This document shows, piece after piece, positions 1-64,000 of a stretch of DNA of 64,000 bases. Origin of the DNA: an uncultured Butyrivibrio sp. (lineage in GTDB: Bacteria > Bacillota > Clostridia > Lachnospirales > Lachnospiraceae); contig CAMVLM010000002.1 in assembly GCA_947168335.1 (NCBI GenBank), positions 1 to 64,000 of the forward strand. Direction: 5' to 3'. A model generated the notes under the pieces. It had not been told where the DNA came from, ran no database searches, and saw only the letters and a program-made list of their open reading frames with translations. Position 1 is the first letter of the stretch. Every line of letters begins with the position of its first letter. The position numbers were made by a program, and so were the translations under genes.

Positions 1-469
1 GCCCTATACCATCTATTCCTCTCGCCATTCCGCTAATTATCTGGACACCGCATCTCGCAAGTTTCTCACCGAAAACCTTCGCTGCATATCTTCCGTATTC
101 CGAATTGTTCCTTGCCCCGATTATAGAAACCGCAGGCTTTCTTTCATCAGGCAACTCTCCTATGCTGTACAGTGCAAAGGGCGGATCAGGTATTTTTTTC
201 AGTTTCTCCGGATATTTTTCCGAACCACAGAAAGCAAAATCTATGCCTGTTTTGTAAATATACTCATAATCTCTTTCCACATCCCACATATCACGAATTC
301 TCTGAAAAGCCTGAACCTGTCTTGTATTGATGATTTTTTTGAGATCTTTTGGATTCGCATCATAAATGTCTTTGCAGCTCCCAAATTCCCTGTAAAGTCT
401 GAAAAGAGATTTGTTACCAAGTCCGGGCACAGAGTGAAGCATATATGCATACATTTCTTCTGTCATCAT
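1..469 (-). CDS. dprA: DNA processing protein DprA, N-terminal part (runs off the window start)
   Basis: Minus frame from ATG at 469 reads MMTEEMYAYMLHSVPGLGNKSLFRLYREFGS...FAFCGSEKYPEKLKKIPDPPFALYSIGELPDERKPAVSIIGARNNSEYGRYAAKVFGEKLARCGVQIISGMARGIDGIG, with the DprA Rossmann motifs (GARxxSxYG, SGxARGID). The supplied 241..450 ORF is a different frame. ATGA overlap with the comM stop. Confidence 0.9.
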   Translation of the reverse strand, partial: MMTEEMYAYMLHSVPGLGNKSLFRLYREFGSCKDIYDANPKDLKKIINTRQVQAFQRIRDMWDVERDYEYIYKTGIDFAFCGSEKYPEKLKKIPDPPFALYSIGELPDERKPAVSIIGARNNSEYGRYAAKVFGEKLARCGVQIISGMARGIDGIG

Positions 470-2085
470 GCACCTCTTTTCTTTGTCCCGTATGAGATAA
501 TCCTTACAGGACCTCCGCCGGTCTTGTTCCAGTATTTTGAATCCGTCATTCTGTAGCAGGCCGCTTCTGTCAGATGCCTTGCCATAATCCTGTCCTCTCC
601 GTCAAGATCAGCTATGGTTCTGGCAACCCTCAGAACCTTGTGATAAGCACGCGCTGACAGTTCCATGGAATTAAAAATATTTTCCATCAGCCTCTGTTCT
701 TCAATTCCGAGAACACAGTACTTTTCAATCTGTCTTGGACTCATTTCGGAATTGAACCGTATATTCTCGCCCTCAAATCTCTTCTTCTGAATTTCCATGG
801 CTTTAAGGACTCTTTTCCTGATGTCACTGCTGGATTCATTGCAGCTTGAGCTGTGGGACAGTTCATTTACATCTATCCTCACAGCCTCAACACAGATATC
901 TATTCTGTCCAGTATCGGTCCTGATATTCTCCCAAGATATCTTGCTATTTCACTTTCTGAACATCTGCATTTGTTCAGATCAGGATAGTAGCCGCACGGG
1001 CATGGATTCATTGCCCCTACCAGCAGCATATCGGCAGGATAGGCAAAGTTTCCGCCGCTTCTTGAAATATGCACAGATCTGTCCTCAAGAGGCTGTCTCA
1101 AAAGATTTAACGTATTTCTTTTGAACTCCGTCATCTCATCAAGAAAAAGGACTCCCCTGTGAGAAAGCGAGATCACTCCGGGATGCGGCACAAGCCCGCC
1201 TCCGGCAAGAGCGGATTCCGTTATGGAGTGATGCGGACTCATAAACGGTCTTTTTGTTATAAGTGATTCTCCTTTCTTCAAAAGTCCTGCAACGCTGTAG
1301 ATAGACGACACTTCAAGACTTTCCTTTTCCGTGAGAGGAGGCATGATGCCGGGAATTCTCTTTGCAATCATACTTTTTCCCGAGCCGGGTGGTCCAACGA
1401 TAAGCAGATGATGATAACCTGATACAGCTATCTCAACTGCTCTTTTTACAGCACTCTGACCGTTTATCTCAGAAAAATCCAGCCCTTTTAGATATTCTTC
1501 TGACTCACTTTCATTCAGGAACATCCTGTCCACATCTACTCTGGTAGGCGCTATCATATAATCCCTGTCTTCTTTTGGTGTCATAAGATATGCCACCACC
1601 TCTGACAGGGTATTCACCCCTACTGTTTTCATTCCTCTGACCACAGCGCCTTCTCTTGCATTATCTGCTGGCAAAATACAGGTACCGTACCCCTTTTCCC
1701 AGGCATGCGTAACCATAGGCAGAACACCGCTGACCGCCTTTATTTCACCATCAAGTCCCAGTTCTCCGATGACAATCGTATCCCTGATGGCATCCTCATC
1801 CAGTTCTCCCATGGCGCACAGTATTCCTATGGCAAGCGGCAGATCAACCGCAATTCCCGCCTTTCTGATATCAGCCGGAGAAAGATTTACGGTAACTCTC
1901 ATTGGTGGAAGCGGAAATCCTGCATTTTTCAGAGCAACCCTTACTCTGTCCGCAGCCTCTCTGACTTCACCGCTCATAAAGCCAACCATGTTGAACATTG
2001 GCAGACCATCAGCAAGATCCACTTCAACCTGCATCAGATACGGTCTTATGCCTTTTACCGCACCTGTAACAACAGTACTAAACAT
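466..2085 (-). CDS. comM: YifB/ComM family Mg-chelatase-like AAA ATPase
   Basis: Walker A GPPGSGKSM, LSHRGVLFLDEMTEF, MNPCPCGYYPD, C-terminal Mg-chelatase subunit motif; length 539 aa. Confidence 0.93.
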   Translation of the reverse strand: MFSTVVTGAVKGIRPYLMQVEVDLADGLPMFNMVGFMSGEVREAADRVRVALKNAGFPLPPMRVTVNLSPADIRKAGIAVDLPLAIGILCAMGELDEDAIRDTIVIGELGLDGEIKAVSGVLPMVTHAWEKGYGTCILPADNAREGAVVRGMKTVGVNTLSEVVAYLMTPKEDRDYMIAPTRVDVDRMFLNESESEEYLKGLDFSEINGQSAVKRAVEIAVSGYHHLLIVGPPGSGKSMIAKRIPGIMPPLTEKESLEVSSIYSVAGLLKKGESLITKRPFMSPHHSITESALAGGGLVPHPGVISLSHRGVLFLDEMTEFKRNTLNLLRQPLEDRSVHISRSGGNFAYPADMLLVGAMNPCPCGYYPDLNKCRCSESEIARYLGRISGPILDRIDICVEAVRIDVNELSHSSSCNESSSDIRKRVLKAMEIQKKRFEGENIRFNSEMSPRQIEKYCVLGIEEQRLMENIFNSMELSARAYHKVLRVARTIADLDGEDRIMARHLTEAACYRMTDSKYWNKTGGGPVRIISYGTKKRGA

Positions 2086-2195
2086 ACTAAAAACTCCTTT
2101 CGGGAAATATCCCCAAAGGACATGCCAATACCCCGCTATTAAAACGAGAAATAAAAATTGGAATTTACGGAGAAGCTCCGTTGGAAATCTTTTCC

Positions 2196-2223
2196 ATTAT
2201 ACCGATTTCCATACAAAAAGCAA
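2196..2223 (-). promoter_or_regulatory. Putative sigma70 promoter for comM-dprA
   Basis: Minus strand TTGCTT-N16-TATAAT upstream of comM. Confidence 0.5.
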
Positions 2224-2329
2224 GTGCGTGTTTCTGAAATTTCATCCAATAACTCATACATTCTTAAGCCGAAAAATATTTGATATAATAAAACCGGCAA
2301 CCATCATGAAGAATTCAGGGAGAATCATT

Positions 2330-3016
2330 ATGCTGACAGAGGATATCAGAAGTGAATTATTCGCAAACCAGGACACAAAATACAGAGAAATGCAGATAAA
2401 GATAATTCCATCAATTGCCGCAGATTCGATTATCGGAGTGAGGACTCCCATCCTCAGAAGCATGGCGAAAACTCTCTCAAAAAACGAAAACATTTCGGAA
2501 TTTTTAGATGAGCTTCCTCACAGATATTTTGAGGAAAACCAGCTCCACGCTTTCATTATTTCCGGCATAAAAGACTATGATGACTGCATGGATAAGCTGC
2601 AGATTTTTCTGCCTTATGTAGACAACTGGGCAACCTGTGATCAGATGTCTCCCAAAGTTTTCAAAAAACATAAAGCCGGGCTTCTTGAACATATCAGAGA
2701 ATGGATTTCTTCTGACAAGCCCTACACCATCCGGTTCGGAACAGGCATGCTTATGGAGCATTTTCTTGATGAGGATTTCGATCCCGTATATCCGGAAATG
2801 GTATCAGTACTTCGCTCAGACGAATACTATGTAAACATGATGATCGCCTGGTATTTTGCAACCGCTCTCGCCAAACAGTACGACGCTGTTCTGCCATTCA
2901 TCGAGGGCCAAAAGCTTGATAAATGGACCCACAATAAAGCAATACAGAAATCAGTGGAAAGTTACAGAATCACTCCCGAGCAGAAGGAATATTTAAAAAC
3001 TCTGAAAATCAGATAA
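2330..3016 (+). CDS. DNA alkylation repair protein (AlkD-like HEAT-repeat)
   Basis: MLTEDIRSELFANQDTKYREMQIKIIP...GVRTPILRSMAK...DNWATCDQMSPKVF...; AGGGAGA RBS before ATG 2330. The 1769..2329 part of the ORF is not credible coding (antisense to comM). Confidence 0.82.
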   Translation: MLTEDIRSELFANQDTKYREMQIKIIPSIAADSIIGVRTPILRSMAKTLSKNENISEFLDELPHRYFEENQLHAFIISGIKDYDDCMDKLQIFLPYVDNWATCDQMSPKVFKKHKAGLLEHIREWISSDKPYTIRFGTGMLMEHFLDEDFDPVYPEMVSVLRSDEYYVNMMIAWYFATALAKQYDAVLPFIEGQKLDKWTHNKAIQKSVESYRITPEQKEYLKTLKIR

Positions 3017-3049
3017 CAGTTTTTTTCGTGCAGCTTAAAATCGCACCCT

Positions 3050-3077
3050 TTGACTTTTAACCGTTTTCATATATAAT
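3050..3077 (+). promoter_or_regulatory. Putative sigma70 promoter for PPi-PFK
   Basis: TTGACT-N16-TATAAT, about 45 nt before ATG 3120. Confidence 0.6.
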
Positions 3078-3119
3078 CAATCGGGTATTTATAGTTTGAT
3101 TATAGAAACAGGAGAACAT

Positions 3120-4358
3120 ATGAGAAATTGCATTATCGCCCAGTCAGGCGGTCCAACTGTTGCTATCAACGCTTCTTTAGCCGGAGTAATATCAGAGAAT
3201 ATTACCGGCCATTTCTTCGATACAGTTTATGGTTCTCTAAATGGTATAACCGGTATTTTAGACGGCAGAGTCCTTAATCTTTCAGAAATCTCATCATCTC
3301 AAAATGATTTCATTGATACACTAAAAGTTACACCAGCTATGTATCTTGGTTCCTGCAGGCATAAGCTTCCTGCCATTTCAGAAAACAGTGAAGAATACAA
3401 AAAAATATTCAGTTTTTTCGATGAGTTTGAAATTGACACCTTTTTCTATATAGGCGGCAATGATTCTATGGACACGGTTCTTAAGCTCTCTGATTATGCC
3501 CGTAAGATCGGAAGTGATGTAAAAGTAATCGGAATTCCCAAGACAATAGACAATGATCTTATTGGAACCGACCATACACCCGGTTTTGGAAGTGCAGCAA
3601 AATATATTGCTTCATCCATCAGGGAGATAGCACACGACACATATATTTATCCTGTTAAATCAGTTACCATCGTAGAAGTAATGGGAAGAGATGCCGGTTG
3701 GCTTACAGCAGCTTCAGCTCTCGCACGAAACGAGTACTCTGCTGCACCTCATCTCATCTATCTTCCGGAAAAGCCTTTTGATATCGAGGCATTTATCGAA
3801 GACGTTCAGAAGCTGCTTAAGACCAATAACAGTGTTGTGGTTGCAGTTTCAGAAGGCATCCGTGATAAGGATGGCAACTATATCAGCGCTTCAGGTACAG
3901 TCACGGATAACTTCGGACACCAGCAGCTTAGCGGCGCAGGGAAAGCACTTGAGGGCATAATTGCAGACAGACTCGGAATAAAAGTACGCTCAGTTGAGGT
4001 TAATATTCTTCAGCGCTGCGCATCACACCTTGCATCTCTGACAGACCTTGACGAATCTATGGAACAGGGCAGAAAAGCCCATCTTCTTTCACAGGCCGGT
4101 GAGTCCGGGGTGATGGTGGTGCTTAAGAGAACAAGTGATGATCCTTACCTCACAGAAACCGATTGTCTTGATATTCACAAAATTGCCAACGAAGTAAAAT
4201 CAGTTCCCACTGATTGGATAAATCCCGAAGGAAATGACGTAAACGAGAAAATGCTTACCTATCTTCGTCCTCTGATAACCGGCGAACCAAAAGTCAGATA
4301 TGAAAACGGTCTTCCTGTTTACCTTAGCGTAGAGCATCTTACATCACACATTATATAA
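3120..4358 (+). CDS. 6-phosphofructokinase, pyrophosphate-dependent type
   Basis: IAQSGGPTVAINAS, GGNDSMDT, PKTIDNDL, MGRDAGWL motifs of the PFK family; the Asp in GGNDS fits the PPi-dependent group. Confidence 0.9.
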   Translation: MRNCIIAQSGGPTVAINASLAGVISENITGHFFDTVYGSLNGITGILDGRVLNLSEISSSQNDFIDTLKVTPAMYLGSCRHKLPAISENSEEYKKIFSFFDEFEIDTFFYIGGNDSMDTVLKLSDYARKIGSDVKVIGIPKTIDNDLIGTDHTPGFGSAAKYIASSIREIAHDTYIYPVKSVTIVEVMGRDAGWLTAASALARNEYSAAPHLIYLPEKPFDIEAFIEDVQKLLKTNNSVVVAVSEGIRDKDGNYISASGTVTDNFGHQQLSGAGKALEGIIADRLGIKVRSVEVNILQRCASHLASLTDLDESMEQGRKAHLLSQAGESGVMVVLKRTSDDPYLTETDCLDIHKIANEVKSVPTDWINPEGNDVNEKMLTYLRPLITGEPKVRYENGLPVYLSVEHLTSHII

Positions 4359-4365
4359 AAAGCAT

Positions 4366-4387
4366 CCCCTGTTCATTTGAACAGGGG
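4366..4387. terminator. Bidirectional intrinsic terminator between convergent PFK and pilT
   Basis: CCCCTGTTCATTTGAACAGGGG palindrome between convergent genes. Confidence 0.75.
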
Positions 4388-4394
4388 GTTACTA

Positions 4395-5456
4395 TTATCT
4401 CAATATTTTTGCCTGCATTGTATCAGGATCCTGCGCATATTGCACAGCCATATCACGGGCAATCTTACCGCCCTTGCAGAGCTCCACTATAGCATCATCC
4501 ATAGTGATCATTCCCTGCTTCCTGTTGGTCTGCATTATGGTAATAAGCTGATGAGTCTTGCCCTCACGAATCATATTCCTGACTGCGCTGTTAACATGCA
4601 TGACTTCAAAAGCCGCAACTCTGGAATAACCGTCCGATGTAGGAATAAGCTGCTGGGATATAACCGCCTCCAAAACATTGGCAAGCTGTATCCTGATCTG
4701 CTGTTGCTGATGCGGCGGGAAAACATCTATAATTCTGTCCACCGTGCTGGCCGCACCTATTGTGTGCAGCGTGGACAGCACAAGATGTCCTGTCTCTGCA
4801 GCTGTAATCGCTGTACTTATGGTTTCAAGATCTCTCATTTCACCCACAAGAATTACATCCGGATCCTCACGAAGCGCCGCCCTTAATGCATTGGCATAGC
4901 TGTTGCTGTCCAGGCCGACTTCTCGCTGGTTTACAATACTTTTATTATGCTGATACAGGAACTCGATAGGATCCTCAAGGGTTATAACATGAGCCTCTCT
5001 GTTGTCATTTATCTTATCGATTATGGATGCAAGCGTAGTTGATTTACCCGAACCCGTAGGACCTGTTACAAGAACCAGTCCTCTCTGTCTCTGATAAAGA
5101 TTAATAACCGACTGAGGAATTCCAAGCGTTTCCGCGTCAGGAATCTGTGTAGCCACAAGTCTTATAGCCATGGCTACTGAACCTCTCTGTTTGAAAACGT
5201 TAAGTCTGAAACGTCCCAGTCCCATAACAGAAAAGGACATATCATGCTGTCCGTTTGCTTCAAGAAGTTCCTTCTGCTTTACACTCATTATCTCATCTGC
5301 TACAGCCTGAGTGTCGTCAGGCAGCATTCTGTTGTAGCCTTCGAGCTCAATAAGCTTGCCATTTACTCTCATCTTGGGCGGAATACCAACTGTAATATGT
5401 ACATCTGAGGCTCCCGCTGCCTTGGCAGTTTTCAGAATCTCTTCAATTTTCGACAT
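4395..5456 (-). CDS. pilT: Type IV pilus twitching motility ATPase PilT
   Basis: GPTGSGKSTTLASIID, EDPIEFLY, LREDPDVILVGEMRDLETISTAITAAETGHLVLSTLHT. Confidence 0.95.
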   Translation of the reverse strand: MSKIEEILKTAKAAGASDVHITVGIPPKMRVNGKLIELEGYNRMLPDDTQAVADEIMSVKQKELLEANGQHDMSFSVMGLGRFRLNVFKQRGSVAMAIRLVATQIPDAETLGIPQSVINLYQRQRGLVLVTGPTGSGKSTTLASIIDKINDNREAHVITLEDPIEFLYQHNKSIVNQREVGLDSNSYANALRAALREDPDVILVGEMRDLETISTAITAAETGHLVLSTLHTIGAASTVDRIIDVFPPHQQQQIRIQLANVLEAVISQQLIPTSDGYSRVAAFEVMHVNSAVRNMIREGKTHQLITIMQTNRKQGMITMDDAIVELCKGGKIARDMAVQYAQDPDTMQAKILR

Positions 5457-5578
5457 GACTATCTCCCCTCATTGAGATTTTCTTTAACAATATTTTAGCT
5501 TGTAATCATATAAAATGAAATATTTATGGTAAAATAAATCCAACATATTGAACGCGCACTAAAATTGGAGGAACAAGT

Positions 5579-6625
5579 ATGAGAAAATTTTCAGGCTTTC
5601 TTAAAGGTGTCAATCTTGGGGGATGGATATCACAGTTTGCCAAATACGACGAGAAGCACTTCGAGAGCTTCATAACCGAAGACGACATCAGATACATCTC
5701 CGAACTTGGTTTTGATCACGTTCGTGTACCTGTTGATTACAACGTCCTCGAAGATGAGGAGGGCAACATCAAAGAGAATGGTTTTGGTTATCTTCAGAAC
5801 TGTCTCGACTGGTGCAAAAAGTATTCTCTTAACATGCTCATCGATCTTCATGAATGCTATGGCTATTCGTTTGATCCTCTCAAAAAGGGCATGGATCGCA
5901 AAAAATTTTTCTATGATGACGAGCTGCAGACACGTTTTCTTAATCTCTGGAAAGAAATCGCAAAGCGTTTTGGCAATGAATCTGACCGCGTTGCTTTTGA
6001 ACCCTTGAACGAAGTAGTTCTTGAGACTGTTTCCGATGCATGGAATGAGCTTCTTAAAAAATACATCAAAACCATTCGCGAAATTTCAGCAGATACATGG
6101 ATTGTTGCAGGCGGCGTCTGCTACAACAGCGTATTAAGCGTCCCTCTTCTTGACATTCCAAAGGATGATAAGCTGGTGTACAACTTCCACTGCTATGAAC
6201 CCTTCCCTTTCACACATCAGGGTGCTTACTGGGTTGAAAACATGCCTTCCGATTTCAGAATCGATTATCCTGCAGATCTGGATACCTACAAGGAAAGAAG
6301 CAAAGTTATCGATCCCGATCTCGGCGGCGCTATCTACAAGGTTAAAGTAGATTCCCTTGGACCTGATTTCTTCGAAGTAATCTTCAAGCCCGCTCTTGAA
6401 AAGGCAGAGAAGGATAACATACCGCTTTACTGTGGTGAATATGGTGCCATTGATCTGGCAGATAACCGCAGCAAGCTTCGCTGGCTCAAGGATATCCATA
6501 CAGCTTTCGATAATCACGGAATCGGCCACGCTCTTTGGAATTACAAAGAGAAAGATTTCGGTCTTGTTGATGACAGTTTCGCAGAAATCAAAGAGGATTT
6601 CATCAAAATGATAAAAGAAGGCTAA
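5579..6625 (+). CDS. Glycoside hydrolase family 5 (cellulase-like), no signal peptide
   Basis: KGVNLGGW, HVRVPVDYN, IDLHE, FEPLNEV, NFHCYEPFPFTHQG, CGEYG: GH5 motifs including acid/base NE and nucleophile GE. Confidence 0.88.
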   Translation: MRKFSGFLKGVNLGGWISQFAKYDEKHFESFITEDDIRYISELGFDHVRVPVDYNVLEDEEGNIKENGFGYLQNCLDWCKKYSLNMLIDLHECYGYSFDPLKKGMDRKKFFYDDELQTRFLNLWKEIAKRFGNESDRVAFEPLNEVVLETVSDAWNELLKKYIKTIREISADTWIVAGGVCYNSVLSVPLLDIPKDDKLVYNFHCYEPFPFTHQGAYWVENMPSDFRIDYPADLDTYKERSKVIDPDLGGAIYKVKVDSLGPDFFEVIFKPALEKAEKDNIPLYCGEYGAIDLADNRSKLRWLKDIHTAFDNHGIGHALWNYKEKDFGLVDDSFAEIKEDFIKMIKEG

Positions 6626-6631
6626 AATACA

Positions 6632-6663
6632 AAAAGTCGGAGGTTCATAAACCTTCGACTTTT
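6632..6663. terminator. Intrinsic terminator between convergent GH5 and hemW
   Basis: AAAAGTCGGAGGTT-cataa-ACCTTCGACTTTT hairpin with T-rich flanks on both strands. Confidence 0.75.
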
Positions 6664-6675
6664 AATTTTGAAAAA

Positions 6676-7863
6676 TCATAGCAAAAACTCAGCCATACAG
6701 TAATTACTCACATCAAGCCCCCTGTCTGTCAGTCTCAGAAATTCACCATGCCGCTCCAAAAGTTCCTCTTCCACAAGTTTAGAAATCACATTTCCATATA
6801 CATCAAAAATATCCGTTTTAAATCTTTCCTCAAATTCCCGGACAGAGACGCCGCTGACCATTCTAAGCCCCATAAACATAAATTCTTCCATCAGAGCTTT
6901 CCTGTCCAGTTCCTCAAAATCCTCTCTGACAAAAGCACCTGTTCCATCTGCTTTCATCTCAGAATTTCTTTCTGACGAGAGTGAAAGAAAATATGAAGTA
7001 TACTTTGAAAAATCAGACGTGTTGCGAAATCTTCTGCATTTCAAAAAAGAAGCAGCACCCAGTCCAAATCCTATGTATTCCCTGCATTTCCAGTATCTTA
7101 TATTGTGCAGGCACTCATATCCTTCTTTTGCATAATTTGATATTTCATATCTTTTGTAGCCATTCCCTGCAAGAATTTCTTTTGTCCTGTGATACATATT
7201 TCGTTCCGTATCTTCATCAGGTAAATGGAGCTGCCCCTTTTCATTCATGTCATAAAAAGGGGTGCCCTCTTCAATTATCAGGCTGTACGCAGATATATGC
7301 TCAAGGGGCGTATCCAGTTTAAGAATATAATCCAGATTATTCTCATACATTTCAAGTGTCTGCCCCGGAAGCGCTCCCATTAAATCCACGTTCACATTTG
7401 TAAATCCGGCCCTTCTTGCATTGTTATAACATTCTTCAAACTGCTGCCTGTTGTGGATCCTCCCAAGCATTTTAAGTTCAACATCATCAGGCGACTGCAG
7501 TCCTATACTTATACGGTTTATTCCTGCCTCTCTGTAGGCTTTCAGCGAAGAAAAATCCGCGGTGCCGGGATTACACTCAATTGTGATTTCAGCGTCTTCC
7601 GCGAGCTTATAATGCGTTTTTATCAGTTCCATTATATGCACTATATGATCACTGTCCACCGACGTAGGTGTACCGCCGCCTACGAAAACAGTATCTACAA
7701 GATACTCCTTACATTCTTTACTACAGACCTCTATCTCTTTTTTCAGAGCATCAAAATAAAGTGCCTGCCGCTCCCTCCCCTCCGGAAAGGAGAGGAAGTC
7801 GCAGTACAGACACTTACTCTTACAAAATGGTATATGGATGTAAACTCCAAGTGTTTTCATCAA
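6676..7863 (-). CDS. hemW: Radical SAM HemW (coproporphyrinogen III oxidase-like)
   Basis: [19 protein letters not shown] (CxxxCxxC), [19 protein letters not shown]; 4-nt overlap with lepA. Confidence 0.92.
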
Positions 7864-9677
7864 TTACCCTCATCCAGCTTAAGGACACTTAAAAATGCCT
7901 GCTGAGGTATCTCTACGTTACCAATCTGACGCATCTTTTTCTTACCTTCCTTCTGCTTTTCAAGAAGTTTTCTCTTACGGCTGATATCACCACCGTAACA
8001 CTTGGCAAGTACGTCCTTACGCATAGCTTTGACAGTTTCCCTTGCGATAATTTTTCCACCGATTGCCGCCTGAATAGGAATCTCAAACAGGTGTCTCGGA
8101 ATTTCTCCCTTGAGCTTCTCACACATCTTGCGTCCGCGCTCATATGCACCATCCTTATGAACTATAAATGACAATGCATCCACCTGATCATGATTTATAA
8201 GTATATCAAGCTTAACAAGCTCAGACTGCTCATAGCCCTTGATCTCATAATCGAATGACGCATACCCTCTCGATCTTGATTTCAAAGCATCAAAGAAGTC
8301 ATAGATTATCTCGTTAAGAGGCAGCTCATATTTAAGTACTGCTCTTGTTGCCTCGATATATTCAGTACTGATGTACTTTCCTCGTCTTTCCTGGCAAAGC
8401 TGCATGATTGAGCCGACGTAATCAGTTGTAACCATTATCTCACCGTTTACTATAGGCTCTTCCATATATTCGATTTCAGCAGGATCAGGAAGGTTGGCAG
8501 GATTAGTCAGTTCAAATACTGTACCATCTGTCTTGTGTACCTTATAAACAACTCCGGGAGCTGTTGTAACAAGATCAAGATTATACTCTCTCTCTAATCT
8601 CTCCTGTATTACTTCAAGGTGTAACAGTCCGAGGAAGCCTGCACGGAAACCAAATCCAAGTGCCTGTGAAGTTTCAGGTTCATAGAAAAGTGAAGCATCA
8701 TTAAGCTGAAGCTTCTCAAGGGCGTCTCTGAGTTCAGGATATCTTGCAGTATCTGCCGGGTAAATACCACAGTAAACCATGGGCATTACCTTCTTATATC
8801 CGGGAAGCGCTTCATCGCAGGGATCTGATACAGATGTAACAGTATCACCAACTCTGGCATCCTGAATATTTTTAATAGACGCTGTGAAATATCCAACAGT
8901 TCCCGCACTTAACTCATCACAGGGAATAAACTGTCCGGGGCCGAAATATCCGACCTCAACAACCTCCCATGATGCACCGGAAGCCATACACTTTGCGGTC
9001 ATTCCTTTTTTAATTACACCATCGCGCACTCTCACAAAGACAATAACACCTCTGTAAGAATCATATACCGAATCGAAAATCAGCGCCTTAAGAGGAGCAG
9101 AAGAATCACCTGTAGGTGCAGGTATCTTATGAACTACAGACTCAAGCACATCCTCTATTCCTGTTCCAAGCTTGGCTGAAACAAGCGGAGCGTCATGCGC
9201 TTCGATACCTATCACATCCTCAATTTCCTCTTTCACCTCGTCAGGTCTTGCACTGGGAAGATCTATCTTATTGATAACAGGAAAAACATCAAGGTCATGA
9301 TCCAATGCAAGATATACATTTGCAAGAGTCTGAGCCTCAACACCCTGTGTTGCATCCACGACAAGAATGGCTCCGTCACATGCAGCAAGGCTTCGTGAAA
9401 CCTCATATCCGAAGTCCACGTGGCCAGGAGTATCGATCATATTAAAAACATACTCCTCGCCGTCCTTTGCTTTATATACCATTCTTACAGCCTGAGATTT
9501 GATAGTTATACCTCTCTCACGCTCTATGTCCATATTATCCAGCACCTGATTCTGCATCTCTCTGCTGGTAAGCACTCCGGTAGTCTCGATCATTCTGTCG
9601 GCAAGTGTCGACTTACCGTGATCAATATGTGCCACTATACAAAAATTTCTGATTTTACTCTGGTCAAATTCCGCCAT
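7860..9677 (-). CDS. lepA: Elongation factor 4 (LepA)
   Basis: [38 protein letters not shown]-terminal LepA domain ([25 protein letters not shown]). Confidence 0.98.
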
Positions 9678-9779
9678 ATTACTCCAAAAATATAAGTATT
9701 ATTTTTCTTTACAGCCACATCATATAATACCATAGCGGCTGTTTTAAAACCATATTATAAAAATATAAGAAATAAGAAA

Positions 9780-9799
9780 GAATTTCGCTTGCGAAATTC
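9780..9799. repeat. 20-bp perfect palindrome GAATTTCGCTTGCGAAATTC
   Basis: Self-complementary over its full length; in the rpsT-lepA intergenic region. Confidence 0.8.
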
Positions 9800-9823
9800 C
9801 AGCGCGCGAGCAGTATTGCAAAA

Positions 9824-9864
9824 CAATAAAAAAGACAGGTGGATGTGAGAACTCCACCTGCCTC
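9824..9864 (-). terminator. Intrinsic terminator downstream of rpsT
   Basis: Minus strand CAGGTGGAGTTCTCACATCCACCTG followed by TCTTTTTTATTG. Confidence 0.85.
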
Positions 9865-9881
9865 AGTATATTTATGCTTAA

Positions 9882-10145
9882 TTATGCAAGCTTGTTAACA
9901 GCCTGAGCAAGACGAGATACCTTTCTTGAAGCTGTATTCTTCTTGAATACACCCTTTGACTCAGCCTTGTCGATAGCAGATGTAGCAACGAGAAGTGCCT
10001 TAGCAGCCTCTTCCTTGTTACCAGCCTCAACAGCAGCTCTTACCTTCTTGATCTCAGTCTTAACAGCTGACTTGATAGCCTGATTTCTAGCAGCCTTCTT
10101 CTGGTTTGTAAGAATTCTCTTCTTGGCAGATTTGATATTAGCCAT
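9882..10145 (-). CDS. rpsT: 30S ribosomal protein S20
   Basis: MANIKSAKKRILTNQKKAARNQAIKSAVKTEIKKVRAAVEAGNKEEAAKAL...; start at MANIKS after GGAGG. Confidence 0.97.
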   Translation of the reverse strand: MANIKSAKKRILTNQKKAARNQAIKSAVKTEIKKVRAAVEAGNKEEAAKALLVATSAIDKAESKGVFKKNTASRKVSRLAQAVNKLA

Positions 10146-10245
10146 AATTTCCTCCATATGTCACTGAAAAATAAAATTTGATACGTTTTTAGGTGATATG
10201 GCTATGAAACCGGACACGGACAGTCAATGCCACATACACCAAAAT

Positions 10246-10274
10246 ATTTTAGCCATTTATCACGAGAATGTCAA
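10246..10274 (-). promoter_or_regulatory. rpsT promoter
   Basis: Minus strand TTGACA-N17-TAAAAT, about 100 nt upstream of the rpsT start. Confidence 0.7.
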
Positions 10275-10301
10275 GGTTATTTTAGCAAATCAGTCAAAGC
10301 C

Positions 10302-10706
10302 TCAGCCAATTTTGATCTTTTTGGTTTTGTAAACTTTGGCCTTACCATCAAGACCCTCAAACACATAAACCATAGCAAGACCTGTCAGACTGTCTTCGCT
10401 GTCTGTTTTGCACAGAAAGCAGTGATTGATTCCTGCAACTACCTGACTTCCAAGATAGGCAACAGGTGTATATTTAACGCCCTTATCAGCTGTAACCGCC
10501 TTGTTAAACAGTTTCTTCTGCTTCTTGGTAAGCTTTGTTTTCTGAGCAACCTGCCAACCGCCGTCTTTGTCAAATTTCTTTGATACCACTACCTGAGCCA
10601 GCGCTTCGTTCTCTCTCGCAGCCTGTACCTGAGCGGTTGTTGCTCCTGATACAGCCATTCCAAGTACAAAAGACATAATTAGTGCTACAATTGTTGTTTT
10701 CTTCAT
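10302..10706 (-). CDS. Hypothetical exported protein
   Basis: N-terminal signal peptide MKKTTIVALIMSFVLGMAVSGATTAQVQA; no recognised domain. Confidence 0.65.
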   Translation of the reverse strand: MKKTTIVALIMSFVLGMAVSGATTAQVQAARENEALAQVVVSKKFDKDGGWQVAQKTKLTKKQKKLFNKAVTADKGVKYTPVAYLGSQVVAGINHCFLCKTDSEDSLTGLAMVYVFEGLDGKAKVYKTKKIKIG

Positions 10707-10765
10707 AGAATTATCCCCCTCATTAGTTAATTTACAAGAATATCACAAAATGTATTGCATTAATA

Positions 10766-11707
10766 TTATACTGCAGGATTAGAAAAATCGATAACCGGAT
10801 TTGCAGGCTCTGAAACATGCTCAAGCTCAACAACGCTAAGGAGCGGTCCCACGCCCTGATACTCAGGCACCAGTGCCTTTCTCACATTGCAGGTAACGGT
10901 AATCCATTCCTTTTCTTTTAAAGATGAAGCCTGATCATATTCGCACTTAAATCCCAAAAACTGCATATCCTCTGCGCAGCAGGTCATAGCAAGTCTTCCG
11001 GGAACGAATGCATTGTCAGCCATATCAAACGGTTTGGAAACCATGGCAGTAAACTTAATATTCTTTCCATCGTATCTGTCCACGTGCTCAAGGGCATCAA
11101 GATAAAACATTCCATAGCCGAAGTTATTGAGCTCGATGGGATCAGCATTAAGATCAAAGGGCAGATCCTCATCGAGAGTAACATCTACTTCACCGTTCTG
11201 ATCCTCGAAAATTATGTCAGCTCTCTGATTAATTGCCTTTACATTTCTCTTGTATGATGCAAGATCCTCAATTCCGTCACATCTGTTGAACAGAATAAGC
11301 TCTGAATTTCTGAGCTGTTCAGACAGCAGAGACTTCATATTTGAAAAATAAAGCACGAAGCTTGATGCATCAATAATAGTGATCTGCTGCTCAAGTCTCC
11401 ACTTTTTGGGAAGCTTGAAATTCTTATAATTCCACATACCATTGTATTCAACAATGATTCTCTCAGGATCATACTTTGCATCAAGTGCCATCATGGTTGC
11501 GGGTGTAAAATCCTCCTCATCCTCAATGACTTCCTTGATGGTATTGGTCATTGTAAGAAGTTTCTCATCATAGTCATTCTCGCCTTCCTCACAGACAATA
11601 AGGAGTGTTGTTCCTTTGGTCCTGAAGTAAGGCTGTGCCAAAGTATACTTTGTAAAGTCAGTTTTTCCACTGTCAAGAAAACCGTTTATAACATATACTG
11701 GTTTCAT
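10766..11707 (-). CDS. CobW/G3E-like GTPase with C-terminal TIGR03943/YcgQ-like domain
   Basis: P-loop GFLDSGKT; IIVEYNGMWN; NRCD; C-terminal FVPGRLAMTCCAEDMQFLGFKC resembles YcgQ/TIGR03943. Confidence 0.72.
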   Translation of the reverse strand: MKPVYVINGFLDSGKTDFTKYTLAQPYFRTKGTTLLIVCEEGENDYDEKLLTMTNTIKEVIEDEEDFTPATMMALDAKYDPERIIVEYNGMWNYKNFKLPKKWRLEQQITIIDASSFVLYFSNMKSLLSEQLRNSELILFNRCDGIEDLASYKRNVKAINQRADIIFEDQNGEVDVTLDEDLPFDLNADPIELNNFGYGMFYLDALEHVDRYDGKNIKFTAMVSKPFDMADNAFVPGRLAMTCCAEDMQFLGFKCEYDQASSLKEKEWITVTCNVRKALVPEYQGVGPLLSVVELEHVSEPANPVIDFSNPAV

Positions 11708-11733
11708 TTATATATCCTTCCTGAATTACTTCA

Positions 11734-12948
11734 TCAAATTTTTCTGCGGAAAAGCTTCTCCAGGTTATCCTGATGAAGATCAGCACCGATTACACAGAAT
11801 TTTCCGGTGACATCTGCAGAGCCTTCTCTAATAGTAGGCTCACCGGGAACATAATCAAATTCGATCCACTTGCCATTCTCATCAGGGACCATTCCCTTTG
11901 CTCTGAGAACTATGCCAAATGTCTCCTCATCCTCAAGTCTTTCAAGCATCTTCTCGATTTCTTCCTTGTTGTACTTGGAAGGAGTCTCCATGCCCCAGCT
12001 GATAAATACATCATCTGCATCATGATGATGGTGATGCTCATGCTCATCATGGTCATGGTGATGATGCTCATGCTCATCATGGTCGTGATGATGCTCGTGC
12101 TCATCATGATCATGGTGATGGTGCTCATGCTCGTCGTGATCATGGTGATGTTCATGTTCATCATGGTCATGGTGATGTTCATGCTCATCATGGTCATGCT
12201 CGTGTTCATCATCTTCATCATGCTTATGAGCTCTGTATACGGTTACGCCCTCTTCATCAGTATATTTCTCTGAACCATGATCGTGATGATGGTGATGCTC
12301 ATGTGCCTTCTGAGCAAGAACCTCCTTCAGAAGCTCTGCCTCAAGGTCATGATTACCCTCAAAGGTATCAAGTACTTCTTTACCATCAAGCTCATCAAGA
12401 GGTGTGGTAATAATAGTAGCTTTAGGATTATACTGGCGGATAAGTTCAACCGCTGTTTCGATTTTAGCTGCATCTGCTTTATCTGTTCTTGTAAGCAGAA
12501 TTGTTCCGGCATTCTCAATCTGATTGGTAAAAAACTCACCAAAGTTCTTGATGTATACCTTAGCCTTGCTGACATCCACAACAGTAACTGCACTGTTCAT
12601 GGTAAGGTCTTCCTCACCGTCAGCAACATTCTGAATCGCTCTCATTACATCAGAAAGTTTGCCTACGCCTGAAGGCTCAATGAGAATTCTCTCAGGATGA
12701 TAAGTTTCCATTACTTCCTTAAGAGATGTACCGAAGTCGCCAACAAGTGAACAGCAAATACATCCAGAATTCATCTCTCTGATATCAATTCCTGATTCCT
12801 TCAAAAAACCGCCGTCAATACCAATTTCACCAAACTCATTCTCAATAAGTACTGTCTTTGTTCCTGTAAGGGCTTCCTTTAAATGCTTCTTTATAAGAGT
12901 AGTTTTTCCTGCTCCAAGGAAACCTGATATTATATCAATTTTCGTCAT
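11734..12948 (-). CDS. CobW family GTPase / metallochaperone with His-rich repeat region
   Basis: GFLGAGKTTLIKK, ENEFGEIGIDGGFL, NSGCICCSL (CxCC), EPSG; His-rich insert (DEHEHHHDHDEHEHHHHDHD...). Confidence 0.9.
   Translation of the reverse strand: MTKIDIISGFLGAGKTTLIKKHLKEALTGTKTVLIENEFGEIGIDGGFLKESGIDIREMNSGCICCSLVGDFGTSLKEVMETYHPERILIEPSGVGKLSDVMRAIQNVADGEEDLTMNSAVTVVDVSKAKVYIKNFGEFFTNQIENAGTILLTRTDKADAAKIETAVELIRQYNPKATIITTPLDELDGKEVLDTFEGNHDLEAELLKEVLAQKAHEHHHHHDHGSEKYTDEEGVTVYRAHKHDEDDEHEHDHDEHEHHHDHDEHEHHHDHDEHEHHHHDHDEHEHHHDHDEHEHHHHDHDEHEHHHHHDADDVFISWGMETPSKYNKEEIEKMLERLEDEETFGIVLRAKGMVPDENGKWIEFDYVPGEPTIREGSADVTGKFCVIGADLHQDNLEKLFRRKI
12021..12213 (-). repeat. Tandem repeat encoding DEHEHHH(H)DHD units
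   Basis: About 24-30 nt units of (gatgagcatgagcatcaccatgatcatgac)n on the minus strand, in frame. Confidence 0.85.
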
Positions 12949-13028
12949 ATTATCACGCTCCATTCCTATATAACTATGCCTGTCTTATTATACAACGCTA
13001 ACATTGTAGTCCCGCATCTAGACAATTG

Positions 13029-15410
13029 TCAAGGCTGAGCATTTTCAGTTATTTCCTCTGGTTCCTGCACATTTTCAGGTGATTCTTCAGGAGACTCATT
13101 TACGTTTTCACCCGTATTTTCTTTGATGATTTCTTCCTCATTTTCCGCCATGTTATCGGCCTTATTTTCTTCCTTATTATCTTCCTTATTATCTTCTTTC
13201 TTCTCTTCTTTTTCTTCTTTCTCTTCTTTCTCTTCTTTGTTTTCTTCCGTGTTTTCCTCTATGATTTTTTCCTTGTTTTCCTCTTTATCAGAAGACTCTT
13301 TGCAATCTGATGTATTTTTCTCTTCTTCTGTATTATTATCCACAGTATTTAACCCACTATTGTTTTGGTTCTCATCAGTATCATCATTAATAATATCCGT
13401 CGGAATCTCTTCTGTACTGATTATCTTCCCATCATACAGATCAAGCGACTTGGAATCTGTAACGGAAGGCTCATCATCAAAAAAGTATTCTTTATCATAT
13501 ATGATCTCTGTTCTCTCGATTTCATTTTCATGGAAACCGCATGAAGGAACATACTCAGTTTCATCACCTTTGGTACAGACAAGTTCCATACTTGTGTACT
13601 TAACCAATGATCCGGGAATCGCCCTGCTCTTTGCAAGCTGCTCATCTCCCTTTACAACCTCCTCATGCTGGTTATTGGAATACCAGTGATCAGAACCACA
13701 GTATGTACATCCATAATGAGGAAGTCCATGTTTAACCCTGTACAGGTCAACAAAACACTGATCCGTAGTGTATCTGTAGCTGACTTCAGTCTTATAGCAA
13801 TCCGCTGTATGTACATGCTTTACTTCCCTTGTGAAACATCCGCCCTGTACTTTTGAGCTCTCTTTAGGAAATGGATTCCCGTTTTTATCAACATGGTGAT
13901 GATGGATATTGTTTACAGACCCATCTTGCTGTACCAGTGAAGGTACCTTCTTAATGCCATCAATAATATCTTCAAATGTACAGTTTTCAGGCAGGTCCAC
14001 CCCTATTTTTTTCAGGGTGTCAGCCATCTTAATCTGCTTTTCCTTAATTGTATTTATTTCCTTTGCTATATCTTCAAGCTTGGCATCCCCTGATACATTT
14101 ATTCCGATTTTGGCAAGAGTGGATGCCATCTCCTGTTTCTCCCTTGCCACACGGTTAAAAACCGATTCGAGTTTCTCCGTAATGGTAACAATCTCGGATT
14201 TTATATCATCAATATTTCCATTAACTTTATCGAGCTTTGTATCAATACTGTTCACGCCCTTGTCGATTCCGGAAATACCTGATTCGACCTTTCTGGACAT
14301 TCCATCCACATTCTTATCAAGATTTGAAATTCCTGAATCAACTTTCTTATCAAGGTTCGAAATCCCTGTGTCCACTTTCTTATCAAGATTCGAAATTCCC
14401 GTGTCCACTTTTCGGGACAGACCATCCACATTCCTGTCTATATCAGAAACACCGTTTTCCACCTTCTTTGACATGTTGTCTACATTTTTGTCAATGTTTG
14501 AAAGACCTGAATTCACCTTCCTGGACATTCCGTTTACAGACTTATCAATATCGGAGAAGCCGCTCTCCACCTTCTTTGACATGCCCTCCACATTCTTGTC
14601 TACAGATGAGATACTTTTGTCCATTTTCTTTTCCATATCACTCAAAAGAGCGGTGTAGCTGTTCTGAGTTTTTAAAAGATCTGCTTCCATTCTTGCCAGT
14701 GTTTCTTTTGAATCTGACTGCTGTATCTGTTTTTCAATTTTCTGAAGGGAATTAATAACCGTAGAATTATCGGTTTTGGACGTTTTGTTCTGTTCTTTGA
14801 GTTCAGCAATGATGCCGCTTACTTCTGTTCCTGATTTCTCACAGGATTTCTTGATGTCATTAAGAGCATTTGTTACCTGGGCAAAGTTTTCTTTGTCTTT
14901 GTTCTTATCATTACTTCCGCCCTTCGACATACTCTCCTCCAGGCTCTTTACCTGATCAGACGTTGTCTTTATTTCCGAATGGATTGAAGCAAGCTCTTTA
15001 TCAAGTCCTGAGATTTTTTCAACAACCTGAGTCGAATTATTATTCGTCGTGTTATTGCTGTCTTTCTCCAGTACTTTTTCGGAAAATTCCTTCTGTTCAC
15101 TTTGGACTGTCTGGATTTCCTTAATCAAATCCTGACTTCCAGTGACCACCTGATCAAGACGCTCCAGATAGCTGTCAATTTCCTTTAGCTGGTCGCTTGC
15201 CTTCTTCTGCACTCCGAGAGAATCCTTACGGACCTCCTGCTGTGCAGCTGTCTGCGCTGCATCTGCGCTGATTGCGGGCGTAGTCACATAAACAAATACA
15301 CCGCACATAGCTGTTGCTGCAACAACACCCGCACCCATTACAAGAGTGTCATGTCGTCTGAGCTTCTTCAACAGTTCCTTCATCGAGTTACTTTGCTTAA
15401 ATGGTTTCAT
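13029..15410 (-). CDS. Large membrane-anchored coiled-coil repeat protein with Cys/His region and Glu/Lys-rich C-terminus
   Basis: Start MKPFKQSNSMKELLKKLRRHD with AAAGGCGG RBS; one TM segment (LVMGAGVVAATAMCGVFVYV); SNIDKNVDNMSKKVENGV-type repeats; HVHTADCY and CTYCGSDHWY; EEKEEKEEKEEKKEDNKEDNKEE tail. Confidence 0.75.
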   Translation of the reverse strand: MKPFKQSNSMKELLKKLRRHDTLVMGAGVVAATAMCGVFVYVTTPAISADAAQTAAQQEVRKDSLGVQKKASDQLKEIDSYLERLDQVVTGSQDLIKEIQTVQSEQKEFSEKVLEKDSNNTTNNNSTQVVEKISGLDKELASIHSEIKTTSDQVKSLEESMSKGGSNDKNKDKENFAQVTNALNDIKKSCEKSGTEVSGIIAELKEQNKTSKTDNSTVINSLQKIEKQIQQSDSKETLARMEADLLKTQNSYTALLSDMEKKMDKSISSVDKNVEGMSKKVESGFSDIDKSVNGMSRKVNSGLSNIDKNVDNMSKKVENGVSDIDRNVDGLSRKVDTGISNLDKKVDTGISNLDKKVDSGISNLDKNVDGMSRKVESGISGIDKGVNSIDTKLDKVNGNIDDIKSEIVTITEKLESVFNRVAREKQEMASTLAKIGINVSGDAKLEDIAKEINTIKEKQIKMADTLKKIGVDLPENCTFEDIIDGIKKVPSLVQQDGSVNNIHHHHVDKNGNPFPKESSKVQGGCFTREVKHVHTADCYKTEVSYRYTTDQCFVDLYRVKHGLPHYGCTYCGSDHWYSNNQHEEVVKGDEQLAKSRAIPGSLVKYTSMELVCTKGDETEYVPSCGFHENEIERTEIIYDKEYFFDDEPSVTDSKSLDLYDGKIISTEEIPTDIINDDTDENQNNSGLNTVDNNTEEEKNTSDCKESSDKEENKEKIIEENTEENKEEKEEKEEKEEKKEDNKEDNKEENKADNMAENEEEIIKENTGENVNESPEESPENVQEPEEITENAQP
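14262..14615 (-). repeat. Tandem 54-nt/33-nt repeats encoding 18-aa and 11-aa coiled-coil units
   Basis: SDIDKSVNGMSRKVNSGL / SNIDKNVDNMSKKVENGV / SDIDRNVDGLSRKVDTGI / SNLDKKVDTGI / SNLDKKVDSGI / SNLDKNVDGMSRKVESGI. Confidence 0.85.
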
Positions 15411-15565
15411 AGATAATAAACCGCCTTTCATAAAAATAAAAAAATAAAATTGGGATTCTCTCGAAGTGAATACTTCATGAGTCGTCGACTGACTGCCGAC
15501 AAGATGGCATAGTATCACATACTTTTTTCAAGCGCAAGTGCTATTTTTATTTTTTTAGTTTTCAC

Positions 15566-15614
15566 AGCAATAAAAAAGACATGTCATGCTAGGTTTTATC
15601 ATGCATGACATGTC
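15566..15614 (-). terminator. Intrinsic terminator overlapping the 3' end of the GGDEF gene
   Basis: Minus strand GACATGTCATGC...GCATGACATGTC then TTTTTTATTG; stop codon lies inside the hairpin. Confidence 0.8.
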
Positions 15615-16770
15615 CTATTAATTTTTCTTTTTTTGATTTTCCCTTTTTGTTACCGGATGCTTTTTCAGTCTTGTCCGGTTTCTCCTCTACCAGATCTGCG
15701 ATGTCATCATAATGAACAACCAGGTTTCTTCCATGTTCCTTGGCATAATAAAGTGCTTTATCAGCTCTCTTTACAGCCTCATGATAATTGCCTCCGTCAT
15801 ACTGGCTGACCCCGACAGATATGGTTATGGGACAGACCTCATTCTCTGTTGTCTCCACAGAGTGACGTATATGCTCTGCAATTCTGAGTCCTACGCTTGG
15901 GCTTGCTCCCATAAGGAGAACCACAAATTCCTCACCGCCCCACCTGATGACAAGGTCCGTTGCTCTTATGCAGGACTTTATTCTTTCAGTAAGGAAAATA
16001 AGAATCTTATCTCCGCCATCATGTCCGTAGGTATCGTTAATCTTCTTGAATTTGTCCACGTCGATCATGAGAATAACTACACCTGAACCCATATTCAGGC
16101 CTTTAGGTGCCTCATTTTTTGAATCAACGATTTCTTCAAACTTATTGCGGTTATAGGCCTCTGTCAGATTATCCGTGGTCGAACTCTTCTCCAGCTGCTT
16201 GCGGATAAGATACTGATCCGCGTAGGAATCCTCGAGAATAGCCATAAGTACCGATGCTCCGATCCACACAGGCACAGCCAAAGAAATTATCAGATCGACA
16301 TGCTCGTAATGGTTCCATAAGTTTGAAATAAGGATATTCATAATAACAGCGAAATGAATCGGCACATGATACTTCACCGGCATGCCAAGTCCGATGGCAA
16401 TAAAAGCCAGATGCATTATTATAAATCCTTCACGAGCATAATCCTTGTTTGGCAAATACCATATTGCCCATATAGTACACCACATTGCACAGTGAGCTAT
16501 CAGGTAATAGATATGAAGACCTAATTTGTAAGATTTTATTTTGGGTTCGACCATCGCAAGAATGATGATCGGAATCAAAATAATGAATCTTGGTATCAGA
16601 GTCTCCGCTGCAAATCTGCCAAATATCTGACAGTCAGAAATAAAATATGTAATTTGCAAAAGACCTGTGAGCATTGCAGCCACATAGCTTGGACTCCTGA
16701 AATAGTCGAACTTTGACTGATAAAACTCATCCATTTCTTCCTTGGCAATTTTCTTTGTAATCATGTCCAT
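15589..16770 (-). CDS. Membrane-bound diguanylate cyclase (GGDEF domain)
   Basis: Multi-TM N-terminus; DVDKFKKINDTYGHDGGD; RWGGEEFVVLL active site; RATD five residues upstream fits the RxxD I-site. Confidence 0.92.
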   Translation of the reverse strand: MDMITKKIAKEEMDEFYQSKFDYFRSPSYVAAMLTGLLQITYFISDCQIFGRFAAETLIPRFIILIPIIILAMVEPKIKSYKLGLHIYYLIAHCAMWCTIWAIWYLPNKDYAREGFIIMHLAFIAIGLGMPVKYHVPIHFAVIMNILISNLWNHYEHVDLIISLAVPVWIGASVLMAILEDSYADQYLIRKQLEKSSTTDNLTEAYNRNKFEEIVDSKNEAPKGLNMGSGVVILMIDVDKFKKINDTYGHDGGDKILIFLTERIKSCIRATDLVIRWGGEEFVVLLMGASPSVGLRIAEHIRHSVETTENEVCPITISVGVSQYDGGNYHEAVKRADKALYYAKEHGRNLVVHYDDIADLVEEKPDKTEKASGNKKGKSKKEKLIGHVMHDKT

Positions 16771-16818
16771 ATTATACTACAATTTATTTTTCATAAAAGA
16801 CTTAAAAAACAATTGCGC

Positions 16819-16847
16819 TTGACAATAAACTTTCTATTTATTAAAGT
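16819..16847 (+). promoter_or_regulatory. rnpB promoter
   Basis: TTGACA-N17-TAAAGT about 5 nt upstream of the P1 helix. Confidence 0.7.
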
Positions 16848-16851
16848 AGCC

Positions 16852-17207
16852 ATGTATGAGTAGGACAAATGATCGCGGCCGCAATACCCTAAAGGGTGCG
16901 GGTGAGGAAAGTCCGGGCTTCATAGGGCAGGATACCGGATAACGTCCGGCGGAGGTGACTCCCGGGATAGTGCAACAGAGATATACCGCCTGCTTTTGGC
17001 AGGTAAGGGTGAAAAGGTGGTGTAAGAGACCACCGTACAGATGGTAACATCTGCAGCCATGTAAACCCTATCCGAAGCAAGACCGAAAAGAAAACCATGG
17101 GCCGGCCCGGTCCGTTTTCAGGTGGGTCGCTTGAAACTGTCGGCAACGGCAGTTCTAGATAGATGATCATTCACGACATAACCCGGCTTACAGTCCTGCT
17201 CATGCAT
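16852..17207 (+). ncRNA. rnpB: RNase P RNA, class A
   Basis: GGTGAGGAAAGTCCGGGCTTCATAGGGCAGG, ggtaAGGGTGAAAAGGTGGTGTAAGAGACCACC, ACATAACCCGGCTTACA; P1 helix ATGTATGAGTAGGAC pairs with GTCCTGCTCATGCAT (two G-U). Confidence 0.95.
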
Positions 17208-17255
17208 AAAATGAATATCTTATATATTCAGCAAAACAATAAATTCGAGTAAACA

Positions 17256-18110
17256 ATGATGAAAAACAGATTTGGATTTTTATACATTGTCTTTATAGTT
17301 TCCATATTCTTAACCAATCCCCTTGGGGTATTCGCTCAGGGGCCGTTTCCTGATGAAATTGCAGATAATCTTCTTTCACTGAATGGTTTTAATATTCCAC
17401 AGACAAGTTTTAACTATGATGACACAGAAGGTGTTTTGACAGATGCATATAATGTAAGAGGAAGCTATGTGCAGCTTCGCATTGGAAGCAGTTACGGAGC
17501 TGGTTCGATTTATTCAATTGATGAGGACAAAATACTTATTCTCACTGCAGCACACGTTCTTAATAAGTACTCTGCCTCTGAAAAAAACTATGCAATATTC
17601 TTTAACGGAATAATCGGAAACACACGCCCTGTCTATAAAAATAAGACATACGACGTGGCAATAATGAGTGTGGAAACATCGATTTTTTCATCCTATGATC
17701 TCATGAACTTAAGATGCGTAACCATCGATAAAAGCGCCTTTAGCAGATTTGAAAAAGCAAACTCCAAGGCAGTATTTGCACTGGATTCAGAGCTTACAGT
17801 CAATCCGCTTAAAAATCAGAAATACGACTTCTATGGTAACGACACGAAAATTGCAGGCAGCTATATATACGGACCTGTAAAAAACACAAGTATCATGGTT
17901 ACAGATTTCGGCTATAAAATGCTGTACGCAAAATGCTCCGCCCATAATGGTATGAGCGGAGGCGGTGTTTTTGATATGAAATGTAATTTTGTCGGAATTC
18001 TTGCCGGAGGCTCTGACAACGATGAAATGGTGGCTGTCCGGCTCTCGGATGTGATCACTGCGATATCAGACTTTGAAGCAGCTTCCACCGACGAACTCTC
18101 TGGTAATTGA
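17256..18110 (+). CDS. Secreted trypsin-like serine protease
   Basis: Signal peptide; TAAHVL (His), KTYDVAIMSV (Asp), CSAHNGMSGGGVFD (Ser). Confidence 0.8.
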   Translation: MMKNRFGFLYIVFIVSIFLTNPLGVFAQGPFPDEIADNLLSLNGFNIPQTSFNYDDTEGVLTDAYNVRGSYVQLRIGSSYGAGSIYSIDEDKILILTAAHVLNKYSASEKNYAIFFNGIIGNTRPVYKNKTYDVAIMSVETSIFSSYDLMNLRCVTIDKSAFSRFEKANSKAVFALDSELTVNPLKNQKYDFYGNDTKIAGSYIYGPVKNTSIMVTDFGYKMLYAKCSAHNGMSGGGVFDMKCNFVGILAGGSDNDEMVAVRLSDVITAISDFEAASTDELSGN

Positions 18111-19718
18111 GTTCTTTGGAAGTGCCTGCGCATCTACTGCAACAAAGTATCCCAAAAACTTGAGAAGTCTCTTGGATTCGAAATACTCGGGTTCACCGGG
18201 CTTTATGGCATAGAGCAGCGGCTCTGCGTATTGTTTCAATACTGCAAGCTCATATAACTGAGCGGAATTAAACATCTCATCCGCTCCCTCCTGATAAGGG
18301 AATATGTTCTGCTCCTCTCCTCTTCTGACGGAATCCCACATCGCAATGGTATGCTTTGCGGTTGCACCTCTAGTTCTTGCATCTCTTACGATACGCCTTA
18401 AAAGTCTTCCATCTGTTGTAGGAATACGGTTATGTGCATCAACACTAAGTGTGGTAAGCGCACTGATATATATTTTAAACTTGGATTCAGAAGGAAGGGC
18501 ATAGCTCATCTTCTCATTAAGTCCGTGTATTCCTTCAATAACAAGAACATCATCTTTACCAAGCTGCATATAATCGCCATTCATTTCTCTTTTTCCGGTG
18601 ACAAAGTTGAAATAAGGCATTTCAATCTGCCTGCCATTCAAAAGATCGACCATATCCTTGTTGAAACGTTCTACATCAAGCGCCTCAAGGCATTCGAAAT
18701 TATAACTTCCGTCCTCGTTGAGGGGCGTAAATTCCCTGTTAACAAAATAATTGTCAAGACTTATGGCATGCGGATGAAGTCCGTATGTACGCAGCTGTAT
18801 TGCAAGTCTGTTGGCAAAGGATGTCTTACCTGATGAGCTGGGACCTGCGATCATTACAAAACGCACATCCTTCCTCTCAAATATCTTCAGGGCAATTTCT
18901 CCGATACGTCTCTCCTGAAGAGCTTCCTGTACCAGCATAAGATCATTAAAATCTCCTCTGCAGATAGCATCGTTAAGATCTCCTACAGTATCGATTCCCA
19001 TCATTTCTCCCCAGGATGATGCGCGTACCATCTCCTTGAAAAGCTTCTCTCTGGGTTCGCTCTCTGTTATCTGATCCGGATGCTTTCTTGAAGGCAGATG
19101 CAGAAGAAGACCATCATGGTATTTCTCCACCTTAAACCACTTAACGTAGCTTGTATTTGGAAGCATATAGCCATAAAAATAGTCAGAGAAACCATCCAGC
19201 TTATAGACGTTGACCTCAGAACTTCCACGATATCTGAAAAGTCTTACCTTATCATCCATCCCTTCACTTCTGAAAATCTCGATGGCATCACCAAGAGGAT
19301 ATCCCTTCTTTGTGATGGGAAGCTTATCATCCACCATGTCCTGCATTCTTCTCTGAACGCTCTCAGCAAAGGCCTCAGTTACCTTGAAGTCTCCTTTAAT
19401 ACTGCAGAAAAATGCATTACCGATTTTATATTCCACTCTGGTAAAAGCCGGCTGACGGCCCGAAACATCACGGACAGCTTTAATAAGCATCATAATAGCA
19501 GTACGTGTATAGGTATTATTTCCTATCTCATCTGCAGTCGTGATAAAAGAAAGTGTCTCGTCTCTGTCAACCTTCTTCATCAGCTCTCTGATGCGGTTGC
19601 CATAATAAACCGCAACTATCTGGTTCTCATACTTTGGCTGGTATTCGTTAGCTATCTCTTCAAATGTCATACCCTTCTCATACTCTTTGGACTCGCCATT
19701 AATTATCAGCGTCGGCAT
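18066..19718 (-). CDS. TGS-domain protein fused to uridine kinase/phosphoribulokinase-type kinase
   Basis: N-terminal TGS/threonyl-tRNA synthetase-like region; VMIAGPSSSGKTSFANRLAIQLR; VIEGIHGLN; RRIVRDARTRGATA; start at ATG 19718 after AAGGAGGTGG. Confidence 0.85.
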   Translation of the reverse strand: MPTLIINGESKEYEKGMTFEEIANEYQPKYENQIVAVYYGNRIRELMKKVDRDETLSFITTADEIGNNTYTRTAIMMLIKAVRDVSGRQPAFTRVEYKIGNAFFCSIKGDFKVTEAFAESVQRRMQDMVDDKLPITKKGYPLGDAIEIFRSEGMDDKVRLFRYRGSSEVNVYKLDGFSDYFYGYMLPNTSYVKWFKVEKYHDGLLLHLPSRKHPDQITESEPREKLFKEMVRASSWGEMMGIDTVGDLNDAICRGDFNDLMLVQEALQERRIGEIALKIFERKDVRFVMIAGPSSSGKTSFANRLAIQLRTYGLHPHAISLDNYFVNREFTPLNEDGSYNFECLEALDVERFNKDMVDLLNGRQIEMPYFNFVTGKREMNGDYMQLGKDDVLVIEGIHGLNEKMSYALPSESKFKIYISALTTLSVDAHNRIPTTDGRLLRRIVRDARTRGATAKHTIAMWDSVRRGEEQNIFPYQEGADEMFNSAQLYELAVLKQYAEPLLYAIKPGEPEYFESKRLLKFLGYFVAVDAQALPKNSITREFVGGSCFKV

Positions 19719-19743
19719 TGACAACCACCTCCTTTGTTCCTAC

Positions 19744-20490
19744 TTAATAAAGACTAAGTAAGAATGAAATATCGTTCTTTTTATTCATAATATCACGCAT
19801 TCTTTCTGTATGCGCATTTTCAGATAATTTTAATAATATTCTCTCGCATAACTCCAGTTCTCTTTGCAGATATTCTTTAAGTACAACATCTCTTTTCAGA
19901 ATCAGGACCGGACCGAAACGGTGACACATGTTTATCATCCTGTCCGCATCAGTTCCGTTCTTTTCTCCGAACTTTTCACAGACCTGAATGTAAGGATCAT
20001 TATCACAGCTTACCACCACCTTCATAGCTGTATAATACTTACCCTCTTCGAAGATCTCACGCTCATCTGCGATAAAAAATCCCTGTTCTCTCAGATATTT
20101 TCTGAAACTATACAGGTCTGACTGGGGCTGCAAAATCATGGTAGTGATTCCCTTTCTGACAGGCCTTCCTTCGTCAAGAATCCTGAGCATTAAAAGTCCG
20201 CCCATTCCGGCACATACCATGGTGTCCGCTTCATTATCCTTAAGCTCCAAAAGCCCGTCTGAAAGTCTTAGCTCTATATCATTTTCAAAGCCATACTCAC
20301 GGACATGATCGGTTGCTCTCTGGAGAGGGCCTTCATTAACATCCATGGCAATCACATGTGCTGCTTTATGTTTTTCCATAAGATAAATCGGAACGAATCC
20401 ATGATCCGTCCCGACATCCACCACGCGGCTGCCCTGTGGAACCATTTCGCAAGCCGCGCTTAATCTCTTTGATAACTGTATATTAGTCAT
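19744..20490 (-). CDS. trmK: tRNA (adenine(22)-N(1))-methyltransferase TrmK
   Basis: SKRLSAACEMVPQGSRVVDVGTDHGFVPIYL, VCAGMGGLLMLRIL, LQPQSDLYSFRKYLREQGFFI. Confidence 0.88.
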   Translation of the reverse strand: MTNIQLSKRLSAACEMVPQGSRVVDVGTDHGFVPIYLMEKHKAAHVIAMDVNEGPLQRATDHVREYGFENDIELRLSDGLLELKDNEADTMVCAGMGGLLMLRILDEGRPVRKGITTMILQPQSDLYSFRKYLREQGFFIADEREIFEEGKYYTAMKVVVSCDNDPYIQVCEKFGEKNGTDADRMINMCHRFGPVLILKRDVVLKEYLQRELELCERILLKLSENAHTERMRDIMNKKNDISFLLSLY

Positions 20491-22076
20491 TAGTCAAGAT
20501 AATCCTTAAGCTTTCTGCTTCTGCTGGGATGACGAAGCTTTCTCAGAGCCTTGGCCTCAATCTGTCTGATACGCTCACGGGTTACATTGAACTCCTTGCC
20601 TACCTCTTCAAGAGTTCTTGCTCTTCCGTCATCAAGACCGAAACGAAGTCTCAAAACTTTCTGCTCTCTTTCAGTAAGTGTTCCGAGAACCTCAACGAGC
20701 TGCTCCTTAAGGAGTGTGAATGCTGCAGCGTCTGCAGGTACAGGTACGTTATCGTCCTGTATGAAATCACCAAGATGTGAATCTTCCTCCTCACCGATAG
20801 GTGTTTCAAGTGAAACAGGCTCCTGGGAAATCTTGAGAATCTCACGTACTCTCTCTACAGGGATTCCCATCTCCTTTGCAATTTCTTCCGGAGCAGGCTC
20901 TCTTCCAAGTTCCTGAAGAAGCTGTCTGCTGATACGGATGAGCTTATTAATTGTCTCAACCATATGAACAGGAATACGGATTGTTCTTGCCTGGTCTGCA
21001 ATTGCACGGGTTATAGCCTGTCTGATCCACCATGTTGCATAAGTTGAGAACTTGAATCCCTTTCTGAAATCGAATTTCTCAACAGCTTTGATAAGACCGA
21101 GGTTACCTTCCTGAATAAGATCAAGGAAAAGCATTCCACGTCCTACATATCTCTTTGCAATACTTACAACAAGTCTGAGGTTTGCTTCAGCAAGCTTCTT
21201 CTTAGCCTCATTTCCTTCAAGGCTAAGTAACTTAAGAGTCTTCTCATCGACATCCTTAACACGTTCGTAAGCTTCCTCTTCCTCCTCCTTGATTTCAAGG
21301 CCCTCAGAAGTTCCGGCTGCAAGAATACGCTCAGCCATCATACCATCTTCCATCTTGCGGGCAAGTTCGATTTCCTGCTCAGCTGTAAGAAGCGGTACCT
21401 TACCGATTTCCTTAAGGTACATACGTACCGGATCCTCTATACTGATTCCGTCAGGCACTGACAGATCAATATTTTCCATATCAACGTCATCCTCATCTGA
21501 AAGGACAACTTCATCATCATCGGGAATCTCAACATCGGCGTCATCCATTCTGATGACATCGATTCCTGCAACTTCAAGCTGCTCAAGAACCTTATCAAGA
21601 CTGTCCTCATCAAGAGAAAGATCACGGAAGAAATCACTTACTTCATTGTAATCAAGAGTATTCTGTTTCTTCTTACCAAGAGCAAGGATTTCCTTCATTT
21701 TCTGAAGGAACTTTTCCTTTGTCTCATCATCAAGAGTACCATCTCCGGAAGCTGCGGAAGAAGTTGACTCCTTCTCTGCTTTCTTCTTTGTGGTCTTCTT
21801 TGCTGCAGTCTTTGTCTCCTTGGCATCTTCAGACTTAGCCTTTTTGGCAGTTGTCTTTGCAGCCTTTTCCTCAAGGATTTCCTCTGCCTCGGCTGCCTTT
21901 GCCTTTGAAGTCTTAGCTGTTGTCTTCTTTGCCTCTTCTTTCTTAGCCGCAGGCTTCTTTGCAGTAGTCTTCTCTGCTGCCTTGGCGGTCTTCTTGACCG
22001 TCTCCTTATCCTTCTCTGCGGATACCTTTGTCTTAGTTGTTTTTGCTGTTTCTTTTGTTGTCTTCTTCTCTGCCAC
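20490..22076 (-). CDS. rpoD: RNA polymerase sigma factor RpoD (sigma-70) with Lys/Ala/Thr-rich N-terminal extension
   Basis: [94 protein letters not shown] start at 22076 preceded by AGGAAAGG. Confidence 0.96.
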
Positions 22077-22099
22077 TTTACTATCCTTTCCTGAGCAGA

Positions 22100-23878
22100 T
22101 CACTTATCCAAAGTGATCTTCGCTTTAAATAATTCCTCTAGTTCACGTTTTCCCTGTAGTGTAAAATTCCATTTATCCGGATCATCAGGGGCCATTGATT
22201 TTAATTTTCTCTCATACCCGGATCTCTTGACCTCGTAAAGTATGTCGTGTATGGCCTTCTCCCTCTCATCCTTGGTATCAACCTGTATCAGGTTGGTATT
22301 AAAAAGTTCAGCCACCTGTCTGTGTTCATCCTCTTCAACAAAATGATCGAGAACACCGGCGGGATCAAAGCTTCCTGTTTCAAGGCTCTTCCACATTTCT
22401 GTGGCTATTCCCCTGTACAGATCATCGGTGAAGTCTTCCGGCTTTATCCACCTTGCTACTTTGCCAAAAATATCCGGTTCATCAGCAAGCCATGTTATCA
22501 GCACTCTCTGAGGCTTCCTTGCAGGATCTTCCTTATTCTCCCGGGAATGCATTCCGCTTTTGGGTCTCTCAGCAGGTTTGACAATTCCTCCACCGGACGC
22601 AATGTTTGCAACCAGTTTATGAAGATCATCCACACCTATGGCATATCTGGCAGCCACAGCTTCAAGATAATTTTCTCTCTCCACCGCCTCTGAAAACTCA
22701 CAAAGCTTTGTTCCGATAAATCTGTGGAACTCGGTTTTAGCAGCGGGATCACTCATATCGAATTCCTTTTCCTTTGTTGATATCTCAAAGAAAAATGGAT
22801 TTTCGGCTTTCTTTATCCGTTCCTCAAAGGCTTCCTTACCTTCATTTTTAATGAATTCATCGGGATCCTTATAGGGCTTCAGATTAAGTACCTTACCCTT
22901 AAGTCCTGCCTCCTTGAGAATCTGTATTCCTCGCAGAGCTGCGCTGGTGCCTGCTCCGTCAGAGTCATAGGACAAAATTACCGTATCGGTATATCTCTTA
23001 AGCAGATGTGCCTGCTGCGGCGTAAATGCCGTCCCCAGAGAAGCCACAGCCATATTGAACCCGGCCTGATGCATGGCTATAACATCCATGTAACCTTCAC
23101 AGATAATGATGTAACCGCATCTGGCATTCCTGGCATAATTAAGTCCAAACAGGTTACGACTCTTATCAAATATCGGTGTCTCCGGAGAGTTCAGATATTT
23201 TGGTTTCCCATCACCCATAACTCGTCCGCCGAATCCAATAACCTTGGAATTGACATCCAATATCGGGAACATAACTCTGTTCCAGAATTTATCATGGGTT
23301 CCGTACTTCTCATCATGGGATGCCAGGCCCGCTTCTATTATCTGAGCATCGCTGTATCCCCTGCCCTTAAGATATTTGACCAGGTCACTGCTTGCACCGT
23401 TTGAATATCCAAGTCCAAAGTGAGCTATTGTCTCATCCGAAAGTGCTCTGTCCTTAAAATAAGAAAGTCCCTTTGCTCCATTCGGACTCTTGAGCTGATA
23501 CACATAATACTTTGCAGCCTCTTTATTTATCTCAAAGAGTGTTGCCTTTTTATCGCGCATCTTTTTGGCCTCGGGAGATTCATCCTGCTCCGGAAGCTTG
23601 ATACCGCTTCTCTCTGCCAGTGCCCTGACCGCCTCCCCAAATGTTAAGTTGTCATATTTCATGAGAAATGAAAAAACATTGCCGCCTACCCTGCATCCAA
23701 AACAGTAAAACATCTGCTTGGAGGGTGAAACACTAAAAGACGGCGATTTTTCATTGTGAAAAGGACAAAGTCCCACATAATTGGCACCGGCACGCTTAAG
23801 GCTTACATACTGCCCTATCACGTCCACAATGTCATTGCGTGACCTGACCTCTTCTATGATCTCGTCAGAATATCGCAT
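22100..23878 (-). CDS. dnaG: DNA primase DnaG
   Basis: [62 protein letters not shown] zinc motif; EGYMD TOPRIM. Confidence 0.97.
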
Positions 23879-23888
23879 CTTTTTTCCT

Positions 23889-24896
23889 TTACAAAACTTC
23901 CCAGCTCTTGGGAACGAAATAATCATGGAATCTGGCTATGGCGAATCTGTCTGTCATTGAACTTATGCAGTCACAGACTATCTTCTCCCTGGGCTGTCCC
24001 TCCTCAAGAAGGCGCTTTAAATAATCGGGATAAAGTTCATCATGATCCATATAATACTGATAAAGGATCTGTACCAGTTTTTCCGCCTTGCCCTCCTGTC
24101 CTTTTGCAACAGGATTGGTATATACATTCTTAAACATGAATGCCCTGAGTTCAAAGAGTGCTTCCTCGACCTCCCCGGACATCACTATGTCATTTTTCTC
24201 AGCACTGTTTTCAACGATGTCATGAATGAAGGTGTCAAGCCACTCTCCATTGGTATGACCCAAAACATTGCATATACTTTCGGGCACATCTGTTTCTGAC
24301 AGAATTCCGCCTCTAATGGCATCATCCATATCGTGGTGGATATATGCGATCTTATCAGACAGCCTCACCACTCTGCCTTCCAGAGTCACCGGAAGTGTAT
24401 CCAGTTCGTGATTGAGTATTCCATCTCTGACTTCAAAAGTCAGATTGAGTCCCGTTCCGTCCTTCTCCAAAAGTTCCACGGTTCGAAGGCTCTGCTCATT
24501 GTGCTTAAAGCCATAAGGGCATATCTCATTAAGGGCTCTCTCACCGGCATGTCCAAAGGGTGTATGTCCAAGGTCATGTCCAAATGCGATCGCCTCTGCA
24601 AGATCCTCATTTAACCGCAATGCCCTGGCAATTGTCCTGGCATTCTGAGCAACTTCAAGAGTATGCGTCATTCTGGTTCTGTAATGATCTCCGTCGGGAG
24701 TCAGAAAAACCTGAGTTTTATCCTTAAGTCTGCGAAAAGACTTGGAATAAAGAATTCGATCCCTGTCTCTCTGGAAACAGGGTCTGATGTCACATGGTTC
24801 CTCCTCTGTGACTCTCCCCCTGGAATACATACTGAGAGTTGCATACGGACTGTAATTCAATCTCTCTCTGTTTTCTAAATTTTCTCGTATTTTCAC
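23889..24896 (-). CDS. dgt: Deoxyguanosinetriphosphate triphosphohydrolase-like protein (HD domain)
   Basis: DRDRILYSKSFRRLKDKTQVFL, RTRMTHTLEVAQNAR, AIAFGHDLGHTPFGHAGE. Confidence 0.93.
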   Translation of the reverse strand: MKIRENLENRERLNYSPYATLSMYSRGRVTEEEPCDIRPCFQRDRDRILYSKSFRRLKDKTQVFLTPDGDHYRTRMTHTLEVAQNARTIARALRLNEDLAEAIAFGHDLGHTPFGHAGERALNEICPYGFKHNEQSLRTVELLEKDGTGLNLTFEVRDGILNHELDTLPVTLEGRVVRLSDKIAYIHHDMDDAIRGGILSETDVPESICNVLGHTNGEWLDTFIHDIVENSAEKNDIVMSGEVEEALFELRAFMFKNVYTNPVAKGQEGKAEKLVQILYQYYMDHDELYPDYLKRLLEEGQPREKIVCDCISSMTDRFAIARFHDYFVPKSWEVL

Positions 24897-24897
24897 G

Positions 24898-24938
24898 TCA
24901 AAAACTCCTCACAATTATTATATTCTGTGAGGAGTTTC
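24898..24938 (-). terminator. Intrinsic terminator upstream of dgt, ending the 25012-26290 transcription unit
   Basis: Minus strand AAACTCCTCAC...GTGAGGAGTTTTT. Confidence 0.75.
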
Positions 24939-25011
24939 CATTTCCTTTTTTAATTTTCAAAAATTTCAACCATTTTTACATATTTTGAAGAATCATGATC
25001 TGTAAGTTAAA

Positions 25012-25323
25012 TCATTCCTCTCCCCAGTTTCCATTTTCATACTGTTCATTGATCCACCTGATGGCATTATCAAAGCCTTCTTCATCAATTGTGAAAAGCT
25101 CGGATGTCTTCTTATCCTCTTCAGTATCAAAATAGCTGTACGGTTCCGGCCAAACGGTTGCCATCAGTCTGGCATTGGGATCACGGTCCTCAACCGGAAC
25201 AAAGAAAACATGTTCCAATGGTTCTCTGGCAAGTCTGTATCGCATTCCCTTGTAACTTCCAAAGAATGCCTCGCCATATTCATAATGTCTCAGATTAAAA
25301 AATACTTTCTTTTCAATTGCCAT
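25012..25323 (-). CDS. Conserved hypothetical protein
   Basis: ORF of 103 aa, tightly packed with its neighbours; no domain recognised. Confidence 0.6.
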   Translation of the reverse strand: MAIEKKVFFNLRHYEYGEAFFGSYKGMRYRLAREPLEHVFFVPVEDRDPNARLMATVWPEPYSYFDTEEDKKTSELFTIDEEGFDNAIRWINEQYENGNWGEE

Positions 25324-25324
25324 G

Positions 25325-25783
25325 TTAATATGTAAACTTTCCTGTATCCTTGTGATTTACAACATAGTAGGCGGTGTTCTCTTCAGGCTTTAAGTAAATC
25401 TGAAGTTCCCTGATATCGGATGCCTTATGACCTTCTGCCACATATTTCTCACGAATCTTTGCAGCAAAATCTTCAGTTCTGATCTCGTAATCCTGATACT
25501 GGATAAAAAACTCAACCTTCTCATTCTTTCTGGCCTGAGCTTCTGTAAGGTTACTGCCTACAGCCTTGACAGCATCTGCCGCCTTGGCTCCCTGCTCCTT
25601 GACTTTCTTGGTTGCAGGCTCAGTTCTCTTCTTAACTTCAGAAATGACAGGCTCTGCCTTCTCCATAACTTCCTCAATAACCGGGCCGCTTTTTTCTTTG
25701 GCCTTCTCAAGATAAGGCTCTGCTGCTTCTGTCATGCTCTTGGCAATATCAATGATCGTATCGGTTGCTTTCTTTTTAGCCAT
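25325..25783 (-). CDS. DUF6465-like hypothetical protein
   Basis: Amphipathic Lys/Glu-rich N-terminus, then VEFFIQYQDYEIRTEDFAAKIREKYVAEGHKASDIRELQIYLKPEENTAYYVVN. Confidence 0.65.
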   Translation of the reverse strand: MAKKKATDTIIDIAKSMTEAAEPYLEKAKEKSGPVIEEVMEKAEPVISEVKKRTEPATKKVKEQGAKAADAVKAVGSNLTEAQARKNEKVEFFIQYQDYEIRTEDFAAKIREKYVAEGHKASDIRELQIYLKPEENTAYYVVNHKDTGKFTY

Positions 25784-25807
25784 AAACGTACCTCCCTATG
25801 TGAATCC

Positions 25808-26290
25808 TTATTTGAATTTCTTCATGAAGCTTGCAAAAGGTCCTACTGCATCCTGAAGATCCTTTATACCCTGATTTAATCCGTCAAAATCTATCTTTGA
25901 AATCTTATCCATGGCATCAACCAGTGATGTCTCATTATCAACAATGACCTGCTCCATTTTGTTTCCGGCCTTTTCAAGGGACTTTGCCATATCAGAAACA
26001 TCGTTAAGAGTTGTACTGGAATCATCAATCACTGTCTTGGCCTGCTCTGCCACATCATTTATAGTTACAAGTGTTTTAACTGCCTTAGGCACTACTACAA
26101 GAGATGCAATAAGAATTACCGCAAAGATTCCTGCTGTGCAACAGGTTGCAATCCTTTGAAGCTTAAGAGTCTTCTGAGAATTCTCATAAAGCTTTTTTGC
26201 ATAATCAATACCGTCATCCGTTTTTGTTGCAGGCACTTCTGCAGTAGCATTTACTACCTCTGTCCCGTTTTTATTTTCAACTTCACTCAT
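25808..26290 (-). CDS. Single-TM hypothetical protein, helical periplasmic domain
   Basis: TM segment ATCCTAGIFAVILIASLVVVPKAV, then a long predicted helical region. Confidence 0.6.
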   Translation of the reverse strand: MSEVENKNGTEVVNATAEVPATKTDDGIDYAKKLYENSQKTLKLQRIATCCTAGIFAVILIASLVVVPKAVKTLVTINDVAEQAKTVIDDSSTTLNDVSDMAKSLEKAGNKMEQVIVDNETSLVDAMDKISKIDFDGLNQGIKDLQDAVGPFASFMKKFK

Positions 26291-26376
26291 AACAGCCCTC
26301 CCTCAAGTATTTCTATGGTATTAAGTATACAATCTTGAATAATTAATTCAAGATTACCTCAACCACCTTCTTTTTC

Positions 26377-29193
26377 TTACTCGGTTCTGCGCTCTGACAT
26401 CTTTTGGAACATTTCCTCAAGATCCTTTTTGCGGACAAATCTGGCTGCCTTAAATTCCATACCCGCCTGACCGAAGTAAAGCTTGACATAGAAGTTTGTC
26501 ATGAAGGACGGCTCAAGTTCTACCGTGACTTTCTGCCATTCCTTATCCATACCTGTGAGAGTTATTGATTTTAAAAGTCTTGTATCCTGGAAAACAGACA
26601 ACGGAATCTGTGCCATGTCAGGCTGTCCTTTTGTTCTTATTTCCATCTCCAGCGCAAGCTCACATCTTCTGGGGGTGTGCAATGCAAATGCAGTTGTATC
26701 GCCCTTATCAGCCTTGATCTTCTTTACATCAATCTCAGTCTCGTCAGAATCAATTATAAGTTTGATCATATTCTGAAGCTGCGCATCATCTGATGAAATG
26801 GCATTCTTTAATTCCTTATCGAGCTCGGACTCCCCGTTTATCATTCTGTCAAATACAGGAGTCTTCATAAGGAATTCGCAGATATTTGCAGCACATTTTA
26901 CAAGCTCTGCCCGCTCAAGGCGTCCCTCTTTAACCGCTGCATCAAGGTCATCATTGTTACTGTTTTCCTCTGCGTTGGTGTTGACCATATTCAGATCGTT
27001 CTGTGCCCGAACCTGTGCGGAAACATTCTTATAGTTTCCTTTTTCGAAGGCGGAATCGTTACCCATTGCCCACCAGTCAGTCATTACAATTCCGTTAAAG
27101 CCCCACTCTCCTCTGAGAATAGTTGTCAGAAGATCATAGTTACTGGAAGTGTATATTCCGTTTACAGGGCCGTACGTACTCATTACAGCGCGGGCGTCAC
27201 CTTCTCTTACTGCAATCTCGAAGCCCTTAAGATAGATCTCCCTGAGGGCTCTCTCTGATATTATTGAATTTACAAAGTGTCTTCTGAACTCCTGTGTATT
27301 ACCGCAGAAGTGCTTGATAACACCGGTCACTCCATAAGTGTGCATTCCTTTGAGCTGAGAGGAAACCATCTTACCTGTAAGAATGGGATCCTCTGAGAAG
27401 TACTCAAAATTTCTGCCGCCGAGAGGACTTCTGTGAATGTTCATTCCGGGGCCTAAAAGCGCATCTATCTTATTTCTTCTAAGATCAAGTCCCTCCCATT
27501 TAAAGAGTTCCTCATTGATCTCCTGGTTGAAAGTACATGCAAGGCAGGTTCCGTTGGGAAGTGAAAATGCATGGGTTCCACAGTCCATTCTGATACCGCT
27601 GGGGCCATCGGAACAGCCGCCAACAGGAATGCCAAATCCGTCAAGCGCATCTGTCACTCCGCCGTAAGCTCCGGCAATACCGGGAGTTACTTTAGGTGAA
27701 CACATACCCTCGCCTCTCATCATTGCACACAGATCCTTATCTGAAAGCTGTGCAAGGAATGTATCCATATCGACTTTTTTCTCAAATACATCCTTAAGCT
27801 TGTATCCCTTATCACCTGTATACTCAGCGGCCTTGGGAAGATTGTCCAGCCTCTTTTTATTGGGATCGAGTGTTCTTGTGGGAACAGGCTCCATACTCTC
27901 TTTAAAGGTCTTTCCTGATACGATTGGCTTAAGTCTTCTGAACTCTTTAACTGGAGCCATGGCCTCTTCACATCTTGTGACAACCTCAAGCTTATCTATG
28001 GTGAATTTTCCAACAGACTCCGCACTTCTTACATCACATCCGGCAAAAATCTCGTACTCACCTGTCTCGAGAACATAAGCTGACTTGTGATCCGTAACAC
28101 CGCTGTCATCATAGGATGAGAACCAGTACCTGGGTATGCTGAATGTAAGCTCCTGCTTATCACCTGCTCCCAGAAGATCTGTCTTTTCAAATGCGATAAG
28201 AACTCTTGCAGGCTTTCCAAGTCTTCCCTGAGGGGCCTTCACATATACCTGAACAACTTCTTTACCTGAGCACTTACCTGTATTGGTTACAACAGCACTT
28301 AAACTTACGCCCTTTTCACTATCATAGGAAAAGCCTTTGAAATCAACTGCAAAGCTTGTATAGGAAAGTCCGTAACCAAAAGGATATAATACCTTGTCCC
28401 TGGCAAAGGTTTCAAAATAACGATATCCCACATAGATATCCTCAACCTGGAAGTTTTCCTTCTCAGATCCGAAGTTCTCTGTTGAAGGATAATCGGAAAT
28501 ATTCTTTGCGATTGTATCAGCAAGTTTTCCGGAAGGTGTCACATCACCTGACAATACGTCAAGGACTGCATTACCACCTTCCTGACCGCCCTGCCATGCA
28601 TAAAGAACCGCATCCGGGCCTATTTCATCCACCCACTTCATGTCAATGATATTTCCCACATTGAGGACTACCACTGTCTTTTTGAAATATCTGCAAAGCT
28701 TTGAAAGTGCATCTTTTTCAGTCTCTGTAAGAAGGATACTTCCTTCCTCATTCTTGCTGTCCTGGTCCTCACCTGCGGTTCTTCCGATAATAAAAACCGC
28801 AACATCAGACTCAGCAGAAGCCTCCTTTACCATCGCATCTGTAAGAGGCATTTCCTTCTGGAACCATGGTTCTGAAGCCCAGCCTGTTCCCAGATCAAAG
28901 GGATTCTCCTTTACAAACTTCTCATAAGCCTTTCTTACCTTGCTGTTAATTTTGAATTTCTTTGAATTCTTAAGTGCTTCATAGATTCCGACAACATAAT
29001 CTACATTTACCATTCCGCCTGAACCGGTACCGGATTTGTAATAGTTCATCTGGCTTCTTCCGAATACCGCAAGCTTTGAATTTTTTGCAAGAGGAAGTGT
29101 TCCCTCATCATTTTTCAATAAGACAATACCTTCTGCAGCCGCAGCTCTGGCTGTCTTTTTAAATTTCTCAATGTCCCATGTTTTAGTCTTCAT
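26377..29193 (-). CDS. Beta-glucosidase, glycoside hydrolase family 3, permuted domain order
   Basis: GH3 C-terminal domain motifs (IVLLKNDEGTLPL, AGEDQDSKNE) precede Fn3-like and GH3 N-terminal catalytic motifs (DGPSGIR, GPGMNIHRSPLGGRNFEYFSEDP, IKHFCGN, GIVMTDWWA); start MKTKTW at 29193. Confidence 0.93.
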   Translation of the reverse strand: MKTKTWDIEKFKKTARAAAAEGIVLLKNDEGTLPLAKNSKLAVFGRSQMNYYKSGTGSGGMVNVDYVVGIYEALKNSKKFKINSKVRKAYEKFVKENPFDLGTGWASEPWFQKEMPLTDAMVKEASAESDVAVFIIGRTAGEDQDSKNEEGSILLTETEKDALSKLCRYFKKTVVVLNVGNIIDMKWVDEIGPDAVLYAWQGGQEGGNAVLDVLSGDVTPSGKLADTIAKNISDYPSTENFGSEKENFQVEDIYVGYRYFETFARDKVLYPFGYGLSYTSFAVDFKGFSYDSEKGVSLSAVVTNTGKCSGKEVVQVYVKAPQGRLGKPARVLIAFEKTDLLGAGDKQELTFSIPRYWFSSYDDSGVTDHKSAYVLETGEYEIFAGCDVRSAESVGKFTIDKLEVVTRCEEAMAPVKEFRRLKPIVSGKTFKESMEPVPTRTLDPNKKRLDNLPKAAEYTGDKGYKLKDVFEKKVDMDTFLAQLSDKDLCAMMRGEGMCSPKVTPGIAGAYGGVTDALDGFGIPVGGCSDGPSGIRMDCGTHAFSLPNGTCLACTFNQEINEELFKWEGLDLRRNKIDALLGPGMNIHRSPLGGRNFEYFSEDPILTGKMVSSQLKGMHTYGVTGVIKHFCGNTQEFRRHFVNSIISERALREIYLKGFEIAVREGDARAVMSTYGPVNGIYTSSNYDLLTTILRGEWGFNGIVMTDWWAMGNDSAFEKGNYKNVSAQVRAQNDLNMVNTNAEENSNNDDLDAAVKEGRLERAELVKCAANICEFLMKTPVFDRMINGESELDKELKNAISSDDAQLQNMIKLIIDSDETEIDVKKIKADKGDTTAFALHTPRRCELALEMEIRTKGQPDMAQIPLSVFQDTRLLKSITLTGMDKEWQKVTVELEPSFMTNFYVKLYFGQAGMEFKAARFVRKKDLEEMFQKMSERRTE

Positions 29194-29303
29194 AAATAAT
29201 GCTATACTCCTTCCAAAATAAGAAGAGCCAAGGGCATAAAGAAATGCCAAGGCTCCTCGAATTGCTGACATTCAGCACAATTATACATTATCCAAAACCA
29301 TAC

Positions 29304-32270
29304 CTACAACAGTTCCAGTAATTTTTCCCTATCCACAAGACCAATGTATTTTCCCACCAGTTCAAACTTTTCTTTAAGTTCAGAAGGAACCTTATACCCT
29401 GACAGCATCTTATAGATTTCAGCCACATTATCGTAGTCAAAAGCTTCCATTAACTCCTTCATATCCCTGAAAGCATTTTGGAGCTCTTCCGCTGAAATCT
29501 CAGGTCTTGTATCCTCATCCTTTTTATCAGCCTTAAGGTGTTCCTCGTAGCTTTCAAGAAGCTTTAGAATTTCCGGCGTCTTTTCCTTTATCTCATCTGT
29601 CTTGTCCGCATTTCCGCATTCCTCAAGATAAGCCGCCTTTTCAGAAAGCTCACCTGCTCCTATTATCCTGGCTGAGCTCTTAAGTGCATGAACCTGTATG
29701 GTATAGTTTCTGATATCTCCTGCCTCTTCGTATTCACGTATGAGCCTGAGCTTCTCCGGAATGTTATCCCTAAAATCAGAAATAACACTCTCCACCAGTT
29801 CCTCACCGCCACAGTTTTTGATTGCCTCCTCGATATTTATGCCTGTGTATTTTGAAAGTTCATCCCGGTAACTGCTAGTCTTTTGCACATCAGCATCATC
29901 TGTATCAAAGCCGTCTTCTCCTGATCTGATCACTTTCTCCGGAGGAAGATTCTCCATGAGCATCTTCTCCAGCCTGTCTGCATCTATAGGCTTTGACAGA
30001 TAATCCTGAAATCCGGCATCAAGGTAGGTCTGCCTTGCTCCTGAAACCGCATTGGCGGTAAGAGCTATACATACAGTGTTTTTGTTGAGATTTCCCGGCA
30101 GCTCCTTCATGGCTTCAAGAGTCTCAATTCCATCCATTTCAGGCATTCTGTGATCCAGGAAAATCATATCATACGTATTCTTCTGAACCAGTTGCAGCGT
30201 TTCCTTTCCGCTTTCGGCAGTATCAACCTGAACCTTTGTCTTTTTCAAAAGTCCCAGTATTACAGTCAGGTTCATCTTGGTATCATCTACCACAAGGATT
30301 TTTGCATCAGGAGCGTGGAAGCTTTCCTTATACTTCTTGCGCTGTCCAATAGTTTCTTTATATCTTGCCTCAAAATCACCGATTCCTTCCCATTCCACAA
30401 CCTTCTGATCAACAGTAAAGGAAAAATCCGAACCCTCTCCGTAAACGCTGTTTACCATAAGTCTTGTGTCCATCATTGCAAGGAGCTTTTTGACAATGCT
30501 CATTCCAAGTCCGGTGCCCTCAATGGTACGGTTTCTTATCTCCTCTATTCTTTCAAAAGGTGAATAGAGCTTATTTATATCTTCTTCCTTTATTCCTATT
30601 CCGGTGTCAATTACCCGCACAGTGAGCGCTATTGTTTCCTCATCCTTTTTTTCATAGGCAAAGCAAAGCTCCACAGAACCTTCCTGAGTATACTTTACAG
30701 CGTTAGTCAGAATATTGGTTGCACATTGTTTTATCCTGATCTCATCACCAAAAAGCATATCGGGAATACTCTCATCCACGGTAATCTTAAATTCCAGATT
30801 CTTATTTGCAGCTCTCTGGGCAATCATATTAACAAGATCATTGACCACAGAGCTTAATCTGTACTGTACAGGAAGTATTTCCATTTTTCCTGCTTCTATC
30901 TTGGAAAAATCCAGGATATCATTTACAAGTGACAGCAGAGTACTTCCCGCGCTCTCTATGGTGGTCGCATATTCAAGTGTCTGAGGTTCTTCACTTTCCC
31001 TCAGTATCATCTCATTCATTCCAAGAACAGCATTAATAGGCGTCCTTATCTCATGTGACATATTGGAAAGGAATGATGATTTTGCCTCACTTGCAGCCTC
31101 CGCCACGCGAAGGTCCTCTTTAAGCTTCTGCTCTTCTTTTATCTGCTCAATGTATCCCGTCACATCATTAAGAGTTATCAGGGTTGAATAATAAAGTGTC
31201 GTTATCTCGTCATGTGTATTTATAGGATTATCCCTTAAAACCTGCATATACTCTGTCCGGTTTTCATCTGTGGTGTCCGTGAAATTGAGCATATAGTCAG
31301 ATAGCTGTCCTATAGGGGAAGCAATTCTCATTTTCGTATAAAAATTGATCATTGAGGCAACAGGAATCGCTATACTCATTTCCATCAAAAGCATCTTGAT
31401 ACTAAAGGACATACCATAGTCATTAAACCGAAATACAGCTTTTTCTTCAGACATGGTGCCTCCACCCATATTTGCATTAACCATCTCCCTTATTTCCGGG
31501 AAAAGAAGATCGACAAACAGAATAGAAAAAGCACACAAAAGCAAAGCTTCAAGAATGATTATAAAAGTGATCCTGACGCTTAACTGATTCTTCCTTACGC
31601 TTTTCTGAAAAACAAGATCCTCAACATACTCCCTTGTATATCCGTATCCGAGAGGGAAAATGCACTTTATAATATCCGGAAACTTATTAAAAAAAAGATA
31701 AAGAGCCACACAGCAGATAATATTGCTCTCCAGAATATCCAGGGCATTATGAAAAATAAATATACTCTTAACAACCGATTCTCCAAATCTTCTGTTGGCT
31801 ATATAGTTTCCGCACACGCCATTTATAAGCAGCATACTTGCAAATCCTGTTAAAAATGCCAGTACTGTCTTTGTTTTGGTCCTGAACCACCTGTACTGGG
31901 AAAACATTGAATACAGGAACATGGCTATCATGAACGGTGTCATAAGATATGCCCTGTCAGCATTGAGGATAAGTGCGGTTATGAATAATGCCAGATACAG
32001 ATTCAATGAATATAAATATCCGTAAAGAGCAGAAAAAATAATAAACGGAATTGCTGAAATATCAGTCAGGATACCAGAAGCACCGTTTAATTTCGCCGAC
32101 TTGACATTTACTGATAAAAGCTGATTAAAAATAACTATTCTTACCATGAGGTATGCAAGAAACAAAGCAAAAAGGAACCTTAACAGAATCAGATACCATT
32201 TCTTGCGAAAGCTCCGTAGACCCGTGTCATTCTGTATTTTTACATTCATCTGCTTATTTAAAAATCTCAT
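29304..32270 (-). CDS. Hybrid sensor histidine kinase (multi-TM, HisKA, HATPase, REC, HPt)
   Basis: SFLSNMSHEIRTPINAVLGM, NILTNAVKYTQEG, DTGIGIKEEDINKLYSPF, GTGLGMSIVKKL, ILVVDDTKMNL...FLDHRMPEMDG, HPt VHALKSSARIIGA. Confidence 0.94.
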   Translation of the reverse strand: MRFLNKQMNVKIQNDTGLRSFRKKWYLILLRFLFALFLAYLMVRIVIFNQLLSVNVKSAKLNGASGILTDISAIPFIIFSALYGYLYSLNLYLALFITALILNADRAYLMTPFMIAMFLYSMFSQYRWFRTKTKTVLAFLTGFASMLLINGVCGNYIANRRFGESVVKSIFIFHNALDILESNIICCVALYLFFNKFPDIIKCIFPLGYGYTREYVEDLVFQKSVRKNQLSVRITFIIILEALLLCAFSILFVDLLFPEIREMVNANMGGGTMSEEKAVFRFNDYGMSFSIKMLLMEMSIAIPVASMINFYTKMRIASPIGQLSDYMLNFTDTTDENRTEYMQVLRDNPINTHDEITTLYYSTLITLNDVTGYIEQIKEEQKLKEDLRVAEAASEAKSSFLSNMSHEIRTPINAVLGMNEMILRESEEPQTLEYATTIESAGSTLLSLVNDILDFSKIEAGKMEILPVQYRLSSVVNDLVNMIAQRAANKNLEFKITVDESIPDMLFGDEIRIKQCATNILTNAVKYTQEGSVELCFAYEKKDEETIALTVRVIDTGIGIKEEDINKLYSPFERIEEIRNRTIEGTGLGMSIVKKLLAMMDTRLMVNSVYGEGSDFSFTVDQKVVEWEGIGDFEARYKETIGQRKKYKESFHAPDAKILVVDDTKMNLTVILGLLKKTKVQVDTAESGKETLQLVQKNTYDMIFLDHRMPEMDGIETLEAMKELPGNLNKNTVCIALTANAVSGARQTYLDAGFQDYLSKPIDADRLEKMLMENLPPEKVIRSGEDGFDTDDADVQKTSSYRDELSKYTGINIEEAIKNCGGEELVESVISDFRDNIPEKLRLIREYEEAGDIRNYTIQVHALKSSARIIGAGELSEKAAYLEECGNADKTDEIKEKTPEILKLLESYEEHLKADKKDEDTRPEISAEELQNAFRDMKELMEAFDYDNVAEIYKMLSGYKVPSELKEKFELVGKYIGLVDREKLLELL

Positions 32271-32464
32271 AGCACCATCCCTGCGTTTTACGCATATTTC
32301 ACTTGGCGTATCCACCTTAATCTTACCAAACACCTCTTTTTCATAAAATTATAATATTGTTGTAATTTCGTTAAAAAACTATTAAATCTGTTTATATTTA
32401 AGATCATATATGGCTATAATTATCGTGATATCAAAGGTCTGTTTTCTCCTCGAGGAGGTTTTTT

Positions 32465-33307
32465 ATGGACACGATTCTTCTGAATAATAAAACACAAATC
32501 CCCATGCAGGCTTTTGGAGTCAGAGGGCTCACCGATCCGGATATATGTGAGCAGGTATGTCTTTATTCCATCAAAAGTGGTTTCAGAAATATTGATACTT
32601 CTCCCCTTTATCACAATGAAAAATCCATAGGAATTGTCATTTCGGAATGCAGTGTTCCAAGGCAGGAGCTGTACATCTCCTCCAAGGTTTATCCCAGAAA
32701 TTACAAAAAAGGAGTTGAAAGATCCATTGAAAAAACTTTAAAAAACTTAAGAACCGATTACCTTGATCTTCTGCTTATCCAGACGCCTTTGTGCGGCGAT
32801 TGGAAAAATGCATGGAGAGCCATGGAACGGGCTGTTGATGAGAAAATAGTCAGATCTATCGGCGTATGCAATTTCATCACAAGACATATTATTGATGAGC
32901 TTGTAAACATCGCAAATATCCCACCATGTGTTGATCAGGTTGAATGTCATCCCTTCTTGCAGCAAAACAGATTACGAGAAAAATTAAACATGGAAAATAT
33001 CCGGCTTGAAGCATGGTATCCATTAGGGCATGGCAAATCGCTTCTTTTAAACAATCCGGTTCTTCTTGATATAGCCACGGCTCATCATACCACCAGTGCT
33101 CAGGTAATACTGAGATGGCACCTTCAGATGGGAAATATTGCGATTGTCGGTTCCTCCAATCCGGACCATATTCGCAGAAATCTCCATCTTGAAAGCTTCA
33201 CCCTTTCACCTGAAGATATAGAGCTTATCTCCTCCCTTGATATTGGCAGAAACCTTTATCGAATGCCCAAACCGCTTCAGCAATTCGGTTATTCTTTTGC
33301 ACGTTGA
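32465..33307 (+). CDS. Aldo/keto reductase
   Basis: MQAFGVRG, NIDTSPLYHNEKSIG, ISSKVYP, DYLDLLLIQTP, VDQVECHPFLQQ, IVGSSNPDHIRRNL. Confidence 0.9.
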   Translation: MDTILLNNKTQIPMQAFGVRGLTDPDICEQVCLYSIKSGFRNIDTSPLYHNEKSIGIVISECSVPRQELYISSKVYPRNYKKGVERSIEKTLKNLRTDYLDLLLIQTPLCGDWKNAWRAMERAVDEKIVRSIGVCNFITRHIIDELVNIANIPPCVDQVECHPFLQQNRLREKLNMENIRLEAWYPLGHGKSLLLNNPVLLDIATAHHTTSAQVILRWHLQMGNIAIVGSSNPDHIRRNLHLESFTLSPEDIELISSLDIGRNLYRMPKPLQQFGYSFAR

Positions 33308-33311
33308 TCCA

Positions 33312-33347
33312 AACCCACATCCACAGGATGTGGGTTATCTTTTTTTC
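33312..33347 (+). terminator. Intrinsic terminator of the aldo/keto reductase gene
   Basis: AACCCACATCC-ac-AGGATGTGGGTT then ATCTTTTTTT. Confidence 0.85.
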
Positions 33348-33380
33348 GACAAATTTTATTTTTATTTAAGACATATTTTT

Positions 33381-33417
33381 CTAATTCTAAATGTCCATGT
33401 GATACATTTAGAATTAG
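33381..33417. promoter_or_regulatory. 14-bp perfect inverted repeat upstream of the MCP gene (operator or leader hairpin)
   Basis: CTAATTCTAAATGT-ccatgtgat-ACATTTAGAATTAG, about 40 nt before the MCP ATG. Confidence 0.65.
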
Positions 33418-33458
33418 AGTGATACTGCTTTTTTTTGCAGATACAGGAGGGATGCAAC

Positions 33459-35465
33459 ATGAGTGAAAAAGGCACAACAGAAGTAAAACTTCGCAAATCA
33501 GGCAAGATAAGGAACAAACTGCTTATTTTCATTGTTCCTATCGTTGTACTTACCATTATTGCTCTGGTTTTCATCGCATCATATCTCTCTGAGAAGAGAA
33601 TGACTGAAATGGCCACATCAGAGCTTAATTCATCATTGTCAAATCAGGCTGACAATATCGAAGCCTGGCTTGATGACAATCTTCAGTTTTTTGCTACTGC
33701 AAAACAGACAATTGAGGGCTTAAATCCTGATGATGAAGAGCTTCAGAAGATTCTTGATTCCTACTACGGATACAATAAGAATTCACCTGAAGGTCTTAGA
33801 ATCGGTACAGCCGACGGTGCTTTGTACAAAGCATCTGCATCCGAACTTGAAGAAAAAGATGTAGCTTCTTCCGAATGGTTCAGGCAGGGTCTTACAAGAG
33901 TAAACATGGCTTACGGAACAGCCTATAAAAATGCTGAAGGCAGCAACGTTATCAGTGCCTCCGGTATAGTTAACTATGGTGATGACTCGATCAAGGTTAT
34001 CGCAGCAGACGTTACTCTGGACAAGATCAGCATTATCGTTAATTCAGGTGTAAAAATGACTGATGCAAGTTCATTCCTTGTAGACACCAACGATAATACT
34101 ATCCTTGCACACAGAGACAAGTCACTTGTTTCAACAACACTGTCCGATACAAGCGACAACAAACTTCTTGCAGGTATAGCAACTGCTATTACAGAGAGAA
34201 ACTTCACATCTCTGACAATAGGCTCATACATGGTTGCCCTTAAGCAGATACAGGGAACTGACTGGGTTCTTGTTTCTTATATTCCTACAAAAGTTATTCT
34301 CTCAAGTGTTCAGCAGCTTGCAAATTACCTTATGATCACAGGTATCATTTCAGTTGTGATCATTATCCTTCTGATACTGTTCGTAGTTCAGAAGGTTGTT
34401 GCACCTCTCTCACATATATCAGAAAACATCTCAGCAATGTCATCCGGTGACTTCACAATTGAAGTTAAATCCGAGAGCAATGATGAGATTGGCATAATGG
34501 GTGCCAGAATGAGAGATTTCGTTCAGAGCATGCGCCATATGCTGACAAGTATCAGCGAAGAATCCGACAAACTTAAACAGGAATCCGAGACCAGTGATGA
34601 GGTATCAAAGAGCATGTATGATGCATCACAGTCACAGGCTGAAGCCATGCAGCAGCTAAATGAGACTGTGGATCAGCTGGCTGTCGCGGTTAACGATATC
34701 GCACAGAACGCCACTACTCTTGCTACCGTAGTTGCTGATACCAGAGAAAACAGTGAAAAAGCCGACGCCAGCATGAAGGAAACCGTAAAGATTTCCCAGA
34801 AGGGCCGCGAAGACATGGAAAAACTCAGCCATGCCATGGACGGAATCCAGGATGCAAATACAAGACTTGTTGGCTCAATAAACAAAGTTGGAACAGCATC
34901 TGAAGAGATTACAAACATCGTCAGCATGATCGGAGAGATTGCAGAAGAAACCAATCTCCTGTCACTCAATGCTTCAATTGAAGCAGCAAGAGCAGGCGAT
35001 GCAGGAAAAGGCTTTGCAGTTGTTGCTACACAGATCGGTAAGCTGGCACAGACAAGTGCTGAAAGTGCAACCAATATTTCAAACCTCATTGAGGAGGTTC
35101 ACAAGCTTATTGATGAAGCTGTCGGTCAGGCCAACGCCAGCGCTGAAAGCATTGAAAAGAACAGTGATCTTATTCATATAGCCGTTGATACTTTTGATCA
35201 GATTTATAATAATATCCAGGCATCTAACGACTGCATCGAAGAAATGATCAGAGACGTAGAAAAGGTTGACGACGTTGCTACCAACGTAGCAGCTATATCT
35301 GAAGAGCAGGCAGCAAGTGCTGATGAGATTCTTGCCACATCACAGAACATGGTTGAGCAGGCTAAGAATATTTCCTCAAACAGCCAGGATGTTGCCAACA
35401 ACTCACACGAGCTGGCAAATACATCTGAGACTCTTTCGTCTCATGTTCAGCAGTTCAAGATTTGA
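33459..35465 (+). CDS. Methyl-accepting chemotaxis protein with dCache-like sensor
   Basis: Two TM segments, extracellular double-Cache-like region, HAMP, signalling tip [48 protein letters not shown]. Confidence 0.94.
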
Positions 35466-35480
35466 TGAGGAGGCGCTATT

Positions 35481-36476
35481 GTGAAGAAGAATATTTTTAC
35501 TAAAATCATAAGCATCGTCGCAGTATCAATCTTTACAGCAATGACTGTACTTGGATGCGGTTCGGGATCATCATCCTCATCTTCTTCCGGAGGTGGTTCA
35601 AAGGTACTGTTCATAATTCCGGACCTGAATGATACTTTCAGAAAAACTCTGGCTGATGCCATTATTGCTCAGGGATCGTCTCTGGGTGTATCTATCGATA
35701 TGGTAGAAACTGCAGGCTCTCTGGACTCTGAAATTGAACTTATCAGTTCTGCAGCATCTAAAGGTTATGGCGCAGTAATCTGCAGACCTTCAGATAACTC
35801 AACTGCTCTGCAGCTCAATGTGGCATCCAACAACATACCTATCATTTATGTTAACAATCAGCCTTCTGATGATCATCTGACAGCTGATAAATACATCTAT
35901 GTAGGTTCAGCCGAGGAACAGGCAGGCCAGTATCAGGCAGAATATGTAGCCAAAAAACTTGGCACGAAGTCAATGAATGTGATAATCTTTGAAGGAGAGA
36001 AAGGCCATTCAGCAACAATCGGCAGATCCTCCGCTGTAAAATACACACTTAAAAATCTCGGAGTAGATGCCAACTATGTATTCGTTGATTACGCAAACTG
36101 GTCCGATACAGAAGCTGCTGCAAAATTCGGTGTTTTCTTAAAAACAGGTCAGACCGTTGATGCAGTCTTCTGCAACAACGATACAATGGCACTTGGTGTA
36201 ATACAGGCCATGAAAGATAACGGCATTGATTATTCCAAAATTCCGGTTGCAGGTGTAGATGCAACAGCCGACGGCTGTGCTTCAATTGCAGCAGGTGAAA
36301 TGGCATTTACAGTTCTTCAGAATGCCGATGGTCAGGCTGCTAAGGCGGTTGAAGCCGCAAAGATTCTGGCCGGCGGCGGAAGCATTGCTAATCTCGAAGG
36401 CGCAACCAAGGACCTTAAGTACGTTTGGGTTGATTTTGAACCCGTTGATTCCTCAAATGTAAGTAAATACAGATAA
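35481..36476 (+). CDS. Sugar-binding periplasmic lipoprotein (peripla_BP_4 type)
   Basis: GTG start after GAGGAGG; lipobox TVLGCG; PDLNDTFRKTLADAI, FCNNDTMALGVIQAMKDNG, GVDATADG. Confidence 0.9.
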   Translation: MKKNIFTKIISIVAVSIFTAMTVLGCGSGSSSSSSSGGGSKVLFIIPDLNDTFRKTLADAIIAQGSSLGVSIDMVETAGSLDSEIELISSAASKGYGAVICRPSDNSTALQLNVASNNIPIIYVNNQPSDDHLTADKYIYVGSAEEQAGQYQAEYVAKKLGTKSMNVIIFEGEKGHSATIGRSSAVKYTLKNLGVDANYVFVDYANWSDTEAAAKFGVFLKTGQTVDAVFCNNDTMALGVIQAMKDNGIDYSKIPVAGVDATADGCASIAAGEMAFTVLQNADGQAAKAVEAAKILAGGGSIANLEGATKDLKYVWVDFEPVDSSNVSKYR

Positions 36477-36486
36477 GGACAAAATT

Positions 36487-37488
36487 ATGAAGAATAAATA
36501 TTCTTCCGGATTTGTCTGTTTACTAATGACTGGTATTTTGCTTTTTTCTTCATTGACCGGCTGTAATCTTCAGGATTTTGACACAACGGAAAGTGATGTC
36601 AGGGTATTGTACCTTGTCACCAGTCTTGATGATGTTTACAGAAAAAAACTATCAAATGCCATAGTCAGGGCAGCAAGTGAAAACGGCGTGGATCTCGACA
36701 TGTACGAGACCCACGGAAATCCGGACACAGAAATTAAATACATAACCTCTGCCAGAGACAAAGGCTACAATGTTATTATATGCAGGCCGGGAGACAATTC
36801 CAGCGCACCGCTTATAAACAGATCCTCCAATGATCTGCCTATAATATACGTAAATAACCAGCCTGCCGAAGAGCATCTGGAGTCGGACAAATATATTTTT
36901 GTTGGTTCCAATGAACAGGATGCCGGAAAGTATCAGGCTGAATATGTTATATCAAGACTGGGCAAAGGTGCCATGAACGTGGTCATCCTTGAAGGAGAAA
37001 AGGGTCATTCCGCTACAGAAGGAAGAACCTATGCAGTAAAAGCCACACTTAAGAATAACGGTATAAACGCCAACTACATATATGTTGATTATGCCGACTG
37101 GTCTTACGATATTGCCAAGCAGAAATTTTCAAAATTTGCCAATTCAGATCAGGATGTAGACGCAGTCTTCTGCAACAATGACTCCATGGCACTTGGCGTT
37201 ATCGAAGCCATGAAGGAAAAAGGATTCGATTGCAGCAAAATACCGGTAGTTGGAGTTGATGCAACCCCCGAAGCGTGTCAGTCGATCAAGGACGGGGATA
37301 TGGCCTTCACAGTCTTTCAAAATGCTAATAAGCAGGGCTACAAGGCAATTGAAGCTGCAGTGGAATTTGCAAACGAAAATACTATTGCAGGAATCGAGGG
37401 CGCTACCTCGGACAGAAAGTATATATGGGTTGATTTTGAAGCTGTGACCCAGGACAATGTATATAAATATGAAAATGCTCTAAAATAA
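36487..37488 (+). CDS. Second sugar-binding lipoprotein, paralogue of the preceding gene
   Basis: Lipobox SLTGCN; FCNNDSMALGVIEAMKEKG, VVGVDATPEA; co-linear similarity to 35481-36476 throughout. Confidence 0.9.
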   Translation: MKNKYSSGFVCLLMTGILLFSSLTGCNLQDFDTTESDVRVLYLVTSLDDVYRKKLSNAIVRAASENGVDLDMYETHGNPDTEIKYITSARDKGYNVIICRPGDNSSAPLINRSSNDLPIIYVNNQPAEEHLESDKYIFVGSNEQDAGKYQAEYVISRLGKGAMNVVILEGEKGHSATEGRTYAVKATLKNNGINANYIYVDYADWSYDIAKQKFSKFANSDQDVDAVFCNNDSMALGVIEAMKEKGFDCSKIPVVGVDATPEACQSIKDGDMAFTVFQNANKQGYKAIEAAVEFANENTIAGIEGATSDRKYIWVDFEAVTQDNVYKYENALK

Positions 37489-37526
37489 AACTTCCCACCA
37501 AGGCGTTACCTTAATGGGAAGTTTTT
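37487..37526. terminator. Intrinsic terminator between convergent genes
   Basis: AAAACTTCCCA...TGGGAAGTTTTT with inner AAGG...CCTT. Confidence 0.8.
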
Positions 37527-37530
37527 AATT

Positions 37531-38181
37531 TCAGTCAAATACATCTTCACCAAAGCGGACTTTTGCATATGCCTTAATCGCTTCAACGCATTTCTCAAAC
37601 CCGAGAACACCACTGTTTAAGCACAGGTCATAGTTTCTGGCATCAGTCCATTTTTTTCCGGTGTGATACTCGTAATACTCTGCTCTTGCCTTATCAATCT
37701 GGGCAATGAATTTCTCAAGATCTTTTCCGGTAAGGCTCTGTACTTTACCGGCTTCCTGCATAAGGAAATCATGATCCGCATGAACAAAAACCCTGAGGGC
37801 ATTATCATAATCCCTAAGAACAAAATCAGCGGCACGTCCAACTATAACGCAGGGCTCTCCTGCTTCTGCCAGGTGTCTGATTGCTGCTGCCTGATGACTG
37901 AAAATATTTTCATCAGAAGTAAAATCAGAATCTCCGGGTTTCCTGGTACTTCCGTCATAAATCCTGCTGCCTCTTGCAATTGAGAGCTTTGAGCCCCATT
38001 TACTTTTTACCTTTTCATCAGAATCAATAAAGAGCCCTTCATTGATTCCGCTAAGTTCTGAAGCAACTCTGGAAAGTTCCTTGTCATAATAGTGAATTCC
38101 CAGCTCATCAGCAAGCATCTTGCCGACTGTACGACCGCCACTACCATATTGTCTTGCAATTGTGATAACTATGTTTTTCAT
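37531..38181 (-). CDS. Cytidylate kinase-like family protein
   Basis: MKNIVITIARQYGSGGRTVGKMLADELGIHYYDKEL, CVIVGRAADFVLRD. Confidence 0.88.
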   Translation of the reverse strand: MKNIVITIARQYGSGGRTVGKMLADELGIHYYDKELSRVASELSGINEGLFIDSDEKVKSKWGSKLSIARGSRIYDGSTRKPGDSDFTSDENIFSHQAAAIRHLAEAGEPCVIVGRAADFVLRDYDNALRVFVHADHDFLMQEAGKVQSLTGKDLEKFIAQIDKARAEYYEYHTGKKWTDARNYDLCLNSGVLGFEKCVEAIKAYAKVRFGEDVFD

Positions 38182-38182
38182 T

Positions 38183-38893
38183 TTATTCCCCCAAATATGC
38201 CTTCTTTATGGACTCGTCGTTAAGAAGATCAGCGGCGTTTCCCTCTTTTACTATACTTCCTGTTTCAAGAACATAGGCTCTGTCTGCTATAGTGAGAGCT
38301 TTCTTCGCATTCTGCTCAACAAGAAGTACTGTAACACCGTCCTTGTTTACATCCTCTATTATACTAAATATCTCATTTACAAAAATAGGAGAAAGTCCCA
38401 TGGACGGCTCATCCATAAGGATTATATCAGGATGCGACATAAGTGCTCTTCCCATGGCAAGCATCTGCTGCTCACCACCTGAAAGAGTTCCGGCAACCTG
38501 ATCTTTTCTCTCTTCAAGTCTCGGAAATCTCTTATAGACCATCTCCAGTGTGGACTGAAATTCATCCGCATCGTTTCTTGTATATGCGCCCATCTTGAGG
38601 TTCTGAAGAACGGTCATATCAGCAAAGACTCTTCTTCCCTCAGGAACCTGTGCCATACCGAGAGCAACTGTTTTATGTCCCGGAAGATGTGTGATGTTTT
38701 TATCTTTATATGTTATAGTGCCGCTCTCAGGCTTAAGAAGTCCTGAAAGTGTATGAAGTGTTGTTGTTTTTCCTGCGCCGTTTGCTCCTATCAGAGCCAC
38801 GATCTCGCCCTTATCAACATGGAATGATATTCCCTTCAAGGCATTTATAACACCATAATTGACACTTAAATTTTCAACGTTTAGAAATGACAT
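38183..38893 (-). CDS. livF: Branched-chain amino acid ABC transporter ATPase LivF
   Basis: GANGAGKTTTLHTLSG, LSGGEQQMLAMGRALMSHPDIILMDEPSMGLSP. Confidence 0.95.
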   Translation of the reverse strand: MSFLNVENLSVNYGVINALKGISFHVDKGEIVALIGANGAGKTTTLHTLSGLLKPESGTITYKDKNITHLPGHKTVALGMAQVPEGRRVFADMTVLQNLKMGAYTRNDADEFQSTLEMVYKRFPRLEERKDQVAGTLSGGEQQMLAMGRALMSHPDIILMDEPSMGLSPIFVNEIFSIIEDVNKDGVTVLLVEQNAKKALTIADRAYVLETGSIVKEGNAADLLNDESIKKAYLGE

Positions 38894-38899
38894 AAAATC

Positions 38900-39658
38900 T
38901 CAGCCTCCCAAATATGCAGCAATGACCTCCAGGTCTGACAGAACAGCCTTGGTCTCGCCCTGCTTAAGTACTCTTCCGAAATTAAGAACCGTGAGTTTCT
39001 CACAAATTCCCGATACCAGCTTCATATCATGCTCGATAAGAAGAATTGTCATATCAAATTCCTTACGAACAAGTGCAATGGTATCCATAAGCTCTGCTGT
39101 CTCATTGGGGTTCATTCCGGCTGCAGGCTCATCAAGAAGAAGGAGCTTTGGTGATGTTGCCATAGCTCTTGCGATCTCCAGTTTTCTCTGTTTTCCGTAT
39201 GGAAGGTTGCTTGCAAGAGTATCCCTTTCCATATCCAGATCAAATACTTTAAGAAGCTTCATGGCTTCCTCATCCATCGCCTTCTCCATGGAGTGATATC
39301 TTCCGATATGAAGAACACCCTCAAGGCCGCTGTATTTGAATCTCTCGGTAAGTCCCACCTTGACATTATCAATTACAGACATCTGATGGAAAAGTCTTAT
39401 GTTCTGGAATGTACGGGCTATTCCCGCATGGTTTATCTCAATTGTATTTTTTCTGGTAATATCCTCACCATCAAGGCGGATAATACCTTCGTTGGGCTTA
39501 TAAACGCCTGTAAGCAGATTAAAAACAGTGGTTTTACCTGCACCATTGGGACCGATAAGTCCGTACAGCTCGCCCTTTTCTATTTCAAGATTAAAGTCAT
39601 CAACGGCTCTTAGTCCGCCGAATGCAATACTTAAATTATTTACCTGAAGTAAGCTCAT
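38900..39658 (-). CDS. livG: Branched-chain amino acid ABC transporter ATPase LivG
   Basis: GPNGAGKTTVFNLLTGVYKP, ARTFQNIRLF, LLLDEPAAGMNP. Confidence 0.95.
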   Translation of the reverse strand: MSLLQVNNLSIAFGGLRAVDDFNLEIEKGELYGLIGPNGAGKTTVFNLLTGVYKPNEGIIRLDGEDITRKNTIEINHAGIARTFQNIRLFHQMSVIDNVKVGLTERFKYSGLEGVLHIGRYHSMEKAMDEEAMKLLKVFDLDMERDTLASNLPYGKQRKLEIARAMATSPKLLLLDEPAAGMNPNETAELMDTIALVRKEFDMTILLIEHDMKLVSGICEKLTVLNFGRVLKQGETKAVLSDLEVIAAYLGG

Positions 39659-39659
39659 C

Positions 39660-40718
39660 TTACGCATTCCTCTTTACAAATCTGTTTACAACCTTCTCGC
39701 GCCACTCTATTGCTGCCGGTGCCCAGTTAAAGAGCATCATCACAATAAGAACAATAGAATAAATAAGCATACGATAGGTATTGAGTCCTCTGAGCATCTC
39801 AGGGAGCAGATACAGAATAGCCGCTGCAATAACAGAGCCTCTGATGTTACCGATACCTCCAAGAACTACATAAACCAGTATCATGATTGACGCATTATAA
39901 CCAAAGTACTGTGAAGTGGCAGTAAGTGAAGTGATGTTATGTGAAAACAGAACACCTGCCGCACCTGCGATGGCTGCTGAAATAGTAAATGCCATCATCT
40001 TATATCCTGTCACATTTATTCCGGAAGCCTCAGCTGCAATACTGTTATCTCTTACAGCCATTATTGCTCTTCCGTCTCTTGAATTCATAAGATTAAGTAC
40101 AACAAAAAGTGAAAGCAAAAGAACTACTATCGCGATTGTGAAATTGGCAGTTCTGGGTGTACCTGTAATACCCATGGCACCGTTTATGATAACCTGGCCG
40201 TCAGGCTCCATACCCAGATCCATTACATTATTAAGTGAAAAATGTACGCCCTTACTGTCAACGCCCATATATACGGCATTGATTACATTTTTGATGATCT
40301 CACCGAAAGCAAGGGTTACGATTGCAAGATAGTCTCCCTTAAGTCTCAGAACCGGTATACCGATCAGGAATCCAAACAGTGCAGCTACTGCAATACCGAT
40401 GATAAAAGCAATAAATAATCTTATGCCATCCGGTAATGTATCAGCTGTCAGCTTGGAAAAAATCGCACTTGCGAATGCACCTATACACATAAATCCGCAG
40501 TGACCTATACTAAGCTCACCCAGAATACCTACACAGAGATTCAGGGCTACCGCTATGATTGCATAATATGTCATGGGAACCAGAAGTCCCTTTAAATGAC
40601 TTGAAAGGTTACCTGTCTTAAGCAGGATTTCCATAACAATATAAAGTGCAATAACTATTCCGTAAGTTATTAAATTATCTTTGATTCTCTTTTTCTTCGA
40701 TGTCATTCTATCCTCCAA
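39660..40718 (-). CDS. livM: Branched-chain amino acid ABC transporter permease LivM
   Basis: LSIGHCGFMCIGAFASAI, GDYLAIVTLAFGEIIKNVINA, YMILVYVVLGGIGNIRGSVIAA-type motifs. Confidence 0.95.
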   Translation of the reverse strand: MEDRMTSKKKRIKDNLITYGIVIALYIVMEILLKTGNLSSHLKGLLVPMTYYAIIAVALNLCVGILGELSIGHCGFMCIGAFASAIFSKLTADTLPDGIRLFIAFIIGIAVAALFGFLIGIPVLRLKGDYLAIVTLAFGEIIKNVINAVYMGVDSKGVHFSLNNVMDLGMEPDGQVIINGAMGITGTPRTANFTIAIVVLLLSLFVVLNLMNSRDGRAIMAVRDNSIAAEASGINVTGYKMMAFTISAAIAGAAGVLFSHNITSLTATSQYFGYNASIMILVYVVLGGIGNIRGSVIAAAILYLLPEMLRGLNTYRMLIYSIVLIVMMLFNWAPAAIEWREKVVNRFVKRNA

Positions 40719-40725
40719 TAGGAAG

Positions 40726-41610
40726 TTAAACCTTCTCTTGTATTACTTTTCCCAATAATCCTGTGGGCTTAACCAAAAGTACCACGATCAGGATACCGAA
40801 CACTATGGCGTCGGCCAGCTGAGAAGATATGTAAGTTCTGCTTAAAATCTCAACAATACCAAGAACAAGTCCGCCTATCATTGCACCGGGAATAGATCCG
40901 ATTCCGCCGAAAACCGCTGCTACGAAAGCTTTGATACCGGGCATTGCTCCAAGATAAGGAGAAAGTGACGGATAAGCTGAACACAGAAGTGCTCCGGCTA
41001 CAGCAGCAAGGGCAGATCCAATGGCAAATGTAAGTGTAATGGTTTTATTTACATTGATACCCATGAGCATCGCTGCTCCTTTGTCCTCAGCCACAGCAAG
41101 CATAGCCTGACCTTCTTTTGTCTTATGAATGAAAAGCTGAAGGACTATAAGAATGACAATACTAGAAAGTATTGTAACAATGGTTACACCCTGAATCTTA
41201 AGTTCGCCGCCTGCAAATGAAAGACCTGACCATGACACCACAGATGAGAATGACTTGATGTCTGCTCCGAAAATAAGGAGCGCAAGGTTTTCCAGGAAAT
41301 AACTTACTCCAATTGCAGTTATAAGAACAGCCAGAGGAGATGCAGCACCACGCAAAGGCTTGTATGCCACCTTCTCGGTTGTAATTCCAAGAAGAGTACA
41401 AAGCACTATCGCCGCAAGTATTCCAACCAGCGTATTGCCGCTAAGAGTTGAACAGATAGTGAAGATTACATAACATCCCACCATGATAAAATCACCGTGG
41501 GCAAAGTTAAGCATCTTGGCTATACCGTAAACCATAGTGTAACCAAGCGCGATTATGGCATAAATACTGCCAAGGCTAAGCCCATTAATTAGGTAAATTA
41601 AAAAACTCAT
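40726..41610 (-). CDS. livH: Branched-chain amino acid ABC transporter permease LivH
   Basis: LSLGSIYAIIALGYTMVYGIAKMLNFAHGDFIMVG, KAFVAAVFGGIGSIPGAMIGG. Confidence 0.95.
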   Translation of the reverse strand: MSFLIYLINGLSLGSIYAIIALGYTMVYGIAKMLNFAHGDFIMVGCYVIFTICSTLSGNTLVGILAAIVLCTLLGITTEKVAYKPLRGAASPLAVLITAIGVSYFLENLALLIFGADIKSFSSVVSWSGLSFAGGELKIQGVTIVTILSSIVILIVLQLFIHKTKEGQAMLAVAEDKGAAMLMGINVNKTITLTFAIGSALAAVAGALLCSAYPSLSPYLGAMPGIKAFVAAVFGGIGSIPGAMIGGLVLGIVEILSRTYISSQLADAIVFGILIVVLLVKPTGLLGKVIQEKV

Positions 41611-41663
41611 CTCATCCTCCGAACTATAGATTTCACGATGAAGAAAATCAAAAAATTTATATT

Positions 41664-41697
41664 AAGTAAGCAAAAGGGATGCCGCATGCAGCACCCC
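41664..41697 (-). terminator. Intercistronic hairpin/attenuator between the livK-type gene and livH
   Basis: Minus strand GGGGTGC-tgcatgcg-GCATCCC followed by TTTTGCTTACTT. Confidence 0.55.
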
Positions 41698-41734
41698 TCG
41701 CCAGCTCTTAAAATTATATCATTACTATAGTATT

Positions 41735-42973
41735 TCACTCAACTGAAACGTATGCACCGTTCTGAATTACTACAGCCTTAGGCTCCTTGTTAGGCTCTCC
41801 GCTTGCATCCCATGTCATAACATCTGATGTAAGACCCTTAGCTGTTATCTTAACGATTGTGCTCTTCATAACATCGCAAAGATCACTTACGCTCATATCA
41901 GGAGTAGCACCTGCCTCTTCAAGGCACTGCTTGATAACATATACAGCATCATATGCGTCTGCACCGAACTGGTTAGGTGTTTCACCATATTTATCGCTGT
42001 AGTTCTTTACATAATTAACTGTAAGATCATCTGTTGCATCAGCTGCGAAAGGTGTAAGAAGCATAAGACCTTCAGCAAGTGATGTATCAAAGTTCTCAAC
42101 TGTAAGGATACCATCCATACCGTCTACACCGAAGAATGTAGGAGCATAACCCATTGTGTTAGCCTGTGTAAGGATAAGTGATGCCTCTGTGTAGTAGATA
42201 GGAAGGAAGAGAAGGTCTGCCTCTGCATCCTTAGCCTTCTGAAGCTGTACAGAGAAATCTGTCTTTGAATCTGCTGTGAATGCCTCAGCTGATACGATCT
42301 CAAGACCCTGATTAGCTGCTTCCTGTGCAAATGTCTGGTAAACACCTGATGAATAAGGATCTGAACTATCATATATTACAGCAATCTTGGTTCCCAGGCT
42401 GTGACCAGCAATATACTGAGCAGATGCAAGACCCTGGTTAGGATCTGAGAAGCATACACGGAATACGTTATCATAAGATACACAATCAGCAGCTGAAGCT
42501 GAAGGTGTAAGCTGGAACATATTATCCTCGTGTGTGTAATCACTTACTGCAAGTGAACATGCACTTGTTGTTGCGCCTACAAGGAACTGCATACCCCAGT
42601 CCTTAAGTGAGTTGTAAGCGTTAACTGACTTCTCAGCGTTAAGCTCATCATCCTCACCCTTCATCTCAACCTGATATCCGTTGATACCACCTGCTGCGTT
42701 GATCTCAGCAACTGCAAGCTCTACTGAATTAACTACTGCATTACCATATGCTGCTGCACCACCTGTAAGAGGTCCGATAGAACCAATCTTGAAAGTAGCA
42801 CCGCTGTTAGCTGCAGGTGCCTCACCCTCAGCCGCCTCGGTTGTCTCCTCTGCCTTGGACTCCTCAGTAGCAGGTGCATCTGATGTATTGGATGATCCGC
42901 CACATCCTGCAAGAGTTCCGGCAAACAGTGCTGTTGCTGCAACTACACTCATTACGCTTTTAAACTTTCTCAT
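41735..42973 (-). CDS. Branched-chain amino acid ABC transporter substrate-binding lipoprotein
   Basis: Lipobox LAGCGGSS; KIGSIGPLTGGAAAYGNAVVNSVELAVAEINAAGGINGYQVEM. Confidence 0.94.
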   Translation of the reverse strand: MRKFKSVMSVVAATALFAGTLAGCGGSSNTSDAPATEESKAEETTEAAEGEAPAANSGATFKIGSIGPLTGGAAAYGNAVVNSVELAVAEINAAGGINGYQVEMKGEDDELNAEKSVNAYNSLKDWGMQFLVGATTSACSLAVSDYTHEDNMFQLTPSASAADCVSYDNVFRVCFSDPNQGLASAQYIAGHSLGTKIAVIYDSSDPYSSGVYQTFAQEAANQGLEIVSAEAFTADSKTDFSVQLQKAKDAEADLLFLPIYYTEASLILTQANTMGYAPTFFGVDGMDGILTVENFDTSLAEGLMLLTPFAADATDDLTVNYVKNYSDKYGETPNQFGADAYDAVYVIKQCLEEAGATPDMSVSDLCDVMKSTIVKITAKGLTSDVMTWDASGEPNKEPKAVVIQNGAYVSVE

Positions 42974-43046
42974 AATATAGCCTCCTTTGCGTAAAATACA
43001 CATGTCGCAATACCAATATACATGTATACAATAATAATTAAACATT

Positions 43047-43075
43047 ACTTTAAAGCACTAAAGTGAATATGTCAA
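43047..43075 (-). promoter_or_regulatory. Promoter of the liv operon
   Basis: Minus strand TTGACA-N17-TAAAGT. Confidence 0.6.
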
Positions 43076-43108
43076 CTAAAAAATTGATTAAATATATTCA
43101 TTATCAGA

Positions 43109-44491
43109 TTATCCGATCAGGCTTACTGCTTCCTGAACGGAAGATACACCAATAAGCTTTATCCCGGAAAATGTTTTTTTATATTTATCCGCTACGGATT
43201 TTGGAACTATACAGGTTGTAAAACCAAGTCTTTGTGCCTCTGAAATACGTATATCCGGCATATTTACCGAACGTACCTCCCCTGAAAGGCCAACTTCTCC
43301 AAAAGCAATTAGCTCATGACTTTTGGGCTTGTTTCTGAAGCTCGAAACTATTGCCATACACATTGAAAGATCAAGTGCAGGTTCAATGAGCTTCATTCCT
43401 CCGGCAAGATTTATATATGCATCATAGGATGACAATTCAAGTCCTACCCTCTTCTCAAGAACTGCCATTAGAAGATTTACCTTGTTGTAGTCAGTTCCGT
43501 TTGCCTGTCTTCTGGGAAAATTGAAATTGGTATGACTTACAAGCGCCTGGATTTCAATAAGTATAGGTCTTGTACCCTCCACTGAACAGGTTACGATTGA
43601 GCCGCTGGCATTTTCAGGTTTACCCTCAAGCATATATTCCGAAGGATTTTCCACCTCGCACAGGCCTTCGTTTCTCATCTCAAAAACCCCGATCTCGTTG
43701 GTGGATCCAAACCTGTTTTTCACAGCCCTTAAAATTCTGTAGGAGGCATGGCGGTCACCCTCAAAATAAAGCACGGTATCCACCATATGCTCAAGAACTC
43801 TGGGGCCGGCAACAGTGCCCTCTTTTGTTACATGTCCAACTATAAATATGGATATTCCCAGCTGCTTTCCGATTCTCATAAGTACACCGGTGGACTCTCT
43901 GACCTGCGAAACGCTTCCGGGAGCAGATGAGACATTTTCATTGAACATTGTCTGAATTGAATCAATGATGACCACATCGGGAGACTGGCGTCTTATGACC
44001 TCTTCTATAGTTCCCAGATCCGTCTCGCAGAAAAGCGAAAGATCATCTGTAAAATCTCCTATCCTGTTTGCCCTGATCTTAATCTGCTGAAGGGATTCCT
44101 CTCCTGAAATATAGAGTACTTTCCTGTGATCCGCAGCAAGAAGTCTTGCAGTCTGTAAAAGGAGTGTGGATTTTCCTATTCCCGGATCACCGCCTACCAG
44201 TGTCAGGGAGCCTTTTACAAGACCACCTCCCAGTACTCTGTTCAGTTCTCCTATATGTGTATCAAATCTATCCTCTTCACCCAGAGTTATTTCTGACAGC
44301 TTCATGGGCTTTGCCGTTTCAGAAGATGACAGTCCCGTACTCTTAGATGCCTTTTTACCGGTGACAGAAGGCTTAACTGTCTCCTCAACAAAGGTATTCC
44401 ATTCTCTGCATCCCGGACACTGTCCCATCCATTTTGAGGACTCATATCCGCAGCTCTGACAATAAAAAACCGACTTTATCTTACCTGCCAT
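43109..44491 (-). CDS. radA: DNA repair protein RadA
   Basis: FYCQSCGYESSKWMGQCPGCREWNTF zinc finger, GGDPGIGKSTLLLQ, KNRFGSTNEIGVFEM, C-terminal Lon-like domain. Confidence 0.97.
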   Translation of the reverse strand: MAGKIKSVFYCQSCGYESSKWMGQCPGCREWNTFVEETVKPSVTGKKASKSTGLSSSETAKPMKLSEITLGEEDRFDTHIGELNRVLGGGLVKGSLTLVGGDPGIGKSTLLLQTARLLAADHRKVLYISGEESLQQIKIRANRIGDFTDDLSLFCETDLGTIEEVIRRQSPDVVIIDSIQTMFNENVSSAPGSVSQVRESTGVLMRIGKQLGISIFIVGHVTKEGTVAGPRVLEHMVDTVLYFEGDRHASYRILRAVKNRFGSTNEIGVFEMRNEGLCEVENPSEYMLEGKPENASGSIVTCSVEGTRPILIEIQALVSHTNFNFPRRQANGTDYNKVNLLMAVLEKRVGLELSSYDAYINLAGGMKLIEPALDLSMCMAIVSSFRNKPKSHELIAFGEVGLSGEVRSVNMPDIRISEAQRLGFTTCIVPKSVADKYKKTFSGIKLIGVSSVQEAVSLIG

Positions 44492-44522
44492 TTATGCACT
44501 AATCTCCGCTCATTTTATTTTT

Positions 44523-44590
44523 AGGGAAACACTGATTTAAACCGTGTTTCCCCGGATAATTAATAAGGGCTGTGATAAAACAGCCCTTTT
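44523..44590 (-). terminator. Two tandem hairpins between the 44604 gene and radA
   Basis: AAGGGCTGT-tttatc-ACAGCCCTT and GGGAAACAC...GTGTTTCCC; weak T tracts. Confidence 0.5.
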
Positions 44591-44603
44591 AATAGTTCAA
44601 TAT

Positions 44604-45011
44604 TTATTTGTGAATATCAACCTTTACCGGTGATCCGGCAAATGAAACACTGAAATTGAGCTTGCCTCCTACTCCTGTCTTCATGACACCAATGCTTTTA
44701 CCATCAAGACTTACATGATACTCTGCATTGTCCTCAAGTCCGACTGTAATCTGTGCGTCCCCGGGGCCTTCTACCTCAAAGGAAACGCCGTTTTCGTTTT
44801 CCTTAAAATGTGTAACTGCTGTTCCCGGAACAGATTCATAAAGAAACATCTCATTCTGCTCGAGCTTGGTAATATCCTTGAAAGTCTTAACCTTTAATAT
44901 GTTACCTTCGTGTTTGAAGTTATCAAGCTTGCTTTTCTCTGAAAGTTCGTAATTACCAAAGCTAATCGTTCCGTCGGCATCTGCCTTCAGTAACTGTTCT
45001 ACAACAGCCAT
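44604..45011 (-). CDS. Conserved hypothetical protein
   Basis: ORF of 135 aa with intergenic hairpin downstream; beta-rich sequence, no recognised domain. Confidence 0.6.
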   Translation of the reverse strand: MAVVEQLLKADADGTISFGNYELSEKSKLDNFKHEGNILKVKTFKDITKLEQNEMFLYESVPGTAVTHFKENENGVSFEVEGPGDAQITVGLEDNAEYHVSLDGKSIGVMKTGVGGKLNFSVSFAGSPVKVDIHK

Positions 45012-45097
45012 TTCATACCTCCTGCTTAAAAAGTCGTTAAGATATTTACCTACAAATATTATAAATCATTATAAGCCAAAGTATTATAAAAAATATA

Positions 45098-47641
45098 TTA
45101 CTTTTTTGCTTTTCTTACTGTCTTTTTCACGGTTTTTCCTGCTGTCTTACCTGTTGTTTTCTTCACCGTTCTTTTGGCTGTTTTTTTGGCTGCTGCAGGC
45201 GCATCTGTCTGGGTGAAAGTTATCTTATCATCCTTAAGACCTATTGTAACCTTACTGTCTCTCTTAATATTTCCTTTGAGAAGTTCTTCTGCCATGGCAT
45301 CTTCGATAACCGACTGGATAGCTCTCTTTAAGGGTCTTGCACCCATCTTGGCATCAGAATGCTTCCTTACAAGGAACTGCTTGACTGCTGTACTCATTGT
45401 AAGATCTATTCCAAGCTGCTCCTTACATCTCTTACTGAGATTCTTGCTAAGAAGAGTTACAATCTCCATCATTTCCTTCTCATTCAGAGGATGGAATACC
45501 ATTATCTCATCGATTCGGTTGATAAACTCAGGCTTAAAGAGTCTCTTAACCTCCTCCATAACTCCGCTCTTCATGGTCTCATAATCCTTATTGGCGTCAG
45601 AAGCAGTGTCAAATCCAAGTTTCTTGGGCTCAACAATTCTCTGTGCTCCAACATTTGATGTCATAATAAGAATTGTATTTTTAAAGCTTACCTTGCGGCC
45701 CTTGGCATCGGTAATATGGCCATCATCAAGAACCTGCAAAAGCACGTTGAAGATGTCCGGATGTGCCTTCTCTATCTCATCGAAAAGTACAACCGAATAA
45801 GGATGACGGCGTACCTTCTCACTGAGCTGTCCGCCCTCGTCATAGCCTACGTATCCCGGAGGTGAACCAATCATCTTTGATACAGAATGACCTTCCATGT
45901 ACTCTGACATATCAACTCTGATAAGCGCATTCTCATCTCCAAACATGGCCTCTGCAAGAGCCTTGGAAAGCTCTGTCTTACCAACACCGGTAGGTCCGAG
46001 GAAAAGGAATGAACCAATAGGTCTGTTGGGATCCTGAAGTCCAACCCTTCCGCGTCTGATTGCTTTGGATACAGCTACAACTGCGTCCTCCTGTCCGATA
46101 ACGCGCTGATGAAGAATCTTCTCAAGCTTGAGAAGTCTCTCAGACTCCTTCTCAGCAATCTTCTTAACAGGAATCTTGGTCCACATGGCAACAACTTCAG
46201 CTATGTCATTCTCAGAAACTATATAATCCGCATTCTTTTCCTTTTTGGCTTCCTGAGCCTTCTTGCGGTTATACTTCTTTATAAGTGCTTCCTGCTCCTT
46301 GTGAATCTTACCTGCTCCGGCAAAATCCTCCCTGGCAAGCAAATCCTCAACCTGAGCATCCATCTGTCTGATTTCCTGCTCCATCTCATGAAGACCTGCA
46401 GGGCCTCCTGCAAGTTTAAGTCTGACTGCTGATGATGCCTCATCAATAAGGTCGATGGCCTTATCCGGAAGATTTCGGTCATTTATATATCTGCTGCTGA
46501 GATCCACAGCTGCCTGTATTGCTTCAGGTGTTACTCTTACGTGATGATGCTCCTCATACTTGTGAACTATACCGTTAAGGATAGCAAGAGTCTCATCTCT
46601 GTCAGGTTCCTCGACATTTACCGGCTGGAAACGTCTTTCAAGCGCTGCGTCCTTCTCAACATACTTGCGATACTCAGTAACTGTTGTGGCACCGATCATC
46701 TGAATCTCGCCTCTTGCAAGTGAAGGCTTCAGAATATTGGAAGCATCAATAGCTCCCTCTGCTCCGCCGGCACCTATAAGTGTATGCATCTCATCTACAA
46801 AAAGAATTATGTTGCCATCCTCAATTACCTCACGGATGACTCTCTTTATTCTCTCTTCGAATTCACCTCTGTACTTTGATCCTGCGATCATTCCTGAAAG
46901 ATCAAGTGTAAGAAGTCTCTTATTCTGAACCGTAAAAGGAACATCTCCTGAAACGATTCTCTGCGCAAGTCCCTCAACTACGGCTGTCTTACCAACACCG
47001 GGCTCACCTATGAGGCAAGGATTATTCTTTGTACGGCGGCTGAGTATCTGAATAACTCTCTGAATCTCATTACCTCTTCCGATGATGGGATCAAGCTTGT
47101 TCTCAGCTGCAAGAGCAGTGAGGTCACGGCTGTACTGTTCAAGGGTTGATGCCTTCTTCTGTTTGCTGTTCTTTCTGCCAAGATCCTCTTTTACCAGAGA
47201 CGCATCCTCACCCATGGCTGTCAGAGTTTCTGCATAAATCTTCTGAATTGAAACATTCAGTGTACCGATAAGCCTGACAGCTACATTCTCTCCCTCTTTG
47301 ATAAGAGCAAGAAGAATATGCTCCGTTCCTATCTTCTCAGCATGGAACCTCTCTGCCTGTCTCTCAGCTTCCTCAAGGACATTCTCCGCACGGGGAGAAA
47401 AGCCCTCCTTATCAAGAACAGTCAGATTACCGCCCTCAACAATAAGGTCTCTTATAATGTCCATCATCTTATCCTCATTAACTCCATTATCAATGAGGAT
47501 TCGTGAAGCCACACAACCTTCTGTACGAATAAGGCCCATAAGAAGATGCTCTGTTCCTATGTAGTTAAGTTTCAGACTTCTGGCTATTTTTCTTGCCTGT
47601 TTAAGGGCATATTCAGCCTTGGCTGTATATTCTTTATTCAA
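45098..47641 (-). CDS. clpC: ATP-dependent Clp protease ATPase subunit ClpC, Lys/Thr-rich C-terminal tail
   Basis: Two Clp-N repeats, two Walker A sites ([26 protein letters not shown]), UVR-like middle region; tail [32 protein letters not shown]. Confidence 0.95.
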
Positions 47642-47657
47642 AGTGGATTACCTCCTG

Positions 47658-48029
47658 TCAAGAAATATAATCGTCGTAAATTTCGTCCACAAGTTGATGA
47701 ATTTCCTGCTTGGAAACACCACGGCACATTGCCCTCGCCATGACCACCTTAAGCATTTCGTGAGCTTCCCTGATAGCTTCAAGTTTGTCGATGTCTATAG
47801 CAATAATGGCTCCCCGTCTTCTGTCAATCTTTACAAATCCCTCCTGCTGGAGAATTGAATAGGCCTTATTAACCGTATGCATATTGATGCCTATGGTTTC
47901 AGCCAACTGACGAACACTGGGAAGCTGTTCACCCTCCTGAAACTGAGACGTGGCTATACCCAGTATGATCTGATTACACAGCTGAACATATATAGCTTCA
48001 TCGCTGTTAAAATCGATCTGAATTATCAT
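47658..48029 (-). CDS. GntR family transcriptional regulator (YtrA/YhcF-like)
   Basis: MIIQIDFNSDEAIYVQLCNQIILGIATSQFQEGEQLPSVRQLAETIGINMHTVNKAYSILQQEGFVKIDRRRGAIIA wHTH. Confidence 0.9.
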   Translation of the reverse strand: MIIQIDFNSDEAIYVQLCNQIILGIATSQFQEGEQLPSVRQLAETIGINMHTVNKAYSILQQEGFVKIDRRRGAIIAIDIDKLEAIREAHEMLKVVMARAMCRGVSKQEIHQLVDEIYDDYIS

Positions 48030-48048
48030 ATAGACGCCCCTTTCGTTT

Positions 48049-48064
48049 CTTGTGATACGACAAG
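48049..48064. promoter_or_regulatory. Putative GntR autoregulatory operator overlapping the promoter
   Basis: Inverted repeat CTTGT-gatacg-ACAAG beside minus-strand TTGTAA-N17-TATACT. Confidence 0.5.
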
Positions 48065-48100
48065 TATAACAAACCTTTCCATTGTTTACAATAAGAAAGA

Positions 48101-48135
48101 AAAACCGGTACATATCATCCATTGTACCGGTTTTT
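48101..48135 (-). terminator. Intrinsic terminator of the SH3b membrane protein gene
   Basis: AAAAACCGGTACA...TGTACCGGTTTTT. Confidence 0.85.
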
Positions 48136-48142
48136 GCACTAA

Positions 48143-49570
48143 TTACTTTTCATCATCATCAAGATCAAGGAACTCGAACTCAAAATCATCATCCTCTAAA
48201 AGGAAGTTACGGCTCTTGCGCCCACCCTGAGGCTTTCTGGGAGCCTGCTCAGGCTCTGCTACTGTTCTTGCTTCAGGCGCTTTTGCAGCAGGTCTTCTTT
48301 CTGACTTTTCTGCACTGCCGAGAAGTGATTCAGCGGAACCCATGGGTGCCTTTCTCTCTCTTGTAGGTGTTATTGTATGCTCTGAACGATCTGTTCTTTT
48401 GCTATCTGCAACAGTTCTTCCATTGCTTCTCTGCTGAGGCTCTCTGTCAAGGCTCTTAGCTGTTTTTCTGGGAGCAGGAATTTCATCATAGTTGTCATAT
48501 TTTCTACCTGCGCGTTTATCCTGCGGCTTATCCTGAGGTTCTTCCTCATCCTCGTAATATGAGTAATCACGAAGTCTGTAGATAAGCAAAAGCACTGCAA
48601 GTACCAGAAGCGCAATTATAACTGCCATAATGATCATGACAACTTTAAGCTTACTAATCTGATCCTTAAGCTTGCCTGACTGCTGTCCGGCTGCGGCATA
48701 TGAAAGGAGGTCGTTAAGCTTAACCTGTGTGCTCTGTACATTATCATACAGGTACCAGGTATCTGTGCCTGATCCGTCATCCTTATAGGCAAGAGAAAAC
48801 TCACCGTTTCCAATAGTTGTTGTATCAGCTGCAGGAGTCTGCTGAGTCTCTTCTGTTCCGGCGTTCTCGGTATTTTCTCCATCGCCTGCGTTCTCAGTAC
48901 CCTCTGCATTCTCTGCGGTCTGACCATCAGCATTCTCTGTATTCTCTGTAGTCTCTGTACTATCTGTTGTATTCTCTGCAGGAGCAGCTGCGCCGATCTG
49001 AAGAAGATCAGAACGGACAAAACCTGTTCTTCCGCTTGAACCGAAGCTTATCTGATACCACTTCTTGTTATCTGTTCCTGTAGCCTCACCTGTTACCGTA
49101 ACTGTATCTCCGTTAGCAACAGTTCCTACTGTATCATAACCTGTGCCTGCACCGGATCTTACATTAGCGCTTGCCACAGTTACTGTAGCTGACTGAGACT
49201 CAACTGCAGTCACTTCAGTCTTCGGAAGTGAAGTGGTCTCCTTCTTGGAGCTGTCAGAGCTGCTTGTTGAACCTGACTTTGATACAAGATCACTTCTTAC
49301 ATATCCGTATTCGCTGCCGTTTACGTTTATTTTATACCAGACATATCCCTGTGAATCAGTTGCCTCGTCGATAATATCAACCTTATCCCCGGAATCAAGA
49401 CTTGAAACCTGCTGAGAAGAAGTGCTTGCTTCTGATCTCACCTTAACATTGGAACTTGTAACCGTTCCTGTTGCTGCCAATACATCAATGGGATTTGTCC
49501 AGGCAAGAATACCTGCTGTAAGTGCAAAAGCACCTGCAAGTACCAGTCTTTCTTTTTTAATTCTAATCAT
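48143..49570 (-). CDS. SH3b-domain (bacterial SH3) single-pass membrane protein
   Basis: Signal peptide, two SH3b repeats (TVTSSNVKVRSEAS..., ATVTVASANVRSGAGTGYDTVGTV...), TM VVMIIMAVIIALLVLAVLLLIY, disordered cytoplasmic tail. Confidence 0.82.
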   Translation of the reverse strand: MIRIKKERLVLAGAFALTAGILAWTNPIDVLAATGTVTSSNVKVRSEASTSSQQVSSLDSGDKVDIIDEATDSQGYVWYKINVNGSEYGYVRSDLVSKSGSTSSSDSSKKETTSLPKTEVTAVESQSATVTVASANVRSGAGTGYDTVGTVANGDTVTVTGEATGTDNKKWYQISFGSSGRTGFVRSDLLQIGAAAPAENTTDSTETTENTENADGQTAENAEGTENAGDGENTENAGTEETQQTPAADTTTIGNGEFSLAYKDDGSGTDTWYLYDNVQSTQVKLNDLLSYAAAGQQSGKLKDQISKLKVVMIIMAVIIALLVLAVLLLIYRLRDYSYYEDEEEPQDKPQDKRAGRKYDNYDEIPAPRKTAKSLDREPQQRSNGRTVADSKRTDRSEHTITPTRERKAPMGSAESLLGSAEKSERRPAAKAPEARTVAEPEQAPRKPQGGRKSRNFLLEDDDFEFEFLDLDDDEK

Positions 49571-49598
49571 ACCTTCCTCCTACTGCCATCTACGAAAG

Positions 49599-50873
49599 TC
49601 AGGCCTCGTCTATAGCCTTGCCTATATCGTGACGCATGTATTTATTATCAAATGTAACCCACTCGGTGGCCTCATAAGCCTTGGCTCTGGCCTCAGAAAG
49701 AGTATCCCCCTTGGCGGTAATTCCAAGTACTCTTCCTCCGTTAGTTACTATTTTACCATTTTCATCAAATTTGGAACCGGCATGGAAGCAATAGTAACCA
49801 TCCTTGCCCTTGAAGTTCTCAAGGCCTTTGATCTCTTTGCCCTTCTCATAGCTTACGGGATATCCCTCTGATGCGAGTACCACGCAAACCGCTGCCTTAT
49901 CCTCAAACTTAAGATCAACCTTGTCGAGAGTTCCATCGATTACTGCTTCACAAACTTCAATCATGTCTGTTTCAAGTCTGGGAAGAACAACCTGAGCCTC
50001 GGGATCGCCGAATCTTGCATTATATTCGAGAACCTTGGGACCATCCTCTGTGAGCATAAGTCCGAAGAAAATTACTCCCTTGAACTCTCTGCCCTCTGCC
50101 CTCATGGCATCAACTGTCTTCTGATAAATATGTTCCTTACAGAACTCATCAACCTCTTTTGTATAGAAGGGGCTGGGTGAGAAATTACCCATACCTCCTG
50201 TATTAAGGCCTGTATCACCGTCTCCGGCACGCTTATGATCCTGCGCTGAACTCATAAGCTTAATTGTCTTACCATCAACAAAAGATAAAACAGAAACCTC
50301 ACGGCCTGTCATAAATTCCTCAATGACAAGTTTCTTACCTGCATCACCGAATTTACGATCCTCCATGATCTCACGGACGCCGTCCTCTGCCTGCTCCTTT
50401 GTCTCGCAGATAAGAACACCTTTACCAAGTGCAAGTCCGTCAGCCTTAAGTACGATAGGGAATTTTGCTGTCTCAAGATACTTAAGTGCATCCTCAGGAT
50501 TGTCAAAAGTCTCATAGGCTGCTGTAGGAATTCCGTACTTCTTCATCAGATCCTTGGAGAAAGCCTTACTTCCTTCAAGTATAGCTGCATTCTTCCTGGG
50601 TCCGAATACTCTGAGGCCCTCTGCCTCAAAAGCATCTACAATACCGCCCACAAGAGGATCATCCATTCCTACAATTGTCAGGTCGATTTTCATATTCTTT
50701 GCAAATCTGACCAGTTTATCAAACTCCATGGGTGTGATGGAAACACACTCACAAAGCTCTGCAATACCCGCATTACCCGGTGCGCAGTAAAGCTTATCAA
50801 CATGCTTACTTCTGGAGACAGCCTCTGCGATTGCGTGCTCTCTGCCACCTCCACCGACGATCAAAACATTCAT
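49599..50873 (-). CDS. purD: Phosphoribosylamine-glycine ligase
   Basis: MNVLIVGGGGREHAIAEAVSRS, TGGMGNFSPSPFYT, EYNARFGDPEAQVVLPRL. Confidence 0.97.
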   Translation of the reverse strand: MNVLIVGGGGREHAIAEAVSRSKHVDKLYCAPGNAGIAELCECVSITPMEFDKLVRFAKNMKIDLTIVGMDDPLVGGIVDAFEAEGLRVFGPRKNAAILEGSKAFSKDLMKKYGIPTAAYETFDNPEDALKYLETAKFPIVLKADGLALGKGVLICETKEQAEDGVREIMEDRKFGDAGKKLVIEEFMTGREVSVLSFVDGKTIKLMSSAQDHKRAGDGDTGLNTGGMGNFSPSPFYTKEVDEFCKEHIYQKTVDAMRAEGREFKGVIFFGLMLTEDGPKVLEYNARFGDPEAQVVLPRLETDMIEVCEAVIDGTLDKVDLKFEDKAAVCVVLASEGYPVSYEKGKEIKGLENFKGKDGYYCFHAGSKFDENGKIVTNGGRVLGITAKGDTLSEARAKAYEATEWVTFDNKYMRHDIGKAIDEA

Positions 50874-50889
50874 ACCTTACTCCTAATAC

Positions 50890-51534
50890 TTATAAAAACT
50901 CCGGATCATAGTCCTCTATAAGAACCTTGCCATCCTCAATTTTCACTTTACCATTGGCAATAAGATCAATTGCCTTCGGAAGAATCTTCCATTCTGCCTG
51001 CTCCATAATACGCTGCTGGAGTACCTTGGCTGTATCATCCGGCAATATGTAAACTGCCTTCTGTAAAATAATCGGTCCTGTATCCGTGCCCTCATCAACG
51101 AAATGAACTGTGGCACCTGACACTCTGACGCCTCTCTTAAGGGCCTCTTCATGAACCTTGAGCCCGTAAAAACCCGTACCGCAAAATGACGGTATAAGTG
51201 AAGGATGAATGTTGATAATCCTTCCTGCAAAAGCCTTTACGATCTTCTCCGGAATAACCACAAGGCATCCGGCAAGTACGATAAGATCAGGGTTTTCTTT
51301 TATCAAAAGATCATAAAAAGCCTCATTAAAGGCTGCTCTGTTTTCAAATTCAGCAGGAACCAGAACTTTTGTATCAATGCCATGCTTTTTAGCTCTCTCC
51401 AATGCATAAGCATTCCTGTTGTTGCTAAAAACCATGCCGATCTTTGTATTGGTAATGGTTCCGTTATCTATGGCATCAATTATCGCCTGCAGATTAGTTC
51501 CTCCACCGGAAACCAGAACTGCTATATTCAGCAT
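50890..51534 (-). CDS. purN: Phosphoribosylglycinamide formyltransferase
   Basis: [51 protein letters not shown]. Confidence 0.96.
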
Positions 51535-52562
51535 AATGTAACTCCCTTTTCTCCGGCTTCTACGCTGCCGACAATGTAGCATTCCTCACCTGAAGCCTTG
51601 ATGGCATTCATGGTCTTTTCTGCATCTTCAGGAGCTACTGCGATAACCATACCAAGACCCATGTTATATGTATTATACATCATATCTTCGTCAAGGTTAC
51701 CTTTTTTCTGCATAAGCTTGAAAAGTGCAGGAAGCTCATAGCTGTCCTTTTTGATGACTGCTCTGGTACCATCGGGAAGCATTCTCGGAATATTCTCATA
51801 AAAACCACCGCCTGTGATGTGGCTGCAGCCCTTAAGAGTAACGCCTGCCTTTTTGATTTCCTTGAGCATCTTAACGTAAATTCTTGTAGGAGCAAGAAGC
51901 GCCTCGCCAAGAGTGCATCCAAGTTCATCATAATATGTCTCAAGGCTTTCTTTGGTCATCTCGAAAACCTTACGTACAAGTGAAAATCCATTGCTGTGAA
52001 CTCCGCTTGAAGCTACACCGATAAGAGTATCTCCGGGCTTTATTGTGCTGCCGTCGATCATATCCTCTTTGTCAACAACACCAACCGCAAAACCTGCAAG
52101 ATCATACTCATCCTCAGGCATAAGTCCGGGATGCTCTGCAGTCTCACCACCGATAAGCGCACATTCTGACTGCTTGCAGCCTTCTGCAACACCCTTAACG
52201 ATCTGAGCGATCTTCTCGGGATAATTCTTTCCACACGCAATATAATCCAGGAAGAACAAAGGCTCACCACCGGCGCATATTACATCATTTACACACATAG
52301 CTACACAATCAATACCGATGGTATCGTGCTTATCCAGCAAAAATGCCAGCTTGATCTTGGTTCCTACACCATCTGTACCTGACAGAAGCACAGGGTCCTT
52401 CATATTTTTAATGTTCGCAAGGGAAAATGCTCCGGAAAATCCTCCAAGACCACCGAGTACCTCCGGTCTCATTGTTTCCTTTACAAATCCTTTGATCATA
52501 TCCACTGACTTGTAACCAGCTTCAATATCAACACCTGCATTTTTGTAGTTAAGTTCTGACAT
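51528..52562 (-). CDS. purM: Phosphoribosylformylglycinamidine cyclo-ligase
   Basis: [75 protein letters not shown]. Confidence 0.97.
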
Positions 52563-52588
52563 GTTCTCCTCCAAAAATAATATAAAGC

Positions 52589-53089
52589 TTAATAGTTCTT
52601 GTATCCAACTTCCTGAAGATGGGCATCTTTTTTAATAACGGCTTCCTTCAGTCCGTTTGAATAATCCTTGAGTTTTTTAAGGAGCTCGCTATCAGATGTA
52701 GCAAGAATCTTTGCAGCAAGAAGTCCTGCATTCGCTCCTCCGCCGATGGCAACTGTTGCTACCGGTATTCCGGTAGGCATCTGTACTATACTATATAATG
52801 AATCCCTGCCTCCAAGTGATGTGGTATGCATAGGGATTCCAATGACAGGCATAGGGAAGATAGCCGCACACATTCCCGGAAGATGAGCAGCCATGCCCGC
52901 TCCGGCAATAATTACCTTAAAGCCCTTCTCCTCTGCACTCTTTGCATAATTAAAAAATTCATCCGGCTCACGATGTGCCGAAATGATGTTCATTTCATAG
53001 GAAATACCGAGCTCATCCAGAATCTCAGCTGCCTTTGACATAACAGACATATCTGAATCAGATCCCATTACTATCCCAACCTGTGCCAT
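52589..53089 (-). CDS. purE: 5-(carboxyamino)imidazole ribonucleotide mutase
   Basis: [66 protein letters not shown]. Confidence 0.97.
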
Positions 53090-53185
53090 TTTCTCCTCCG
53101 ATCACGCAATGAAAAATCACTGCAAATTCAATTTCACGTCTTTACGTTACCCTTTATACCACAATATTTGGTAGTATTTCAACCT

Positions 53186-53923
53186 CTATAACAACACCTT
53201 TGACAGCTTTGTGAATATTTTTTTCTGAGTCTTCAAAACTGCCTGCAGTTCTCTGTCAAAATCATCATCAGAATAGTTTTCGGAATTTTTTTCAACGTCC
53301 AGAGCCATAATTGCAAGATCCGTTGCCCCCACCAGTCTCGCATTGTTTTTAAGGTCCCGTAAAACATTGATCTTTTCACCGATATTCTCATTTTTAATCG
53401 CTTTTTCCAACCTCAAAAGAATATCGCTTTTTACATACTCACGCAATAGCTGAATATAAAGGGAAGAATCTGACAGACAGTAATACTTTGACTTTTCAGG
53501 TTTAAGAAATGAAAACCGGGAGTATAGCTCTTCCCATTCATCCTCCGGTCTGCAGCAGACAGAAAACCGCTTCAGGATCCCACATATTTTTTCTGCCGAA
53601 AAAGGCTTGCTCATATATCCCGAAAAACCCACGTCAAGATAGAAATCCCTGTCTCCGTTTTCATCATCGGCAGTGATCATGATGACCGGTGTATTCTCAT
53701 TGATTCTTTCTTTTTTTATTATCTTCATAGTCTCAACGCCGTCCATTACCGGCATAAGATGGTCCATGAAAACTATGCTGTAGGTATTTTGGCGCATAAG
53801 TTCCAGAGCTTCCTCACCGTTTGAAGCAATATCGCTGGGTAAACCAAAATCCGATACCATTTCAGAAAGAAGCTCCGCGTTCATTTCCGCATCATCTACA
53901 ATTAGTGCTTTACCTACACCCAT
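53186..53923 (-). CDS. Response regulator (REC) with HPt-like C-terminal domain lacking the phospho-His
   Basis: KALIVDDAEMNAELL, VFMDHLMPVMDG, MITADD, GYMSKPFS; tail INVLRDLKNNARLVGATDL aligns with HPt VHALKSSARIIGAGEL. Confidence 0.88.
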   Translation of the reverse strand: MGVGKALIVDDAEMNAELLSEMVSDFGLPSDIASNGEEALELMRQNTYSIVFMDHLMPVMDGVETMKIIKKERINENTPVIMITADDENGDRDFYLDVGFSGYMSKPFSAEKICGILKRFSVCCRPEDEWEELYSRFSFLKPEKSKYYCLSDSSLYIQLLREYVKSDILLRLEKAIKNENIGEKINVLRDLKNNARLVGATDLAIMALDVEKNSENYSDDDFDRELQAVLKTQKKIFTKLSKVLL

Positions 53924-53926
53924 GCG

Positions 53927-56596
53927 TCATTCCTCATGATACATAAATGCCATTCCGAAAGCTCCGGGCCCATGGATTGCTGCCATGGCAGCCGACTCCT
54001 TGTTCACAGTCACTTCCTTAAACATAACCTCATTCTCGATCCATCTGAGTATATCGTCAATATCATCAGAAGGGAAACCTGTATGTACCATCATAACCTT
54101 CCGCTGATCAATGCTCTTTACATTGGCCAGGGCCGTCTTGATATAATTTCGTTTCGCACGTTCGTTATAACCGATCAGAATCTTAAAGAGCATTCCCCTT
54201 CCTTCTCTGAAAATAATCGCAGGTCGCATCATGAATATCCTGTTCATGCTCTGAAGACGTCTGCTTGCTCTTCCCTTCCTTATCAGATACTCAATGTCAT
54301 TAACAAAGAAACTGGTATGAATATTCTTCTTTATTCTATTTAAGCTGTCTATGCACTCGTTTACATCTGCTCCTGATTCAAGCAGACTGTACGCCTCCAT
54401 AACAAGCAGTCCCATTCCGCAGGACAGACTCTCGGAATCAACAATGCGTACATTATCAAATGCCTTGGCTGCCTCCATGGCCGCTTCATAACTTCCCGAC
54501 GCTTTTGATGACATGGTAATGTGGATAATATTGTCGGCCTCTTCAAGGTGATCAGCGAAAAATGCCTCATAATCATCAATCGTGGGAATTACAGGCTCTA
54601 AATCATATCCTCCGTCAACAGCCATATATTTAAGCACTCCTTCAGTATCTACTTCTACATCATCCACAAAAGATCCATTCCTGTTTTTAATATAGAAGTG
54701 AATGATCGGAATTCTCATTTTTTCAAGCACTTCTTTGGGAAGGTCACAGGCACTTTCAGAAGTGATAAGTATAGGAAGCTTATCTCTTTTTCTGAAGCTC
54801 TCCTGTGCAAACTTATTATTTGCACCAATAGTCTTATAGATAAGTTCAGATGGCAGAAGTCTTAAAAGTGTGTTCTCAAGAACTTCTCCGCTCACAGGTT
54901 TCTGGATATATCCGTCAAAACCTGCCATACGATATCTGGTTCTTTCATCTGCAGAGGAATTGGCGGTTACTATAACAATTGGAGTTTCTCTGCAAAGTCC
55001 GCCGATCTGGCTTCTTATCTGTCTTATGCACTCAATACCATCCATATCTTCCATTTCCTGATCCAGGAAAATACAGTCATAGTGAGTATTTGCACATCTC
55101 TCCAGGCACTGCCTCGGTCCGGATTCCTCATCAATTATCATCTTGGTCTGACGCAACAGTCTGGCGGTTGCTTTTCTGTTCATGGGATTATCGTCAACAA
55201 TAAGCACACGCGCTCCCGGCGCTTCAAAACTCTGCTGATAAACATCACCCGCACCGGCGCTTCTCAGTTTATTTACATCAACTATACCGATGGAATCTTC
55301 TTTTCTTATTCCCTGAGGAATGGTAACGCTGAAGGTTGAGCCCTTGGTATAAATACTGTTGACTCTTATCTCTCCATTCATCTGCTCAGTCAGCTGTTTT
55401 GCGATGGGAAGTCCAAGACCTGTTCCGATCTCATTCTTAACTTCCGCGCCACTGACTCTTGCGAATTCATCAAAAATATGCGGAAGCATCTCTCTCTTGA
55501 TACCGATACCCGTGTCTTTTACTGAGAAGATAAGATCAACGTTCTTCTCATCATGTCTCTTGCACTGGGCGGTAAAAGTAATACTACCCTCTTCCGTATA
55601 TTTGACCGCATTACCCAGAATATTTATAAGGATCTGTTCTATTCTTATATCATCGCCCCAAAGCTTTGAAGGAATATCAGGAGCAATGTTTACCACCAGC
55701 TTAAGTCCCTTTTCATAGGCAAGCTCCCAGATAAGATTGAGAGTATCCGCCATAAGTGTCACTGTACTGTATTCAACAGGCTGAATTTCCATTCTGCCTG
55801 ACTCAATTTTTGACAGATCCAGAAGGTCATTGATAAGAGTGAGCAGAATTCTGCTTGCACCTCTTATATTTCTGGAACATTCAAGAGTTTCCTCCTCTTT
55901 GGAAGCTCTTAATATAAGTTCATTAAAGCCTACGATTGAATCAAGCGGAGTTCTTATCTCGTGACTGACATTGGAAAAGAAATCGTTCTTCGTATTACTG
56001 AGTTCCTCGATTTCCATCTTCTGCTTTTCAATAAGTCTGTTCTCCGAGGAATAGATTCTGTTCTCCAAAAGTATCATTGCGGTTATAAGAAGGCTCACAA
56101 GAATCACGCTGGTATAAGAATCGAAATAAGCAGCTGCGTTGGTATGAACAGCGACAAGTTCAGGCCGCTGGTACGCAATGTAATATGCTATTGCAGAAGT
56201 AATGGTACCCATGACAAGAAGTACATATTTTCTTCTTCCTTCCACAGTAAGACCAATATAAGCAAAACCAAAAACAAACCATACAGGCGATCCGCCAAAT
56301 ATACTGCCTCCGAATATGAACGTAAAGGGAAGAAGAATTATTACCATAACTGCAGCAATAAGCGTAGCACCCATCTGCACCTTACGGTTCTTTTTGGTCA
56401 TCATTACAATGATAAGAAAGATGATAAAACAGGCTGCTATTATAATGGTATTTCTTATGTCATCCTGAACGACTATACCGATAAAAATAAGCAGGAACAG
56501 TGCCGTAAGACCAACTATGGGAATTACTGTGAAAGCTCTCTCCTGAAGTGTTTTATTGTGGTCATCCGCTCCTTTGAAAAATTTTTCAAGATTCAT
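53927..56596 (-). CDS. Hybrid sensor histidine kinase (multi-TM, HisKA, HATPase, REC) fused to C-terminal DegV domain
   Basis: FFSNVSHEIRTPLDSIVGF, GTGLGLPIAKQL, RVLIVDDNPMNRKAT...FLDQEMEDMDG...IQKPVS; then DegV motifs LPILITSESACDLPKEVLEK, ITMSSKASGSYEAA, VRIVDSESLSCGMGLLVMEA, FFVNDIEYLIRKGRASR, IHGPGAFGMAF. Confidence 0.92.
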   Translation of the reverse strand: MNLEKFFKGADDHNKTLQERAFTVIPIVGLTALFLLIFIGIVVQDDIRNTIIIAACFIIFLIIVMMTKKNRKVQMGATLIAAVMVIILLPFTFIFGGSIFGGSPVWFVFGFAYIGLTVEGRRKYVLLVMGTITSAIAYYIAYQRPELVAVHTNAAAYFDSYTSVILVSLLITAMILLENRIYSSENRLIEKQKMEIEELSNTKNDFFSNVSHEIRTPLDSIVGFNELILRASKEEETLECSRNIRGASRILLTLINDLLDLSKIESGRMEIQPVEYSTVTLMADTLNLIWELAYEKGLKLVVNIAPDIPSKLWGDDIRIEQILINILGNAVKYTEEGSITFTAQCKRHDEKNVDLIFSVKDTGIGIKREMLPHIFDEFARVSGAEVKNEIGTGLGLPIAKQLTEQMNGEIRVNSIYTKGSTFSVTIPQGIRKEDSIGIVDVNKLRSAGAGDVYQQSFEAPGARVLIVDDNPMNRKATARLLRQTKMIIDEESGPRQCLERCANTHYDCIFLDQEMEDMDGIECIRQIRSQIGGLCRETPIVIVTANSSADERTRYRMAGFDGYIQKPVSGEVLENTLLRLLPSELIYKTIGANNKFAQESFRKRDKLPILITSESACDLPKEVLEKMRIPIIHFYIKNRNGSFVDDVEVDTEGVLKYMAVDGGYDLEPVIPTIDDYEAFFADHLEEADNIIHITMSSKASGSYEAAMEAAKAFDNVRIVDSESLSCGMGLLVMEAYSLLESGADVNECIDSLNRIKKNIHTSFFVNDIEYLIRKGRASRRLQSMNRIFMMRPAIIFREGRGMLFKILIGYNERAKRNYIKTALANVKSIDQRKVMMVHTGFPSDDIDDILRWIENEVMFKEVTVNKESAAMAAIHGPGAFGMAFMYHEE

Positions 56597-59064
56597 GAAA
56601 CATTCCCTCCATAAGCCCTTGTTATATCAGTAGCAAGGGTTTCAAGTTCGTTTTTGAGAGAATCGTGATTTGCGACTATGTAAGCCTCCCAGTTTTCGCG
56701 GGCTGCTTTCTCTATTTCTTTTGCATCATTTGAAAGCCCCTCCGCACCGATAAGTCTTGCGGCGAGCTTTAATCCATTGATCTTTACGCTGTAATTCTTC
56801 CAGTCCTTGTTATCGTAGTATTCCTGAAGCTCATCGAATATTTCATCCGTTTCAGTTGCAAACTCAAGAAGTACTTCTCTGTAAAATGCCTCATTATTTC
56901 TGCAGACCTTCATGCCCTTTTCAACATTGATAGAGGAAATAGAAGGCACGCTTCCGTTAAATTCAGTCTCCTCAACTTCTTCTTCATCTTCAATTTCCAC
57001 ATACTGCCACATGGTAGACGGCAGAAGTTTTTTAAGAACCCTCTCAAGTTCAGAAGTCTCAATGGGCTTGGGAATAAACTCATCAAATCCTTCTTCCATA
57101 AACATCTCTCTCACACCACTGACCGCATTGGCTGAGAAGGCGATAATACTGCTGTTGTCATTTGCTCCCTGATTTTTCCTGATAAGTTTCATGGCCTCAA
57201 CGCCATCCATTCCGGGCATCATATGGTCCATAAATACAACGTCATATTTCTTGGATTCACACTCATGAACGGCTTCCATACCGCTTCTTACAAGAGTAAC
57301 CTCTATGTCATAGCCTGACAGTATGCCCTTGGCCACCATCAGATTCATATCTTCATCATCTACAACAAGAGCCTTGACTCCGCTAAATGACAGTTTTTTG
57401 CTGCTGCCTGAAGGATCAAACTCCCAGAGAGTCATCTTTCTGCTGATTGCGCTTGCCATTGAATGACTGTAGACAGGTTTTCTGACGAACAGAAGATTAC
57501 TGTTCCTCGGAGCTTTGAATTCCGGTGACACAGCAACTACTATATACATATCCTGCTTCAGACTTTCAAAATACTGCCTGTCCTCGTTATATTCCTCTTC
57601 TGCTATGAACAGATGAGTGACATTCACCTGCGCGAGCAGTTTTTTCAGTCCTTCAATGTCAGAAACCCTCTGCATGGTCATTCCAAGCCCCTTAAGCAGA
57701 TTGGCAAACATTGTATTGTAATATTCTCTGACAGCAAGGGAAGCGAACTTATTATTCTTGATGTATATAACACCGGTGATAGCCTCTTTATTCGGAACAT
57801 CCACGCTGGGCTTGGGATCTGAAACCTTCTGTGGAATACTTACAACCACCTTGGTTCCCTTTTTCTTTTCACTCTCAATCCTGACAAAGCCGCCCATTTT
57901 GCTTACAAAGCCGTAAACTATGGAAAGACCAAGTCCTATACCTTCTGCTCTTCTGTTTCTTCCGGAATCAAGCTGATACGCAGCGTTTGAAACCTTTACA
58001 AGCTCCGACTGCGTCATTCCTATTCCGGTGTCAGTAACTTCTATGCAAAGGTTAACCCCGTACTCCTTGGGTCTTGTGAAAACCTTGAGATTCACACAAC
58101 CGTTTTCATCCGTGAATTTAACTGCATTTACAAGAACGTGTTTTATGATTCTCTTTATTCTTGCAGCATCACCGATCATTCTTGATGGGATATTGACATC
58201 CATATCCACAATGATCTCTGGCTGCTTGGTTTTTCCGTATCCGCGCTGGTCGGTAACAATATCATTTATGATAGAAGAAATATGATAATCATCTTCAGAA
58301 AGAATAAGACTGTCGGTATCAATCTCCGTGAAATCAAGAATATCCTCAATTCTTCCAAAAAGTCTTCGGCCTGCATTCTGAATTGAATTGATGTCAGCTA
58401 TCTTCTTTTCACTTTTCTCATCCTTAAGAAGGATTTCGGAAAGACCAATAACAACATTGATGGGAGTTCTTAATTCATGTGATACATTAGCCATGAAGTC
58501 TTCAGATTTTTCCTTCATGGAATTGAGTTCTTCCTCCAGATAATCGGATGTGCCTCTGGATACCTTAAGCAGTTCACAGACATATCCGGCCATCTGGGAA
58601 GCCAGAAGTACAGATACCACACTCAGGAGTACCTCCTGAATTCTGATGTTCCCAAGATCCTCTAATTTAAACACTATGAGTATGGAATGATAAAGAATGA
58701 TCATACAATAAGCGCCAAGAAATATCCTTAAGGCCTCCTTTTCCTCAGTAAGTGAAAAAAGGAGCATAGCAAGAACTATGATCAGCGCCACATTGCTTAT
58801 TGTTGAAAAATGAATACCATAATAGAACGTTGCCAGAGAAATAAAACCGGCATAGATATAAATCCTGAATTTATAGACAAACTGTTGGGATGCATAAAGA
58901 TTAAAAGAAATGATTGCACCAAGAAACAGCACGGGAATAACCCACAGCTCCCATTCCAATGTAATGGAAGCCAGTGCGATCCCTATTGAATACAACGAAT
59001 AACAGATCAGAATGACTATCTGTACACTTCTACGGGTTTCCTCATCCTTCTGTTTCCTGTTCAT
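56593..59064 (-). CDS. Hybrid sensor histidine kinase (multi-TM, HisKA, HATPase, pseudo-REC, REC, HPt-like)
   Basis: FMANVSHELRTPINVVIGLSEIL, VLVNAVKFTDENG, GIGLGLSIVYGFVSKMGG, VKALVVDDEDMNL...FMDHMMPGMDG...PKPIE; C-terminal VKINGLKLAARLIGA. Confidence 0.92.
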   Translation of the reverse strand: MNRKQKDEETRRSVQIVILICYSLYSIGIALASITLEWELWVIPVLFLGAIISFNLYASQQFVYKFRIYIYAGFISLATFYYGIHFSTISNVALIIVLAMLLFSLTEEKEALRIFLGAYCMIILYHSILIVFKLEDLGNIRIQEVLLSVVSVLLASQMAGYVCELLKVSRGTSDYLEEELNSMKEKSEDFMANVSHELRTPINVVIGLSEILLKDEKSEKKIADINSIQNAGRRLFGRIEDILDFTEIDTDSLILSEDDYHISSIINDIVTDQRGYGKTKQPEIIVDMDVNIPSRMIGDAARIKRIIKHVLVNAVKFTDENGCVNLKVFTRPKEYGVNLCIEVTDTGIGMTQSELVKVSNAAYQLDSGRNRRAEGIGLGLSIVYGFVSKMGGFVRIESEKKKGTKVVVSIPQKVSDPKPSVDVPNKEAITGVIYIKNNKFASLAVREYYNTMFANLLKGLGMTMQRVSDIEGLKKLLAQVNVTHLFIAEEEYNEDRQYFESLKQDMYIVVAVSPEFKAPRNSNLLFVRKPVYSHSMASAISRKMTLWEFDPSGSSKKLSFSGVKALVVDDEDMNLMVAKGILSGYDIEVTLVRSGMEAVHECESKKYDVVFMDHMMPGMDGVEAMKLIRKNQGANDNSSIIAFSANAVSGVREMFMEEGFDEFIPKPIETSELERVLKKLLPSTMWQYVEIEDEEEVEETEFNGSVPSISSINVEKGMKVCRNNEAFYREVLLEFATETDEIFDELQEYYDNKDWKNYSVKINGLKLAARLIGAEGLSNDAKEIEKAARENWEAYIVANHDSLKNELETLATDITRAYGGNVS

Positions 59065-59073
59065 ATCTGCACC

Positions 59074-59436
59074 TCACATAAATGCAAGAAATATTAATAC
59101 TCCCATGCATATCAGTGACAGAACATTGAGAACTATTCCCACATTTGGGAAGAAAGTAAATATATCCCTCTCTGTTCTGGATATAATTCCAAGAATAAGC
59201 CCTGCTACTGAATACACAATACAGAACAGAACTGCCGCAGCATATTTAACCTCGGCCTGACCCCCGTTTTCAAATGAAAGATAAATGGAATAGGCTATCG
59301 TACATACCGACAACAACCCCAGTGCAGCTGAAAGTACCCCCTTTTCCGGATGCTTCTTATCCGTAAAAACATATCTCTCTCTTCTGCGCCTGGGTAGCCT
59401 GATCCTGAACTTTTTTTCTTTTCTCTGCTCCTCCAT
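59074..59436 (-). CDS. Small membrane protein, DUF6142-like
   Basis: FTDKKHPEKGVLSAALGLLSVCTIAYSIYLSF, three predicted TM helices. Confidence 0.65.
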   Translation of the reverse strand: MEEQRKEKKFRIRLPRRRRERYVFTDKKHPEKGVLSAALGLLSVCTIAYSIYLSFENGGQAEVKYAAAVLFCIVYSVAGLILGIISRTERDIFTFFPNVGIVLNVLSLICMGVLIFLAFM

Positions 59437-59445
59437 AAATACTTA

Positions 59446-60138
59446 TCAGCCTATAGATATTCCGGCTGCTCCATACTCCTTGTAATACTCGTCAATTGAC
59501 TTTTTGATTTCCTTATTAAGGATAACCTCACCGTCAATTGCTCTGTTATAAAGGTAGCTTACTACTTCCTGCATTGTTACGATTGACTGTGCTTCGAAGC
59601 CGTAGCGCTCCTTTATCTCATCCAACGCACTCTGATCTGAGTCCTGTCCCTTCTCCTGTCTGTTCAGAGAAACCATGAGGCCTACAATATCACAATCAGC
59701 CTGCTCTCTGATGATCGGTACAGTCTCCTCGATTGATTTGCCGGATGTTGTAACATCCTCGATTATCATAACTCTGTCACCATCGCGAAGCTTTGAACCA
59801 AGGAGAATTCCTTTATCACCATGGTCCTTGATTTCCTTGCGGTTTGAACAGTATCTGATTTCTCTTCCGTAAAGCTCACTGATTGCAACTGAAGTTACAA
59901 CTGAAAGCGGAATTCCTTTATATGCAGGTCCAAATAAAACATCAAATTCGAGTCCAAAAGTGTCATGAATTGCTCTTGCATAATATTCCCCAAGCTTTTT
60001 AAGCTGAGATCCGGTTACGTAAGCTCCTGCATTCATAAAAAACGGAGACTTTCTTCCGCTCTTAAGGGTAAATTCCCCGAACTTCAGAACATTACTGTCG
60101 ATCATAAACTCAATGAACTCTTCTTTGTATCTTTCCAT
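59446..60138 (-). CDS. pyrE: Orotate phosphoribosyltransferase
   Basis: FTLKSGRKSPFFMNAGAYVTGSQL, GPAYKGIPL, GDRVMIIEDVTTSGKSIEETVPII. Confidence 0.96.
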   Translation of the reverse strand: MERYKEEFIEFMIDSNVLKFGEFTLKSGRKSPFFMNAGAYVTGSQLKKLGEYYARAIHDTFGLEFDVLFGPAYKGIPLSVVTSVAISELYGREIRYCSNRKEIKDHGDKGILLGSKLRDGDRVMIIEDVTTSGKSIEETVPIIREQADCDIVGLMVSLNRQEKGQDSDQSALDEIKERYGFEAQSIVTMQEVVSYLYNRAIDGEVILNKEIKKSIDEYYKEYGAAGISIG

Positions 60139-60234
60139 TTTTCCCTAATACTCCTCTTATATATTTTCTATTTAATACAGACGTCTGCTCTGCATACACT
60201 TTTCTTAAAAATGCGCATAGCACTTGACCATATA

Positions 60235-60250
60235 TGTGAATTGTATCACA
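60235..60250. promoter_or_regulatory. CRP/FNR-like palindromic site in the pyrE/pyrF divergent region
   Basis: TGTGAATTGTATCACA = TGTGA-N6-TCACA. Confidence 0.4.
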
Positions 60251-60321
60251 TGGCATATGTGTGAACAATTAAGTAAAAGTAAAAATTTAGAAAACATAAT
60301 ATGCCATCTGCTATTCCAGTG

Positions 60322-60350
60322 TTAACTTATCCAAAAAAATAATGTATACT
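60322..60350 (+). promoter_or_regulatory. Putative pyrF promoter
   Basis: TTAACT-N17-TATACT. Confidence 0.5.
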
Positions 60351-60386
60351 ATCAAAAGCAATTTCAAACCACTTAAAGGAGAGCAT

Positions 60387-61307
60387 ATGATCAGAAAACT
60401 TATTGATGGAATTAAGAGAACAGAAGCACCTATTGTTGTCGGTCTTGACCCCAAGGTGGATTTTATCCCCAAAAGGATTCTGGACAAAGCAATCTCACAG
60501 CACGGCGAATCAGCAGAAGCTGTTGCGGAGGCTTTTTGGCAGTTCAACAAAGAGATCGTAGATCACATACATGACCTTGTACCTGCAGTTAAACCTCAGA
60601 TAGCAATGTACGAACAGTATGGCATCCCCGGTCTTATCGCATATAAAAAGACAGTTGACTATTGCCACGAAAAAGGCCTTCTTGTAATTGCTGATGTAAA
60701 AAGAGGCGACATTGGTTCAACTTCCGAATCCTATGCTCTCTCTCATCTTGGTGGAACAAAAGTAGGAAGCAGCATTGTCAAAGGATTCGATGCAGATTTT
60801 GCAACAGTTAATCCTTACCTCGGATCAGATGGTGTTAAACCTTTCATCAACGTCTGCAACGAATTTGACAAGGGTATATTCGTCCTTGTAAAAACATCTA
60901 ATCCCAGCAGCGGTGAACTTCAGGACAAGATTGCAGACGGCAAGCCCCTCTACGAAACTGTGGGTGCTCTGGTTGAGGAATGGGGTGCTCAGTCAATGGA
61001 CGGCGATTACAGTAACGTCGGCGCTGTTGTAGGAGCCACATACCCTGAGATAGGCAGGATTCTTCGTGATGTTATGCCCCACGCATTCATCCTTGTTCCG
61101 GGTTACGGCGCTCAGGGCGGTAAAGGTTCTGACCTTGTTCACTTCTTTGACAAGGATGGCCTCGGTGCTATCGTTAATTCCTCAAGAGGAATCATAGCAG
61201 CATGGAAAAATGAGAAGTACGGCGATCCTGCAAAAGAGCTTCTCGGCGAAGCTGCAAGAGCAGCAGTTATCGACATGAAGGAAGACATCGCAGGCGCTCT
61301 TAAATAA
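60387..61307 (+). CDS. pyrF: Orotidine 5'-phosphate decarboxylase
   Basis: PIVVGLDPKVDFIP, VKPQIAMYEQYGIPG, VIADVKRGDIGSTSESYA, LVPGYGAQGGKGSD. Confidence 0.97.
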   Translation: MIRKLIDGIKRTEAPIVVGLDPKVDFIPKRILDKAISQHGESAEAVAEAFWQFNKEIVDHIHDLVPAVKPQIAMYEQYGIPGLIAYKKTVDYCHEKGLLVIADVKRGDIGSTSESYALSHLGGTKVGSSIVKGFDADFATVNPYLGSDGVKPFINVCNEFDKGIFVLVKTSNPSSGELQDKIADGKPLYETVGALVEEWGAQSMDGDYSNVGAVVGATYPEIGRILRDVMPHAFILVPGYGAQGGKGSDLVHFFDKDGLGAIVNSSRGIIAAWKNEKYGDPAKELLGEAARAAVIDMKEDIAGALK

Positions 61308-61316
61308 TCAGATGTA

Positions 61317-61363
61317 AAAAGTCCCGTATCTGCCTTTTACAAGGGGATACGGGGCTTTTCTTT
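61317..61363 (+). terminator. Intrinsic terminator after pyrF
   Basis: AAAAGTCCCGTATC...GATACGGGGCTTTTCTTTT. Confidence 0.85.
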
Positions 61364-61382
61364 TAATCAGGATTACTGTTAT

Positions 61383-62159
61383 TTAATCAGCATATGGGCC
61401 ATAGAAGAACTCATCAATTGCATGAATAAGTTTTGCCTTTGGCATGGTCTTTAAGAGATATTTTTCAGGCTTAAGTGCAGCTACCGAAACCACACTTTCC
61501 TTATCGCTCTTTGAAGTAAGGAACATTACGGGAATCTCTTTTATCTCATCTTTTGTTCTGATACTCTTCAAAACCTGAGGACCATCCATATTTGGCATCA
61601 TGTAGTCAAGGAGCACCAGATCAACTGCATTTGACTGTAAGAAGCTAAGGGCCATTGCACCGGAACTTGCCATGTAAACTCTGTATTTAACAGAAAGCCA
61701 TGTCTTAATCATTCTCAACATGGTTCCGTCATCATCCACGACAAGAATCTTCTTTTTCAGATCCTCGCTCTCATTGTTCTTAACAACTGTCTCAAGATCA
61801 TCTGACAGCATCTTAACATCAAGAGGTCTTAAATAGGTTTCAGTAACTTTAATCTTGGAAAGGAATTTGGAGGTGTATTCAAGCTCGCCCGAATTTCCCA
61901 CTTCATATAAGAAAAAGCGTTCCGTATCTATTGCATCATTCAGATATTTAAGCATTTCAACGCCGTTTTTCTCAGGATCAGCAGGATCAATATCCCCAAG
62001 GTAAAGAACATATAATTGTGGTCTGTTTTCAATTGCCAAAACAGCTTCCTTGGAAAACTCACACTGAACAACTTCATAGCGTTCCTTCTCAAGTCCCTTG
62101 GCAATTGCATTGACCATAAAACTTTTTTGAGCTCCAATAAGCAGTACTCTCTTCTCCAT
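61383..62159 (-). CDS. Stand-alone response regulator: N-terminal receiver-like domain plus C-terminal REC, no output domain
   Basis: C-terminal KILVVDDDGTMLRMI...LVLLDYMMPNMDG...MFLTSK...LLKTMP; N-terminal RVLLIGAQKSFMVNAIAKGL lacks the acidic pair. Confidence 0.85.
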   Translation of the reverse strand: MEKRVLLIGAQKSFMVNAIAKGLEKERYEVVQCEFSKEAVLAIENRPQLYVLYLGDIDPADPEKNGVEMLKYLNDAIDTERFFLYEVGNSGELEYTSKFLSKIKVTETYLRPLDVKMLSDDLETVVKNNESEDLKKKILVVDDDGTMLRMIKTWLSVKYRVYMASSGAMALSFLQSNAVDLVLLDYMMPNMDGPQVLKSIRTKDEIKEIPVMFLTSKSDKESVVSVAALKPEKYLLKTMPKAKLIHAIDEFFYGPYAD

Positions 62160-62280
62160 AGCTACTTCCTTCCGCAAGCAAAATTTCTATTCACACACAG
62201 ATTACTAATAATAAACTCACAAAAGTCAAAAGTCAATCATAAATAATAATTTATCAAACATTATTTTTGCTATATGTGAT

Positions 62281-64000
62281 TTAGAGCATTTCCAGCAGTC
62301 CATCCCTGTCCACAGCAGATAAAAGCCTCTTTATATTTTTATATTTGTCCTTGAAATCATCCGGCATTCTGTAGTCATCCATCATGGCCACAACATCATC
62401 CGCACTGTCAAAATATGAACCTTCAACAAATTCCTTAAGACTCTTAAGGGCTCCTTCCAATTCTTCAGGTTCGATAAGCGGCTTCTGCAATTCGTCCTCT
62501 TTGCTTTCTTCCGCCCGTACCAAAGGTTCCAGAAAACCTGAATATTTCCTGTAATGCTCTAAAAGCTCGGGAGTTCTTCTTTCAATCTCATCCTTATCTT
62601 TTTTGTTTCCGCACTGTTCAAGATAAGCTGCAAGATTTGAAAGCTCTGTGGCTCCGATTACCCTTGCTGAACTCTTCAGACCGTGAACATAGGTAGTATA
62701 GTTTTCAAAATCACCGTATTTCCATGCATCCTCTATGGACAGAGCTTTTGATTCTATGGACAGGGCAAAATCTGTCGCAACGCTCATAAGTGCCCCGGGT
62801 CCTCCACAGTTCTTGGAACCTGCATCAAAATCGATACCCTCAAGATTGGTCATTATCTGTATGGCAGCCATATCATCGCTGCTTATCACATCCGTAGGAA
62901 TGGAATCATCAAAATCCGAATCCCCGGGTCTTGAAACCAGTTCATCAGGCAGATTTTTAAGTATTGTATCCTCAAGCCTTCCGGAATCAACAGGTTTTGG
63001 AAGATATCCCGTAAATCCCTCTTTAAGATACATCTCCCTTGCCCCGCTTATTACATTGGCTGTCAGTGCATATACGGGCACATCTTTGTTAAGGTTATCT
63101 TCCAGATCTTTCATTGAATGCAGCGTTTCAATTCCGTCCATCTTAGGCATTCTGTGATCAAGGAAGATAATGTTGTACTTATTCTCACAAACCATGTTGA
63201 GAGCTTCAAATCCACTCTCCGCTATATCAACCTGAATTCTTGTGGGCTTAAGCAGCCCCTGGATAACCGTGAGATTAGCCATGGTATCATCCACCACAAG
63301 TATTCTTGCTTCAGGTGCATGGAAACTCTCATGATATGTTTCCTGCCCCATCAGTGTCTCTTCATAGGTAGCTGCAAAGTCTCCTATCGGATTCCAGTTA
63401 AGCACTCTTTGTTTTACACTGAAAGAAAACTCGCTTCCCTTGCCATACTCACTGCTTACAAGAAGCTTGGAATCCATAAGTGCAAGGAGCTGCTTGACTA
63501 TATTCATGCCAAGTCCGGTACCCTCGATGGTTCTGTTCCTGCTCTCCTCGATTCTCTCAAAGGGCGAAAACAGCTTATCCATATCCTCTTTCCGGATTCC
63601 GATACCCGTATCCCTAACTCTGATCCTGAGCAGGATATTCTCGTCATCAAGCTTTTTATGGTCGATAAAAAGACTTACCGATCCTTCATTGGTGTACTTG
63701 ATCGCATTGGTAAGAATGTTCATGGCACACTGCTTGATGCGGATTTCATCACCCATGAGAATGCACGGTATTTCAGTGGAAATCTCGGTCTTAAAGTCGA
63801 GGTTCTTTCCCTTCATACGAACTTTACTGGTATTTATAAGATCATTCACCATTGAGCTGAAGTCATACTCAACGGGAATTATCTCCGTTTTACCCGCTTC
63901 GATTCTGGAGAAGTCCAGAATGTCATTAACAAGTCCAAGCAGCAGTTTTCCTGAACTGTTAACATTGGAAGCGTACTTTATAATATCAGGGTCCTTACTC
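62281..64000 (-). CDS. Hybrid sensor histidine kinase, C-terminal part (HisKA end, HATPase, REC, HPt); runs off the window end
   Basis: Open frame continues upstream of the listed ORF: SKDPDIIKYASNVNSSGKLLLGLVNDILDFSRIEAGKTEIIPVEYDFSSMVNDL; NILTNAIKYTNEG, GTGLGMNIVKQL, ILVVDDTMANL...FLDHRMPKMDG, HPt VHGLKSSARVIGA. Confidence 0.93.
   Translation of the reverse strand, partial: SKDPDIIKYASNVNSSGKLLLGLVNDILDFSRIEAGKTEIIPVEYDFSSMVNDLINTSKVRMKGKNLDFKTEISTEIPCILMGDEIRIKQCAMNILTNAIKYTNEGSVSLFIDHKKLDDENILLRIRVRDTGIGIRKEDMDKLFSPFERIEESRNRTIEGTGLGMNIVKQLLALMDSKLLVSSEYGKGSEFSFSVKQRVLNWNPIGDFAATYEETLMGQETYHESFHAPEARILVVDDTMANLTVIQGLLKPTRIQVDIAESGFEALNMVCENKYNIIFLDHRMPKMDGIETLHSMKDLEDNLNKDVPVYALTANVISGAREMYLKEGFTGYLPKPVDSGRLEDTILKNLPDELVSRPGDSDFDDSIPTDVISSDDMAAIQIMTNLEGIDFDAGSKNCGGPGALMSVATDFALSIESKALSIEDAWKYGDFENYTTYVHGLKSSARVIGATELSNLAAYLEQCGNKKDKDEIERRTPELLEHYRKYSGFLEPLVRAEESKEDELQKPLIEPEELEGALKSLKEFVEGSYFDSADDVVAMMDDYRMPDDFKDKYKNIKRLLSAVDRDGLLEML

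Follow-up and report, generated by a model that had tools for sequence, protein, structure and literature searches.

Described systems comparable with the DegV kinases

The fatty-acid carrier FakB1 of Staphylococcus aureus holds its ligand through Thr62, Ser95, Ser171 and His270, which form a hydrogen-bond network with the carboxylate; Arg173 acts as a latch that is required for catalysis, and Arg205 is involved in both FakA docking and membrane binding (PMC8892158). Among described signaling proteins, the sensor kinase SaeS of S. aureus is inhibited by free fatty acid through a mechanism that was left open in the report of this effect (PMC5539427), and it differs from the kinases considered here in having no DegV module. 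In the RpfC-RpfG system of DSF quorum sensing (Xanthomonas and Lysobacter), the REC-HD-GYP protein is driven by a hybrid kinase whose signal is of the fatty-acid type (PMC9758175). C18 mono-unsaturated fatty acids inhibit Rv1625c, a six-TM cyclase of Mycobacterium tuberculosis, by way of the membrane domain (PMC12505454), and the quorum receptor CqsS of Vibrio has the same six-TM design (PMC4821796).

In the present work, we describe a locus in which a DegV domain, unlike FakB, sits on a membrane hybrid histidine kinase. It lies in a window of 64,000 nucleotides, the whole stretch of DNA that was analyzed, from an uncultured Butyrivibrio sp. of the family Lachnospiraceae (contig CAMVLM010000002.1, positions 1 to 64,000). 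Our literature search, with many subscription papers outside its reach, found no paper on a DegV-kinase fusion, and the first-pass annotation of this DNA likewise knew of no functional description.

A complete DegV domain fused to a hybrid histidine kinase

The protein of interest, termed kinase B, is made up of the following parts:

53927..56596, minus strand: kinase B, 889 aa, a single open frame with the order 6TM-HisKA-HATPase-REC-DegV (Pfam, NCBIfam)
56012..56596, minus strand: six-helix membrane sensor region of B, residues 1-195 (AlphaFold, Foldseek)
55796..55990, minus strand: HisKA of B, residues 203-267 (Pfam PF00512, E 3.5e-17)
55313..55657, minus strand: HATPase_c of B, residues 314-428 (Pfam PF02518, E 1.8e-26)
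54872..55207, minus strand: Response_reg (receiver, REC) of B, residues 464-575 (Pfam PF00072, E 7.9e-25)
53942..54772, minus strand: DegV/FakB-type domain of B, residues 609-885 (PF02645, structure, residue census)

The first-pass annotation had read membrane segments, HisKA, HATPase and REC in the 889-aa frame and a DegV domain at its C-terminus; the Pfam domains and six predicted TM helices bear out the former, and the latter is matched by PF02645 at residues 609-885 with a score far above the cut-off (E=1.8e-38; 132.9 bits vs. 27), its computed limits agreeing with the span of 53927-54778 that had been proposed. The NCBIfam model TIGR00762 (DegV) also scores well above its threshold (154.4 bits vs. 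a cut-off of 99.7), and the DegV profile is matched by 48/48 relatives. The fold had been called near-complete, which was right as to its identity and understated its completeness, positions 2-278 of the 280 in the profile being covered.

An AlphaFold model of residues 605-889, made with 47 relatives, has a mean pLDDT of 92.8, and in a Foldseek search DegV/FakB structures fill all of the first 45 places among the PDB matches (TM-score 0.76-0.88). They include palmitate-bound FakB1 of S. aureus (5uto, TM 0.86) and the FakA-FakB2 complex of S. suis, and the lid, which is shared with FakB1 and FakB2 of S. aureus, is predicted with lower confidence, following the FakB pattern. By profile and by three-dimensional fold, the C-terminus of B is a full member of the DegV fold family.

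DhaQ is a co-activator of the dihydroxyacetone kinase operon and a ligand-carrying paralogue of a kinase subunit. It also appears in the Foldseek list of the DegV model (2iu4) and offers a precedent for a kinase ligand subunit turned regulator, although it differs in being a relative of the DhaK fold, in belonging to a transcriptional system and in being soluble.

The catalytic His, the N box, the G box and the REC Asp and Lys are intact in the window copy and in 9/9 orthologues, and the same residues are intact in nearly all aligned relatives; judged by its residues, the window protein looks functional. The idea that a frameshift or misassembly had joined two genes finds its only example in locus L150, where HK-REC and DegV are separate overlapping ORFs beside the partner kinase described below; it is refuted, and its probability is negligible, because the architecture is full length in 8 syntenic orthologues and in more than 100 other loci. 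The HK-REC-DegV fusion is real, and we regard the domains, the fusion, the gene order and the residue counts as close to certain.

Distribution and origin of the fusion

The fusion is carried by more than 100 loci of the Lachnospiraceae. A survey of 298 genomes of this family, one per genus with few exceptions, yielded 57 near-full-length relatives of B in 44 genomes, and a scan of GTDB genomes yielded 478 related loci; among the 80 loci fetched, the few in which DegV does not share its ORF with a kinase domain are truncated or broken. Within the genus of the window the fusion occurs in 27 of 41 species, 8 of which hold a syntenic orthologue with 54-68% identity. Beyond the Lachnospiraceae, a single fused protein (G526) turned up in a different family of the order, and none in a sample of 398 genomes of the phylum, where all top matches were standalone DegV proteins of about 290 aa. 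The same profile separates the two classes, with a minimum of 278 bits for fused proteins and a maximum of 259 bits for standalone ones. A maximum-likelihood tree sets all fused DegV domains apart by a branch with 100/100 support, and they differ from FakB in forming this separate clade.

Three loci show DegV in another form beside the partner kinase (kinase A). One of them is L150. In L152 a separate DegV gene (3691-4542) follows kinase A and overlaps its end by 4 bp; this protein is sister to all fused forms in the tree (support 97/94) and already has Ile205 and Asn270, two residues typical of the fused domains, which suggests that the change of role preceded the fusion. L152 is likely a pre-fusion state. 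In L151 (3411-6305) the order is permuted, with DegV at the N-terminus of a TM-HK-REC protein next to A, in a contig that ends on the REC side.

The genome of the window encodes two further DegV kinases, viz. HK-REC-DegV-HPt (C24) and HK-DegV-HPt without REC (C64), as well as FakA, elsewhere, and four standalone DegV proteins. The third of its DegV kinases (C64, L047:3471-5921), whose H box is altered to SHEISSV and whose DegV is followed by an intact HPt, is perhaps a pseudokinase. In L058 and L074 a tandem pair of DegV kinases stands behind one A kinase. The frame of L014 (3987-6980) probably suffers from a fault of assembly: close to its end it passes into a proline stretch of low complexity that contains undetermined residues.

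A conserved partner kinase and its neighbors

Kinase B is encoded together with a second hybrid kinase, the start of B overlapping the end of its gene:

56593..59064, minus strand: partner kinase A, 823 aa, TM-HisKA-HATPase-REC-HPt-like, 4-bp overlap with the start of B (Pfam)

Of 112 non-redundant loci, 95 have an A gene of HK-REC or HK-REC-HPt type directly upstream of B, most of the remainder being cut by a contig end, and 60 of 97 A-B pairs have a spacing of exactly -4 bp. The adjacency is reciprocal in the family survey: 53/57 B proteins lie beside an A and 53/59 A proteins beside a B, and of the other 6 A proteins 3 are at a contig edge and 3 are those of L152, L150 and L151. HPt is found on A in most loci, and elsewhere on B after DegV (with lengths near 680 aa for A and 1145 aa for B in that case) or in a gene of its own. 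Such mobility of the HPt points to a common relay in which both kinases take part.

The position directly upstream of A is taken by a REC-HD-GYP gene in 52/112 loci, by a REC alone in 9 and by GGDEF/REC genes in 3, about half of the loci having no HD-GYP gene adjoining A; an SBP_bac_3 lipoprotein gene directly follows B in 35/112 loci; these counts are over loci related by descent and do not represent independent events. The HD-GYP motif HHExxDGxGYP is intact in 60/63 proteins. Among 20 control kinases (the closest hybrid kinases without DegV from the same family, Lachnospiraceae, in which a divergent DegV was sought and not found), adjacent HD-GYP and adjacent SBP_bac_3 genes are both absent (0/20 each), and an HK-REC partner lies beside 1/20. 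In L049, L050 and L115 a gene for a two-domain hemerythrin stands behind the DegV kinase, replacing or following the SBP_bac_3 lipoprotein.

The A-B unit is a conserved gene cluster larger than a single kinase. The first-pass annotation had proposed the window protein as a candidate for an undescribed system; the conserved fusion without a published description that we could find upholds this, whereas the partner genes on both sides of B had been missed. As read from these sequences, the conserved DegV-kinase pairing looks like an undescribed lipid-linked signaling system.

By analogy, this arrangement resembles RpfC-RpfG, in which a multi-TM hybrid kinase with REC and HPt feeds a REC-HD-GYP phosphodiesterase. 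It differs in having two kinases and a DegV module, in occurring in another lineage, and in that no RpfF-type synthase was noticed next to the DegV-kinase genes. A REC-HD-GYP partner stands beside the kinase in 52/112 loci of the family and is absent next to the window pair.

Ligand-pocket residues of fused and standalone DegV domains

We compared 113 fused domains, numbered on FakB1, with 24 standalone ones, a small set picked as high-scoring matches. The positions of Thr/Ser62, Ser95 and Arg173 are shared with FakB by most fused members: position 62 is Ser or Thr in 108/113 (Thr in 24/24 standalone), position 95 is Ser in 96/113 (24/24) and position 173 is Arg in 92/113 (24/24), while Ser171 is present in 61/113 fused domains. 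Two positions set the fused domains apart. Position 270, His in 22/24 standalone domains, is Asn in 105/113 fused ones, and hence the carboxylate site is changed even in typical members. Position 205, where the alignment is anchored by the Gly just after it, is Arg in 23/24 standalone but in 0/113 fused domains, which have Ile, Met or Val instead. The pattern suggests that the ligand pocket has been kept but modified and that FakA docking has been lost; with Arg205 missing from every fused domain, DegV has the look of a ligand sensor rather than of a carrier of fatty acid. From these residues a role as sensor rather than carrier is probable across the family, and an acyl or lipid ligand in its typical members is slightly favored.

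Of the two roles raised by the first-pass annotation, a lipid-sensing phosphorelay fits the family on the counts at positions 62, 95 and 173 and draws little support from the window copy. The other, a signaling-controlled fatty-acid carrier, would have the phosphorelay gate the loading or release of a fatty acid, and DegV would then present this acid to FakA to be phosphorylated. The FakB fold of the domain, the retention of the Arg173 needed for catalysis (also in 9/9 members of the window clade) and the presence of FakA in the genome agree with such a carrier, but the absence of the FakA-docking and membrane-binding Arg205 from every fused domain disfavors it, as do the replacement of His270 in nearly all of them and the four standalone DegV proteins of the genome, which can serve as carriers; we consider it very improbable.

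The sensor might instead respond to a lipophile that is not a fatty acid, e.g. a hydroxyketone, an alcohol, an isoprenoid or another neutral lipid. With His270 exchanged for Asn in most family members and for Ile in the window clade, the carboxylate site lacks its charge-balancing residue, and the six-helix region of B resembles the lipophile receptors CqsS and Rv1625c (PMC4821796, PMC12505454); however, the Ser95 and Arg173 retained in most members still suit a carboxylate, and this alternative seems rather improbable.

The window locus and its clade

The remaining members of the window locus are as follows:

56632..56877, minus strand: degenerate HPt of A, with Asn in place of the phospho-acceptor His (20.2 bits for Pfam Hpt, under its threshold of 24.6)
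53186..53923, minus strand: 245-aa protein, REC with an HPt-like tail without His, in 4/8 syntenic orthologue loci
59074..59436, minus strand: small DUF6142 membrane protein upstream of A, synteny-conserved directly before A
61383..62177, minus strand: REC protein of 264 aa, a likely relay partner, with similar REC genes elsewhere
62281..63852, minus strand: hybrid kinase with intact HPt, a possible HPt donor; its longer frame exits the window end

The nine orthologues share a syntenic block of the order (HK-REC-HPt)-(REC)-pyrF-pyrE-DUF6142-A-B, followed by the REC protein with HPt-like tail in some and then by purE-purM-purN-purD; its first two genes (HK-REC-HPt and REC) are absent or unmatched in two loci. 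In nine species of the genus the A-B pair is situated within this pyr/pur biosynthesis block (49599-63852 in the window); the pyrF gene of the window runs on the opposite strand, whereas that of most relatives is colinear. The genes flanking B on both sides (56593-59064 and 53186-53923) belong to the same signaling cluster, and REC proteins similar to that at 61383..62177 follow the two other DegV kinases of the genome. No HD-GYP or SBP_bac_3 gene neighbors the window locus.

The phospho-acceptor His in the HPt of A is lost in 9/9 orthologues (N, E or S) and present in nearly all other A proteins, so the relay, if it needs an HPt, would have to draw on another source, e.g. the kinase at 62281. 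An HPt domain was found in this kinase and in that at 29304, as the first-pass annotation had it.

The DegV domain of the window has Pro62, Ser95, Lys171, Arg173 and Ile270: Ser95 and the Arg173 latch are kept, Thr62, Ser171 and His270 are lost, and the Thr62/Ser95/Ser171/His270 carboxylate network of FakB is not preserved. Throughout the clade of nine, position 62 is P, V or A and position 171 is K, L or M; at position 95 two members have Ser and seven have Gly, while position 270 is Ile in 9/9 and is followed by an invariant His. The identity of the orthologous DegV domains to that of the window (about 49-64%) is close to that of the TM and kinase parts. With Thr62 and His270 gone, Ser95 mostly Gly and the HPt His of A lost, fatty-acid binding by the window copy is doubtful; FakB-style binding appears unlikely in the clade, and that the window copy itself binds free fatty acid is likewise unlikely on the residues seen.

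These losses bear on a further explanation, in which DegV is a ligand-free structural module, i.e. a dimerization or docking surface for A or for an output regulator, with its pocket empty or closed. The window clade keeps DegV despite the loss of most head-group residues, and the N-terminal DegV of L151 indicates that its position relative to REC is not fixed. Against this, the pocket hydroxyls and Arg173 are conserved at 81-96% in the family, beyond the need of a passive scaffold, and the predicted lid retains its FakB-like lower confidence; the explanation is possible and on balance not expected.

The membrane sensor region

Residues 1-203 of B are modeled by AlphaFold as six TM helices (pLDDT 89). 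The best PDB match in Foldseek is Rv1625c/Cya of Mycobacterium tuberculosis (TM 0.62, probability 1.00, E 0.08), well ahead of the next match, while a sequence search of the region against PDB gave no match. B shares with CqsS and Rv1625c a six-TM membrane region ahead of the signaling part, but it differs from them in having no detected sequence similarity to any PDB chain, and the modeled likeness to Rv1625c is weak at this E value and suggestive as a lead only. Related TM regions also occur in kinases without DegV.

Proposed mechanism and significance

Starting from the observed domains, fusion, gene order and residue changes, we infer a ligand, a heteromer, a path of phosphate and an output. 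The best explanation as a whole, to which we give an even chance, is that DegV is a FakB-derived ligand module that has become part of a phosphorelay of paired hybrid kinases. A and B would probably operate as one membrane unit, in which B receives inputs through its six-helix membrane region and its cytosolic DegV module. Phosphate would pass from the kinase His to REC, then to an HPt on A, on B or in a separate gene, and finally to an output receiver, which would most often be a REC-HD-GYP c-di-GMP phosphodiesterase. To judge by its residues, the DegV pocket of most family members could still accommodate an acyl chain or a similar lipid, and the domain, without FakA docking, would report this ligand rather than hand it to lipid synthesis. 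In the window clade, where a folded DegV is kept and the carboxylate network has been dismantled, the module has probably changed its ligand or regulates without one. The best-supported model is a double-kinase relay that responds to lipid, with turnover of c-di-GMP as its common output; it would work in the manner of RpfC-RpfG.

Our tentative reading, held at somewhat less than even confidence, is that in a conserved and so far undescribed system of the Lachnospiraceae a FakB paralogue freed from FakA has become the lipid sensor of a paired-kinase relay that sets c-di-GMP levels, with a derived branch, its pocket changed, in the pyr/pur cluster of one genus. If this is true, it would provide a direct link at the sequence level between a fatty-acid-carrier fold and two-component signaling, and the loss of Arg205 together with the change of His270 to Asn would be a residue signature that tells sensors from carriers. 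It would also provide a model, open to clear tests, for the conversion of an enzyme subunit into a sensor, in which a neofunctionalized gene first stood beside the kinase and fusion followed, and Lachnospiraceae of the gut could read free lipid and adjust c-di-GMP-controlled behavior.
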